From Oegoconia quadripuncta (taxonomy: Eukaryota > Arthropoda > Insecta > Lepidoptera > Autostichidae): DNA of 64,000 nt. Positions within the stretch are counted from its first letter, which is position 1, and every line of letters begins with the position of its first letter. This document shows positions 1-64,000 of the stretch, piece by piece. The notes below the pieces were generated by a model. The model worked only from the letters and a program-made list of their open reading frames with translations, had not been told where the DNA came from and made no database searches. The stretch is from the NCBI GenBank assembly GCA_949316235.1, contig OX438745.1, positions 4,407,001-4,471,000 of the forward strand, read 5' to 3'. Made by a program: the position numbers and the translations under genes.

Positions 1-174
1 ACATGGGAAATGCTTGTACTCCAACCAGCCAGGGTCAACAGTGGTAGGTACTCTGCACTCATACTAATGTATATACGGTGCCTTTTGACCCCAGATTTTC
101 GAGTTTACGCTACCAAACCATAAACACTACTGAACCTTATGTAGAACATAATCAGCTTTATCTTCCTCATTCAG

Positions 175-3100
175 ACGTCGTCAACGCTTGGCCGCTGGGA
201 ATGAGCGGGTACGCGGGGGAGCCCACTTGCCTAGACCTTCGATGATGATGCAAGTTGTAAGTTAGCATATTATTTACATAATCAGAAACGGTGGCCTACA
301 TACGACTGACTGGTGACGGTAGTCTCACCGCGGGAGCTGGAGTCCGCATTAAACACACTGACACCCAAGCTGCTGATAGCCACAATACCCGCCAAGCTAT
401 AGTGAGAATGGGCTGGCCATCAGCCGCACGTCTGACGACCTGTGGGCCAAAATCACAACCACTTCTAGCCCACCTTTAGAATGAAACCATCGAGGCAGAC
501 CGAGGAGATGAGCGGACGAGCTGGATAAATTCCTCAATATCTGGTGAAGAAACTTTCACTTCACCAGGTAATGTAGAGAACGATCATGTTTATGAATGTT
601 GAATTCTTATTGTGGCATTGGCGTTGTTGGTATTGAGCATTCGAGATCCCTTTTGATTCTAGTTGAGGTCCAAAACGCATCAGCTGGGCGTGCTAAAACG
701 GTACCTACCTAATTTAAAGTATTATTCCAGGAATGGGACCGGGAGATAGCCCTATTGGCGCAAAGGCTGGCAGACCAATGCACCTTTGTTCACGACGATT
801 GCAGAGCGACAGGTACCTTATTATATCAGAAGAGATGATGCATGTTTCCAATTTTAGACATATTAAAAATTTAGAGATCATGTCAAAATAACATTAGCAA
901 AAAAGGTTATTATAAAATTAGTGACTACCTGAATGACAAACACGCTTGGTGCACTTCGACCAGCTCCCCAAAATTATAAAATTGTATTAGTTATACTTTA
1001 TTTAAAAAAAAAGGACAACAATGATCCTGTGGATTTCTTGCGCCGCTTCTTTTACCAAAGATGATTATCATTTCCGAAGCGGTAGTAGCTTGGACATACC
1101 GACTGACAGATAAATGCAATAAACCTTTTTTATTTCCAGTAGATTTAAATTGACATTCAACAAATGATATCATGTATCTTACGTTCAAATAAATGCTTGA
1201 AGTTTGAAGTTAGATATCATCGTCAACAGCCTTACACGTCCCCAGTGCTGGGCTACAGCCTCCTCTCACTGGGAGAGAGTATGGGTCACTTGAGTCATTG
1301 GTGAATTTGAGTCAGAGTATTGGCCACTTGGCAGTCACTGTTCTAAGGCCTCTGCAGTCCACCGACTTCACTTAACCACTGTCTTCGACTACTTCACATA
1401 CCATCCGAAGCACGAAAACACTCGTATTAAAATGCTACTAGTGGTCACCCATCCAAGGACTGACCGAGCCAGGAATCACCCAATATTAGATTATAATCCG
1501 ACAAAAACCCGAGAGTCCTAGTTCAGTAGGGAGTAGTAAATTACTTGATATTATTTTTTAATCGGCCAACTGTAGCCTGCCTTTATAAATTAAACAATAA
1601 TTATGCGAGACTCCTCGGTCCGACTCCAGTGCAGTATGATGCTATTACATCTGACTCCATAAAGTTAATACTATGATGATATCGCTTCCGGAGCTAAGCT
1701 CAGACGGAAAGGGAAAACGTGTTGTACCGGCGGCAGACGTAGAATTACTGTCCTGAGGAGAATGCTTCCCCCAAACACTAAACTCTACCATCTGGGATTG
1801 CCCATGCTGAATAGGCGTGAGAATAATCTCGTCCAACAAAGCTGGGCTCCGGAAAGATAATAATCATAAAGACAGAATTGTCGGCACACAAACATGGTTG
1901 TAGCAAAATTAGCCATTAAACAGACAATCGGCGCCTCCACAATAAAATCATAAAAATTTATAGCGTAGAAAAAGAATTCCCTTAAACTAATTAAAGTAGG
2001 TATGCTATGTACTAGATAAAGTATGTTACAATATACCACGTTATACCTAAGCACTTAATCCTATAACTAGTTTCTTATACTATATATATAACACTTATCA
2101 ATTATACAATATTGTGTGACGCAGTCACCACAGCCAGGTTTGGATGACGACGCTTAATTGGATTCAGATGGGGTTTATAACACACCTCCACAAATGAGTC
2201 TCAAAGATTAGGGCGCTGCCACAATAATACATACATACATCATAACGTCACGACCTTTATCCCAAATGGGGTGGTCAGAGATATCCCAAGCAATAGTGTT
2301 TGGGTGTTTCAAACATTAAAAGTTTAATGATTGTAACAACATCCACGGTTCACCTTATGAAATATACAGAAATGCACACGTGGCGAGCCCTTTGTCGTTG
2401 AAACGTGCAAAACCATAGATGTTTTTTGGTGGTGGTCCCTTAGTCGCCTTTTACGTCACCCACGGGTTGGTTCTATTCTATTTGAGTGCCGAAACCACAA
2501 TAATGAAACAGAGACAATATTTCGCGCAATAAGCAATTTAATTGAATAACCGTCGTAGCTTCCTACGAGTGTGGCCGTGCTCATCTAACCATACGTCATC
2601 TTTTGGTAATTTCCACTGCTTCTCAAACTTTGCACTTTTGACTTTGACTTCATACATCATCTCTCATTTCCTATTTGATGGCCCAGTAGGCTCAATATGT
2701 GCTTGAATACTGACGAATACCATGACTATCCAACAGTTCGCTACCCGTATGCTGGTCAGACCGTAGGAGAGGTGAGGTGGCGACGCTACAGTGAGTCGGA
2801 TGAGCTGAGCGCGTTGCGCGCGATCAGGCGCGTGTTGGATGCGTGGTGGGGCGAGCGCCGACGTGTGCAGGTCAAGCAGATTACAGCGCCCTTCAGACTG
2901 ACAGCCAGGCATGTAATAACTGTCTGATAAAGGTTTGTAGCCGGCCATTGCAGGCTGAACAAGTATTTATATTCACTGCGTTCGTCTGGACAGTACTGAA
3001 ATCTATAGTGTGGAGGAAGACACAATAGATGTCGATCACTGAGACGACCTTTGTATCATCAAAGGAAATACTCTTCGCCCCCCGGAATGCGAATGATAGT

Positions 3101-6100
3101 TTAACTAAACTTAAACTAAAACATTAAACTATCTACCTATAGTTGCTTAGTGTGGAACTAGATGGCGCTGTGTGTATGTCTAAGGATATATTTTTTTATG
3201 CCAATGCTTTCTCTTTCAGTTACCTAATATGGCCTATTTTTTCATTAAAGTAAAAAACTCATCCAGTACCTATAACACGTAACTAGACCTACCTGTAAAG
3301 AGTTGATAGAAATTCCATATAAAATGATAAGTCTACTGAAAAACTAGTGTCTTATCTATCAGAAATCGGGCAACACTGAGTTTTATTATGATCTTCATAG
3401 AGGGACAACTTGGGGCCACTTCAGTCAGCTTGCGGTGTGGACTCTACGCGCGGTTGGCTGTGGTGCAGTGCGACACGGAAACGAGTACCCACGTCTCCTG
3501 CTCGTCTGCGACTTCTCCCACACCAACATGCTTGGCCAGAGAACCATATCGCCCGGCCCGTTAACCCAGTGTCCCGTTCACACTGTAAGGAAGCCCAGAT
3601 CATCATATCCACTGCTGTGTGCGCCTGTGAGTGTTTCTAGTCATAAAGCAATTTATCAAATCGACATCAGCCAATAGTCTAGTAAAAATATGCAATTTTT
3701 GTGCTGTAACTTCGTATGATTTTAAAGTTTCTGTTTTTTTGTAGAAGGATATAGTACCCATCAGTAATAGAATAAAAATATTTTCTTTTGTAGTTTGCTT
3801 TGGGTATAGTATAGGTATTTAGTAAGTAATAAAACCTACAATATTAAATTAAAGTTACGTTATAGATTTTCTACAAGATTTTTTAAAAAGTGCGTGCGTG
3901 CGTGTGTGTAGAGGGTACACGATAGGTAACTAATTTATTTACATTTCCCACATAGCATAAGTTCCAGTTACATTTTTAATGTCTTTTGATTCTCTGAAGT
4001 TTTATCCTAGGTGCGGCATCATAGTTTCGATTACGCCTATAAATCAGAAGAAGCTGAATACGATTCCACTGAAGACGATGATGACTTTGAAGACAACGAG
4101 GTCGACCTCACGACGAAGCCTCCGATTGATTTGACAGTGACAACGACGAGCGAACTTTTACCAAAAACAACGGCCGGCGAGGACCTGACGTTCTCTCACA
4201 GAAATGTAGAGTATGATCGTACGGCTTTAGAAGGTAATCTACAATATTGCCAGGTTATTTTGTATATTATTGCTTGACGTTTATTACACCTGATGTTAAG
4301 TTAAGTTAAGAAGCTCACTTGGAACCCTCAACTTACTTGGAAGACTGGCTATATTAGGTCTAACAGTCGGAACCGAACTATGCTATTAACATTGCTGCTT
4401 GGCGGCAGATTTAGATGAGATAGTCGTAGCTAGCCAGGCGGACATCCTACAAAGACAAGTAACATAAAGTCCATCAACGAGAAGGAGGAGGAGGACTTTT
4501 TTTTAAGTCATTGGTGCACAACCTACTTGCTTTTATCCCGTTCTACGTTTTTTCTTTACCCAAAAGGTTGTCTGGTAGAAATAGCGATAAGCCCGCCTGG
4601 TTGTACAATTTTTTTTTAAAGCTTTATTTATGAAGTGCATTGTAGAATTTTTGTGCAATAAAGTGTACTTGATTGATTGATTTATTGATTGAGTTCCAGT
4701 AGTAATCTTGTGGCTCCATCTTCAGATCCTCGTCATCACGTATTAATAGTAATTAGCATGTAACTATGAAGCTTTGGTCTTTATTGCTACACCCTAAGGG
4801 ATACACATGTGATTCTAATTTTACCTACACCTTTGACCATAAAAACCCACATGATAGCTGTATATTACTTCACTAGAACGAGCAGTGGACTGTAAAAATA
4901 TCACTTTCTTCTAGAAAAAAACTATGAAGGAACTAGCTTCCTTATGAAGGTACCTAGGTACCTCGTCGTCCTGTGTTACCTCAGAAGGATCTTCTCGGGA
5001 GCTCCCTGGTCTTCCACTGGTCTTCGACACTAGGATGGGGCCTTATACAGAGGCTAATCAGTAAAGCAACCTTCACTTATTATTTATTGAATTTTGGAAA
5101 TTAATAATAAAACACGCGCGGCTACGTTAGAGTCGACAAGTAAGATAAGACAAAAATGGGTAAGCAAGTGACGTCACAAACATGGCAGACGGATGCGAGT
5201 GCGTTCCTTTATACTTATGAATTACATATAAATCTACTAAATTTATAATTAAAAACTATTCTTTAAAACTAAGCTTAATATCCTACAGTAGCAATAAATT
5301 GATTGATTGAAATACAGAATATATATAGTTACAATCGTTTACCCATAATTATATTTCTCAGATACAACATTCAAGGCACTAAGAGGGTACATGATAGACA
5401 AGTTGCAGCACGAATTGGATCATCGGATTGTGGGAGCGAGGAAAACTGTGGTTTGGACTAAACTACCCTATTTTGAGGAAGAAAGGTATGCTGAAAGCAG
5501 GTTGGTATAGGTAGTCGCGTCTTCATATTCTTCTTCAATTTAAGAGCTATGCTCTTGTCGGTGGAGTAACGACCATGTCTCTCTACTTTCCGCCCTCGTA
5601 TTTAATCCTTTTAATCTCTTGGTACGACACGACATTCACCTTTTTTTTCACTTGGTCAAAGTAATTACGCCTAGGTCTTCCCTTTCCTTCGATGTAGTGG
5701 TCGGACGCGGCCCGGGAGATGATGACACCCACCGCACCGGGGGGTGCCGTCGCATGGGGTCCTGTCGCGCCTCATACCGCCCGCTGATCGCGGTGTGAAC
5801 GCGCGTTAGCCGCCCTCCGGGAACGGGCCTTGTGGGGGGGGGTTACTCCCTACTGCCGAAGAACGTCGCCGCGGGGTTTTAGTGGGTCCCTCCCGTCGTC
5901 CGTCGTCGCCGTCCCCCAGGGGGAGCGGTACCCATCATGCGTTTCCCCGCGTCAAAAAAAAAAGGGCTTCCCCTTCCTTTCTTTCCTTCAATCTTTCCCT
6001 CTATTATGTCGTCATATTACTATAGAATAAATATTACTTAATATTTTTTCAAGAAAGAAAGTTATTTATTTGACCTTCCGTGGCACCTGCAGTGTGTGAA

Positions 6101-9100
6101 ACCGCAGCTACGCAATGCCGCATTGAGTTTCTTGAGTTTCTTGCTCGTTCTTCTCTGGGGAATCAGCTTTGTAAAAGAGCAATCATGTCAAAAACTGTAA
6201 TAATAAGATAAAAAATGTGACGTTTTCAAGTGATAATTTTTATCCTACGAAATAAATATTTTTTTTTTGATTTTGATAGTGGCACTAAATATTTCCTTCG
6301 TATGGTTTATCCAGCGATGAAATACAAAGAAACGCCATAAAATGTTTCACTAAGCGAAGGGAACGCACTGGCGCGTTCGTAGTCAAACCACCCTGGAATT
6401 TAGTCGTTGGGTTTATCTGTGCTCTATAGGTACTTTGTTTTTTGGACAAGGGGTTAGCACTTGACCTCAATCACACCATGTTAAACGAAGATGAGGCCGA
6501 AGATGGAAGCGGAAACCCCATTTTATTTAGGGACTGGATATTTATGTCTGACAACCGGAACACAACAATACTATTAACATTGTTGTTTGGAGGTAGATTT
6601 AGATAAGATGGTGGTAGTTAGCCAGGCGGACAATTAAAATGCCCTACCACCAACCAAAGCGAGTACTAAACGGTACCCCGCTGGGGATCGAACTCGCTAC
6701 CTCCGATTCGTAAACCGTGTGTTGTTTACATTGAGCCACGGAGGCCGTCAAACAACGTACCTACGTATTTCAATTTCAACGAATAATACGTTTTTCTTTA
6801 TCACATCAGCGATAACCAAGAACGAACATTGAAAGCTAATAGAAAATTTATAAGATATCAGACAATCAAAGCGGAAAGGACTCGACAGTCCACTACTACG
6901 TTGCACTACCGGCATACAGGCCGACCACCGCATACGGAAGAGACCGACCCCACTGAAGGTTACTATTCACCGGTCAGGCAGAGATGGAAGCATACTAGAG
7001 ATAGACCACTAAGGTAAGTTTCAGCAGATCGGGAGAGGGCCGATTCCGCTGGCTGGAGGCGACGTCGGGGGGGCGGCAACGCTCGCTAGCCCCCCTGCAC
7101 GTCGCCCGAGGTTCGCGGTCAGCTACATCTTGGGGAGATGTTGTAGCCGTTACGGACCATGTCGCGCTGCAAACCGCTTGCTGATCGCGGTGTGAGGCGC
7201 GACGGTGCCCTCCGTGGAGGGCGCGATAGCCACCCTCTGCTGTAGGTACTGCCTGTCCTCCCTCGTCACATAGCAAAGACCTCTCCATAGCTCGTTGTGA
7301 CCTTAATCTTCCTTATGAAGCCATTCTGAAGGACCACGTTTCAATGCCGTTTCAAATTGTCAAATTTCAGTTTACTAATAGCTGTTACTACAATTGTCAC
7401 TGACTGGTACTTACCCCTTGACTGAGAGTTGATATAGTGGAATGGAATTACTTAGATACCTCCCTCACGCCGCACCCTCCGCATGATTATCCTTGAACAT
7501 TCGAGAGTGCCTTTGAATTTTTATTTCTCAGGCAATCAGGTTTCCTCACGATGTTTTCCTTCAAGAGCAGTCGGATAAATGCATATATGTAATTAAATTA
7601 AATTTAAACACTCATTGGTACATTAGCCTGCTTGGTAATCGACCCCGGACCTCCTAAATTGGGAGACCGCGTTTTAACCGCTGAGCCACCGACGCTCCCC
7701 AACCCGCATTGGGCCAGCGTGGTGGACTATGGTCCATTGTTAAGCTGTGGTTCCAGTTTATACATCAACAGCCATGGAGCACAGGCTCTGCTTACGGACG
7801 GTAACGGCCATAATCCACCAGGGGCCCTGTGCAGATTGGACGATGTGTGATTTCTAGACCACTGACTTGACATAACAACACAACCGGGAATTTAACAGAA
7901 ACACTCTGTATGCGGGCTACAGTGTTTCCGTTAAATTCCCGGCGAAGTAGGTATACTTTATATTTACTTGGCTTGTCAACCACGGTAACTAAAAGGTTAC
8001 AATATTTTTGTCTTTCTCTAACGTATATCCATCAAAATATATTTATAAAGCCTATCAATGATTCGTTATTTAATTTGTCCCTACATGACATTAAAGCAAT
8101 AGTTTTCCATTTTTTAAAGTTTCTTGAAAATTGACCAGCATTTGACTTGTGGTGTAAATTAAATGCTTTCGATTAATTTACAATCTAATGTTATTTTATT
8201 TTTCACAGGCCAGGTGCAAACGCGCTCTTGGCAACCAAAACCCCAGAAACACCACTGCCAAAAAAGGCCGTTGCAAAAGTAAGTTGCAAAAGTGTCTTAA
8301 GAGCCGACTATAGTGTAGCTACCGCTAACACAAATAAATAATAAATAAATATCCTTAGACATACACACAGCGCCACCTAGTTCCACAGTAAGCAACTATA
8401 AGCTTGTGTTGTGGATACCAGATGGTTGATATACTACATAAATACTTTTTTTTTTTGTAAATAAATACTTATTATAAATGAAAACAACCATAACTCGGGT
8501 ACACATGTCCGTATTCATCACACAAACATATGCCCCTAGCGGGATTCGAACCCGCAACCTTTTGGTATAGTGGTCAGAGTTGCTAACCACTACACCAAAC
8601 AGGTCGTCAAACAGACACAGATCACCTACTCCGATCATCATCATCATAGCACCTGCAGGACATCTGGTGATAAAGAGGCAGAAAGCTAGGAAATATAATA
8701 ATAATAAATCATTTATTTTTCCAGACAATAAGGTCCATCTTTGTTAGTACAGTCACCTATAACTACGTTAATAAACAGTGGTAGACATTGAAAATTTAAA
8801 ATAACAATTGTGAATTCAAATGTCAATTGGAAAATTGAAACACAAAGAAAAATCAGAATTGAAACATGGAAATTAAATTATATTAATTTGAAATTATTTA
8901 GAAAATTGAATTATTATTATAGAAATTGTAGAATTTGTATGTCAAAAATTATTATGTAAGTAAAAATCAACTATTGCGTGTGATCTGGGGCACTGGTGCA
9001 TGCAACGACAACCAGTGCTTCATGAACGAATATGGGAGACGAAACGAATGTGGGAGAACGAAACAGGGACTGACTTCATATCCTCATTCTGATCATTTCG

Positions 9101-10737
9101 ATGGCTGATTTCACGTTTCTTCACCACAGTAATATTGAGTCCTTACCTATGAAATTGGAGTTTTTTTTTTCGTTAATCATATGTACCAATTCCTGCGATT
9201 TTCAAAGCTATATCCAAATTTGTTTTTTATTTGGAAAATGGAATATTATTTCAAGGTTCCACATGAAATATTTTTTAATTTCTGGGCTAAATCACATAAT
9301 AACGAAAATCTGAACAGAGCTCTTTTCATGTGCTTCCCTTATTCATTTCTTACATTCGCTGAAACTTTTATAAAGCGATTACTTTTAGAAATTAACGCTG
9401 CCTATACTTAACTTAATGTTCAACCGCTCGCTCTGGAATTCTATGGGAGAGGCTTTTGTTCAGTGGTGGACGTTGTTAACGCCGTTTAATCGTGTATAAT
9501 TTAGAAGTGCCTCCGTGGCTCTATGTAAACAACATTGGGTTTACGATTCGGAGGTCGCGGGTTCGATCCCCAGCGGGGTACATGTTTAAATACCCGGTTT
9601 GGTTGGTGGTAGGGCATTTTAAATGTTCGCCTGGCTAGCTATCTACCATCTTATCTAAATCTGCCGCCAAACAGCAATGTTAATAGCATTGTTGTGTTCC
9701 GGTTGTCAAAGGTAAGATAGCCAGTCCCCCAAATGTGTTGGGGTTTCCGGGTCAGTACGCTTCCACCTTCGACCTCATCTTCACTTATTATCAGGTGTGA
9801 TTCCTCAATCACAAATCAAGTACAAAAAAAAAATTGTGCAAACTCATTCAGTTCCGATGACAATACATTTATATGATAGACATGAACTGTAGCTGCAGCC
9901 AGGATCGTCTCCTCACGAGGGGAACTCCTTAACTTGAAATTTTGCTTGGTAGCCCAGGGAAAATACGGTAAAAAATTAGCTTAGCTAGACATAATTCAGA
10001 ACCGACTTATATAATTGCTATCTTATAGAGGTATATTAGAGATGTCATTTTGAATAATTAAGCCTAAAAAAAAAGAGAGCTTTGTCTATATTTTATTAGA
10101 ATACCCTATTTTTAATTTGTATCTTAATAACAATAAATACTAACTGATATTTAATTAGGTAGACTTTTGTTAACACAATTAACCTATTGATGGATAAAAA
10201 ACTAAGCATGTTATAGTTATGCATACATGTGTTTTAGCTGAAAATGTCATCGAGCTGCATAGCTTAAGAAATAAAAATGAGAATAATATTTTGTAACGAT
10301 AGTTTACCTAAATGTTTTGAATTTACAGGAATATCCATCAATTGAGCATTTATTTTTACAAGAAACACACTTTTCAACTTTAGGTTATTTAGTTACTTAG
10401 TACTTACTTGCGTTTCTTACAAATGCTTAATTTTTAGACTACATTTACAACATTTTATTAAATGTTTCAATAAAATCGCCGTTATTCGTTTTTCCGAGGT
10501 CAAACCGTATTTTCCCTGGGCTATGATTCGACTAGAATAATATGTGATAATTATGGGAGTATTTAAAGCTTGTTTTTTAAATTATTTTTAGTACAGGTCT
10601 TATTGTATTTTCCTTTTTTATTTTTCTTTATACTTCAGCTAATTAATCTTTATTCTCAGATCTTCCTAAATATGGACAAAGACGTTGAGGACCAATTATT
10701 TCACGACACAGGCTTCAAGGCACAACGGAGGCAGTAA
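175..10737 (+). CDS. CAP-superfamily (antigen 5/CRISP-like) secreted protein with long C-terminal extension, 5' end outside window
   Basis: Nine exons chain with matching phases: 175-256, 731-812, 2737-2908, 3401-3584, 4011-4233, 5362-5485, 6810-7013, 8209-8278 and 10660-10737 (TAA). They give 405 residues; the signal peptide and HN motif must lie upstream. Residues 1-173 read as a CAP domain: an RRQRLAAGNERV helix, MMMQVEWDREIALLAQRLAD, a CTFVHDDC segment, RYPYAGQ, DAWWGE, the signature GHFSQLAVW, VGCGAVRHG, LLLVCDFSHTNMLGQ and a closing TQCP. CAP proteins are secreted, disulfide-rich proteins of varied roles, including venom, salivary and reproductive ones. Residues 174-405 are unusual: an acidic stretch (EDDDDFEDNE), Thr-rich sequence, then basic Arg/Lys-rich sequence, with no recognised domain. 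Exon 3 to exon 4 fits only with a GC donor (AG|GCATGT) at 2909; the nearby GT donor at 2913 gives the wrong phase. No clear AATAAA follows the stop. The family assignment is strong; the tail exons rest on splice consensus and phase only. Confidence 0.85.
860..965 (+). mobile_element. LINE reverse-transcriptase C-terminal remnant
   Basis: A short frame encodes KKGYYKISDYLNDKHAW. It resembles the C-terminal end of LINE ORF2 fragments seen elsewhere here (for example 28935-29060). It lies in intron 2 of the CAP gene. The assignment rests on the peptide pattern shared between copies. Confidence 0.5.
1210..1500 (-). repeat. Repeat mosaic with a 5S-rRNA-like segment
   Basis: The first part (1212-1390) shares the 'cagccttacacgtccccagtgctgggctacagcctcc' type of sequence with 15040-15210. 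The second part (about 1395-1480), read on the minus strand, contains CTTGGATGGGTGACC, which matches the conserved 3' part of 5S rRNA. A related plus-strand copy is at 51240-51360. This suggests a 5S-derived (SINE3-type) element. Confidence 0.5.
1500..2220. other. Intron sequence, nothing recognised
   Basis: This is part of CAP intron 2. A short open frame on the minus strand (1645-1839) has no recognised motif and no splice context. The rest is AT-rich. I see no supported gene or repeat here. Confidence 0.4.
2223..2500. repeat. Interspersed repeat, unclassified
   Basis: The stretch around 'cctttatcccaaatggggtggtcagagat' has a diverged relative at 20549-20640 ('ctttatcccatgtggagtgatcacagatat'). 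The shared segment suggests a dispersed repeat. Its ends and class were not determined. Confidence 0.35.
3133..3193 (+). repeat. SINE-B 3' fragment
   Basis: It contains the family hallmark 'ggaactagatggcgctgtgt' followed by 'gtatgtctaaggatat', as in the longer copies at 31861 and 54820. The tRNA-like head is missing. Confidence 0.7.
4272..4450 (-). repeat. SINE-A partial copy in CAP intron
   Basis: A diverged copy carrying the family body 'cattgctgcttggcggcag' and 'gctagccaggcggacat'. The tRNA-related head is absent, so the copy is truncated. Confidence 0.65.
5690..5965 (+). repeat. GC-rich repeat, probably LINE-derived
   Basis: A GC-rich island in AT-rich intron sequence. It shares 'gctgatcgcggtgtga' with 7035-7290, and a 'cctactgccgaagaa' to 'gtttccccgcg' block with 15440-15570. 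It ends in an A-run, which suggests a retrotransposed origin. The LINE assignment is inferred from composition and dispersal. Confidence 0.45.
6107..6275 (+). repeat. LINE 3' tail copy
   Basis: It contains 'gagtttcttgctcgttctt' and ends in a T-rich 'gattttgat' tail. It matches tails at 29130, 32160, 50391 and 63465. Confidence 0.6.
6436..6749 (-). repeat. SINE-A full-length copy (tRNA-headed)
   Basis: Read on the minus strand, it starts with a tRNA-like head ('ggcctccgtggctcaatgta', then a B-box-like 'gttcgatcccc') and ends in an A-run. Its right end is 60 bp before the CAP exon at 6810. Confidence 0.75.
7030..7290. repeat. GC-rich repeat, related to 5690-5965
   Basis: It begins 17 bp after the CAP exon donor at 7013. 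It shares 'gctgatcgcggtgtga' and the following Cys/Arg-codon-like GC-rich stretch with 5690-5965. The long minus-strand open frame here reflects GC content. Confidence 0.4.
7440..7702 (-). repeat. SINE-D copy (tRNA-headed)
   Basis: The right end reads 'gcgttttaaccgctgagcc' and 'accgacgc', a tRNA-like head on the minus strand. 'caggtttcctcacgatgttt' is in the body. A fuller copy is at 54325-54634. Confidence 0.65.
8346..8618 (-). repeat. SINE-B full-length copy
   Basis: The right end holds a tRNA-like head on the minus strand ('gcgggattcgaacccgcaac' and 'aaccactacaccaaacaggt'). The left end carries the 'gccacctagttcca' hallmark and a 'taaataaataa' tail. Confidence 0.75.
9135..9418 (+). mobile_element. 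mariner-derived MITE, 3' end lost
   Basis: It begins 'gagtccttacctatgaaatt', the left TIR of the complete copies at 21421 and 62901, and follows their internal sequence. It ends without the right TIR. The two overlapping open frames are not conserved protein. Confidence 0.65.
9510..9832 (+). repeat. SINE-A full-length copy
   Basis: It runs from the tRNA-like head 'cctccgtggctc' through 'gcgggttcgatccccagcgg' to an A-run at 9823-9832. Confidence 0.75.
9837..10655. other. AT-rich intron, nothing recognised
   Basis: This is part of the last CAP intron. I see no ORF, SINE or inverted repeat that I can support. Confidence 0.5.
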
Positions 10738-11274
10738 TCGACGTTGTAATGATCAAATATACCTTTTCAAATACAGAACAATGATAGTTTTATTCAAGTA
10801 GTCTAAAAAAATCAGATCTGTGAGATAGCATTAAAAAACTCGATGGATTTGGATGAAGGTGGGTAGACAGATTAACATATAGGCTTATTTTTTTGCTGAA
10901 ATACGTCCGGACAAAGTCTGGACACAAGCTCACATAACGTAGTCAATCCCATGACACTCGTCATTTTTCGTCGGGGATTAAGGTTTGACTACGATTGTAT
11001 TCACTCGATTCACGTGTCATTGTTACGCCAGACTTTTTCTGAACTTAGTCGTTCTCGAGCTGTTATACCGAGTGCTTGCATGCGGAGCGGAAAGAAAAAA
11101 TTAACGACGATTTACTGTCACTTATTGCAAAAAAAAATTAAACTGAAAATATTTTTTCATGTTGACGCGAAGAAAAAACCGGTAAAAAAATCGTAAACAT
11201 CTCGGCGCTGTTTCCGACTCGGACGTCCGATCCGATAGTCGGATCGGATCCAACGTGTATTGAATATTTTTTGT

Positions 11275-11480
11275 TGACTGCCGCTAGGGACATATGTTTG
11301 TATGATGAATACGGACATGTGTACTCGAGTTATGGATGTTTTTCATTTATATAAGTATTTATTTACAAAAAAAAATGTATTTGTCAACCATCTGGTATGC
11401 ATAACACAAGCCTATAGTTGCTTAATGTGGAACTAGATGGCGTTGTGTGTATGTCCAAGGATATATATTTATTTATTTAT
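11275..11480 (+). repeat. SINE-B copy, head truncated
   Basis: It contains 'atgaatacggacatgtgtac', an A-run, 'aaccatctggtat' and 'ggaactagatggcgttgtgt'. The tRNA head is mostly lost. Confidence 0.7.
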
Positions 11481-11484
11481 GATT

Positions 11485-11832
11485 AGCTGGATACGCGTTT
11501 GATCACAATCTCACCTGATGTTAAGTGAAGATGAAGCCAAGGCGTACTGACCCGGAAACCCTATCTTATTTGGGGAACTGGCTATCTTATTTCTGACAAC
11601 CGGAACAACAATGATGTTAAGATTGCTGTTTGGCGACAGATTTAGATAAAATGGTGGTAGCTATCAGGTGGACATTTAAAATGCCCTTATCATCATCATA
11701 TCAGCCGATAGACGTCTACTGCTGGACAAAGGCCTAAAATGTCCTACCATCAATCAAACCGAGTACTAAACATGTACACCGCTTGGAATTGAACCCGCGA
11801 CCTCCAATTCGTAAACCCTATGTTGTTACGTA
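11485..11832 (-). repeat. SINE-A copy interrupted by a short LINE-tail insertion
   Basis: This minus-oriented SINE-A body is interrupted at about 11690-11740 by 'atcatatcagccgatagac' and 'tctactgctggacaaagg', a fragment typical of lepidopteran LINE 3' ends. Near-identical 'aaaatgcccta/aaaatgtccta' flanks look like its target-site duplication. Confidence 0.65.
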
Positions 11833-11839
11833 ATTAAGT

Positions 11840-12700
11840 TGCCCGTTTCGTTATTCTTTACTTACGGTCACCACAGATTACAATAAGTTTACGTAAGGTT
11901 TACGTTATCCTTTAGATTGTAATACTGTCCTTTAGTGTATAAATCATAAAGTACCTACCATAAACGTCGGCCAGATTCTTCTTGGTCATATATAACCTAC
12001 TTCTACTCCATAATCTATAATTTTCATTATATTTTTAACCTGGTGATAGACGTCAAATTGTAATCAAAATTTTCAAAGCCAACAGTTACAACACAAACTT
12101 GTATAGTTTCCATGGTACCTAAACGTAAAATACGATATCGGCTACCATAATTTTTAAGCTGTATCAAAGAAACTACACAAAATACAATGGAAACATAAAA
12201 TAATTAATTGCAGATAACTTTTTATCCTTTGCTCTACAATCTAGATACTAACATGTTTGTAAACAAACAAACAAAGACTGAAACACTAGGAAAAAGGTGA
12301 TATTTTAATTGAGAAGACGAGCCAGCGTTCACGGAATAAAAAAAATCATTAGCCAATGAAATTGTTGTATGTGTACCCATAGGGCTAATTTCAACAAATT
12401 GTACCTAGTGTAGTCGTGAAGAATAAGTGAGAAATTCTTCGATTTTGTCGCAAATGTCGTCATAGGTAATGTGTTGTATATTGGCGATACTATGTGAAGC
12501 TATATGGCACTGTTTGAAAGAGTCTTGTAACACATGCTATAGAAGCTGCTACTGTAATCAATGTTGTGGTGAACTTGATACCCAATGAATTTCTTTACAA
12601 AATTGGAGAAAATTTTGTAAAATGATTAAAACACTGTATGTACTAAACGTTTTTTGTTTCAAAATGTTTCGGACACTCGTTACAACAATCATTTAGTCCC
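11840..12700. other. AT-rich intergenic, nothing recognised
   Basis: No supported ORF, RNA gene or repeat boundary was found in this stretch. Confidence 0.4.
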
Positions 12701-12859
12701 AAATCAAGCAAAGCTAACAAATATAACTAATATTATAAATGCGAAAATTTGTATATGTAGGTATGTTTGTTAAAGATAGTAGAAAACATGTTCGAAATAT
12801 CGAATTTAAAAGAATATATTGCATTTTTACTGTTAATATGGAAACTTAAAATGGATCTT

Positions 12860-13030
12860 ATATATGGCATGGAACTCCCTTCCGGCGTCAGTCTTTCCTG
12901 AATCCTACAACCTTGAGATCTTCAAGAGCAGAGTGAATAGGCATTTACTGGGATCGCGTGCTTCATCTTCGGCCACATCGTCACTATCCATCAGGTGAGC
13001 TTGTGGTCAAACGCGAATCCAGTCAATCAT
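12860..13030 (+). mobile_element. LINE ORF2 C-terminus and 3' end
   Basis: The frame reads [20 protein letters not shown] then RVNRHLLGS, a pattern typical of the C-terminal end of LINE reverse transcriptases in insects. It is followed by 'catcaggtgagcttgtggtc'. Confidence 0.65.
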
Positions 13031-13329
13031 AAAAAGAAAAGCTATTAAAGCTAGTTTTAAATATAATAAAAAAATAAATGAAGAAAGACTATGATATCAT
13101 CGAAATGCACCACATAACTAAATTAACCGCTTTTCATCAAACATAGCTAAGAACTTGTTCCATCTTTTAGTCTATAATATAAAAATACCGCACGCCATCG
13201 GACACACTTACACGCCCACCCACAGTGCCCTTAAACACATAACACCCTTCGTTTTTCGTCGGGGATTACAGTGAGTCCTTTGTACGTTCGCCAATGTTCC
13301 GTATTAATGGAAAGTAGAAGTGGTTATGA

Positions 13330-13600
13330 GTACAAATTGTATGTCCCAGTACAAAAACTTGTTTAGTAAAAGCTTGTACTGTATGGCAGTTAGAATTTAT
13401 AATCATTTACCTAATGAATTCAAAAATAAAATTGGTAAAATGTTTAAAAAGCAGGTGTTTGCATGTTTTCTAGAGAAGGGTTATTATTCAGTATCGGAAT
13501 TTCTGAGCGACATTTATTTTTCTTTTTATTGCATATTTTCTGACATTGAAATTAATTAATTTATCGTTAATAATGAATACTAATTTGACTTGTTTAATAG
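13330..13600 (+). mobile_element. LINE ORF2 C-terminal fragment with 3' end
   Basis: The frame 13320-13559 contains MAVRIYNHLPNEFKN and FLEKGYYSVSEFLSD. The pattern 'iyNhLP...FKk...KgYYsvsEFL' is typical of lepidopteran LINE RT ends. It is truncated at its 5' side and followed by a short 'agaatc' repeat. Confidence 0.7.
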
Positions 13601-13867
13601 AATCAGAATCAGAATCAGAATCATTTATTTGCCATGAATACAGTAAGTCACAGATATTAGTGTTTCAGTAACAAGTTGTGTACAATTGTATTCAACCGGA
13701 AACAGCATGCAAATGTTTAGAATTATACATTTGAAATTGAATTCAATATAGGACTAGATTATCAAATGTCAATTTAATCAATGTGGATTATTTGAACAAT
13801 CTTGACTATAAGACGCCTATGAAAACGACTACGACTACGAACTACGAACGAACGACTACGCCTTTAG

Positions 13868-14206
13868 CCTTTGTTCCCAGTAGTTCTGTTGGACAGTTCT
13901 GTTAGCCGAACTAATGGGAATTTTTGTCTCACTAGTTCTATCAACAGAACAAATGGTACTAGGGATTCCCAGTAGTTCTGTCGAGTTCTAATTTTTCCAC
14001 ACCATTTATTGTATTTATTCCCTAACTAGTGCTGTCCTAGCCTGTCCTGTCCTGTAAAATGGAATGTCATCTGGGAGGTCATCTATATTTAACTGGCGCA
14101 AGCGAGCCGGACGAGTGCGAGCGAAGCGAGCACGGGAGTTTTTGGCACCCCGACATGGATAGGTTAGGCCCACAGAACTGTCCAACAGAACTACTGGGAA
14201 CAAAGT
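13868..14206. mobile_element. MITE with 8-bp target duplication (hAT- or P-like)
   Basis: The terminal inverted repeats share 'ctttgttcccagtagttctg' and continue for about 35 bp. The element is bracketed by the direct repeat GCCTTTAG at 13860-13867 and 14207-14214. An 8-bp duplication is typical of hAT and P elements. There is no transposase ORF. Confidence 0.75.
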
Positions 14207-14221
14207 GCCTTTAGGGTAGGT

Positions 14222-14312
14222 ATGTTTTAAATATACCACATATCCGCTCATCCGTTTCACCGTGATTGAGCAACAAACAAACATCCAAACTTTCGCATTT
14301 ATTATATTTTAA
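14222..14312 (+). repeat. RTE-type LINE 3' fragment
   Basis: It contains 'cgtgattgagcaacaaac' and 'catccaaactttcgcattta', shared with 18160-18245 and 28780-28840. Confidence 0.5.
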
Positions 14313-14319
14313 TTATTCA

Positions 14320-15035
14320 TACAAAATCAATAGCATAATTACAAAATATTTTATAAAATTAATGGAGAGTTTACCCATCTACTTTTTGAATACGGTTCTC
14401 TGTATCACCCTAATATCCAATACATTGTAATTTATCGCTAGAATTTATAACCAATTGGCGCCAAAATGAGTCATGAGAATGACAGGTTCCAAATTCAAAT
14501 GTAAACTATTCTTTTCTATTGTAACAGTCTTCTTTAACAAGAATAGCAGAGAGCAAAGTATACGGACTGTGACATATCAGTTATGTAGCTTTTTATTAGA
14601 CAGCTTATCTGTGCTTAGTGTCAAATAACGGAACGAAATGTAATATTTTCTATTATTTTCTTTTGTATACATTCAACCGAATTATGGCCACCTCCCATAG
14701 CTTCGATTATGTGGTGAACGAAGAGCTTCAAACAGATATTACGTCTGTTACATGTAAATAACAAGAATAACTTACCTACCACATTTCTACGATACCATTT
14801 GTTTTGTGGACCTAGGTAGGTACACAAAACAAATCCTACAAAATGGTTAGTTCCCTTCCTTATCATCTATCTTTAGTAGTATACTGGAGAGTATGAAGGA
14901 AGAGTGCGAAGGCTGATACGTGCTGGAGCGAGTGTGAGGTAGTTTAATCAAGCAGGTAGTGTTACTCGTATCTATCTTTAATCCCTGACTCTTCCTCTCT
15001 TCCTGAGAGTATTGTAAAAGGCTATTTTTAAAGAC
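14320..15035. other. Intergenic, nothing recognised
   Basis: Short open frames on the minus strand (14621-14866, 14847-15065) have no motif or splice context. I see nothing I can support. Confidence 0.4.
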
Positions 15036-15359
15036 TGCGTCATCAACAGCCTTACACGTCCTCACTGTTGGGGCACAGCCTCCTCTGACTGGGAGAGGGA
15101 CGGGTCATAATCCACCACGCGGGCCCAGCGCTGATTGGAGGATTTGTGTGAGAGTAGTGGCCAACTGACAGTTGTAGCCCACTGATTCGACTTAATGACT
15201 GCCTTCAATAAAATATGCCCCGTCCCATAAATGTTAACTACTTATTAAGTCAAGTTCACTCCCGTCTTGTATATGTACTAGCTAAATTTATAAAAGTTAA
15301 CAACGTTATATTATAATCTATCTTTCATGCCTACTTCTTTGAGTTTATCGTAGTATCGT

Positions 15360-15575
15360 ATCTTCTTTGAGTAGCTGTCCTCTGGGAACGGGTCTCCCCT
15401 TGCGAGGGGAGGCAGGGCGGGAGGGGGGACCTGAAGCCGCTTATGCGTTCCCAGATCCTCCCTACTGCCGAAGAAGGTCGCCACGGGGTTTCAGTGGGTA
15501 TCCACATAACCGTCTCGCCGTCCCTCAGGCGAGCGGTACGCTTAAGGCGTTTCCCCGCGAAAAAAAAGGGCGCTT
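15360..15575 (+). repeat. GC-rich repeat related to 5690-5965
   Basis: It shares 'cctactgccgaagaaggtcg' and 'gtttccccgcgaaaaaaa' with the CAP intron copy. Confidence 0.45.
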
Positions 15576-15760
15576 ACGTGGTACCAAATTTAGCAATCGA
15601 ACGCAAGGGAGCTAAAAGGCAACATTAAGCTACGTGGTACGACGACTGGTCTACAAGAATTTAATATTTTTGCCATCGACTCACTAAGATGCATACATAC
15701 ATACATACATACATAGGACTATGATTGTATAATACGTGACGGTATTCTGATTTGTTATAG

Positions 15761-15943
15761 GTCACATTTCGTATCAACCATGCCACCAAACCCCAGAGCT
15801 TTTCGTTCGGGAACAATTCCACTGTTCATGTGGTCACAAAAAAGTCCGGACCGTCCCAGCTCCATTTGAAATTATTTAATGGATTGAAGGAACCAGTTCT
15901 GGGAACGATTGAAAAGCAAGTCTATAAATATGCGACAGCATAG
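15761..15943 (+). CDS. Orphan terminal exon, possible alternative 3' end of the CAP gene
   Basis: A TTTGTTATAG acceptor is followed by an open phase-0 frame of 60 codons ending in TAG at 15941-15943. The peptide starts VTFRINHATKPQSF, has an N-S-T glycosylation sequon (GNNSTVHV) and ends KQVYKYATA. The other two frames close earlier. The exon ending at 8278 also ends in phase 0, so this exon could replace the one at 10660-10737. It could also be the last exon of a separate gene whose other exons I did not find. It lies 95 bp upstream of the first small Cys-rich ORF, on the same strand. It cannot follow a donor inside exon 10660-10737, because the only GT there (at 10734) gives phase 2. Confidence 0.45.
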   Translation, partial: VTFRINHATKPQSFSFGNNSTVHVVTKKSGPSQLHLKLFNGLKEPVLGTIEKQVYKYATA

Positions 15944-16037
15944 GTAGGTGTCTCTTTGAAACTGCTACCCGGAACGTAAGAAAACCGCCTTGAATATAAA
16001 CTGTTTACCTATCTTAGGCTAGTGTGACAAGAACATC

Positions 16038-16184
16038 ATGTGTGCTATTTGCATGCTATGCGACTGCTGTGTCACATTAATCGCATGCCTGAAGAATTGT
16101 TGCTGTTGTATAGGTGGCACTATCTGCAAATTGTGCAAATGCTGTATAAGCTGTTGTAAAAAGAGCGATGACAATGAAAATTAA
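16038..16184 (+). CDS. Small cysteine-rich protein 1 (48 aa)
   Basis: ATG to TAA, 49 codons. 16 of 48 residues are Cys, in CC, CxC and CCCC groups (MCAICMLCDCC at the start, then CCCC, CKLCKCC and CC), interspersed with hydrophobic residues. It ends in an acidic tail (SDDNEN). There is no cleavable signal peptide. The Cys and hydrophobic pattern could mean a membrane-associated S-acylated protein or a metal-binding one; the sequence does not decide. The ATG has A at -3. An acceptor-like 'ctatcttag' lies about 20 bp upstream, so a spliced 5' leader is possible. It heads a cluster with 16306, 18498, 20259, 24949 and 26850. It is the most divergent of the five and lacks their exact core motif. 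Confidence 0.7.
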   Translation: MCAICMLCDCCVTLIACLKNCCCCIGGTICKLCKCCISCCKKSDDNEN

Positions 16185-16305
16185 TCCATTAGCAACAAGA
16201 ATATCTGGATCCCCCTACCTACGTCAAAACCACGGTAAACGTTAAACGCAATCATAGGCTAGTCTAGACAATAACATTGAAACCACACAGTATAACTATT
16301 GCAAA

Positions 16306-16764
16306 ATGTGTCCAATATTAGGCTTGGCGATGCAAATAGTCAGAACTGTACTAGGTTTCTTTAAAGGACTATATACGATGTGTATAGACGCATGTACCAA
16401 AAAGTTTTATTTACCTCCGGGCACCCTGACAGAACAAGACTGTAATGCTCCACCTTCCCCCAACCCGACAGCACCAGGAGCTGTACCTTACCCCCCTCCC
16501 ACTGGCTACCCTCCTGCTGTCGCCCCTCCCACTGGCTACCCTCTTACTGTCGCCCCGCCAACTGGCTACCCTCCCGCTGGCTACCTTCCTGCTGCCGTCC
16601 CGGCTACTGACTACCCTCCCGCTGGCTACTCTCCTGCTGGCTACCTTCCTGCTGCCGTCCCGCCTACTAGCTACCCTCCCGCTGGCTACCCTCCTGCTGG
16701 CTACCCTCCCGCTGGCGTCCCACCTCCTGCTCACCCTCCTGGCTACCATCCTCCTCATCAATGA
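16306..16764 (+). CDS. Pro/Gly/Tyr-repeat protein (152 aa) with Cys-containing hydrophobic N-terminus
   Basis: Residues 1-30 are hydrophobic or amphipathic with Cys at 2, 26 and 30 (MCPILGLAMQIVRTVLGFF first). A spacer is followed, from about residue 50, by degenerate repeats of PPAGY, PPTGY and LPAAVP, ending PPGYHPPHQ. At DNA level the repeats are a coding minisatellite built on 'cctcccgctggctac'-like units. Similar low-complexity P/G/Y tails occur in annexin-type, rhodopsin-type and vesicle-associated proteins, but I cannot name an orthologue. No PPxY WW-binding motif is present. It begins 121 bp after the first Cys-rich ORF on the same strand and shares its MC start and an upstream 'aggctagt' next to an acceptor-like TAG. 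Antisense and frame-shifted frames over it are repeat artefacts. Confidence 0.75.
   Translation: MCPILGLAMQIVRTVLGFFKGLYTMCIDACTKKFYLPPGTLTEQDCNAPPSPNPTAPGAVPYPPPTGYPPAVAPPTGYPLTVAPPTGYPPAGYLPAAVPATDYPPAGYSPAGYLPAAVPPTSYPPAGYPPAGYPPAGVPPPAHPPGYHPPHQ
16497..16745 (+). repeat. Coding minisatellite (15- and 30-bp units)
   Basis: Units such as 'cctcccgctggctac' and 'gtcgcccctcccactggctac' alternate inside the P/G/Y-repeat gene. Length changes in multiples of 15 bp would keep the frame. Confidence 0.75.
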
Positions 16765-16799
16765 AACAATATTTTCTCGTCCATTCGATTCGTGAATGT

Positions 16800-17300
16800 T
16801 TTCCAAAACTAGCCACGGCTTTGCGAGATAGTGAGTACTACACCAGCAACAGAATACAGGATTATGTATGCCTTAGTTATTAAACTATGAAACGTGACTG
16901 CTGATTGAAGAATGTTACGATTTTCTTAACAGCATTCCCCTAGCAGGTGCTACTTTACCAAGTTTTGTAAATTAGGGCCTGTAACAACAAAATCACGTCG
17001 CTAGCACGCAGATAATGATGAATTATATGGACAGGTTATTGTCAAATATTGGGATATGAAAAATAGTGGGAGAGTGGTGGTATACTGCAGTTGGTCGATT
17101 GGTACAAGCTGGGATGTTATGTTATGGGAAGCTGGTAGGTGAGTGATGGTGATGGACCAGGCTAATAATACTTTTGTAACCACGTTAATGTATATTCAAT
17201 GAAATTTAATAAATAATATTTGAAACTTAGATCGACTTTGTTATTTTTCTGTAGCGATAATAAATTTTGGTTATTTTCATAAAAAGAAATTTCAGGTGAA
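16800..17300. other. 3' flank of the P/G/Y-repeat gene, nothing recognised
   Basis: An 'aataaataatatttgaaac' stretch at about 17207 could act as a poly(A) signal for 16306-16764. I see nothing else I can support. Confidence 0.4.
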
Positions 17301-17360
17301 GGAAGGGTTTTCATTAAATCCCCTCTTTACCCGACCACAATACGAAGGAGGGTAAAGATT

Positions 17361-17455
17361 TCAGGTCTCAAGTTAGGTTTATTAATCAACACGTTTACTT
17401 GAGACCGGTCACAAGACTGTTCTCAATATTGAGAATGGTTTATAAATACGGGCTT
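17361..17455. mobile_element. TTA-MITE partial copy
   Basis: A partial copy of the 'ggcccgtattaataaacc' MITE: 'caggtctcaagttaggttta' through 'gaatggtttataaatacggg'. Confidence 0.6.
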
Positions 17456-17501
17456 TACAGTCGGATTTTGTTTCTATTAAAATATTGCTTGCTCGGTCTT
17501 A

Positions 17502-17815
17502 GGGCCGTATTAATAAACCAATCTCAATACAAGTCTTGAGGCTGTATCAACCGTGATGAGTCTTAAGAAGTAGACGCTATCTGAACCTCCGTGCTAATTT
17601 ATAAACCAATCTTGAGATTTACTCAGCTGAGATCACTTCTCAAGTATTCGCTTCAGCGGCGAATGAGTCTTGAGTTTCGTTTATAAATACGCTTGTATTG
17701 AGTGTGCACGTGCTTGTCAGGTCTCAAGTTAGGTTTATTAATCAACACGTTTACTCGAGACCAGTCACAAGACTGTTCTCAATGTTGAGAAGTGTATATT
17801 AATATGGACCTACAA
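17502..17815. mobile_element. TTA-MITE copy
   Basis: It starts 'gggccgtattaataaaccaa' after TTA and runs through the family body ('gatcacttctcaagtattcg', 'cttgagtttcgttta', 'gcacgtgcttgtcaggtctc'). The right end is diverged. Confidence 0.65.
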
Positions 17816-18002
17816 TTCCAACTATTTTGTGAAGATGATAAATAAGGTACAAATTCAAAGCCCTCGCGGTGGTAGGAACGCGTCACTAACGATCGCAATG
17901 AAATTGGATAAAGGCATATAGATTTCCTATTACTACCTGATTTATTTACCTAGTTACATGAAAATAAGAAAGAAATTATAAGAAATTATATGTATAAATA
18001 TT

Positions 18003-18262
18003 ATGTATAGCTTCCCGCCGGCGCCTTCGCCTGCGTGGAATAATAACTTTAGCGCGGTTATGTTAAATTTGTTTATCGCGCCGGAAATACTCACTTTATC
18101 GGGATAAAAAATATCCCATGTTTTAATCCAGGGTATGTTCTACCTATATACCAAATTTCATCCAAATCCGTTCATCCGTTTCGCCGTGATTGAGCAACAA
18201 ACTTACAGATAAATAAATAAACAAACATCCAAACTTTCGCTTTTTTAATATTAGTTAGATTA
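18003..18262 (+). mobile_element. RTE-type LINE 3' fragment
   Basis: It starts 'tatagcttcccgccggcgcc', contains 'ttcatccaaatccgttcatc' and ends 'catccaaactttcgc'. A related copy is at 26086-26284. This is a very common repeat in Lepidoptera. Confidence 0.6.
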
Positions 18263-18497
18263 GATTAGATAAAAAAAAACGCAAGACGAGCCCATCATAG
18301 AGGTGTCACTATTATGTCCTTAGATATTGTCAAAGTGGTCAGAAGTCATTGTCAGTTTGTCATGTTTTCATTATTACTCTCCTGGTTTTTATAATTAAAA
18401 GCAATCCACATCATCTTATTCTCTGTTGCGAACTGATCTCAGTACAAAACATATTCCAAGATGAGCAAAAATCACCATAAAGACACGAGACAGGACA

Positions 18498-18683
18498 ATG
18501 TTCCAAGCTGATTCCATGTGCTGTTGTAATTTCTGTGGTAGCCTAAGGTGTATATTTTGCTTCACATTATGTGCTTATATGTTTCATTTGTGCGGGGTTG
18601 AATGCAATTGCGACTGCAAGCCTTTGAGTCCATGCTGCCAGCACGGCAAGCCCGAGAGATACCAAGAGGATATCGTTTACTGA
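18498..18683 (+). CDS. Small cysteine-rich protein 2 (61 aa, or 55 from the second ATG)
   Basis: ATG at 18498 to TGA. 13 residues are Cys. From the second ATG (18516) the protein begins MCCCNFC like its relatives. It carries the cluster core R-x-[LI]-x-C-x-[ST]-[IL]-C-[AV]-x-[LM]-x-x-[ML]-C-G-[LV]-[DE], here LRCIFCFTLCAYMFHLCGVE, followed by CNCDC. It has a longer hydrophilic tail (HGKPERYQEDIVY) than the others. The first ATG has the better context (A at -3); the second agrees with family length. Upstream there is a TATA-like 'ttataatta' (about 18389) and an arthropod-type TCAGT (about 18438), spaced wider than usual. No signal peptide is visible. Function is unknown. Confidence 0.7.
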   Translation: MFQADSMCCCNFCGSLRCIFCFTLCAYMFHLCGVECNCDCKPLSPCCQHGKPERYQEDIVY

Positions 18684-18984
18684 CAATGAAGAAATAATTC
18701 ATGATGCATCATAAATTTAAAGTCTCAGAACAAGGTAAACAGAACTGAGGGCCTTCCAAATGGGTGGGAGTTGTTTCTACGCGCGAACTATTCGATATTT
18801 TTGTTGTGTAAGCGTAAACGTGTGTCTGTTACTTCACTTCTACAGCGTAATACATATTTTTTCTTGTCAAGAGAGAGAAATAAATAAAGAAGTACCTATA
18901 AAAAGTATTGTTCTTTTGCCCACATAGCCCAGGTTCAAGTGGTAACTGCTAAATATATCTTCTTTTCACCTATCTCGTACATTA

Positions 18985-19130
18985 CCATATCAGCCACAAG
19001 ACTTCCGCTGCCCAACATAGGCCTCCATTTCCAGGGCGAGCCTGCATCCAACGGTTCATTCGGTCATTTGTCGACCTTATAAGTGGACATCCTTGTCGGG
19101 GCATGCCTCAACGGCTATCGTTCTTTAAGT
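18985..19130 (-). mobile_element. LINE ORF fragment
   Basis: A segment with 'cacaagacttccgctgccca' and 'acataggcctccatttccag', related to longer copies at 45125-45480 and 57060-57300. It reads as degraded RT in the antisense direction. Confidence 0.5.
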
Positions 19131-19296
19131 TTGCCCTACCCATAACGTCTACTCTACCGACCTAACTGGCTATTACGATCAATAGAAGGCAAATACCAAC
19201 TGTAGAAAATTCAGTTACTATTTAACGACCATCTCAACCAAGCGCATAGTAGAGGAGATCATCATACCGTGGGATAGGTCCGACGACGTACATGTT

Positions 19297-19394
19297 TTAA
19301 AGTAGTACTGTCTCTTTCTCCATGGAAAAGTACGATGCGACTGCACCACTCCAAAACTGGTTTTAGTTTAGTTTAGTTGGTGTACATCCGAATC
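19297..19394. mobile_element. Long-TIR MITE fragment
   Basis: The 3' part of the family at 37594-37737 (internal 'agtactgtctctttctcc' and right TIR 'gttggtgtacatccgaatcg'). It abuts a truncated SINE-A. Confidence 0.65.
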
Positions 19395-19663
19395 GCCGCC
19401 AACGTAAACAACATAGGGTTTATGGATTGGAAGTCGCGGATTCGATCCCCAGCGGGGTACTACTCAGTTTGGTTGGTAGTACGGCATTTTAAAATGTGAG
19501 CCTGGCTAGCTACCACCATCTTATCGAAGTCTGCTGCTAAACAGTAACGTTAATAGCATTGTTGTTCCGGTTGTCCGGGTGCAGCATGCTTCCACCTTCG
19601 GCCTCATCTTCATTTAACAATCAGGTGTAATTGAGGTCAACAGCTAACCCAGCATAAAAAAAA
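19395..19663 (+). repeat. SINE-A copy, head truncated
   Basis: It starts in the head ('aacgtaaacaacataggg'), keeps 'gattcgatccccagcggggt' and ends in an A-run. Confidence 0.7.
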
Positions 19664-20258
19664 TGCTAAAATTATCCATCTCTGTCCAAATTTCAGCCAG
19701 ATCTGTATGTTCTCAATCCACAACGATATCGCACACAACAAAACAGCTCTGTATAATTATGACGCCGGCTGCATAGAATTATGTAGATGTAAAAACCTAC
19801 TTTCTGAGTAGTTACATAAATCATGCACAGTAGCATAATTTATTTCCTAGTTCCTAGAAAGGAACTTGATAGTACATCTAGATTTCAACTCTTTTGTAAG
19901 TCTAAATGACTGCTGAATGAGAAGCATTACTGCCGTTTGCATTTTATTGGCTACACTCCCATTTGTCGACGGGGGAAGTGGGAAACTTCTTTTCCTACTT
20001 ACACACCCTATTCCTTTCTTTAATTAGTCTGGGGTCCAAGGTAGCAATAGAATCACGTAGGGCACCGTCTACCTTCAGTAGGCGCCGTGTCGAGTACCAC
20101 TGTTGATCCTGGCTTACAGGAGTTACAGTGGGAGGAGTGTGGAGGCGAAATCTGCTGAATGAGAAGTTCGCCTCTTTTTTATGTTTTTGGGGGGATATTA
20201 TGTAAAATTTGAATTTAATAATACACATTAAGAGAATAATCAAAACAAAGAATTACTT

Positions 20259-20390
20259 TTACTCATCAAAATCTTCATTACATGGACAATCAAGGCCACA
20301 CATGTCGACAAGTAAAGCACATATAGAGCAGCAACATAATATCCTACAACACGGGTGTCGAAAACACTGCGGAAAACAAATAACACACAT
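20259..20390 (-). CDS. Small cysteine-rich protein 3 (43 aa)
   Basis: Minus strand, ATG at 20388-20390, TAA at 20259-20261. 12 of 43 residues are Cys. The start is MCVICFPQC, then the core RILCCCSICALLVDMCGLD, then CPC and the acidic tail NEDFDE. It is the closest paralogue of the gene at 24949-25077; both the protein and the upstream DNA are duplicated. The core is hydrophobic enough for membrane contact but short. No signal peptide. A conserved TATA-like block lies at 21024-21056, about 634 bp upstream, so a 5' untranslated exon and an intron are likely. The plus-strand frame across this region is a shadow. Confidence 0.75.
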   Translation of the reverse strand: MCVICFPQCFRHPCCRILCCCSICALLVDMCGLDCPCNEDFDE

Positions 20391-20548
20391 TCCAAATTAC
20401 TTAGTCGTCACAGATTCAAAATAGCTACAACTGCTCACTTTGCGGTTCATATTTTTTCAAATAATGTCTAAGCAGGAACACGTTATTGTCCATTTTCCAA
20501 ATTAGGCTTTAAATGGTATACGGCATTTTGTGCTACTTAACGCAACAT

Positions 20549-20640
20549 AATCTTTATCCCATGTGGAGTGATCACAGATATGACAATAAGGTTTTGAGTG
20601 TTCCAAATCTTCAGGTGTTGTAACCTTTTGTTGTTCACAG
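20549..20640. repeat. Dispersed repeat related to 2223-2500
   Basis: Shares 'ctttatcccat.tgg.gtg.tcacagatat' with the CAP intron copy. Confidence 0.35.
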
Positions 20641-21023
20641 TTCTTCCATCAACTTTGCTTCTAGAAATAGTTTATATTTCGTTGGTCGTTGCAGCTTACC
20701 TACATTGGTATGTAATGCGAATGTGCTACCTATTAGCATAGTATTATCCATCTATTCAAAAACAAGCCCATGAGAAATACAATTAGAATGTTAAGTAGTG
20801 AAATAAATTGGTTTACTTGAAAATGGAAGTAGAGGTTACTGTATCTATTTTACTGTATGGCCATCGTACATATACCACGCGCCTAAGTTATTATTATAGA
20901 AATTCTCGTGGTTCACACCAAAGACTGATAGGTCCTGTGGCTCGTCGTGTATCTAATATGATGATGATGACAACAAATATGAACTTGGACTTGTATAGGA
21001 AATCTTTTGTCCACACAATGTTC

Positions 21024-21056
21024 ACACTTCACTTTTTGGAGGTTTTATGGCTCCAT
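21024..21056 (-). promoter_or_regulatory. Conserved TATA-like block upstream of Cys-rich gene 3
   Basis: On the minus strand it reads GATGGAGCCATAAAACCTCC, an A-run and GTGAAGTG. It is nearly identical to 25731-25764. Each block lies at almost the same distance (634 and 654 bp) from its Cys-rich ORF. CATAAAA could be the TATA element. Promoter function is inferred from conservation and position. Confidence 0.5.
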
Positions 21057-21344
21057 CGTGTTTGACGATGACTTTGGCAGAACCACACAATGTTATAATT
21101 TGTAATTAAATCTCTTGCCAAATAAACTGTCAAGCATGATTTTTTTATGACTCACAGTGGAAGTTCGAAAAAGACGGCGCAAACCATAAGTACTTGAATT
21201 CACAATTATAAAAGTGACCGTTTTTCTCGAGAATATCCGTAGTTAACATTTTCTGCCGAGGCAGCATCGGAACGGGCTGTAACACTTATAATTGGAAGTT
21301 GGGTATCGACGCAAGTTGCGTCCCATAGGTACCAAAGACCCTGC

Positions 21345-21419
21345 TTGTTCATCAGGCAATTTTCCCCTGAGAGGAACAAGCAAGAAACTCGAGGGGTTGC
21401 TCTTTTAAAAACAAGTTTT
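21345..21419 (-). repeat. LINE 3' tail, split by a mariner MITE
   Basis: On the minus strand it carries 'gagtttcttgcttgttcct' and 'aaaattgcctga'. The same LINE continues to the right of the MITE at 21848. Confidence 0.65.
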
Positions 21420-21420
21420 T

Positions 21421-21847
21421 ATATTGGGTCTTTACCTATGAAATTGGAGTTTTTTTTCTTCGTTAATCATATGTACCAATTCCTGCGATTTTCAAAGCTA
21501 TATCCAAATTGTTTTTTATTTGGAAAATGGAATATTATTTCAAGGTTTCACATGAAGTATTTTTTCATTTCTAGGCTAAGTCAAATTGAAAAAAAAAATT
21601 TGAACAGAGCTCTTTTCATGTGCTACCCATAATCATTCTTAGATTCGCTGAAACTTTTATAAAGCGGTTACTTTTAAAAATTAACGCTGCCTATACTTAA
21701 CTTAATGTTATCCGATAATACACACAAAGTTTAGCTAAATTTGGATTTGCCGTTCCCCAAAAAAAATCAAAAATGTTTGTATGGAGAAAACAGTGTTAAT
21801 GAAATTCTTCATACAAAACGCCAATTTCATAGGTAAGGACCTAATAT
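21421..21847. mobile_element. mariner-derived MITE, complete
   Basis: It starts 'atattgggtctttacctatg' and ends 'cataggtaaggacctaatat', near-perfect inverted repeats of about 28 bp with TA at the borders. The TIR resembles that of mori-type mariners in Lepidoptera. There is no transposase ORF. It is inserted in a LINE. Confidence 0.75.
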
Positions 21848-22330
21848 TACAAAAAGGCACAATAATATACAATAATATTTTGTTATTAATTGTGAAACAG
21901 TCTGGCATGCGAACGAACTGGTTATGTCCACGGATAATGATCATCTAAATAGTCTGATATTTTCCTTTTTCTTAATAAGTTTCTGTTTTATAGCATCTTT
22001 AAATTTATTGAAAGAATGATTTTGCATATCAACAGGAACCTTTTGAGAAAGCGTACACATAACCCTTTTAATGATTTACTGAGTTTGCGGAGGCGACTTA
22101 TGTGACCTGCAAGTTTATTTTTTTTTTTTGTATTGATATCATGTTTATGACTATTTTTCTTAAACGATGCAATATTTTTTTTTTACATAAGTATGTATAT
22201 TAAATTTTCAAGAATGTACTGTGAAGACAATATTAGAACATTATATTCTTCAAACTTATCTCTAAGCGATGACATACTGATTAATAGGGTTTTAAAATTG
22301 TCGAGGTAAAGCTGGAAGGGATGATGTCAT
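21848..22330 (-). mobile_element. LINE ORF2 C-terminal remnant
   Basis: Minus-strand peptide segments include RVMCTLSQKVPVDMQNHSF and NKFKDAIKQKLIKK, then 3' sequence with 'cgttcgcatgccaga' as in the plus-strand copy at 29070. It contains frame breaks. Confidence 0.6.
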
Positions 22331-22941
22331 GAGCGCTATACTCACTTTCCACAAGGTTGTTGTTTGCTTGTTTGAAATACATAACATAAAAAAGTAAACG
22401 TATATGTAGCCTATATTTGTTGGAATCTTTATCTCATATTTATTCAAGATAAAAGTTTAACGTTACAGCGTTATCCTTATCACATATATCAGTTACCTTT
22501 ATTAAACACCTTGTTGCCGACGGTGGTTATTCTGTAATTTCTTTTAGGTCTTCTCCACCATACCATAAAGCCGTAAAGACGGCTGCTGGTATTAAATGCT
22601 AGTAAGGCCGAATGTGAAAGCTTTGACTATCCTTGCTGCCAGACAGTAGGTACCTATCAATTCGACGCTGTCTTAATTCCGCATGCGTTCTCTTTGAGCT
22701 TGAAGTACCTACTATGAAAAGAGAGGTGCTATGAGTTTAACCGCTGTGTGTGTCTCTATGTATGTCTGTCTGTGGCACCGAAGCTCTTAAACGGGTGAAC
22801 CAATTTTCGATGCCGTTTTTTTTTGACAGCAGGTTTTCTAACAGTGGTTCTTAGAAATGTTTTCTCAAAATCGGTTCAGCCGTTTTGTTATAATCGCTTT
22901 TTCTCGATGGTTTTCTAAATTTTCAATTTACTAGCCCCCGT

Positions 22942-23059
22942 AGCATGACAGGCGCGATAATCGTTTATGTCGCGCGAGATAATAGATGTGAAAGAGGGAT
23001 AGTTGTATTGGCTCCAAACGAATGAGCAGGACATAAACGATTATCGCGCCTGTCATGCT
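22942..23059. mobile_element. Short MITE with 30-bp perfect TIRs
   Basis: 'agcatgacaggcgcgataat' plus 'cgtttatgtc' is exactly inverted at the right end. The interior is about 58 bp. It sits next to a relative (23064-23398) that was split by SINE insertions. Confidence 0.75.
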
Positions 23060-23063
23060 CCTA

Positions 23064-23398
23064 GTGCAGCCTGCGTAGCATGAAATCGTTTGTCGCACGC
23101 GACGTAGAGTGAGATTGGATTTTTTTTTAATGCACGACGGGTTCGTACTTGACCTCAATCACACCTGATGTTAAATGAAGATGAGGTCGAAGGTGGGAGC
23201 GTACTGGAAACCCCAACAAATTTGGACTGGCTCTCTTATCTCTGACAACCGGAACCGGAACACAACAGTGATATTAACATTGCTGCTTGGCGGTAGATTT
23301 AGATAAGATGGTGGTAGCTAGCCAGGCCTACCACCAACCATTTTCCAACCAACCAATTTGTTGTATATTTCGTGCAAACGAATGAGCAGGACAAATAT
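23064..23398. mobile_element. MITE relative interrupted by SINE-A
   Basis: 23064-23116 and 23349-23398 together match the uninterrupted copy at 59700-59845 read in reverse ('agcatgaaatcgtttgtcgc', then 'ttgtatatttcgtgcaaacg'). SINE-A (23117-23345, minus) sits between them. Confidence 0.65.
23117..23345 (-). repeat. SINE-A truncated copy nested in a MITE
   Basis: A tail of T's then 'ttgacctcaatcacacctga' to 'gatggtggtagctagccagg'. The tRNA head is lost. Confidence 0.7.
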
Positions 23399-23580
23399 TA
23401 TCTCATCATCATCAGTCCGCAAACCTCCCACTGCAGGGATATAGGCCTTCCCTCGTATAATGAGGAAGTATGGGCCATAGTCCACCACGCTGGCCCAATG
23501 AAAGTTGGGGACTTCATATGCCTTTGAATTTTATTTCCCAAGTATGCAGGTTTCCTCACGATGTTTTCCTTCACCGTTCT
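23399..23580 (-). repeat. SINE-D partial copy
   Basis: It contains 'ccactgcagggatataggcc' and 'caggtttcctcacgatgttt' as at 54325-54480. Confidence 0.65.
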
Positions 23581-23845
23581 ATATTATCTAGCGCGACATA
23601 AACGCAGTGCACCCTGCTCTGCGTTTATGTCGCGCTGGACCACGAATACAATAATGTACTGACTCTCCTACTGGTAGGAATGTGAATACCAAAATGTCCT
23701 GATTTTCCTACAACAGATGAAAAATCGCCCCTGTCATGTTACGATAGCTGGTTCCATTTGCGATCTTTTTAAATAGTATAAAACAAAGTCGCTTCTGCGT
23801 CTGTCTGTTTGTGCACTTAGTTATTCTTAGTTTTCATTGACTTTA

Positions 23846-24171
23846 GGCCCGTATTAATAAATCAATCTCAATACAAGTCTTGAGTCTGTATCAACCGAGA
23901 TGCGTTTGAAGCAGTCGACGCTTTCTCAAGCTTCGTGCAAATTTATAAACCAATCTTGAGGTCTATTCAGCTGAGATCACTTCTCAAGTATTCGCCTCAG
24001 CGGCGAATGAATGATAGTCTTGAGTTTCGTTTATTAATACCTCTCAAGTGAGTACTGCTTGAGTATGCACGTGCTTTTCAGGTCTCAAGTAAGGTTTATT
24101 AATCGACACTTTTACATGAGACCAGTCACAAGACTGTTCTCAATCTTGAGAATGGTTTATTAATACGGGCC
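23846..24171. mobile_element. TTA-MITE, complete copy
   Basis: 326 bp, with TIR 'ggcccgtattaataaatcaa' against 'ttgagaatggtttattaata' then 'cgggcc', flanked on both sides by TTA. The TTA duplication suggests a PIF/Harbinger relative. There is no transposase. Confidence 0.8.
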
Positions 24172-24250
24172 TTAGAGAATTTATTCCAAAAGGTTTATAT
24201 GTATAAAAAAGTGATAGTTTGTGTTTTATTACGGCCTGAAACTAGTTAAA

Positions 24251-24298
24251 TATTATCAAGCTAGCAAGATCTCAACGTTCTGTCGAGATCTTGCTAGC
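24251..24298. repeat. Short perfect hairpin
   Basis: 'gctagcaagatctc' is exactly inverted within about 45 bp, with a loop of about 10 bp. Too short to assign as a microRNA. Confidence 0.5.
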
Positions 24299-24948
24299 CA
24301 TATTATTGTCAGTCATATTTGTATCGAGTCGAGACACACGAGTCGAAAATCAAACCATTTAACCCCTTACGAAAAACGTTAGCGGAAGGTGTTGTGTTGT
24401 CTGTGTGTGTGAGTCGTTGTCCAGACCGTGGTCCGATTTGAGTGCAGTTTTTTTATATCAATGTCTAAAGGTTCTTAGCTGTGTTTCATGAAAATCGGTT
24501 CAGCCGTTTCGAAAATATTTAGGCTTATAATAACACAGTTTTTTTTTGTTTATTTTGATGATATAGTACTATACGAGTATTATAGTCATAGTTAAAGAGG
24601 GTTTCACAGTAATAATAATTGACATGTAATTATTTTTTTATTTATATTTTGACAAACATTTACTTTTTTTCTACTTTTCAATTAATACTTATTCACAAAG
24701 GGATCCTTTTAAGAGGTCCAACAGAAGGTAAAAAAAGAACAATTATGGTGTCACTTTGTTACATCTCCTATAACAAAATCAATGTACTACTAAAACTATA
24801 GAAGCTTTATTATTCTGACCAAGAATAAGTATTGAAATTACTTTAAAAAGAATTAGAAATTGGAAGAAAGTTTCGCAGAAACATTTTGTCGGACTTCTTT
24901 GGTTATCTGTCAATATATATGTATACATACTTACGTAGAACATCACTT

Positions 24949-25077
24949 TTACTCATCCGCATCATTACAATCACAATCTAAGCCGCACATATTGAAAAGT
25001 AAAGCACATATAGAGCAACAACATAATATCCTACAACAAGGGTCGCTGCAACACCGCGGCACACAACAACAACACAT
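24949..25077 (-). CDS. Small cysteine-rich protein 4 (42 aa)
   Basis: Minus strand, ATG at 25075-25077, TAA at 24949-24951. 15 of 42 residues are Cys. The start MCCCCVPRCC is followed by the core RILCCCSICALLFNMCGLD, then CDC and the acidic NDADE. The core is identical to that of protein 3 except at two positions, while the N-termini differ more. Similarity to the other locus continues upstream (25129-25160 against 20432-20460) and at the TATA-like block 25731-25764, so a segment was duplicated. No signal peptide. Membrane association through palmitoylated Cys, or metal binding, are both possible; nothing here decides. Confidence 0.75.
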   Translation of the reverse strand: MCCCCVPRCCSDPCCRILCCCSICALLFNMCGLDCDCNDADE

Positions 25078-25244
25078 TTCACACTACAACAACAAAACGA
25101 GACGTTGCAGATGTAAAACAGTTTCATCAGGTCACTTTGTAGGTCATAATTATTTCAAATTTCAACTGTTATCCACTTTGGAGTCTTACGTCAATTCTTC
25201 AGCGATTACTGTACCAATGAGAGAGAAGCTAAATCGATTAATCG

Positions 25245-25535
25245 CTTCAAAATGTTTCCAGTCGCTCTGTTGTTCACATTCCTTTCAACAACTTGCTGGA
25301 ATAGCTTCAGTCCACTTTGTTATTGTCATTTCGGATTTGTGGTTACAGTTTCAAATTCTTTAACAATTACTGCACTAACAAGAACGACGCTAAATGAACA
25401 AGTTGCTTATAAATTGTTGCACCAGTCGCTTTGTTCTCCGCAATCCTTTCAACGATTTGTTGCTTGTCGCTTAGCTTCAGTTGTTTTGTTGTTTCCGTTG
25501 GGAATTTGTCGTTACAGCTTCCAAATAATAATAAC
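25245..25535. repeat. Imperfect tandem duplication upstream of Cys-rich gene 4
   Basis: Two units of about 140 bp share 'ccagtcgctctgttgttc/ccagtcgctttgttctcc', 'cctttcaacaa/cctttcaacga' and 'gtttcaaattctttaac/gcttccaaataataa'. They lie between the ORF and the TATA-like block, in a probable 5' intron or leader. Confidence 0.55.
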
Positions 25536-25730
25536 GTCGAGTCACCTCGCTATCCACATTACTAATTAGGTTCTTGTGCCTATAACTTTTAAGACAAATT
25601 TACAATGAAGTGTGTGTGGTTGCGAGAAGTGATAGACTTAGCTAATGAATGAAGTTTAGTTTCATATTATTTGGGCTAAGTATTTAATTTCATTGGATAC
25701 CATACACTATACAACTAATTTTGTAGTCTT

Positions 25731-25764
25731 CACTTCACTTTTTTGGAGGTTTTATGGCTCCATC
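25731..25764 (-). promoter_or_regulatory. Conserved TATA-like block upstream of Cys-rich gene 4
   Basis: Nearly identical to 21024-21056. On the minus strand it reads GATGGAGCCATAAAACCTCC followed by an A-run and GTGAAGTGAAG. It lies 654 bp upstream of the ORF. Confidence 0.5.
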
Positions 25765-26085
25765 TTTTATAATTCACACTCGTTTGAAATTTTATAGATA
25801 TTATTTACATCTGCCAAATTGACAAGTATATTTTTTATAACAACGGTGATCCAAAAAGATGTGTCAAGTCGTAGTGCTTCTATCAGGTTTAACACGCATT
25901 AACTGTGATACGTCCGGACAAAGACATACACACGCACAACGGGGTCAAACACAAGACACCTGTCTGTTTTCATCGGGGGTTAAAAAGACATTGAAATATT
26001 CAAAAATATGCACAATTTTAGCATGTAAGTTCCCACTTACATTACTTACGAGGTAGGCATATTGTTGGTAGTGATTGATTTATAT

Positions 26086-26284
26086 ACGACTAGCTTTCCG
26101 CCCGCGACTTCGTCCGCGTGGAAGATTTCATCAATATCGATTCAACAAAAAAATTTGCCTGGTTAATCTAGGTCCTAATCTGTCAACTAACCAAATTTCA
26201 TCCAACGTCCAGCGGTACAGACGTGAAGAGGTAACAAACATACATACAGACATACACACAAACTTTCGCATTTATAATATTACT
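26086..26284 (+). mobile_element. RTE-type LINE 3' end
   Basis: It starts 'actagctttccgcccgcgac' and ends 'aactttcgcatttataatat', the typical lepidopteran repeat end. Confidence 0.65.
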
Positions 26285-26339
26285 TGGAATTGTGAAGTCT
26301 ATGTCGGTAGTACTATTTTATTACATGATAATTGACAAG

Positions 26340-26820
26340 TATACAATAAATGGAAAGAAATATATATTTTCTTTGTATATTCTGGCAAAATGTAGAGCAA
26401 TGTCGTAGAGATTGAAATTTTTTTCTCAATGAATTCATATTAATCAGAAAATATGTAGGTATCGTAAATAGGTGAATAGATATCTACAGGTATATAGTGT
26501 ACATTGTAATATCGTTACACAGAATTACCCTGTCGCCTACCTAATACCAAATCAAACAAATGGAGTCGTGACGCTATGGTGAATAGTACTGTTATGCGTA
26601 CTTAGCTCTATTTGAAATACATTTTTCTACTAAATACTTCAAAACAAATTGACCAATATTTATCTAAATCGAAAAAGAACGCGACGGTACCTAGTATTGA
26701 CTAGGTACTTGTTTAAATTCGGAACAGCTACGGAAATACTCAAGATCTACCAAAATTTAAAGTAAGAACGTCACGGTGTTCCACAAATTCAAGAACAGTG
26801 GAGCAGCTGTCAGATTAGCG
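26340..26820. other. AT-rich spacer, nothing recognised
   Basis: The 5' flank of Cys-rich gene 5. A T-run at 26828-26840 sits just before the ORF. No repeat or ORF can be supported here. Confidence 0.4.
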
Positions 26821-26849
26821 GAGCTTGTTTTTTTTTTTTTTGGACAAAC

Positions 26850-26990
26850 ATGTGCTGTTCGTGTAGCTGTGATTGTGGATCATGTGGAAAAATTCTAAGG
26901 TGCCTGTTGTGTGTTACACTATGCGTGTTTCTTCTGAAGATGTGCGGCGTGGAAGTCGATGATGGCTGCTGCGGCGGCGAAGGGGACTAA
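26850..26990 (+). CDS. Small cysteine-rich protein 5 (46 aa)
   Basis: ATG at 26850 to TAA at 26988-26990. 12 of 46 residues are Cys: MCCSCSCDCGSCG, then the core LRCLLCVTLCVFLLKMCGVE, then an acidic and glycine-rich tail with CC (DDGCCGGEGD). The core aligns without gaps to proteins 2, 3 and 4. The ATG context (A at -3) is good. The frame is not long enough for usual ORF filters, so automated annotation would probably miss it. It is on the opposite strand to its two nearest paralogues. No signal peptide. Function is unknown. Confidence 0.75.
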   Translation: MCCSCSCDCGSCGKILRCLLCVTLCVFLLKMCGVEVDDGCCGGEGD

Positions 26991-26994
26991 CATA

Positions 26995-27480
26995 GCGCTT
27001 TACTCGATAGGTACAGTCGCGGGATGAAAAGGTTCGTCAGTTTTCAAATAATTGAATTTGAATTTAGCAAGCCCCGTTCCAAACTAAGTAACACACCACA
27101 CTGTTATATAGAAAACGACAGGGTTTATATTTAACCGAACTAGTGTTCCTTGACTATGAGCTAATAGCTGACCTAAAACATGTCAAATGGTGACGTGAGC
27201 TAGGAAAGGTCGGTGAATAAATAAATATGTCACAACGCACAAACGTCATATTAGCGTTCAATGTCAAATCAACAACTTGTCTACAAGCAAAAGTCAACTT
27301 TAAGATGACGAACCATTTCATTCCGTGACTGTGCTATAAAAATAGGTAATAAGTATACCCATTTAAGACCAAAATAGTTGTATACAAAATGTTATTAGTG
27401 TGATGGTGGGTTAATTTGCAACAAATACCTATCAAGTTTGAGAAAATGTATCAATCAATGTAATTTATTGTGAACTAACT
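26995..27480. other. 3' flank of Cys-rich gene 5, nothing recognised
   Basis: Unique-looking AT-rich sequence. I see no supported gene or repeat. Confidence 0.4.
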
Positions 27481-27484
27481 TTAA

Positions 27485-27628
27485 GGGCCGTATTAATAAA
27501 CCGTTCTCAAGATTGAGATGACTTTATGTTGACGCCTGAGAATCTGTTCCATATTAAAACAGTATAAAAAAAATTGTATTGAGACTGAGACGCGATCTCA
27601 ATCTCAAGACCGATTTATTAATACAGCC
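27485..27628. mobile_element. TTA-MITE, short internally deleted copy
   Basis: 'gggccgtattaataaaccgt' at the left and 'gaccgatttattaatacagc' at the right, with most of the interior lost. Confidence 0.6.
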
Positions 27629-27639
27629 AAGTTACCTTA

Positions 27640-28060
27640 AAATTATTGCCGCAGGATTCCGCCGATACGCAAATTATTCCTGCTGTGATCAACCAGTAGG
27701 CATGCAATTAAAAAACGAAGATACCAAGTACCTAACTATACTTGTATGATATTACTATAATAATCACATTTTCAATCATTAATTACTTTTACATACAAAA
27801 TCTACATACAATATTATGTTAACAATTTAATAATTTATTTAAGTAGTAGGTATATGAATGCCAAATGAAAATGTCAATATTAATGTGAACTGTTTCAAAG
27901 GTGTACCTAGGTATATTGATAAGAAATATTGTGTTTAGGATAATCCAATAACTTTCTTAAATTCAGGAAACTCGATGTATTTGAAAGGCTTTGAAATATC
28001 ACCTATTTTTATTATTTGTCAAAAAATAGTGTTTTACTTAGATATCTTAAAAGTAAAAAT
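27640..28060. other. AT-rich intergenic, nothing recognised
   Basis: No supported feature. Confidence 0.4.
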
Positions 28061-28061
28061 A

Positions 28062-28215
28062 CAGGGTGTCAGAAAATAGATAGATGTTTATTTACCAAAA
28101 AGGACCATACATAATACATTTTCTGCAACAACCACACTAAGCTAGCTTAGTGTATCTGCTAGCCTGTATCGTAAATTGGGAGACTGTCTCATCCTCTGAG
28201 CCACCGACGCCTGCT
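28062..28215. repeat. Repeat shared with 51478-51560, with a SINE-D scrap
   Basis: It shares 'atgtttatttaccaaaaagg' and 'accatacataat' with 51490. The right end has the SINE-D head fragment 'ctctgagccaccgacgc'. Confidence 0.45.
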
Positions 28216-28455
28216 ACTATACTAAAAGCTGAATATCCAATTTTCATCAAATTTGCCTAATAATTCTGTCCCTTCGTTTACTCATACAGAACCGTACTCA
28301 AATCGGTCCACGCATTCTTCAGATACATCCGGACAAAGACTGGACACACACACACAACGCCGTGAAACACATAACACCCATCGTTATCGTCGTTGGTTAA
28401 AAAGTTAGGTTTTACGTTAAAATAATGTAAATATAATCTGTAAATAAATATATAC

Positions 28456-28546
28456 ACAATATAAAATCAATCATAAGGTACTCGGTACCTACCTAAGTTT
28501 TACAAGTTAGTACCGAGTACCTACCTTATGATTGATTTTATATTGT
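28456..28546. repeat. Long inverted repeat (hairpin)
   Basis: The arms 'acaatataaaatcaatcata' plus 'aggtactcggtacc' are repeated in inverse at the right, with a 4-nt offset and a loop of about 15 nt. The fold would be a near-perfect stem of about 35 bp. Confidence 0.65.
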
Positions 28547-28764
28547 GATAAACTAACTCTGCTTGTACCTACTTGTTTGCCTATACTTCGATTAGTGAAA
28601 CATAAGAAATAATTGAGTATAATATAAACTTATGTTTTTATCATGAATAAATCAGGTATTTATAAAAAGTGACTTTGAGTTTTACCTTTGTGATATAAAA
28701 GCGAATTAAATTCAGACATCAGAGAATTCTAAAAAAATCCAATTGGACAATTTTGACATTTTGA

Positions 28765-28850
28765 TTTGAACGGATGAATGATTGAAACGTTTCGACGTGA
28801 TGGAGTAACAAACATCCAAACTTTCGCATTTATAATATTAGTATTATGAT
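28765..28850 (+). repeat. RTE-type LINE 3' fragment
   Basis: 'gtaacaaacatccaaacttt' and 'cgcatttataatattag' match 14260-14310 and 18215-18250. Confidence 0.5.
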
Positions 28851-28929
28851 AAGTTAAGATTGATTTATCCAATCGAAAATGGAAGTCCAGACTTCTGCGT
28901 GGCAGCCGCGAACCGAACCAGTATACCAC

Positions 28930-29270
28930 GGAGGTCGACGATACCAGCTGATATACAAAATCTTCCTCTCAATAAATTTAAAGATACTATAAAACAGAAA
29001 TTTATTAACAAAGCATATTATAAAATATCAGACTCCCTGGACAATCATCCCTGGACATAATCAGATCGTTCGCATGCCAGGCTATTTTACGATTAATAAT
29101 GAAATATAAAAACCTTTATGTAAAATCAAAGCCTGATTTTAAAAGAGCAACCCTTCGTGTTCGAGGAAAATTGCATTTTGAACAAGCAGTAGCATAAAAA
29201 ATGTAAAATTGACTCTTTTATGTGTACTCAGTGTACCTACAAAATAAAGCATTTTTGACTTTGACTTTAT
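28930..29270 (+). mobile_element. LINE ORF2 C-terminus plus 3' tail
   Basis: The peptide NKFKDTIKQKFINKAYYKIS is followed by DSLDNHPW and stop, then 3' UTR with 'tcgttcgcatgccaggcta', the tail 'gcaacccttcgtgttcg' and 'tttgactttgac'. Confidence 0.7.
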
Positions 29271-29400
29271 CTTTGATAAAATAAGACAGACAAGACAACC
29301 ATTCATTGTTCGCCTGACTAGGTCAATGGTCATGCAAGAACGAGAATGGGTCAATGCTTTTGCCGCTGCTAAAGGACGCGGTGTGCGTCATAAACATTGA
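29271..29400 (+). mobile_element. Possible LINE ORF fragment
   Basis: An open stretch ends MVMQEREWVNAFAAAKGRG then VRHKH and stop. It directly follows a LINE tail. It resembles a decayed mobile-element ORF; the class is unclear. Confidence 0.3.
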
Positions 29401-29825
29401 ATTTCTTTAAGCGGTGGGTGAATCATAATGTAGTACTCTATACTCTGTGTCGCACGTAAATACTATCTCCTTCTTAGAAAATTCTATTCCGTGAAATTAT
29501 GAATGACAATCTTACCAACGTACATTATCTACACAAATAATTCTTGAGAAGTACTACCATACTACTCATTCCAGGGGAAGGGCATTGTATGCTGAAATAC
29601 AGGTTGCATAAACCTAGTTCGGCAGCTATGGCTTTTGTATTAGTGGTACTAAGTATAGCCTAACATATTTAGTTTCAACTATGTAACATTTTCTGAAATA
29701 AACATTATTCTTATTCTTATTTATTCGCAAAGAATGGGGTACATCCATAGTTGACATTTAAAAAAATAATAATTCTCTACTCTCAGCTAATTTTATATAA
29801 TACTGCATGCAAATATTTTAAACAC

Positions 29826-29970
29826 TGGTGACGATTCGGATGTACACCAACTAAACTAAACCCAGTTTTGGAGTTGTGCCGTCGCATCGTACTGTTCCAG
29901 GGAGAAAGAGACAGTACTTTAAAACTGGTTTTAGTTTAGTTTAGTTGGTGTACATCCGAATCGACACCAT
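29826..29970. mobile_element. Long-TIR MITE (about 45-bp arms)
   Basis: 'gattcggatgtacaccaact' and 'aaactaaa' at the left are inverted at the right ('gttggtgtacatccgaatcg'). The interior is 'gtcgcatcgtactgttccag'. Other copies are at 37594, 43932 and 48839. Confidence 0.8.
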
Positions 29971-30137
29971 TGGCAAGTAATATTTTATTTTATTTCATTA
30001 AATATCCATTCATAACTATTTTCTACTACTTTTTATTTTTATTTTTTTTATTTTATACTTAATATTAATAAAATGGATCATTAAGACATAATATTATAAT
30101 AATATCTAAATATCTTTGATTCTGACTATTAACTTTT

Positions 30138-30400
30138 ATCATTCGACGACCTGTTTGGTGTAGTGCGTTAGAAACTCTGCTGCTATACCAGAAGGTCGCG
30201 GGTTCGAATCCCGCTAAGAGCATGATGAATACAGACATGTGTGTTCCCGAGTTATGGATGTTTTTCATTTATATATGTATTTATTTACAAAAAAAATGTA
30301 TTTGTCTAGTTTATCAACCATCTGGTATCAACAATACAAACCTAGTTGCATAGTATGGAACCAGATGGCGCGCTGGAGGTTTTTAGAGTGCACGATGTGC
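30138..30400 (+). repeat. SINE-B copy
   Basis: tRNA-like head 'gacgacctgtttggtgtagt' and 'gggttcgaatcccgc', then the family body; the 3' end diverges after 'agatggcgc'. Confidence 0.75.
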
Positions 30401-30404
30401 GTAA

Positions 30405-31010
30405 TTTTGGATTTAAGTTGTACTTGAATAGGAATCTTAATTTATCAAACCAGTATACGAACGCAGACACTCAAGAGCGGGGCCTTCTGGCACTAGTATT
30501 GGTTATTCAAAAGGAGTGTCTCAGCCATACATTGTAAAAATATCAAGCTAGTGACTATAGTACATTATTATCAGGCATGAAAGTAAGTCTTTAACCCGAG
30601 GTAAACACTGTGTGTGCTTTTCATTACGAATACAAGGAAAGTAAAAATAAACACATGAGTTAATAAAAATCTCTGCTATACCGAAGTATAAACAAAACTC
30701 TACAACATGGAGAAACAAATGAAGATCGGATTGCCGCTTTCCCGCCTATTTTGTTTTTTTTTTCTGCGGCCGGCCAGCTATTCATCCATTATTTGAAGAA
30801 ATGGTAAACATTTTGCCCAAATCTATGTTATTTTAAAGAAATAGTTGAAACTAAATTATAATAGGGTCATTTAAAAAAAATATATTCTTTAATTTAATAG
30901 TTCAACTTTATGTTTAATTTTAATTACTACTTTATATATATTTGAGTGGCTGTAGAGAAAGTTGGAACATGGTTCAATAGAAATTAGAAAAAAAACATAT
31001 TTTTTTTTAA
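30405..31010. other. Intergenic, nothing recognised
   Basis: AT-rich with A/T runs. No supported feature. Confidence 0.4.
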
Positions 31011-31012
31011 TT

Positions 31013-31435
31013 TGCAGCCCTCATTTTTCTTTTTTTTTTAGTTTTATTTTCTCCTCCAGGAGAAGGCAAAGGGATCTAGCCCATAACAGCCATGTCTTAT
31101 TTATCTTATTTCTTCAGTTTGTAAGTCAGTCTCAGTCAAAACAAGTAATTCGTCGTATACTTGGCGTATATAGAGTCTAGTCACGGTCAAGTCATTCTTG
31201 AGTAAAGTGGCAGAATGCTTTACAAAAGATTTTGGCGGCTTCTTGTGGGAACCCGAAAGCTCTGTTACGCACTTTAATTTACACTTCCCTTCACCTGTAC
31301 ACCATCACTAACGTTTGCTGCACAATATTCTGCCATTATTAAGCTTCAAAAGTTAGAATGCACAAATTATAAGAATTATAAAGAAAAATGCTACTTCACT
31401 CGCCGAGTTCCCGCCAGAAAGCCTTGACAGCCCTC
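31013..31435. repeat. Single copy of the unit arrayed at 43417-44560
   Basis: It shares 'aggagaaggcaaagggatct', 'cgtatacttggcgtata', 'ttttggcggcttcttgtggg' and 'cactcgccgagttcccgcc' with the array. Confidence 0.75.
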
Positions 31436-31439
31436 AGTT

Positions 31440-31855
31440 AGAAGCGTTTCTCCCTAGGGCTGAAAAGTATTACTTTCAACCCGCTCCTTAGGCAACTTCA
31501 AACCTACTTTCCGACTAAGAGCAATGAAAAATTATTTTTCATTTATGTTTCAAAAGAACGCGTCATTTAACCAAGACTCTTACTATCCTCCTTATAAAAT
31601 TAGTAATACGTAAAAGTTGGACACCAGAAATTTTCCGCATACTTATCAAATCAGTTAAGTAGGCGGGTTGTTAGGAAATTTATCTATTCTATTACAGCGG
31701 AGACAACGACTGAATCATCAATAGTATAATACGTTACTTTATCAGATAAATGACTGAATCATAAAGTCATACCTATAATAACCAAATCAATCCGAGATAT
31801 TGATTCTTTTGGATCGCTAAACTTCGTACACCAATTCAAACTCAAAAATACTTTT
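31440..31855. other. Intergenic, nothing recognised
   Basis: No supported ORF, RNA or repeat. Confidence 0.4.
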
Positions 31856-31860
31856 TATTT

Positions 31861-32135
31861 GACGACCTGTTTGGTGTAGTGGTTAAAAACTCTGACCGCT
31901 ATACCAAAAGGTTGCGGGTTCGAATCCCGCCAGGGGCATATGTTTGTATGATGAATACAGACATGTGTTCCCGGGTTATGGATGTTTTTCATTTATATAT
32001 GTATTTATTTACAAAAAAAATATGTATTTATGTAGTATATCAACCATCTGGTATCCACAACACAAACATATAGTTGCTTACTGTGGAACTAGATGGCGCT
32101 GTGTGTATGTCTAAGGATATTTATTTATATTTTAT
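31861..32135 (+). repeat. SINE-B full-length copy
   Basis: Head 'gacgacctgtttggtgtagt' and 'gcgggttcgaatcccgcc', body, hallmark 'ggaactagatggcgctgtgt' and a 'tttatttatatttta' end. Confidence 0.8.
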
Positions 32136-32159
32136 TGTACACAGGGTACACTTAAACTA

Positions 32160-32250
32160 GTCAATTTTAAATTTTTTTAAGCTAGTGCTTGTTCAAAATG
32201 CAATTTTCCCATCGGAGAACACGTAAGAAACTCGAGGGGTTGCAGGTTTT
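32160..32250 (-). repeat. LINE 3' tail fragment
   Basis: 'gttcaaaatgcaattttccc' and 'aagaaactcgaggggttgc' match 21345-21405 on the same strand. Confidence 0.55.
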
Positions 32251-32284
32251 TACATTACAAATTGTGAAATAGCATGGATGTTTA

Positions 32285-32375
32285 TATTTTTTTTTAATAA
32301 ATAAATTTCGGACACTTACCTACACCAATCGTCTATTCCCAAACCAAGCAAAGCTTGTACTATGGATACTAGATA
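32285..32375 (-). repeat. SINE-C 3' fragment
   Basis: 'ggacacttacctacaccaat' and 'aaaccaagcaaagcttgtac' match the longer copies at 35135 and 46840. Confidence 0.6.
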
Positions 32376-32586
32376 ACCTCTTTTACTTCATTCACTTCCA
32401 TAAGGTTGTTCATACATGCTCGTCGATTTAGGGACTTGGCCTTTCTCTCTCCTCGTCAACCATCTCAGCATACCTTTTTTCAAACTCAGCCAGACGTCCT
32501 TTTACGAACGCCTTTATATTTACGAAAAAAATATGTATTTGTATAGTCTATCGACCCTCTGGTATAAATACAATCTCAGTTACTTA

Positions 32587-32850
32587 GGCCCTTATTAATA
32601 AACCATTCTCAAGATTGAGATCAGTCTTGTGACCGGTTTCAAGTAAACGTGCGCGTATTAATAAACGAAACTCAAGACTTATCATTCATTCGCCGGTGAG
32701 GCGAATATTTGGGAAGAGATCTCAGCTGAGTAGACCTCAAGATTGGTTTATAAATTAGCATGGAGCTTGAGATAGCGTCAACTGCTTAAGACGCATCTCG
32801 GTTGATACAGCCTCAAGACTTCTATTGAGATTGATTTATTAATACGGGCC
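32587..32850. mobile_element. TTA-MITE, internally deleted
   Basis: 264 bp, ends 'ggcccttattaataaaccat' and 'gatttattaatacgggcc', flanked on both sides by TTA. Confidence 0.75.
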
Positions 32851-33266
32851 TTAGTGTACGCACAGTTGTGTGTAAGGATATTTATTTATTCACTAACATA
32901 AAACTACAATACAACTGGATTTTACAAGACATTTATTTAATAAAGTAAAAATTATTACACTTAAAATAAACACATATTTATATAATATCATTGACTTATA
33001 ATTAATTGAGAAGCTCACATTTTGGAAGGGTTTATCGCTGACAAGAAAAAACGGCGAAACACAACTTTATCACGTTGCAGATTATACACATACACATGAT
33101 CATTCATATGCCAATATGGAGTGCCTTAAGTAAGTCATTGCACTACCTCGACTTTATGCATGGCGAATACTCTGTTATTGGTCAAGATCCAGACTGTTAT
33201 TGGTCGACATGAGGCAAACAATTGTGAAGATCCTTGAACAAAATGTTTAATGTATGGATGACTCGT

Positions 33267-43310
<10,044 letters not shown>

Positions 43311-43416
43311 AGTTTAAGCACAACATTTACCATGTAATTCTTTTCAAAAGCATCCGTAAACAAGTAATTCAAAAAATATGGAAATAAACGAAAATTATTG
43401 TAATAAAAATAAAAAT

Positions 43417-44560
43417 CTTTTTTTTTTTTTTTTTTTTTTTTTAGTTTTATTTTCTCCTCTAGGAGAAGGCAAAGGGATCTAGCCCATAACAGCCATGTCT
43501 TATTTTTCTTATTTCTTCATTTTGTAAGTCAGTCTCAGTCAAAACAAGTAATTCGTCGTATACTTGGCGTATACAAAGTCTAGTCACGGTCAAGTCATTC
43601 TTCAGTAAAGTGGCAGAATGCTTTACAAAAGATTTTGGCGGCTTCTTGTGGGAACCCGAAAGCTCCGTTAAGCACTTTAATTTACACTTCCCTTCACTTG
43701 TACACCATCACTAACGTTTGCTGCACAATATTCTGCCATTATTAAGCTTCAAAAGTCAGAATGCACAAATTATAAGAACTATAAAGAAAAATGCTACTTC
43801 ACTCGCCGAGTTCCCGCCAAAAAGCCATCTTTTTTTTTTTTTCGTTTCATTCTCCTCTAGGAAAAGGCAAAGGGATCTAGCCCATAACAGCCATGTCTTA
43901 TTTTTCTTATATCTTCAGTTTGTAAGTCAGTAGTGTCGATTCGGATGTACACCAACTAAACTAAAACTAGTTTTGGAGTGGTGGCGTCGCATCGTACTGT
44001 TCCAGGAAGAAAGAGACAGTACTACTCTAAAACTGGTTTTAGTTTAGTTGTTGTACATCCGAATCGACACCAATACTTGGCGTATACAGAGTCTGGTCAC
44101 GGTCAAGTCATTCTTCAGTAAAGTGGCAGAATGCTTTACAAAAGATTTTGGTGGCTTCTTGTGGGAACCCGAAAGCTCCGTTACGCACTTTAATTTACAC
44201 TTCCCTTCACTTGTACACCATCACTAACTTTTGCTGCACAATATTTAGAATGCACAAATTATAAGAATTATAAAGAAAATGCAACTTCACTCGCCGAGTT
44301 CCCGCCAAAACGCCCATTCTTTTTTTTTTGGTTTTATTTTCTCCTCTCGGAGAAGGCAAAGTGATGTAAGCCCATACAGCCAGGTCTTATTTATCTTATT
44401 TCTTCACTTTATAAGTCAGTCTCAGTCAAAACAAAGCCTTTTTTTATCTATTTATTTACTCTCCAACAAAACTTTAATTTACACATTCACTTGTACAACC
44501 ATCACCTAGTCGTATGCACCAAGAAATAAAAACAAAAATGCAAACTTACTCGCCAAAAAA
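43417..44560. repeat. Tandem array of three repeat units, one disrupted by a MITE
   Basis: Three units start at about 43417, 43830 and 44317, each with a T-run, 'ttttctcctctaggagaagg' and 'cataacagccatgtctt'. The first is complete, the second carries a long-TIR MITE (43932-44073), the third is short. A single copy is at 31013. The array starts about 107 bp upstream of the VIPAS39 ATG. Confidence 0.8.
43932..44073. mobile_element. Long-TIR MITE nested in the tandem array
   Basis: Complete copy of the 37594 family. At the insertion, 'ctcagtcaaaacaagtaatt' and the next few bases of the host unit are missing. Confidence 0.8.
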
Positions 44561-44574
44561 AGGTAACATAAGCT

Positions 44575-45120
44575 ACGGCTGACAGAAATTACTTACTTAA
44601 TAATCCAAATTACAGAACCATACTCAAGTCTTAATCTCTGAATAGATAAAGATACAGAGATTTGACAATTATACTGTTCTGTAATTCTGTAATACGGACA
44701 TTAGGTCGGTTGGTAGTACTATAGCCAAAGCCATTAAAAAAAATAACATGCAATACAGTTGCAATCTTGTACCTGTCTACTATCTGCACTCGAGAAACCA
44801 GGTACTCTGAACATACGGATGAGAAGCTTCTAGCTTTAATTTTTAATTATTATTATTTTTTTCGAGAATTTCAAATGATTGCTACTGCCACTTTTTTATA
44901 TCGTGAATTCTGGAAAATAACCCCCATTAAAGCTATTATTTATAATTAGCTTTTAGGCTTCTCGAGTACAGATCAGGCGATTTATTTTATTTAATCTTAT
45001 TTAAAAAGATACTTCTCCAATGAGGCCGACAGGGAACGTTATAATATACATATACACACAGATATATACACAAACATACGAAACAAAAATTTGTTCTATA
45101 TTTTCATCTTTGAAGTAAGA
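44575..45120. other. Spacer between VIPAS39 and transporter, nothing recognised
   Basis: It contains 'aggcttctcgagtacagatc', shared with 62013, so part is an old repeat. Nothing else is supported. Confidence 0.4.
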
Positions 45121-45124
45121 ATCA

Positions 45125-45480
45125 TCATGCATCATCATAATATCAGCCATAGGCCGGCCACTGCGGAACATAGGTTTCCCCCATAGATTTCCAGAGCGAT
45201 CGGTTGGAAGCGTCCTGCATCCGTAATTTTCCCGTGACCTTTATCAAGTCGTCTGTCCAACTTGTGAGTGGACGTCCACGTTGCCCGGTGCGTGGTCTCC
45301 ACTCGAGAACTTTAATGCTCTACTGGCAGGCAGTTCTTCGAGCAATGTGCCCTCCCCACGTCCACTTCAATTTACTAATCAGCTGGACTATGTCAGTGAC
45401 TCGTTCGCCTACGCATTTCTTAATTCCTTTCGATCACGTAATGAAACTCCGAGCATCGCCGTCTCCATAGCTAAGTAGTA
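45125..45480 (-). mobile_element. LINE RT fragment
   Basis: The 'atcagccataggccggccac' to 'ttccagagcgatcggttgga' segment is also present at 57060-57130, with 'ggtgcgtggtctccactcga' matching 57160. It is typical of antisense RT sequence of an abundant lepidopteran LINE. Confidence 0.6.
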
Positions 45481-46045
45481 AGAATAATTGTATGTAATTT
45501 AGTTGCATTTACGGATTTCGTTCTTCGCAAATTGTGACGTAATGTTGCCTTAACCTAAAAATCGGAAGTAAATACTAATGGTCAATTTCCCGCTCTAGCA
45601 TCACGGTTTTAAGTCATCTACTATATTTTTTAAGATGCCAAGGGCTTCGGGTCAAGGTGGCGGTTCAAAATCATTCTTCACGGAAAAGTTTTTAATGCAG
45701 AGTTTGACAGATTTGATTTGCTCAGCTAACGTTATGTTCAAACAACCTTTCGAATGATCAAACCAGTTTGAAGTAACAATATTATTATAATTGAAAACAT
45801 TTTTCAATGCTTCCTAAATAAAGTATATTACATTACACATACTAATCAAGCGCGCAATGGATTGTTAAAAATTTTATATTTACGGGAAATTCGCACATTT
45901 TATAGTAGTAGTTGGAAACTGTTCCTTTGGGCTTCAGTTGTTTCTAGTAGTTTTGTTGAATAAGACATGCGTAAGACATGATTTGTTAGTTACCTATATT
46001 TTAGATTACGTCAAATAAGTGAATTCGCTTGGAATATTAGACACA

Positions 46046-49000
46046 ATGTTGTTAATTTTGAGCCCTCTGGTGAGGCAGTATGTGATAGTTATTATAGGTA
46101 TGTTAAGTTATATTTTAAGCATATAATTCTGGTATATACGTGTATAACCTGTACCTTTAACCCTAATTTGACTACGGATAATCAAAGTTGTCAAAGTTCA
46201 CGCAATGAGTGTTTCGTACCATTGTATAGGTACATTCGTTTTAAACGCAAGGTTTAACGTCTGTTTGTCTTGTTTTTTACGTATTTTACGCTTTAGCGTA
46301 TAAAAAAAATAATATATAAAACAATTTTACTTATGCACAACGACGTACTTATCCCACAGCGGAATTTCTTCCAGTCAACCACAGAGTTAGTTATAGGATA
46401 GTATGTTGGGTGTAGTATACAATACCTACTTAGCTAGCGTAAATAGGTAAAATAAAAATAAGTTTTTCTTTCTTTCATTCTCAAGATTGAGAACAGTCTT
46501 GTGACCGGTCTCAAGTAAACGTGTTGATTAATAAACCGAACATGAGGCCTGAAAAGCACGTGCATACTCAAGCAGTATTCACTTGAGAGGTGTACGTACC
46601 TATTTATAATCGAAACTCAAGACAATCATTCATTCGCCGCTGAGGCGAATACTTGAGAAGTGATCTCAGCTGAGTAGACCTCAAGATTGGTTTATAAATT
46701 AGCGCGGAGCTTGAGATAGCGTCTACTGCTTAAGACGCATCTCGGTTGATACAGCCTCAAGACTTGTATTGAGATTGGTTTATTAATACAGGCCTTAAAC
46801 TCACCACGAATCACAGCTCCAACTTTATGATTATATTTTATATTAATAAATATGTCGGACACTTACGTACACCAATATCTAGTCCCAAACAAAGGAAAGG
46901 AAGGAATATGGATACTAGATGATGGATAAATATTTATATAAACATCCATGACCCGGGAATAAATTTACCCCTCGCGGGATTCGAACCCGCAACCGTTGGT
47001 TTCGTTGACAGGGTCACTGTCCACAGCATCAATCGGTCCTCAAATTAATATATTGCAATGTGCGGGCTGCGCTCGTAACCCCGGCAGTTTCCGCAGAATT
47101 ATCAGCGGTGTGGGTCTCTCGCGAAACTCCATAATCTGGGTCAGATCCTGTATGTTGGCCTGATGTAGGACATACATCTGCATAGACAAAAGTCAAAAAT
47201 ATTTATTCATAGGACATAAAAATATGACTTATTGAAAGTCAACATGTGTTATTATTTCGGGTTTCGTAGACAACAAGGATTCGCCATGTCCATCTGTCTG
47301 TTTGAGGCTTAGGCCCGTATTTCGGAATGTTGCTCAAGCGTAGATCTATACTTGAGCATAGTTAGAAAGAGATGCCGATATACAAGTTACATAAAGCTGT
47401 CCCTTTTTAACTGTCCTCAAGCGGAGATCTCTGCTTGAGGTCAGGTTTATGTAACTTGTATAGCGGCATATCTTTCTAACTATGCTCAAGCGCTGATCTG
47501 CGCTTGAGCAACATTTTGAAATACGGGCCTAATTATGTCGAAGGACGGAGGGTTCCGTAAATAAGACTCGTTTTCTATTGTGATGTTGTACGAACAAGCC
47601 CCTTTAATTGTTATACATTACATCGGTATCGGCGCCTTTTTTGTTGCAGTAAACCATTGCGCTACGGTTAAACACTGAAATAAGGCAAGGTTATCAATAC
47701 ACTTATTAATTATACACTTATTTATTATAACTAATCTAGGTTTTCAGTCCCCCCTGAGTAGAATTCTCGATCAGTATAATTCCATCCAAACCCGTGATCC
47801 AGACATTGACATCTTCCACGACTCGTTTAGCAGCTTCAAACGAAAGCTGCAGACTTCGTCAATTAAGTATGTAGTTATTAGATTATTTTCGTTTAATCTC
47901 AATATTCATTAGGTTATGTTATTATTTGATTTTGGTAAGTGTTATGTACACCGTAATTGTCACATATATTAGAAATAATTACATCTACAAATTTTCTGCA
48001 ATTGTATAAATATATGTGATGTGGTTGTACTTATTATAAATAAATAAATACACTACATTAGCTCAAGCAATTCGCAAAGTTGCAATTTGGCATGGGTATA
48101 TTCCGTTCAATGACGCCCTCATTGCAGAAATTGAGTCTTCTATTTAAATACAGATTAAATAAAAAAATCGCTCCGACCCGCACTCGAAAAAGCCTAAAAA
48201 GCTAATTTAATTACGGTTAAATATCTATATTCCATTTTCAGTCAATTTCTGCATCATATCCTTTGGCCTGGGCGTAGCGTGGCCTTCTCCAGTGCTGGTG
48301 AAGCTCAGGGATGTGAATGGAACAGTTCTATCGCAACCCGTGACGGAAGAGGAAGGGTCATGGCTGGTTAGCATTGGAAGCCTCTGTGCTACAGTAGGTA
48401 AGTTCCCAGGATAAAGCAAGTAACGTTTGTGCATAAAAAAGATTTAAATAAAGTTTTCACTAACATTTTTTTTTAATTAAAAACTGGTTTCGCGTTTGAC
48501 TACAACCTGATGGAAAGTGACGATGTAGCCGAAGATGTATATTACCATTACATAGATGTTATGTTTAAGTAGGTATATTTGTCTATTGATCTATGTATGT
48601 ATGTATGTGTATGTAAATATATGAAATTTATTCACGTAGTTTGTATCTGCATCCCTATAATTTTAGTGATAAGGTCGCCAAATTGTACATTCAATTCTTA
48701 CCACTTTTCTGAAACTGTATTTTCTTTTCTGTTGTGCAATAAAGTGTATTTGTATTGTATTGTATTACTTAAGAGAATTTCTTCCGGATGGTTTATAAAG
48801 GGTGAAATGAATATGCGTAATTCTTCCACTCTTGACAATGGTGTGATTCGGCTGCGCACGAACTAAACTAAAACCAGATTTAGACTGGTGCTGTCGCGTT
48901 ATATTGTTCCAAAGAGAAAAAGACAGACCTACTTTAAAATTGGTTTTAGTTTAGTTTGCGTACAACCGAATCGACAACAATGTACAACTTTCTACCAGGA

Positions 49001-52000
49001 ACTACCTATAATCAACCGAAAATTGTTGGACTTCTATATACTAAAGGTGGTTTTAGAATGGTTTACTTTGTATGGGTAATCGAAAATTTAATGATCGAAT
49101 TATACTATGGTTCCTTTTGGAAAGTTCGTAATCAAGAGTGGCGTCACCAGTTAATGGGAATTCAAGAATTATTTGTGCTAAGCTCATGTTGTATGGTGTA
49201 ATATTTGTAGAATCATTATGAAACACATTTAATATAACAGTAATTGTCAAATGTGGGCTTAACAAGATTAACTAAATAGCCACAACGCGAAAGAATTAAG
49301 ATGCAATCCGCTTATAACCGCTCGTTTTGGAAATCTATGGTGAAGGTCTATGTCCACTATTTGAAGTGTGCTATAGTAGAGTCACGTATGGTACCGTTTA
49401 CCTTCAGTAGGCGCCGTGTCGAGTATCACTGTCGATCCTGACTTAAGTACATTTTTTTTTATGCACAACGGGTTGGTACTTGACCACAATCACACCTGAT
49501 GTTAAGTGAAGATGAGGTCGAAGGTGGAAGCATACTGAGCAGGAAACCCCAACACATTTGGGGGACTGGCTATCCTATCTCTGACAACCGGAATACAACA
49601 ATCATATTAACATTGCTGCTTGGTAGCAGATTTAGATAAGATGGTGGTAGCTATAGCTAGCCAGGCGGACATTTAAAATGCCCTACTACCAACTAAACCG
49701 AGTGCTAAAACATGTACACCGCTGGGGATCGAACCCGCGACCTCCGAATCGTAAACCCAATGTTGTTTACATTGAGCCACGGAGGCGGTTATAGCGGTGT
49801 ACGTCCTCTATATAGCTCATGGTGATGAACAGAATTCTATTAATTATTTTTAATGATTATGATTTTTTCTTTTGATTCTTTAGGAAACTTCTTACCGGCA
49901 ATTCTAGTAGACCGAATTGGGAGGAAGTACTGCATCATCATGGGATGTGTACCGAAGATAGCAGTCGTTTTGCTATTTACATTTGCCACTGAAATGTGGA
50001 TGATGTTGCTGGGTCGGGCAGTAAACGGCGTTGTGGATTCGTTTCTATTAACAGTAGTCCCAATGTATGCCTCCGAGATTGCTAGTGTAAGTTGAACACA
50101 ATTACGTTCCTAAAATATTGGGATTATATCGGCAATATAATGGCATTTTTGCGAGTGACGTGTTGATACGACTTCTATCTTGAATGAGCACGGACTTGAG
50201 AAAATCTTTGATGCATTTGTGTTAAAAAATAAGTTTACCCTCTTTTCACGTAAAGGTTAATTTCTCAATTCGGTGGTCAGGCATACCTAATGCAAATCGA
50301 TTTATCTCAAGAAATGCTACTGATATTTACTTCCTTTTAGTAGGTAAGTACCAATGGTTTCAGATGATCATATACTTTTTGAAATTAGTCTTAAAAGAGT
50401 AACCCTAGAGTTTCTTGCTCGTTCTTCTCTGGGAGTCAGCTTTGTGAATGAGCAGTAAATTTAAATGTAATATTAATAATAATAGTGACGTTTTCAAGTG
50501 ATCATATTTGATATATAAATAAGATAGCCAGTCCCCCAAATGTGTTGGGGTTTCCGGGTCAGTACGCTTCCACCTTCGACCTCATCTTCACTTAACGTCA
50601 GGTGTGATTGAGGTCAAGTACAAACCCGTCGGGAATTTTATAAAAAATAAAAATATATTTTGATTTCATTTGATTTGAAAAATGCTTGAAACAGTAAAAA
50701 GTAAATTTGACCACGGATTGAGAAAAATTTAAAAAGTTTCTAATTGTCAATTAAATCTATGGAAACTAATCTACAACGGTTTCCGCAGGATCACTGTTTG
50801 TTAGATTTTTTTAATAAATAATACAATTTTATATATTTGGGAAGCTAGTTGGACGTACACCAAACGTTTCTGTCATTCATCCAGGTAGTCACAAATTTTT
50901 TAATAACTTTTTCTGCTCGATCTTTTGACATGATCTTTAATTTTTTTCTCATTTATATTAATGATAATTTTTAGGGAAGTGATTATAAAAGAGAAAATAA
51001 TATCCCATAAATTATGTATTAACTTGCTTAGTCTGAATCTAATAACTTGGTTAGCCAATTTCAGAGTCAGAATCGTTTAGCCGTCATCTCCAGGTCTGAG
51101 CAGCTGCTGAATCCGCTGAATCTTGTAGCCATATTATGTTAGAATCTCTTTTTTTTATTTCAGCTATTTCTGTTTTTAAATATTATAAATAGTTATTTTA
51201 TTTTTATTTGAAGCACTCGTGACGCAGTCGCATTAATGGTATTAGCAGTAATAGTTTTCGATTAGCGAAGTTGTAAAAAGCCTGGAGTGGTTAATCCTTA
51301 GATGGGTGACCACTATATTTAATAAGAGTGTTTCCGTACTTAGAAGGGCACTCTCGGTTATTTAATTGAAGGCAGTCGTAAAAATAAGTCCGATGTCTAC
51401 ATGGGCAGGTTAGAAATAGTGACTGTCAGGTAACCACTAGCAGTGGCGTGCCTGGGGTATCAATATAAGCCCGACAATAAGATAAGATAAGATGTTTATT
51501 TACTAAAAAGGACCATACATAATTATACATTTGCTGTAACATCCACACTAGGCTGGGCCTGTATCGTGGATGCCAGAATTTCCATAATAGAGAAACACAA
51601 AACAAAAATTTTCACTGGTCATTACATTTTATAAGTACGCGTAATATCTGTTAAATTAGAATTAGGGAGATAGACATGCATGCAGAGCATTAAGGCGGTA
51701 GAACTAGCCGTAGATGTAACTAGCACGTTAGAATTTTACAAGTTGCGCGTGCGCATGTGTGTGGGTGTGAGAGCATTTATTTAAGATTTGCAAGCTTCTT
51801 GTTTCGTGTTCGTTTCTTCAATGTTTTGTGGTTTTTACACACAATTTTAAAATTAGATAGGATAGTGAAGTTAGTTAAGAACCAAGCATGATGTTTCAGC
51901 TTGACAAATCTATACTGTTTATTTGGTATAGTTAATGATCGAGTATTTACCAGTATGACCTTATTATGGCTCTTGCTCCCAACCCTCTCCCAGGCTGTGG

Positions 52001-55000
52001 GAACGTGTAAAGCTGTTGATTCATTGTTTTATATTTGTTGTTTTATTTGGTACAGAAAGAGGTGCGAGGTAGCCTCGGGACCTTACTGCAAATATTTTCC
52101 TCCATCGGCATACTGATGATGTTATCTATGGGCCCGTTCATCTCGTACATTGCACTGAATGTGATATTTACCTGTGTGACTGTACTAACTACTATACCTA
52201 TACTATTACTGCCTGACAGCCCATACTTTTTGTATGCAAGAGGTAAGAAACATTTTGATATAAAGTAATATATGTAGTAGTTCTCAGCATTTTTTTTTAT
52301 ACACAACGATGTTAAGTGAAGTTGAGGTCGAAGGTGAAAGCGTACTGACCCGGAAACCCCAACACATTTGGGGGACTGGCTATATTGTCTCTGACAACCG
52401 GAACACAGCTATGTTATTAACATTGCTGCTTGGCGGTAGATTTAGATAAGATGGTGGTAGCTAGCCAGGCGGACATTTAAAATGCCCTACCACTAACCAA
52501 ACCGAGTACTTAAACATATGCCCCGCTGGGGATCGAACCCGCGACCTCCGAATCGCAAACCCAATGTTGTTTACATTGAGCCACGGAGGCAGAGAAGAGT
52601 AGGCTAACCCGTCTTTTACCACTCGTGCAAAACGATACAAAGATCATGAGTATAATGGCATAGAAATGGGACCAGCCCCGCTAGACAATTAGTTAACGTT
52701 TATATAACGAGAAACGATTTTACAATATTCAGGATATACGTGTTCGACAGCGGTACAAACGGGTCATAGCACTTTCAATCCTTGTTCATAAAACAAATGT
52801 CAATATTTTCCCTTTTTTGTAGTCTATCAGTAAGCAATGCATATAAAATACGTCGTGAGAAGTAGATTATTTAACATGAACCATTAAATCACCTGGAATA
52901 TTATTATTAATAATATTTTATGTCGTTAACAGTTTTCTGTTGTCCTTTAACTTTGAATAATGAAGGATTGTCATCAACAAATATTGTTATATCATTGGTG
53001 CCGTCTACAAAATTTATTAGATTGTTAATATACAGGGCGTCCCAAAGTTATGGGACATGAAGGGGAAGTACCTTAAATATTGTAGATAGTGAATTTTGCT
53101 CAAAGAAGACTTTATGTTATTTTTAAAAGTTAGTAATTCTGCATTCATAGATTTTCTAAAAATTACTTGCTTCGGCTGGGAATCGAACCGACTTAAATGT
53201 GAAAAAAAAAACACCCTACTTTTATGATGCCAATCGAAAGAATAGCTAAAAAATAATAACTCTGCCTAAGTAACATAGTATTTTAAAAGAAAGGAACAAC
53301 ATAAAATGATTGAGTCAAATTTCAAGAAAGTTATTTATTGCCGACGACGTTCGAAAAGTTGCGATATTATCATTCCAAAGATAGCATTGATTATTCGTAA
53401 ATAAGTACCCACTTCATAAAATAGGTACTAACATAGTTTTCCTTATTATAAGTGCACGTGTAGATGAAATGATAACAAGAGGGATCACATTTTGAGCATT
53501 TAATTAATTAATTTACAAAAAAATACCTACTTAATTGACTACGGCAGTTTCATGTATGTTTTTTATTTGATTAAAATGATTAATTTCACGTTGTTCCTTT
53601 CTTTTAAAATACTATGTTACTTAGGCAGAGTTATTATTTTTTAGCTATTCTTTCGATTGGCATCATAAAAGTAGGGTGTTTTTTTTTTCACATTTGAGTC
53701 GGTTCGATTCCCAGCCGAAGCAAATAATTTTTAGAAAATCTATGAATGCAGAATTACTAACTTTTAAAAATAACATAAAGTCTTCTTTGAGCAAAATTCA
53801 CTATCTACGATATTTAAGGTACTTCCCCTTCATGTCCCATAACTTTGGGACGCCCTGTATATAAGAAATATGAATGCATTTTGAATAGGAATGGCCCGAG
53901 AGTTGAACCCTGTGGAACACATCTTTACGATTAACGTTAATCCAATTCTCGGTCAATTTGAAATGAAATTGAAATGAAAGGAAATTCTTTATTTTGCCAT
54001 TAAACAACAGGTCGTTCCTTCACGTCAATGTCAGTATTTCAATGGGAAGAGACAATGTTATCCCTATTTGTTTCTTTGATGGGATTTGCACAACATTGAA
54101 GTATGATTCTGCATTAAATGACATTTTGATTTTTTTTTCCATATTCAAAATACTTTCTTTGTAAAACTTTGCTGTATGATAAAGTGATGTAAAGGTACGT
54201 TAGTACTATATTAATTCTGTGGTAAAGGTTACGATGAAAAAATAATCTATTCCAATTTATTCATTGTTATTATTAATGTCACCTTATTTGTCAATCGAAA
54301 TCTAGAAACTCTCTATCATGTAGTGGATCATCATCATCAGCCCGTAAACATCCCACTGCAGGGATATAGGGCTTCCCTCGTATAATAAGGGAGTATGGGC
54401 CATAGTCCACCACGCTGGCCCAATGCGGGTTGGGGACTTCACATGCCCTTGAGTTTTTATTTCTCATGCATGCAGGTTTCCTCACAATGGTTTCCTACGT
54501 CGTTTGTTTTCGTTCCTAAATGCATATAAGTAATTAAATTAAATTTAAAAACTCTCTGGTACATGATCTGCATGGGAATCGAACCCGGACCTCCCAAATT
54601 GGGGGACCGCGTCTTAACCGCTGAGCCACCGACGGATGGATGTTTTTCATTTATGTGTGTATTTACAAAATATTTTTTTTGTATCTCAACCATCTGGTAT
54701 CCATAATGCAAGATTAGTTGCTTAGTATGGAACTAGAGGGCGCTGTGTGTATGTACCAAGACATTTATTTATTATATTATTAGTATTATTTATCATCCTC
54801 GATGTCTTCGAAGCTCCACGATCTGTTAGATGTAGTTGTTAGCAAAAGGTTGCGGGTTCGAATCCCATTAGGGGCATAATGTTTGTGTGATGAATACGGA
54901 CATGTGTACCAGAGTTATGGATGTTTTCATTTATAATAAGTATTTATTTACAAAAAAAATGTATTTATGTAGTATATCAACCATCTGGTATCCACTACAC

Positions 55001-58000
55001 AAGCCTATAGTTGCTTACTGTGGAACCAGATGGCGCTGTGTATGTGTATGTCTAAGGATATTTATTATTAATATTCATTATCCTAAAAATTGACTGCGTG
55101 TCTTCATTATTGAACTTATAATAAATTTAACTTATAAATAAATAAAAATTTGGGATACTTACACCAATCATCCAGTCCCAAATTAAGCAAAGATTGTTCT
55201 ATGGATACTATGTAGATAACGTATAAACATAAATAAATATTTGTATAAACATTCTAGACTCGGGAATAAATGTTCATATTCATCATACAAACATTTACCC
55301 CTCCCGGAATTCGAACCCGCAAACGTTGGTTTCGCTGACAGGGTCACTATCCACTACATCAATCTGTCGTCATTCATTACGTACATTATACTATATATAA
55401 TAATCTAAATTAATTTCTTTTAACGTTTATAAAATGAAAACGAATCTACGTTTATTTAATAAGAACATTGTTGTATTATTATGAGACTTTGTACAATCGA
55501 TGGCATGATGACCACAATTAATACCAGTGTAAGCTGGCCTCACCCAGCTACCGTAACAGTTAACACAGCGAGGTCTGCCTATACTGGAAGTTTTACCGTC
55601 GTCGTGCGGCTGCATGTACACTACAAATTGCACAGCTGCTAGAGAGTTATTTATATTATCCATAGGCCATAAATTATTATAAGCAAAAGCATTTAAAACA
55701 TATTTTTCATTAGATATTGGTGCATAGCTATATAAAATTAGCTATGCATAGTATTGTAGTAAGTTGTAGCAAGTACATACTATAATAGGATTGTAGTAAG
55801 TACAGTTAACATCAAAATTGTAGCTGTCAAGGTGGTCAAAACACTTAAGAAAAATTGACACTAGATGAAAGTAATCTTATTTTTTATACTAATATTACAA
55901 TGTTAATAGCATTGTTGTGTTCCGGTTGTCAGAGATAAGATAGCCTGTCCCCCAAATGTGTTGGGGTTTCCGGGTCAGTACGCTTCCACCTTCGACCTCA
56001 TCATCACTTAACATCAGGTGTGATTGAGGTCAAGTACGAACCTGTTGTACATAAAAAAAAATTATGAACTTTTCTCTGCTTGATGAAGGTCTACGGATAC
56101 CTTACACCAATTAATTTTTCTTTGATGCCAAGATATTCTTACCAACCTATTAGCCAATATATGTTCTCGAAATTTTCGAAACACGATGCGAAAAATTTTA
56201 CCTGCGGAGAATGTTTGCCAAAAAACTATTATATTACCAATATGTTTCTTGTGTTATGTTTTGACTGGTTTGTTGTCTTAAAATAAATAATATTTTTGAT
56301 GCAATCTGGACACAATGGCAAATATGTCCTTTTATTGCTTAGATTTAGAAAATTTTATAAAGTAACTCCTTATTCATCATATTCATAAGTAAAGCTTTCT
56401 TTCCTTGTAGTAAAGTTACCCTTGTTAGAAAACACTGTCATGTTAGATGAAAAGAAACTGATTTCAACAAAATACTAAACATGACAATATAAACACAATT
56501 TATAGAACAGACACTCAATTTCCTTATTTAGAATTATTTTATAGAAATTTCTTTGACCCTTTTTATGAAAAGGAGGACTTAAGTATTTTGAGATCAACAA
56601 ATGCTGCAGATTAACACTCGTATGTATTCTTATTTTTCAGGCCGGACAGCTGAATCAATAAAAGTAGGTACTCACATTTCTACGTGGCTCAGAAACGATT
56701 GCGAAAGATGAGATAAAAGAATACTCGCTAACAAACGCTGACGTCAAGATCGACAAAAGGCTCCTACTTACGAACAGAATATTCCTAAAAACAGCGGCGT
56801 TAGTCATACTTTTAGGCTTAGGCTTCCAGTTATGTGGTTTCAATGCGGTATCATTTTATCTCCAGACCATATTGGAATCTACACACACAAATATTAAACC
56901 AGAAATTGCTTCGGTCATAATTGGTTGCATACAGTTGATTGCGAGCCTGTGTACACCGTTTCTGACTGATAGGTTTGGGAGGAAACCTGTTTTGACATCC
57001 ACTCTAGTTGGGACCGGTATAGGGATGGTAAGTTATTGAAATTCTAATCAACATTATACAGCCAATGTATTACATAGGCCTCCCTCATAGCTTTCCAGAG
57101 CGACCAGTAGGAAGCGGCCTACATTCACATTGTGGTTGGATGTCCCTGGCTGCGCTTGCCGGTGCGTGGTCTCAACTCTAGAATATTTCACTCTCGAACT
57201 GCCCACTGCCATTTCAACTCACTAATCCGCTGGGCTGTCGGTGACTTTCATTCTTCTACGGATCTCTTTGGTCTAATGCATACTACAAAACTGGTAGGTA
57301 TATTGTACCGTGTGTCTTGGTCAGAATCTTAATTGGTCACTGTCGGCTGAACAAATACCTAAATGTGCTATGGAGGCTGATATTCCAATGTATGGAAGTA
57401 GCAGACTAACCGGCACAGATCCTTAGTAAAGCCAGGTCGTTCTGCGAAGCATGCGAACACCCCAAGACATTTCTCCACTGTGCTAGGCCACCGTAGATCT
57501 TGTATGCATGGAGTAAATGCGAAAACATGAGCCCACCAACAAAACTAGAATGAAAAGATGTTTGTTTCCGTCTGTGTGTCTTTCCCCGGAAAGTCAACTA
57601 TTAATACTTTCACTGGCGATGAACTTTCGCCAGCTTCAATCGACGCATCGACCGAAGGCGCTGTGGAGATAAGATTCCTATGGAGTCACGTGATTTCGTG
57701 TCGTATTACACTCACTTATAAAAAAACATCTAGAGTGAATTTTGAGGAGAGTTTCCCGCGTTCCTCACACACATACACACAGAGACTTTATAGTACGCTA
57801 TTTCGCCTAATGAGGTCGCGATCTGAGTGTGCACATACATCAACACCCCTCAGTCTTGTGTATGTGTAAGTGAGTGATGCCACCGACTCTTAGCGTCTAG
57901 GCCACCTGTAAGCGGACTGTCAAATAACAGGTATCTTTGTTCCATTTGATGCGACAATCTGTCCACAGGCGGGGTGTGAGTTTCTATGGAAATTACATGT

Positions 58001-59314
58001 ATCATATCCTGAAATCAAAGATCACTTTTGGATGAATGAAAGTGTTAGGAGACTTCGTCTCATCTGGTACTTCTGACTTCCTGTAGACCAGTCCCCTCTC
58101 CTGTCACAGATTCAATAGCTATCCGTACTTTAAAGACGGTGGTTACAAAACCACCTGTGTCAGTAAATATTTGTGAAATAGTGTAAGTCAGCCAGCTTTC
58201 TTTTTTTGCACAACGGGTAGGTACATGACCTCGATCACACCTGATGTTAAGTGAAGATGAGGTCGAAGGTGGAAGCGTACTGACCCGGAAACCCCAACAC
58301 ATTTGGGGGACTGGCTATATTATCTCTGACAACCGGAACACAACAATGCTATTAACATTGCTGCTTGGCGGCAGATTTAGATAAGATGGTTGTAGCTAGC
58401 CAGGCGGACATTTAAAATGCCGTACCACCAACCAAACCGAGTACTTAAAACATGTACCCCGCTGAAAATCGAACCCGCGACCTCCGAATCGTAAACCCAT
58501 TACATTGAGCCAAGGAGGCGGTTGCTTTGTAACATTTCAAGCAGATAAGTATTTTTTGTATTTTCAGATTGGGTTGGGAGCCTTCTTTAAGATAAAAGAG
58601 ACACAAGAATCTATTACTGGCATTATGAACTTCGTACCGCTAGTTTCTCTGATTCTCGTCGTCTTCTGCTTCAGTGCAGGTAATTTTACGATCGTTCTAC
58701 GAGATAAGTTGCCCGTTTCTTACATCTATTTGTCAAGCCACCTGTGTTCAATTTATTAGTTAACTTAAGCTAAGCTTTCCTGCATTTTTAATAACAATGG
58801 CGGTTTTTGGGATCTTAGTCTTAACTATATCACTACAATGCAACCTCGCAAAGATATCGTCACCACTTTTGTCTTCTAATTGGGTATTCTTACAGATAAG
58901 CGGCAGACATACACATGAAACTGCGAGGCCCATCAGAGAAATTGATGTATAAAATATTTTCCAGGTCCAGGGTCTCTGTATTGGATGCTCATAACGGAGT
59001 TATTCGAAGGCCCGGCGCGAGGTATTGGTGTATCTTCAAGCATCACTGTCACAACGTTCGCCATTTTCCTAACCACCAAGTACTTCCATCTGGCTACTAC
59101 CGCCATAGGTCCAGCCGCCACCTACTGGACATTCGGAGTCTTCTGCATCTTGATGTGCTTGTTCATATTGTTCTGTATACCGGAAACGAAAGGGAAGACG
59201 TTTGCTGAAATACAAATTGCCTTAGGCGCAAAGAAGAATGTTTCAAAGGATGGGAGTGATAAAATAGAAAGCCAGACAAAGCCTAAATTACATCGGATAC
59301 ACGTCGATGGCTGA
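46046..59314 (+). CDS. MFS sugar transporter, Tret1-like, with one +1 frameshift in exon 5
   Basis: Seven exons: 46046-46097, 48242-48397, 49884-50086, 52056-52242, 56641-57027, 58568-58679 and 58965-59314 (TGA). Their sum is 1447 nt, one more than 482 codons, and all other junctions agree in phase. The start is MLLILSPLVRQYVIVII, then GLGVAWPSPVL and PVTEEEGSWL. Exon 3 has LVDRIGRK and VVPMYASEIAS; exon 4 RGSLGTLLQ and PDSPYFLYARG; exon 5 QLCGFNAVSFYLQ and TDRFGRKPVL; exon 7 ELFEGPARG and PETKGKTFAEIQ. These are the standard motifs of 12-TM sugar porters, which import trehalose or glucose at the plasma membrane. Exon 5 reads GRTAESIK from its acceptor, then must shift at 56663-56670 ('gtaggta') to reach LTFLRGSE; unshifted it hits a stop. 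The GPxPW-type loop is altered to GPGSLYW. Either a young pseudogene or a one-base error. Confidence 0.88.
46478..46794. mobile_element. TTA-MITE, left end truncated
   Basis: It begins inside the left arm ('cattctcaagattgagaaca') and ends 'ggtttattaatacaggcc' followed by TTA. In transporter intron 1. Confidence 0.7.
46840..47037 (-). repeat. SINE-C copy
   Basis: Body 'accaatatctagtcccaaac' and tRNA-like head 'cgcgggattcgaacccgcaa'. Confidence 0.75.
47040..47177 (-). CDS. Orphan exon-like segment (45 codons), unidentified
   Basis: On the minus strand a good acceptor (cttttgtctatgcag) is followed by an open frame: MYVLHQANIQDLTQ, IMEFRERPTPLIILRKL, PGLRAQPAHC, to TGA at 47040-47042. It looks like a true coding exon by composition, but I do not recognise it. 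It is antisense inside transporter intron 1 and upstream of VIPAS39, and joins no VIPAS39 exon. It may be the last exon of an unseen gene or a captured exon; a SINE-C abuts its 3' side. Confidence 0.3.
   Translation of the reverse strand: MYVLHQANIQDLTQIMEFRERPTPLIILRKLPGLRAQPAHCNILI
47312..47529. mobile_element. Palindromic MITE (218 bp)
   Basis: Almost the whole element is an inverted repeat: 'ggcccgtatttcggaatgtt' against 'aacattttgaaatacgggcc', and 'tagttagaaagagatgccg' against 'cggcatatctttctaacta'. Borders are TA. Confidence 0.8.
47735..47880 (+). mobile_element. LINE ORF2 C-terminal fragment
   Basis: The frame reads LSRILDQYNSIQTRDPDIDI then FHDSFSSFKRKL, a common end of LINE RT. Confidence 0.5.
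48839..48982. mobile_element. Long-TIR MITE, diverged copy
   Basis: 'gaactaaactaaaaccagat' and 'ggttttagtttagtttgcgt' arms around 'ttgttccaaagagaaaaaga'. In transporter intron 2. Confidence 0.7.
49060..49180 (-). mobile_element. Fragment of the TIR element at 60811-61256
   Basis: 'ggtttactttgtatgggtaa' and 'cgtaatcaagagtggcgtca' match the left arm of that element in reverse. Confidence 0.6.
49450..49787 (-). repeat. SINE-A full-length copy
   Basis: T-run tail, full body and tRNA head ('gatcgaacccgcgacctccg'). It ends about 100 bp before exon 3 of the transporter. Confidence 0.8.
50391..50645 (+). repeat. LINE tail followed by SINE-A 3' part
   Basis: 50391-50505 has 'agagtttcttgctcgttctt'. 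50519-50645 has 'cagtcccccaaatgtgttgg' to 'tgattgaggtcaagtacaaa'. Confidence 0.65.
50650..51235. other. Transporter intron 3, nothing recognised
   Basis: AT-rich. No supported feature. Confidence 0.4.
51236..51430 (+). repeat. 5S-rRNA-like SINE copy
   Basis: 'agcctggagtggttaatcct' and 'tagatgggtgaccac' follow the order of the 3' half of 5S rRNA. They are followed by 'gtttccgtacttagaagggc', seen also (reversed) at 59965. Related to 1395-1480. Confidence 0.5.
51478..51560. repeat. Repeat shared with 28062
   Basis: 'atgtttatttactaaaaagg' and 'accatacataattataca'. Confidence 0.45.
52290..52590 (-). repeat. SINE-A copy
   Basis: It starts 48 bp after the exon 4 donor of the transporter. Tail, body and head are all present. 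Confidence 0.8.
53033..53857. mobile_element. Foldback-type element with about 268-bp arms
   Basis: The left arm 53033-53301 and right arm 53590-53857 are near-perfect inverted copies that start 'cagggcgtcccaaagttatg'. The borders share TATA. Both arms keep the same 60-codon open frame, but so far only as mirror images. No transposase is visible. Confidence 0.85.
53880..54300. other. Transporter intron 4, nothing recognised
   Basis: AT-rich. No supported feature. Confidence 0.4.
54325..54634 (-). repeat. SINE-D full-length copy
   Basis: Head on the minus strand: 'ggtggctcagcggttaagac' and 'ggtccgggttcgattccc'. Body with 'ccactgcagggatatagggc'. Confidence 0.75.
54638..55070 (+). repeat. Two SINE-B copies in tandem
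   Basis: 54638-54780 is a 5'-truncated copy ('gtgtgtatttacaaaatatt', 'ggaactagagggcgctgtgt'). 54820-55070 keeps most of the head ('gttgcgggttcgaatcccat'). Confidence 0.75.
55133..55370 (-). repeat. SINE-C copy
   Basis: 'acaccaatcatccagtccca' and head 'attcgaacccgcaaacgttg', 'cactatccactacatcaatc'. Confidence 0.75.
55427..55735 (-). pseudogene. Antisense ORF fragment with a CxxC...CGHH pattern, unidentified
   Basis: An open minus-strand frame inside transporter intron 4. After an upstream stop it reads YAPISNEKYVLNAFAYNNLW, then SLAAVQFVVYMQP, RPRCVNCYGSWVRPAYTG, INCGHHAIDC and a tail ending KRRFVFIL with stop. The CxxC and CGHH pairs could bind zinc. The protein-like composition over about 100 codons suggests a captured gene piece or a mobile-element ORF. 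I do not recognise the family. Confidence 0.3.
55893..56059 (+). repeat. SINE-A 3' part
   Basis: 'caatgttaatagcattgttg' through 'gattgaggtcaagtacgaac' and an A-run. Confidence 0.75.
56062..56630. other. Transporter intron 4, right part, nothing recognised
   Basis: AT-rich. An open frame at 56080-56286 has no motif. Confidence 0.35.
57060..57320 (-). mobile_element. LINE RT fragment, relative of 45125-45480
   Basis: 'cataggcctccctcatagct' and 'ttccagagcgaccagtagga' and 'ccggtgcgtggtctcaactc'. Confidence 0.6.
57330..58195. other. Transporter intron 5, unassigned
   Basis: The open frame 57558-57869 has no recognisable motif. The stretch is probably old mobile sequence. Confidence 0.35.
58197..58522 (-). 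repeat. SINE-A copy 45 bp before transporter exon 6
   Basis: Tail at 58200, body, head 'aatcgaacccgcgacctccg', ending 'gagccaaggaggcggt'. The exon 6 acceptor is at 58566-58567. Confidence 0.8.
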
Positions 59315-59319
59315 GTTTT

Positions 59320-59698
59320 GTAGATTTGCATAGATTTTATAGATATATACCTTAGAGCTCGATCGGTGAGAAAATTCGAGGAGTTCGAAGAGTCATTTCA
59401 GGGTTAAACGAATGAAATGCTATTGTATATAAATGAGAATGAATCCAAGAGATTGATGAGATTCTCATGAGAGAACCATGTGTGCCATAGTGATACGAGC
59501 GAATACGAGCGAGTGAAGGTTGACAAGCGAATGCCAACAATCCAATAGTTCTCGGCGAAAGCAAGCGAACGAAAACGAGAATTGCTCGCGATTGGTAGTA
59601 CTTTATAAATAGGTTTTTATCAAAAAAATACAAGGCTCATTCAGCCTCCACAACTATTGGAGAGCAGACGTGCCTTAAAATTTCTTTATAGCAAAGTT
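59320..59698. other. 3' flank of the transporter, nothing recognised
   Basis: No clear AATAAA close to the stop. No supported feature. Confidence 0.35.
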
Positions 59699-59699
59699 G

Positions 59700-59845
59700 T
59701 TGTTGGCGTCGTAGAACGACAGGTGCGATAAAAGTTTGTCACCCCAATAATATTTGTTCTGCTCATTCGCTTGGACGAAATATACAACTATCCCATTCTC
59801 ACTCTACGTCGAGTGCGACAAACGATATCATGCTATGCAGGCTGG
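59700..59845 (-). mobile_element. MITE related to 22942 and 23064, uninterrupted
   Basis: 'cgacaggtgcgataaaagtt' and 'gacaaacgatatcatgctat' ends, interior 'tgctcattcgcttggacgaa'. Confidence 0.65.
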
Positions 59846-59859
59846 TGTCGTCGTCGGAA

Positions 59860-60050
59860 ACCGAAGAACAATATTCATCCCAGTGCTTTCAAGCCGATCC
59901 TGAACGCCACCGATTTGGATTAACGTCTGCCTCCAATTAAAAACAACTGGGACCGGACCTACTATTTAACGTGCCTTCCTAAGTACGGAAGCGGTCACCC
60001 TATGAGAGTGACCACGCCAGCGGGATTCGAACCCGCCAGGCAAGGTTAAT
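59860..60050 (-). repeat. 5S-like SINE relative, degraded
   Basis: 'gccttcctaagtacggaagc' is the reverse of the 51340 segment. It is followed by 'agcgggattcgaacccgcca'. Confidence 0.4.
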
Positions 60051-60287
60051 TATCGTTAAAGAATCTACAATTATTGTAACATTAAGAATAGAGCGCTATA
60101 CATTACTCGAACCGATAAAGATCAATATTACGACTAATGTACTATTGACTATATCGTTGAAATTGAGACTACTATTGTGATAATAGCTATTGTAATAATT
60201 GTGTAATGATGGAATCTCGTAATAATAATTAAATTATAGTAATAAAATTCTAATATATTGTCTTCTATATTTTATTTAAATTTTTTC

Positions 60288-60509
60288 GTTCCATCACTAA
60301 TTATTTGCCGGTTAGCTCGTTTGCGTTCCATCACTAATTATTTGCCGATTAGCTCGCTTGCGTTCCATCACTAATTATTTGCCGGTTAGCTCGCTTGCGT
60401 TCCATCTCTAATTATTTGCCGATTAGCTCGCTTGCGTTCCATCACTAATTATTTGCCGGTTAGCTCGCTTGCGTTCGACCACTAATCATTTGTCGATCAG
60501 CTCGCTTGC
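60288..60509. repeat. 37-bp minisatellite, six units
   Basis: Unit 'gttccatcactaattatttg' followed by 'ccggttagctcgcttgc'. The first five units alternate 'ccggttag' and 'ccgattag', so the amplified unit may be a 74-bp dimer. The last unit is diverged. Confidence 0.92.
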
Positions 60510-60604
60510 ATTTAATCGCTGACTGTGATACTACGTAAGCGCCCTTGAAGTAAAAATAAGGGTAAAAATTTTTACTTAATACTGCAGCTAGTAATCATAA
60601 TGCA

Positions 60605-60670
60605 AGCCAAGTTGCTTACTGTGGAACTAGATGGCGCTGTGTGTTTGGCTAATGATATTCATTTATTTAC
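60605..60670 (+). repeat. SINE-B 3' fragment
   Basis: 'ggaactagatggcgctgtgt' then 'gatattcatttattt'. Confidence 0.65.
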
Positions 60671-60810
60671 CTGTTCTTAAAGTTAGTGCAAGATCTTTCG
60701 TATACCTATATACATGAATCATTATCATATTCGCCACGGTCGTCCTCAGGTGTGACCTAGATCCAGTGACTTCCCGGTCCTGTCGGCGATCAATGTTTGC
60801 TACTATTATA

Positions 60811-61256
60811 CAGGGTGAATTTGAATTCGTGTAATTCCCATAACTGGTGGCACCACTCGTGATTACGTCCAATTTTCCCCAAGAAACCATTGTCGAATTC
60901 GATCAATTTTGGATTACCCATACAAAGTAAACCATTCAGGGGGCGGAGTGTGAGTTTTGTTTCGACTTTACTACCGCGTTCACGTTTACGTGACGATTTG
61001 TATGAAGAAATGTGCAGCTCCGCTAGCGGATAGTTTGCAAAACTATTTTTTTTATAGATACTTTTTGCGTAAACGCGAACGCGATGATAAAGTTAAAAAC
61101 GAGACAAAACTCGCACTCCGCACACTTAAACTATTTTTAGTATGGAAATGTAACAATTTTCGGCTGAATTCGACTATGGTTACTAGTGGAAAGTTGTTCG
61201 TAATCAGGAGTCGAGTCACCAGTAACCAGGAATTACGCGAATTAAATTTCAACCTG
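60811..61256. mobile_element. TIR element (about 130-bp arms) with a nested MITE
   Basis: The left end 'cagggtgaatttgaattcgt' is inverted at the right ('gcgaattaaatttcaacctg'). The arms diverge but extend about 130 bp. A different TIR element sits in the middle. Confidence 0.7.
60942..61121. mobile_element. Nested MITE (about 50-bp TIRs)
   Basis: 'gcggagtgtgagttttgttt' against 'gagacaaaactcgcactccg', with inner arms 'gcgttcacgtttacg' and 'gcgtaaacgcgaacgc'. Confidence 0.75.
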
Positions 61257-61689
61257 TATATAGGCCATACGAGAGAGCGAGAGCAAGGAAAGCTCAAGAT
61301 CCCTACTGGGTCAAAGAGGCTTTTTAAAACCCCGACTAAAAACGAAAGGTATTATGTGTTTGGTTTGTATGTATGTGTTAACCACCCCTTAAAAGACAAA
61401 TATTACCTAACCGTACTCATAGTAATGTGTGATTCGGTTTGTAGTGTGGTTTTTTAAGGCTAAGCGGGAAAATGGGTTAAACTATTCCGTTTTTATGGTG
61501 TATTTCGATGTCATCTTAGTCCTTCGCTGGTTTGTAAAATTTTCAATTATTTTCGGGGATAGGTTCGTTGTCATGTTTGATGAAAATCGGTTAAGCCGGT
61601 TCGAAGCTTTAAATATAGTTGGTTTAGTCCATCTGGATGATATAACCGCTTGTCATCATTAGTGTTTTCTAAACTTTCGATTTATACTT

Positions 61690-61800
61690 AGTTATTATCT
61701 TATTGTGGCGACCACGCACCGGAAGCGCAGCGTGGGCAGCGCCCCTACGAGGTGGACCGACGATTTGGTAAAAATAGCCGCTATACAATGTGCAATCTCG
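61690..61800 (+). mobile_element. LINE (RTE-type) RT C-terminal fragment
   Basis: RKRSVGSAPTRWTDDLVKIA follows the common RTE ending 'R..G.P..RW.DD'. Confidence 0.6.
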
Positions 61801-62089
61801 AAACTTGATCAAACGAAATGGGCGGATATTAGAGACAAATTTATCGATAAAAATCAGATATATTTTTTTAAAGTTACCTACTCCAAAATCCCAGAGGTTT
61901 AATATTTTTTTCATGAAAACTTAATATAATATATATTAAGTTTATATAATAATATAGTCTATAAAAGTTATATTATATAAATATAATTTTATACTACATT
62001 ATATAAACTTAAATAGGCTTCTCGAGTGCAGGTCAGAGTGATTTTTTTGATTTAAACTGTATTTTAAAATAATTCTTAACTTATCCAAT

Positions 62090-62770
62090 GAGGGCGCCAC
62101 TGGACAGAATAAACCATCTAATGGAGTTTTGTACCTCGTCTAAGGACGTAAGATTTTTTATAATATAAATCCAATAATAGACATCCAAAAAAGTAATCGA
62201 AACACTTACCTTATTCGCGATGTGTTTAATACATAGAAAACCTAGTGGGCTTATTGGCCTTCGTCCCATCAATCGAAAATCGGCAATAAATAAGTTATTT
62301 TAGGGTAAATTATTAATCACTATTGTTTATTATTCCCACCTATTATCACATCCACATTAATCTTTGTTTATTATTAATGTATGGAAAACTAAACTTTCAA
62401 TATTTCATGTATTTAATGTCTGTGTTGGTTGACGTCCGTGCGTCATGTGAGGCTCCTCTGAAAATCAGCGTTGTAGTTATTACGTAAATACAACTCATGC
62501 TGAGATGGAGACTTTTTTGGCACCACTTTGCGACACCAGAAAATATGTCTAAGGAATCGAAGTCTATTTTCTTCTGTGTTTTTCATTTACCATGAAATTA
62601 TTTACTTGGGTTTGTAAAAAAAAAAAAATTGTTGAAATGTTTATTATATATAAGTTGTATCATGTTAGTTTGTGTGTCGTTTATTGGGTCAAATAAAATT
62701 TTTCTATTCTATTCTATAATAATGGCATTTTCGGCTACAAAACCAACCAAAGTTGACTTAAACATAACAA
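62090..62770. other. AT-rich, nothing recognised
   Basis: No supported gene. 'gaaaatcagcgttgtagtta' looks like old repeat sequence. Confidence 0.35.
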
Positions 62771-62777
62771 ACATTTG

Positions 62778-63430
62778 ACGACCGATTGGTGTAGTGGATA
62801 GTGACCCTGTCAGTGAAACCAACGGTTGCGGGTTCGAATCCCGCGACGGGTAAATGTTTGTGTGATGAATATGAATATTTATTCCTGAGTCATGGATATT
62901 TATATTGGGTCTTTACCTATGAAATTGGAGTTTTTTTTCTTCGTTAATCATATGTACCAATTCCTGCGATTTTCAAAGCTATATCCAAATTTATTTTTTA
63001 TTTGGAAAATGGAATATTATTTCAAGGTTTCACATGAAATATTTTTTTATTTCTGGGCTAAATCACATAATAAAAAAAAATTTGAACAGAGCTCTTTTCA
63101 TGTGCTTCCCATAATCATTTCTTAGCATCGCTGAAACTTTTCCAAAGCGGTTACTTTAAAAAATTAACGCTGCCTATACTTAACTTAATGTTATCCGATA
63201 ATACACACAAAGTTCAGTTAAATTGGGATTTGCCGTTCCCAAAAAAAAAAAATCAAAAATGTTTGCATGGAGAAAACAGTCTTAATGAAATTCTTCATAC
63301 AAAACGCCAATTTCATAGGTAAGGACCTAATATAAATATTTATGTATGTTTATCCGTTACCTAGTATCCATACAAGCTTTGCTTAGTTTGGGACTAGATG
63401 ATTGGTGTAAATATCCGAAATATTTATTAT
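62778..63430 (+). repeat. SINE-C copy split by a mariner MITE
   Basis: 62778-62900 holds the head ('gaccgattggtgtagtggat', 'gttgcgggttcgaatcccgc'). 63335-63430 holds the rest ('gtatccatacaagctttgct', 'gggactagatgattggtgta'). Confidence 0.8.
62901..63334. mobile_element. mariner-derived MITE, complete
   Basis: The TIRs 'tatattgggtctttacctat' and 'ataggtaaggacctaatata' match those of 21421-21847. TA borders. Inserted in SINE-C. Confidence 0.85.
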
Positions 63431-63464
63431 AAAATTTGTTGTAATTTATAAACCTTTTTTTAAA

Positions 63465-63605
63465 AGAGCGACCTCTCGAGTTTCTTGCTTGTTCTTCTCA
63501 GGGGAAAATTGCCTTTTGAACAAGCAGTAGCTTTAAAAATGTAAAATCTGACTATTTTAAGTGTACCCTGTGTACCTACAAAATAAAGCATTTTTTGATT
63601 TTGAT
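63465..63605 (+). repeat. LINE 3' tail
   Basis: 'cgagtttcttgcttgttctt', 'gaacaagcagtagctttaaa' and 'aaataaagcattttttgatt'. Confidence 0.65.
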
Positions 63606-64000
63606 TTATTATAAACTTATTTAGTTAATTTCACGCTTAGCCACAGATTAGATAACAGTTAGGTACTACGTTAACTAAGCGCTTGCAATGTGCGTAACGA
63701 AGCAAGCTAAATGCTCCAAGTTAGACACGCCGCATTGCACTTAATCAAGTTAGCTTGTGTAATCCTATATTAATAACAATTTGCTATGACCTATTGCTGG
63801 GGGGGGATTGGGTTTAGTTTCTATACACATGGATGATTGAGATTCAATAATACGTTTACAAACAATTTCTACGGAATCGCTGATCTATTCTCGCCTTTTC
63901 AATTGACTCCATTGGAAATTAGTTAATATATTCATGAGGACCAACTTCCTTTCCATTCGTTAGTACCCCATACCTACACTGATGTACTAGGTACGTGATG
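63606..64000. other. Right end of window, nothing recognised
   Basis: No ORF, exon or repeat that I can support. Confidence 0.4.

Follow-up and report, generated by a model that had tools for sequence, protein, structure and literature searches.

Small Cys-rich ORFs at one locus

The small Cys-rich open reading frames (ORFs) clustered in this 64-kb stretch of Oegoconia quadripuncta DNA (hereafter, the window) raise the question of whether they constitute one gene family and what role their products could play. Six ATG-started ORFs in the window reach a length of 35 aa or more and a Cys content of 20% or higher, and they all lie within 12469-26990; only two in total arose over 200 dinucleotide shuffles, and none was found in the reversed window. 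An earlier note had listed five of them, with Cys contents of 20-36%, and both coordinates and compositions are confirmed: 16038..16184 (+ strand, 48 aa, 33% Cys), 18498..18683 (+, 61 aa, 21%), 20259..20390 (−, 43 aa, 28%), 24949..25077 (−, 42 aa, 36%), and 26850..26990 (+, 46 aa, 26%), the last oriented head-to-head with 24949. The sixth, at 12469..12588 (+, 39 aa, 26% Cys, starting with MCC), had been overlooked. The P/G/Y-repeat protein reported nearby is present as an ORF of 152 aa at 16306..16764 (+), with a hydrophobic N-terminal part that starts with MC.

Each of the six Cys-rich ORFs (39-61 aa) encodes 10-16 Cys residues with several CC, CxC, and CxxC spacings, and each contains an MC dipeptide no more than 10 residues from its start. 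The statement that most start with MC holds for four of the five ORFs originally listed; 18498 starts with MFQADSMC, and a second in-frame ATG at 18516 (MC) would give a 55-aa form. Both TGT and TGC are used for Cys in all six ORFs and no tandem-repeat array was found over them, so they do not represent a microsatellite read as protein. An origin from a transposon, RNA gene, or microsatellite was rejected, as there was no tRNA, no Rfam match (at the gathering score), no tandem repeat over the small ORFs, and no further convincing copy within the window.

A shared core in four of the ORFs

Four ORFs have an ungapped 19-residue core in common: 18498 (core at 18546-18602), 20259 (20289-20345), 24949 (24976-25032), and 26850 (26898-26954). 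In the six-frame translation of the window, the strict core pattern gives four matches, which are these ORFs, as does a looser version of it. The looser pattern never arose in 20 mononucleotide shuffles of the window, in 1500 dinucleotide shuffles of 12001-27500, or when the residues of each of these ORFs were shuffled 100,000 times. Pairwise, the six combinations show 12-17 class matches out of 19, a level attained by zero or one of 300 shuffles. Such a core in four short ORFs within 8.5 kb is far beyond chance, which marks them, by their sequences, as descendants of one ancestor.

Arg precedes and Asp or Glu follows the hydrophobic part of the core in all four ORFs, position 14 of the core is polar (Asn, Asp, His, or Lys), and 8 (24949), 9 (20259), 26 (18498), or 11 (26850) residues come after the core. 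Outside the core, the Cys positions differ even between the closest copies, 20259 and 24949.

The proposal of a local gene family stands for these four ORFs; by sequence it does not extend to 16038. When 16038 and 12469 were compared with the core ORFs and with each other (nine comparisons), 74-287 of 300 shuffles scored as well. No relationship of 16038, 12469, or the P/G/Y-repeat protein to the core family was detectable in shuffle-tested comparisons, and grouping them with it was rejected. An alignment of 16038 and 12469 to the core ORFs can nevertheless be obtained from MAFFT on request. The repeats of 16306 correspond to a 15/60-bp tandem array, and this ORF is tied to the core family by position only.

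When the window's stop-to-stop ORFs (15 residues or longer) were searched with a profile, one candidate for a seventh core member emerged, at 34725-34808 (−, E 0.0075). With 28 residues, no Met, and the end of the core missing, it was judged a chance match, and no further convincing copy of the core was found in the window.

Coding potential and selection

Codon-level comparisons suggest that the four core ORFs are probably protein-coding and under purifying selection, strongest in the core. Three of seven constraint tests gave p < 0.05. The best of the seven concerns the 18498/26850 core (pS 0.78, pN 0.25, random-placement p 0.004), followed by the 20259/26850 core (p 0.024). For 20259 and 24949, the pair for which a dN/dS comparison had been proposed, the whole ORF (42 codons; dN 0.19, dS 0.47, p 0.083) is compatible with neutrality, while the core alone reaches marginal significance (dN 0.07, dS 0.44, p 0.047). 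The cores of the other pairs gave p 0.069 (24949/26850), 0.45 (20259/18498), and 0.50 (24949/18498), the synonymous sites of the more distant pairs being near saturation. Between 20259 and 24949, the sole coding indel spans 3 nt, leaving the coding part uninterrupted, and a 10-nt gap lies just 5' of the ATG. A purine occupies position -3 of the first ATG in all four ORFs. Taken from sequence, the coding evidence is moderate, and the four ORFs very probably represent a real coding family.

Searches for homologues

For the five reported ORFs, 12469, and 16306, nothing matched in Pfam, where searches up to E 10 gave neither a metallothionein nor CYSTM (the cysteine-rich transmembrane module, Pfam PF12734), and PHROGs returned nothing for any of the seven. 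In a large protein set queried with 24949, the six-ORF alignment, and residues 1-58 of 16306, no candidate had three shared words. None of the 121 pattern stretches in viral contigs or the 67 in GTDB genomes was confirmed as a homologue, nor were any of 23 stretches in viral contigs resembling the N-terminal part of 16306. PDB gave nothing or a chance match at E 0.97. None of these collections, searched without a positive control for insect content, is known to include lepidopteran genomes; the lack of matches is therefore weak evidence for an orphan family. Among the literature matches listed, judged by title and the start of the abstract, the core family seems to be described nowhere.

A putative S-acylated helix

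The part of the core that reads R-x-[LI]-x-C-x-[ST]-[IL]-C-[AV]-x-[LM]-x-x-[ML]-C-G might fold as a short helix. Its three invariant Cys residues would then lie on one face (helix angles of 140, 180, and 160 degrees), with the [ST] and [N/D/H/K] positions on the opposite one (340 and 320 degrees). An equal one-sidedness is found in 2.1% of 560 three-position subsets, in a test chosen after the core had been seen. Poor AlphaFold2 models of two of the proteins (4 sequences; mean pLDDT 61 and 58) have their only helix of at least four residues on the core (residues 13-31 and 15-32). The hydropathy maximum over 19 residues is 1.7-2.2 and is partly due to Cys: with Cys left out, the averages of the four range from -0.39 to 0.34. 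Because position 14 is polar, the hydrophobic run is only about 12 residues long, which would not suffice for an ordinary transmembrane helix. As no signal peptide is evident by eye in the core ORFs, their products would be retained in the cytosol. There, the core helix might dip into the membrane, with DHHC enzymes S-acylating its Cys face, along with some of the N-terminal Cys residues, which are less conserved, and with the C-terminal tail left in the cytosol. The proteins would then act as small microproteins anchored to the membrane by lipid.

Sprouty-2, SNAP25, and cysteine-string protein (which contains a J domain) are among the closest parallels in that dense Cys residues occupy a hydrophobic, helix-prone patch; however, these are Cys-rich domains of larger proteins, whereas the core ORFs are free-standing at 42-61 aa. 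Sprouty-2 is S-acylated, and its modified Cys residues are located on a hydrophobic face of a predicted helix (PMC7657471); both sprouty-2 and SNAP25 contain a DHHC17-binding motif. With its one-faced Cys residues in a short hydrophobic stretch, the putative core helix fits S-acylation anatomically. That the four ORFs encode cytosolic microproteins held at the membrane through an S-acylated Cys face, as in sprouty-2, is the likeliest, if tentative, reading, somewhat short of an even chance; given a real coding family, the S-acylated anchor comes close to even.

CYSTM proteins resemble the core ORFs in being very small, in their Cys-rich hydrophobic module, and in the clustering of some of their genes: the Arabidopsis PCM genes encode CYSTM proteins and are partly arranged in tandem (PMC8049917). 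CYSTM proteins carry the module at their C-terminal end, as a tail anchor (PMC10217909, PMC8049917). The core ORFs differ from them in lacking a Pfam match and in the 8-26 residues that follow the core, which do not correspond to a tail anchor.

Some CYSTM proteins join a P/G/Y-rich part to the Cys-rich membrane module within a single chain. It is conceivable, if improbable, that a lineage-restricted, as yet undescribed family of free-standing, multiply S-acylated 'Cys-face' helix microproteins forms, together with the P/G/Y-repeat protein, a two-gene counterpart of that arrangement.

Alternative explanations

Metallothionein-like microproteins, binding zinc or copper as thiolates through clustered CC, CxC, and CxxC motifs, would account for the small size, the multiple copies, and 10-16 Cys residues in 39-61 aa, traits that recall the metallothionein family. 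This explanation fits less well and is unlikely: what is conserved here is a core of aliphatic and aromatic residues, a feature not generally known from metallothioneins, and Pfam recognizes no metallothionein; the non-core Cys positions also shift between the closest copies.

Drosophila Mst84D-type sperm proteins are small, clustered, and Cys-rich with C-G-P repeats, and vertebrate keratin-associated proteins are a further structural analogue. A structural protein cross-linked through disulphides in a terminally differentiated cell type (e.g., sperm tail, scale, or eggshell), perhaps laid down along with the P/G/Y-repeat protein, would agree with the very high Cys content, with small clustered insect genes whose flanks have diverged, and with the presence of a repeat protein next to them. 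It appears unlikely, as C-G-P repeats are absent from the core ORFs and the shared part is hydrophobic rather than a cross-linking repeat.

The ORFs might instead be non-functional, as decaying duplicates or as conserved regulatory or transposon sequence open by chance. Conservation does extend to non-coding DNA upstream of 20259 and 24949. Their distal blocks, at 21025..21195 (−, -635 to -805 from the ATG) and 25731..25879 (−, -654 to -802), are 65% identical over about 170 columns and share an exact 25-bp word (21033-21057 and 25740-25764), and the proximal stretches at 20403..20462 (−, -13 to -72) and 25100..25160 (−, -23 to -83) are 74% identical. The 25-bp word, which had no match in viral contigs, could be a promoter or 5' exon; TATA-, initiator-, and splice-like words are present around the ORFs, from which no gene model stood out. 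Upstream of 18498, a similarity of 66-68% over about 150 bp to the upstream sequences of 26850 and 24949 was rejected as gene-linked, since it coincides with the dispersed repeats D4/D13 rather than with genes. The abundance of repeats in the region and the four non-significant constraint tests would also suit non-functional sequence. Nevertheless, four intact frames retaining one core (0/1500 shuffles), an indel that preserves the frame, and the p of 0.004 for the 18498/26850 core make it improbable.

Secreted or N-in/C-out membrane peptides, with the Arg-flanked core as signal sequence or signal anchor and an exported Cys tail, would be consistent with the positive-inside rule given the flanking charges in all four ORFs, but are very unlikely, as the hydrophobic stretch begins only at residue 17-18 (12 in the short 18498 form) and is broken at position 14, and as only 8-11 residues remain beyond the core in all of the ORFs but 18498.

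Implications

Intracellular Cys-rich proteins of less than 60 aa often fall under the cut-offs of gene prediction, and such families can therefore miss annotation. If translated and S-acylated, the core family would constitute a minimal natural DHHC substrate and a new microprotein family, the residue requirements of which would be easy to probe with four diverged copies at one locus.

The family and its neighbours

A window-wide scan for ORFs that begin with ATG, have a minimum length of 35 aa and contain at least 20% Cys yields six, all within 12469-26990, all with an MC inside the first ten residues and none of these small ORFs inside a tandem-repeat array. Two such ORFs arose overall in 200 dinucleotide shuffles of the window, neither with MC, and none in the reversed window. 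The coordinates of the five reported in an earlier note, at 16038 (+), 18498 (+), 20259 (-), 24949 (-) and 26850 (+), were all verified; the sixth (12469-12588, +, 39 aa, 26% Cys, starting MCC) lies outside the range considered there.

The core pattern proposed in that note, R-x-[LI]-x-C-x-[ST]-[IL]-C-[AV]-x-[LM]-x-x-[ML]-C-G-[LV]-[DE], has four matches in the six-frame translation of the window: 18498, 20259, 24949 and 26850. A relaxed version finds the same four ORFs; it has no match in 1500 dinucleotide shuffles of 12001-27500, nor when the residues of each ORF are shuffled 100,000 times. In ungapped 19-residue comparisons (class matches, 300 shuffles per pair), the six pairs among them share 12-17 class matches, equalled by 0, 0, 1, 0, 1 and 0 of 300 shuffles. 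In nine comparisons, those of 16038 and 12469 with each of the four and the one between the two themselves, 74-287 of 300 shuffles were as good; for the N-terminal part of the P/G/Y-repeat ORF at 16306 (+), 70-300 of 300 (six comparisons). There are therefore one family of four, two compositional look-alikes (16038 and 12469, rejected as members because their similarity is at shuffle level) and a repeat protein that is a neighbour by position only. Judged by sequence, the local family of five holds for four and loses 16038.

By eye, 16038 and 16306 both have TAGGCTAGT just upstream, with GACAA and AACAT coming soon after it; this might be a common start region.

Constraint and upstream conservation

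Substitutions were counted by the Nei-Gojobori method, p being the chance of seeing equally few amino-acid changes when the same differences are placed at random. Between 24949 and 20259, the pair singled out in the earlier note, dN is 0.19 and dS 0.47 (26 differences over 42 codons), not significant for the whole (p 0.083) and marginal for the core (p 0.047). Core p is 0.004 for 18498/26850, 0.024 for 20259/26850, 0.069 for 24949/26850, 0.50 for 24949/18498 and 0.45 for 20259/18498; three of seven tests fall below 0.05 and one survives Bonferroni correction, all figures being rough because the null permits no more than a single hit at any site and synonymous sites are near-saturated in the more distant pairs. 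By subtraction, the 23 of 42 codons outside the core account for 14.3 of the 17.3 amino-acid changes in the 24949/20259 pair, so the constraint appears centred on the core. The coding parts of this pair differ by a single indel (3 nt), a 10-nt gap lies immediately 5' of the ATG, and all four frames are intact.

Two non-coding upstream stretches are common to 20259 and 24949, arranged alike in order and orientation. One adjoins the ATG (about 60 bp, 74% identity); the other is a distal block of about 170 columns (65%) containing an exact 25-bp word, which lies 667 bp upstream of 20259 and 687 bp upstream of 24949. Of 484 random 1200-nt pairs drawn from the repeat-rich window, 10 also have exact words of at least 25 bp, so the length does not settle the matter by itself; the position and orientation add weight, and a 24-bp version (up to three mismatches) matches only these two copies in the window. 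The block may be a promoter or 5' untranslated exon. It has no separate copy at 18498 or 26850; because 24949 and 26850 stand head-to-head (24949-26990, -/+, 1.8 kb between ATGs), the block of 24949 is at the same time some 1.0-1.1 kb upstream of 26850 on the opposite strand, and a common control region is possible.

Other features of the window

Repeats between the small genes (17342-17811 and 23843-24172, 6.3 kb apart, 79-89% identity to reference copies) are likely transposon copies. The clearest conventional gene, by its Pfam matches, is a sugar transporter with exons at 56668-57036 (+, Sugar_tr, E 2.7e-13) and 58946-59311 (+, E 4.3e-15); Sugar_tr matched 4 of 103 ORFs scanned and, among the other families listed, MFS_1 matched two, and Cons_hypoth698, TFCD_C and UNC-93 one each, weakly. 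A weak zf-RVT match (41255-41635, -, E 0.034, under its cut-off) is perhaps a retrotransposon remnant, and 60287-60509 is a tandem array (37-bp unit, six copies, 93% matches).

Proposed mode of action

Drawn as a helix, the core places its three invariant Cys at 140, 180 and 160 degrees, with the [ST] and [N/D/H/K] positions on the other side, at 340 and 320 degrees; this one-sidedness is equalled by 2.1% of the full set of 560 three-position subsets, in a test picked after the core was seen. Weak AlphaFold2 models (four sequences; mean pLDDT 61 for 24949, 58 for 26850) each have a single helix of at least 4 residues, on the core (13-31 and 15-32). The best 19-residue hydropathy is 1.7-2.2 across the four ORFs but depends partly on Cys (whole ORFs without Cys average -0.39 to 0.34), and the uninterrupted hydrophobic run is cut to about 12 residues by a polar one at core position 14. 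For a lipid anchor, the number of Cys counts more than their position. N-terminal Cys positions vary even between the closest copies, which is easier to reconcile with a lipid anchor than with a fixed metal cluster. Metallothionein profiles gave no match. Sprouty-2 likewise carries Cys, there S-acylated, on one face of a short hydrophobic patch (PMC7657471). On this reading, the core would form a short helix whose Cys face is S-acylated, and the proteins would be lipid-anchored to a membrane.

No Pfam family scored above chance for the ORFs, the one stray hit named being Stevor against 20259 (E 0.85, far under its cut-off); 'orphan' here means solely no match in the collections searched, none of which is known to contain lepidopteran genomes. 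CYSTM identity is rejected, with neither a profile match nor the tail-anchor layout: in CYSTM proteins the module sits C-terminally, as a tail anchor (PMC10217909, PMC8049917), whereas 8-26 residues follow the core here. The family may still work similarly to CYSTM.
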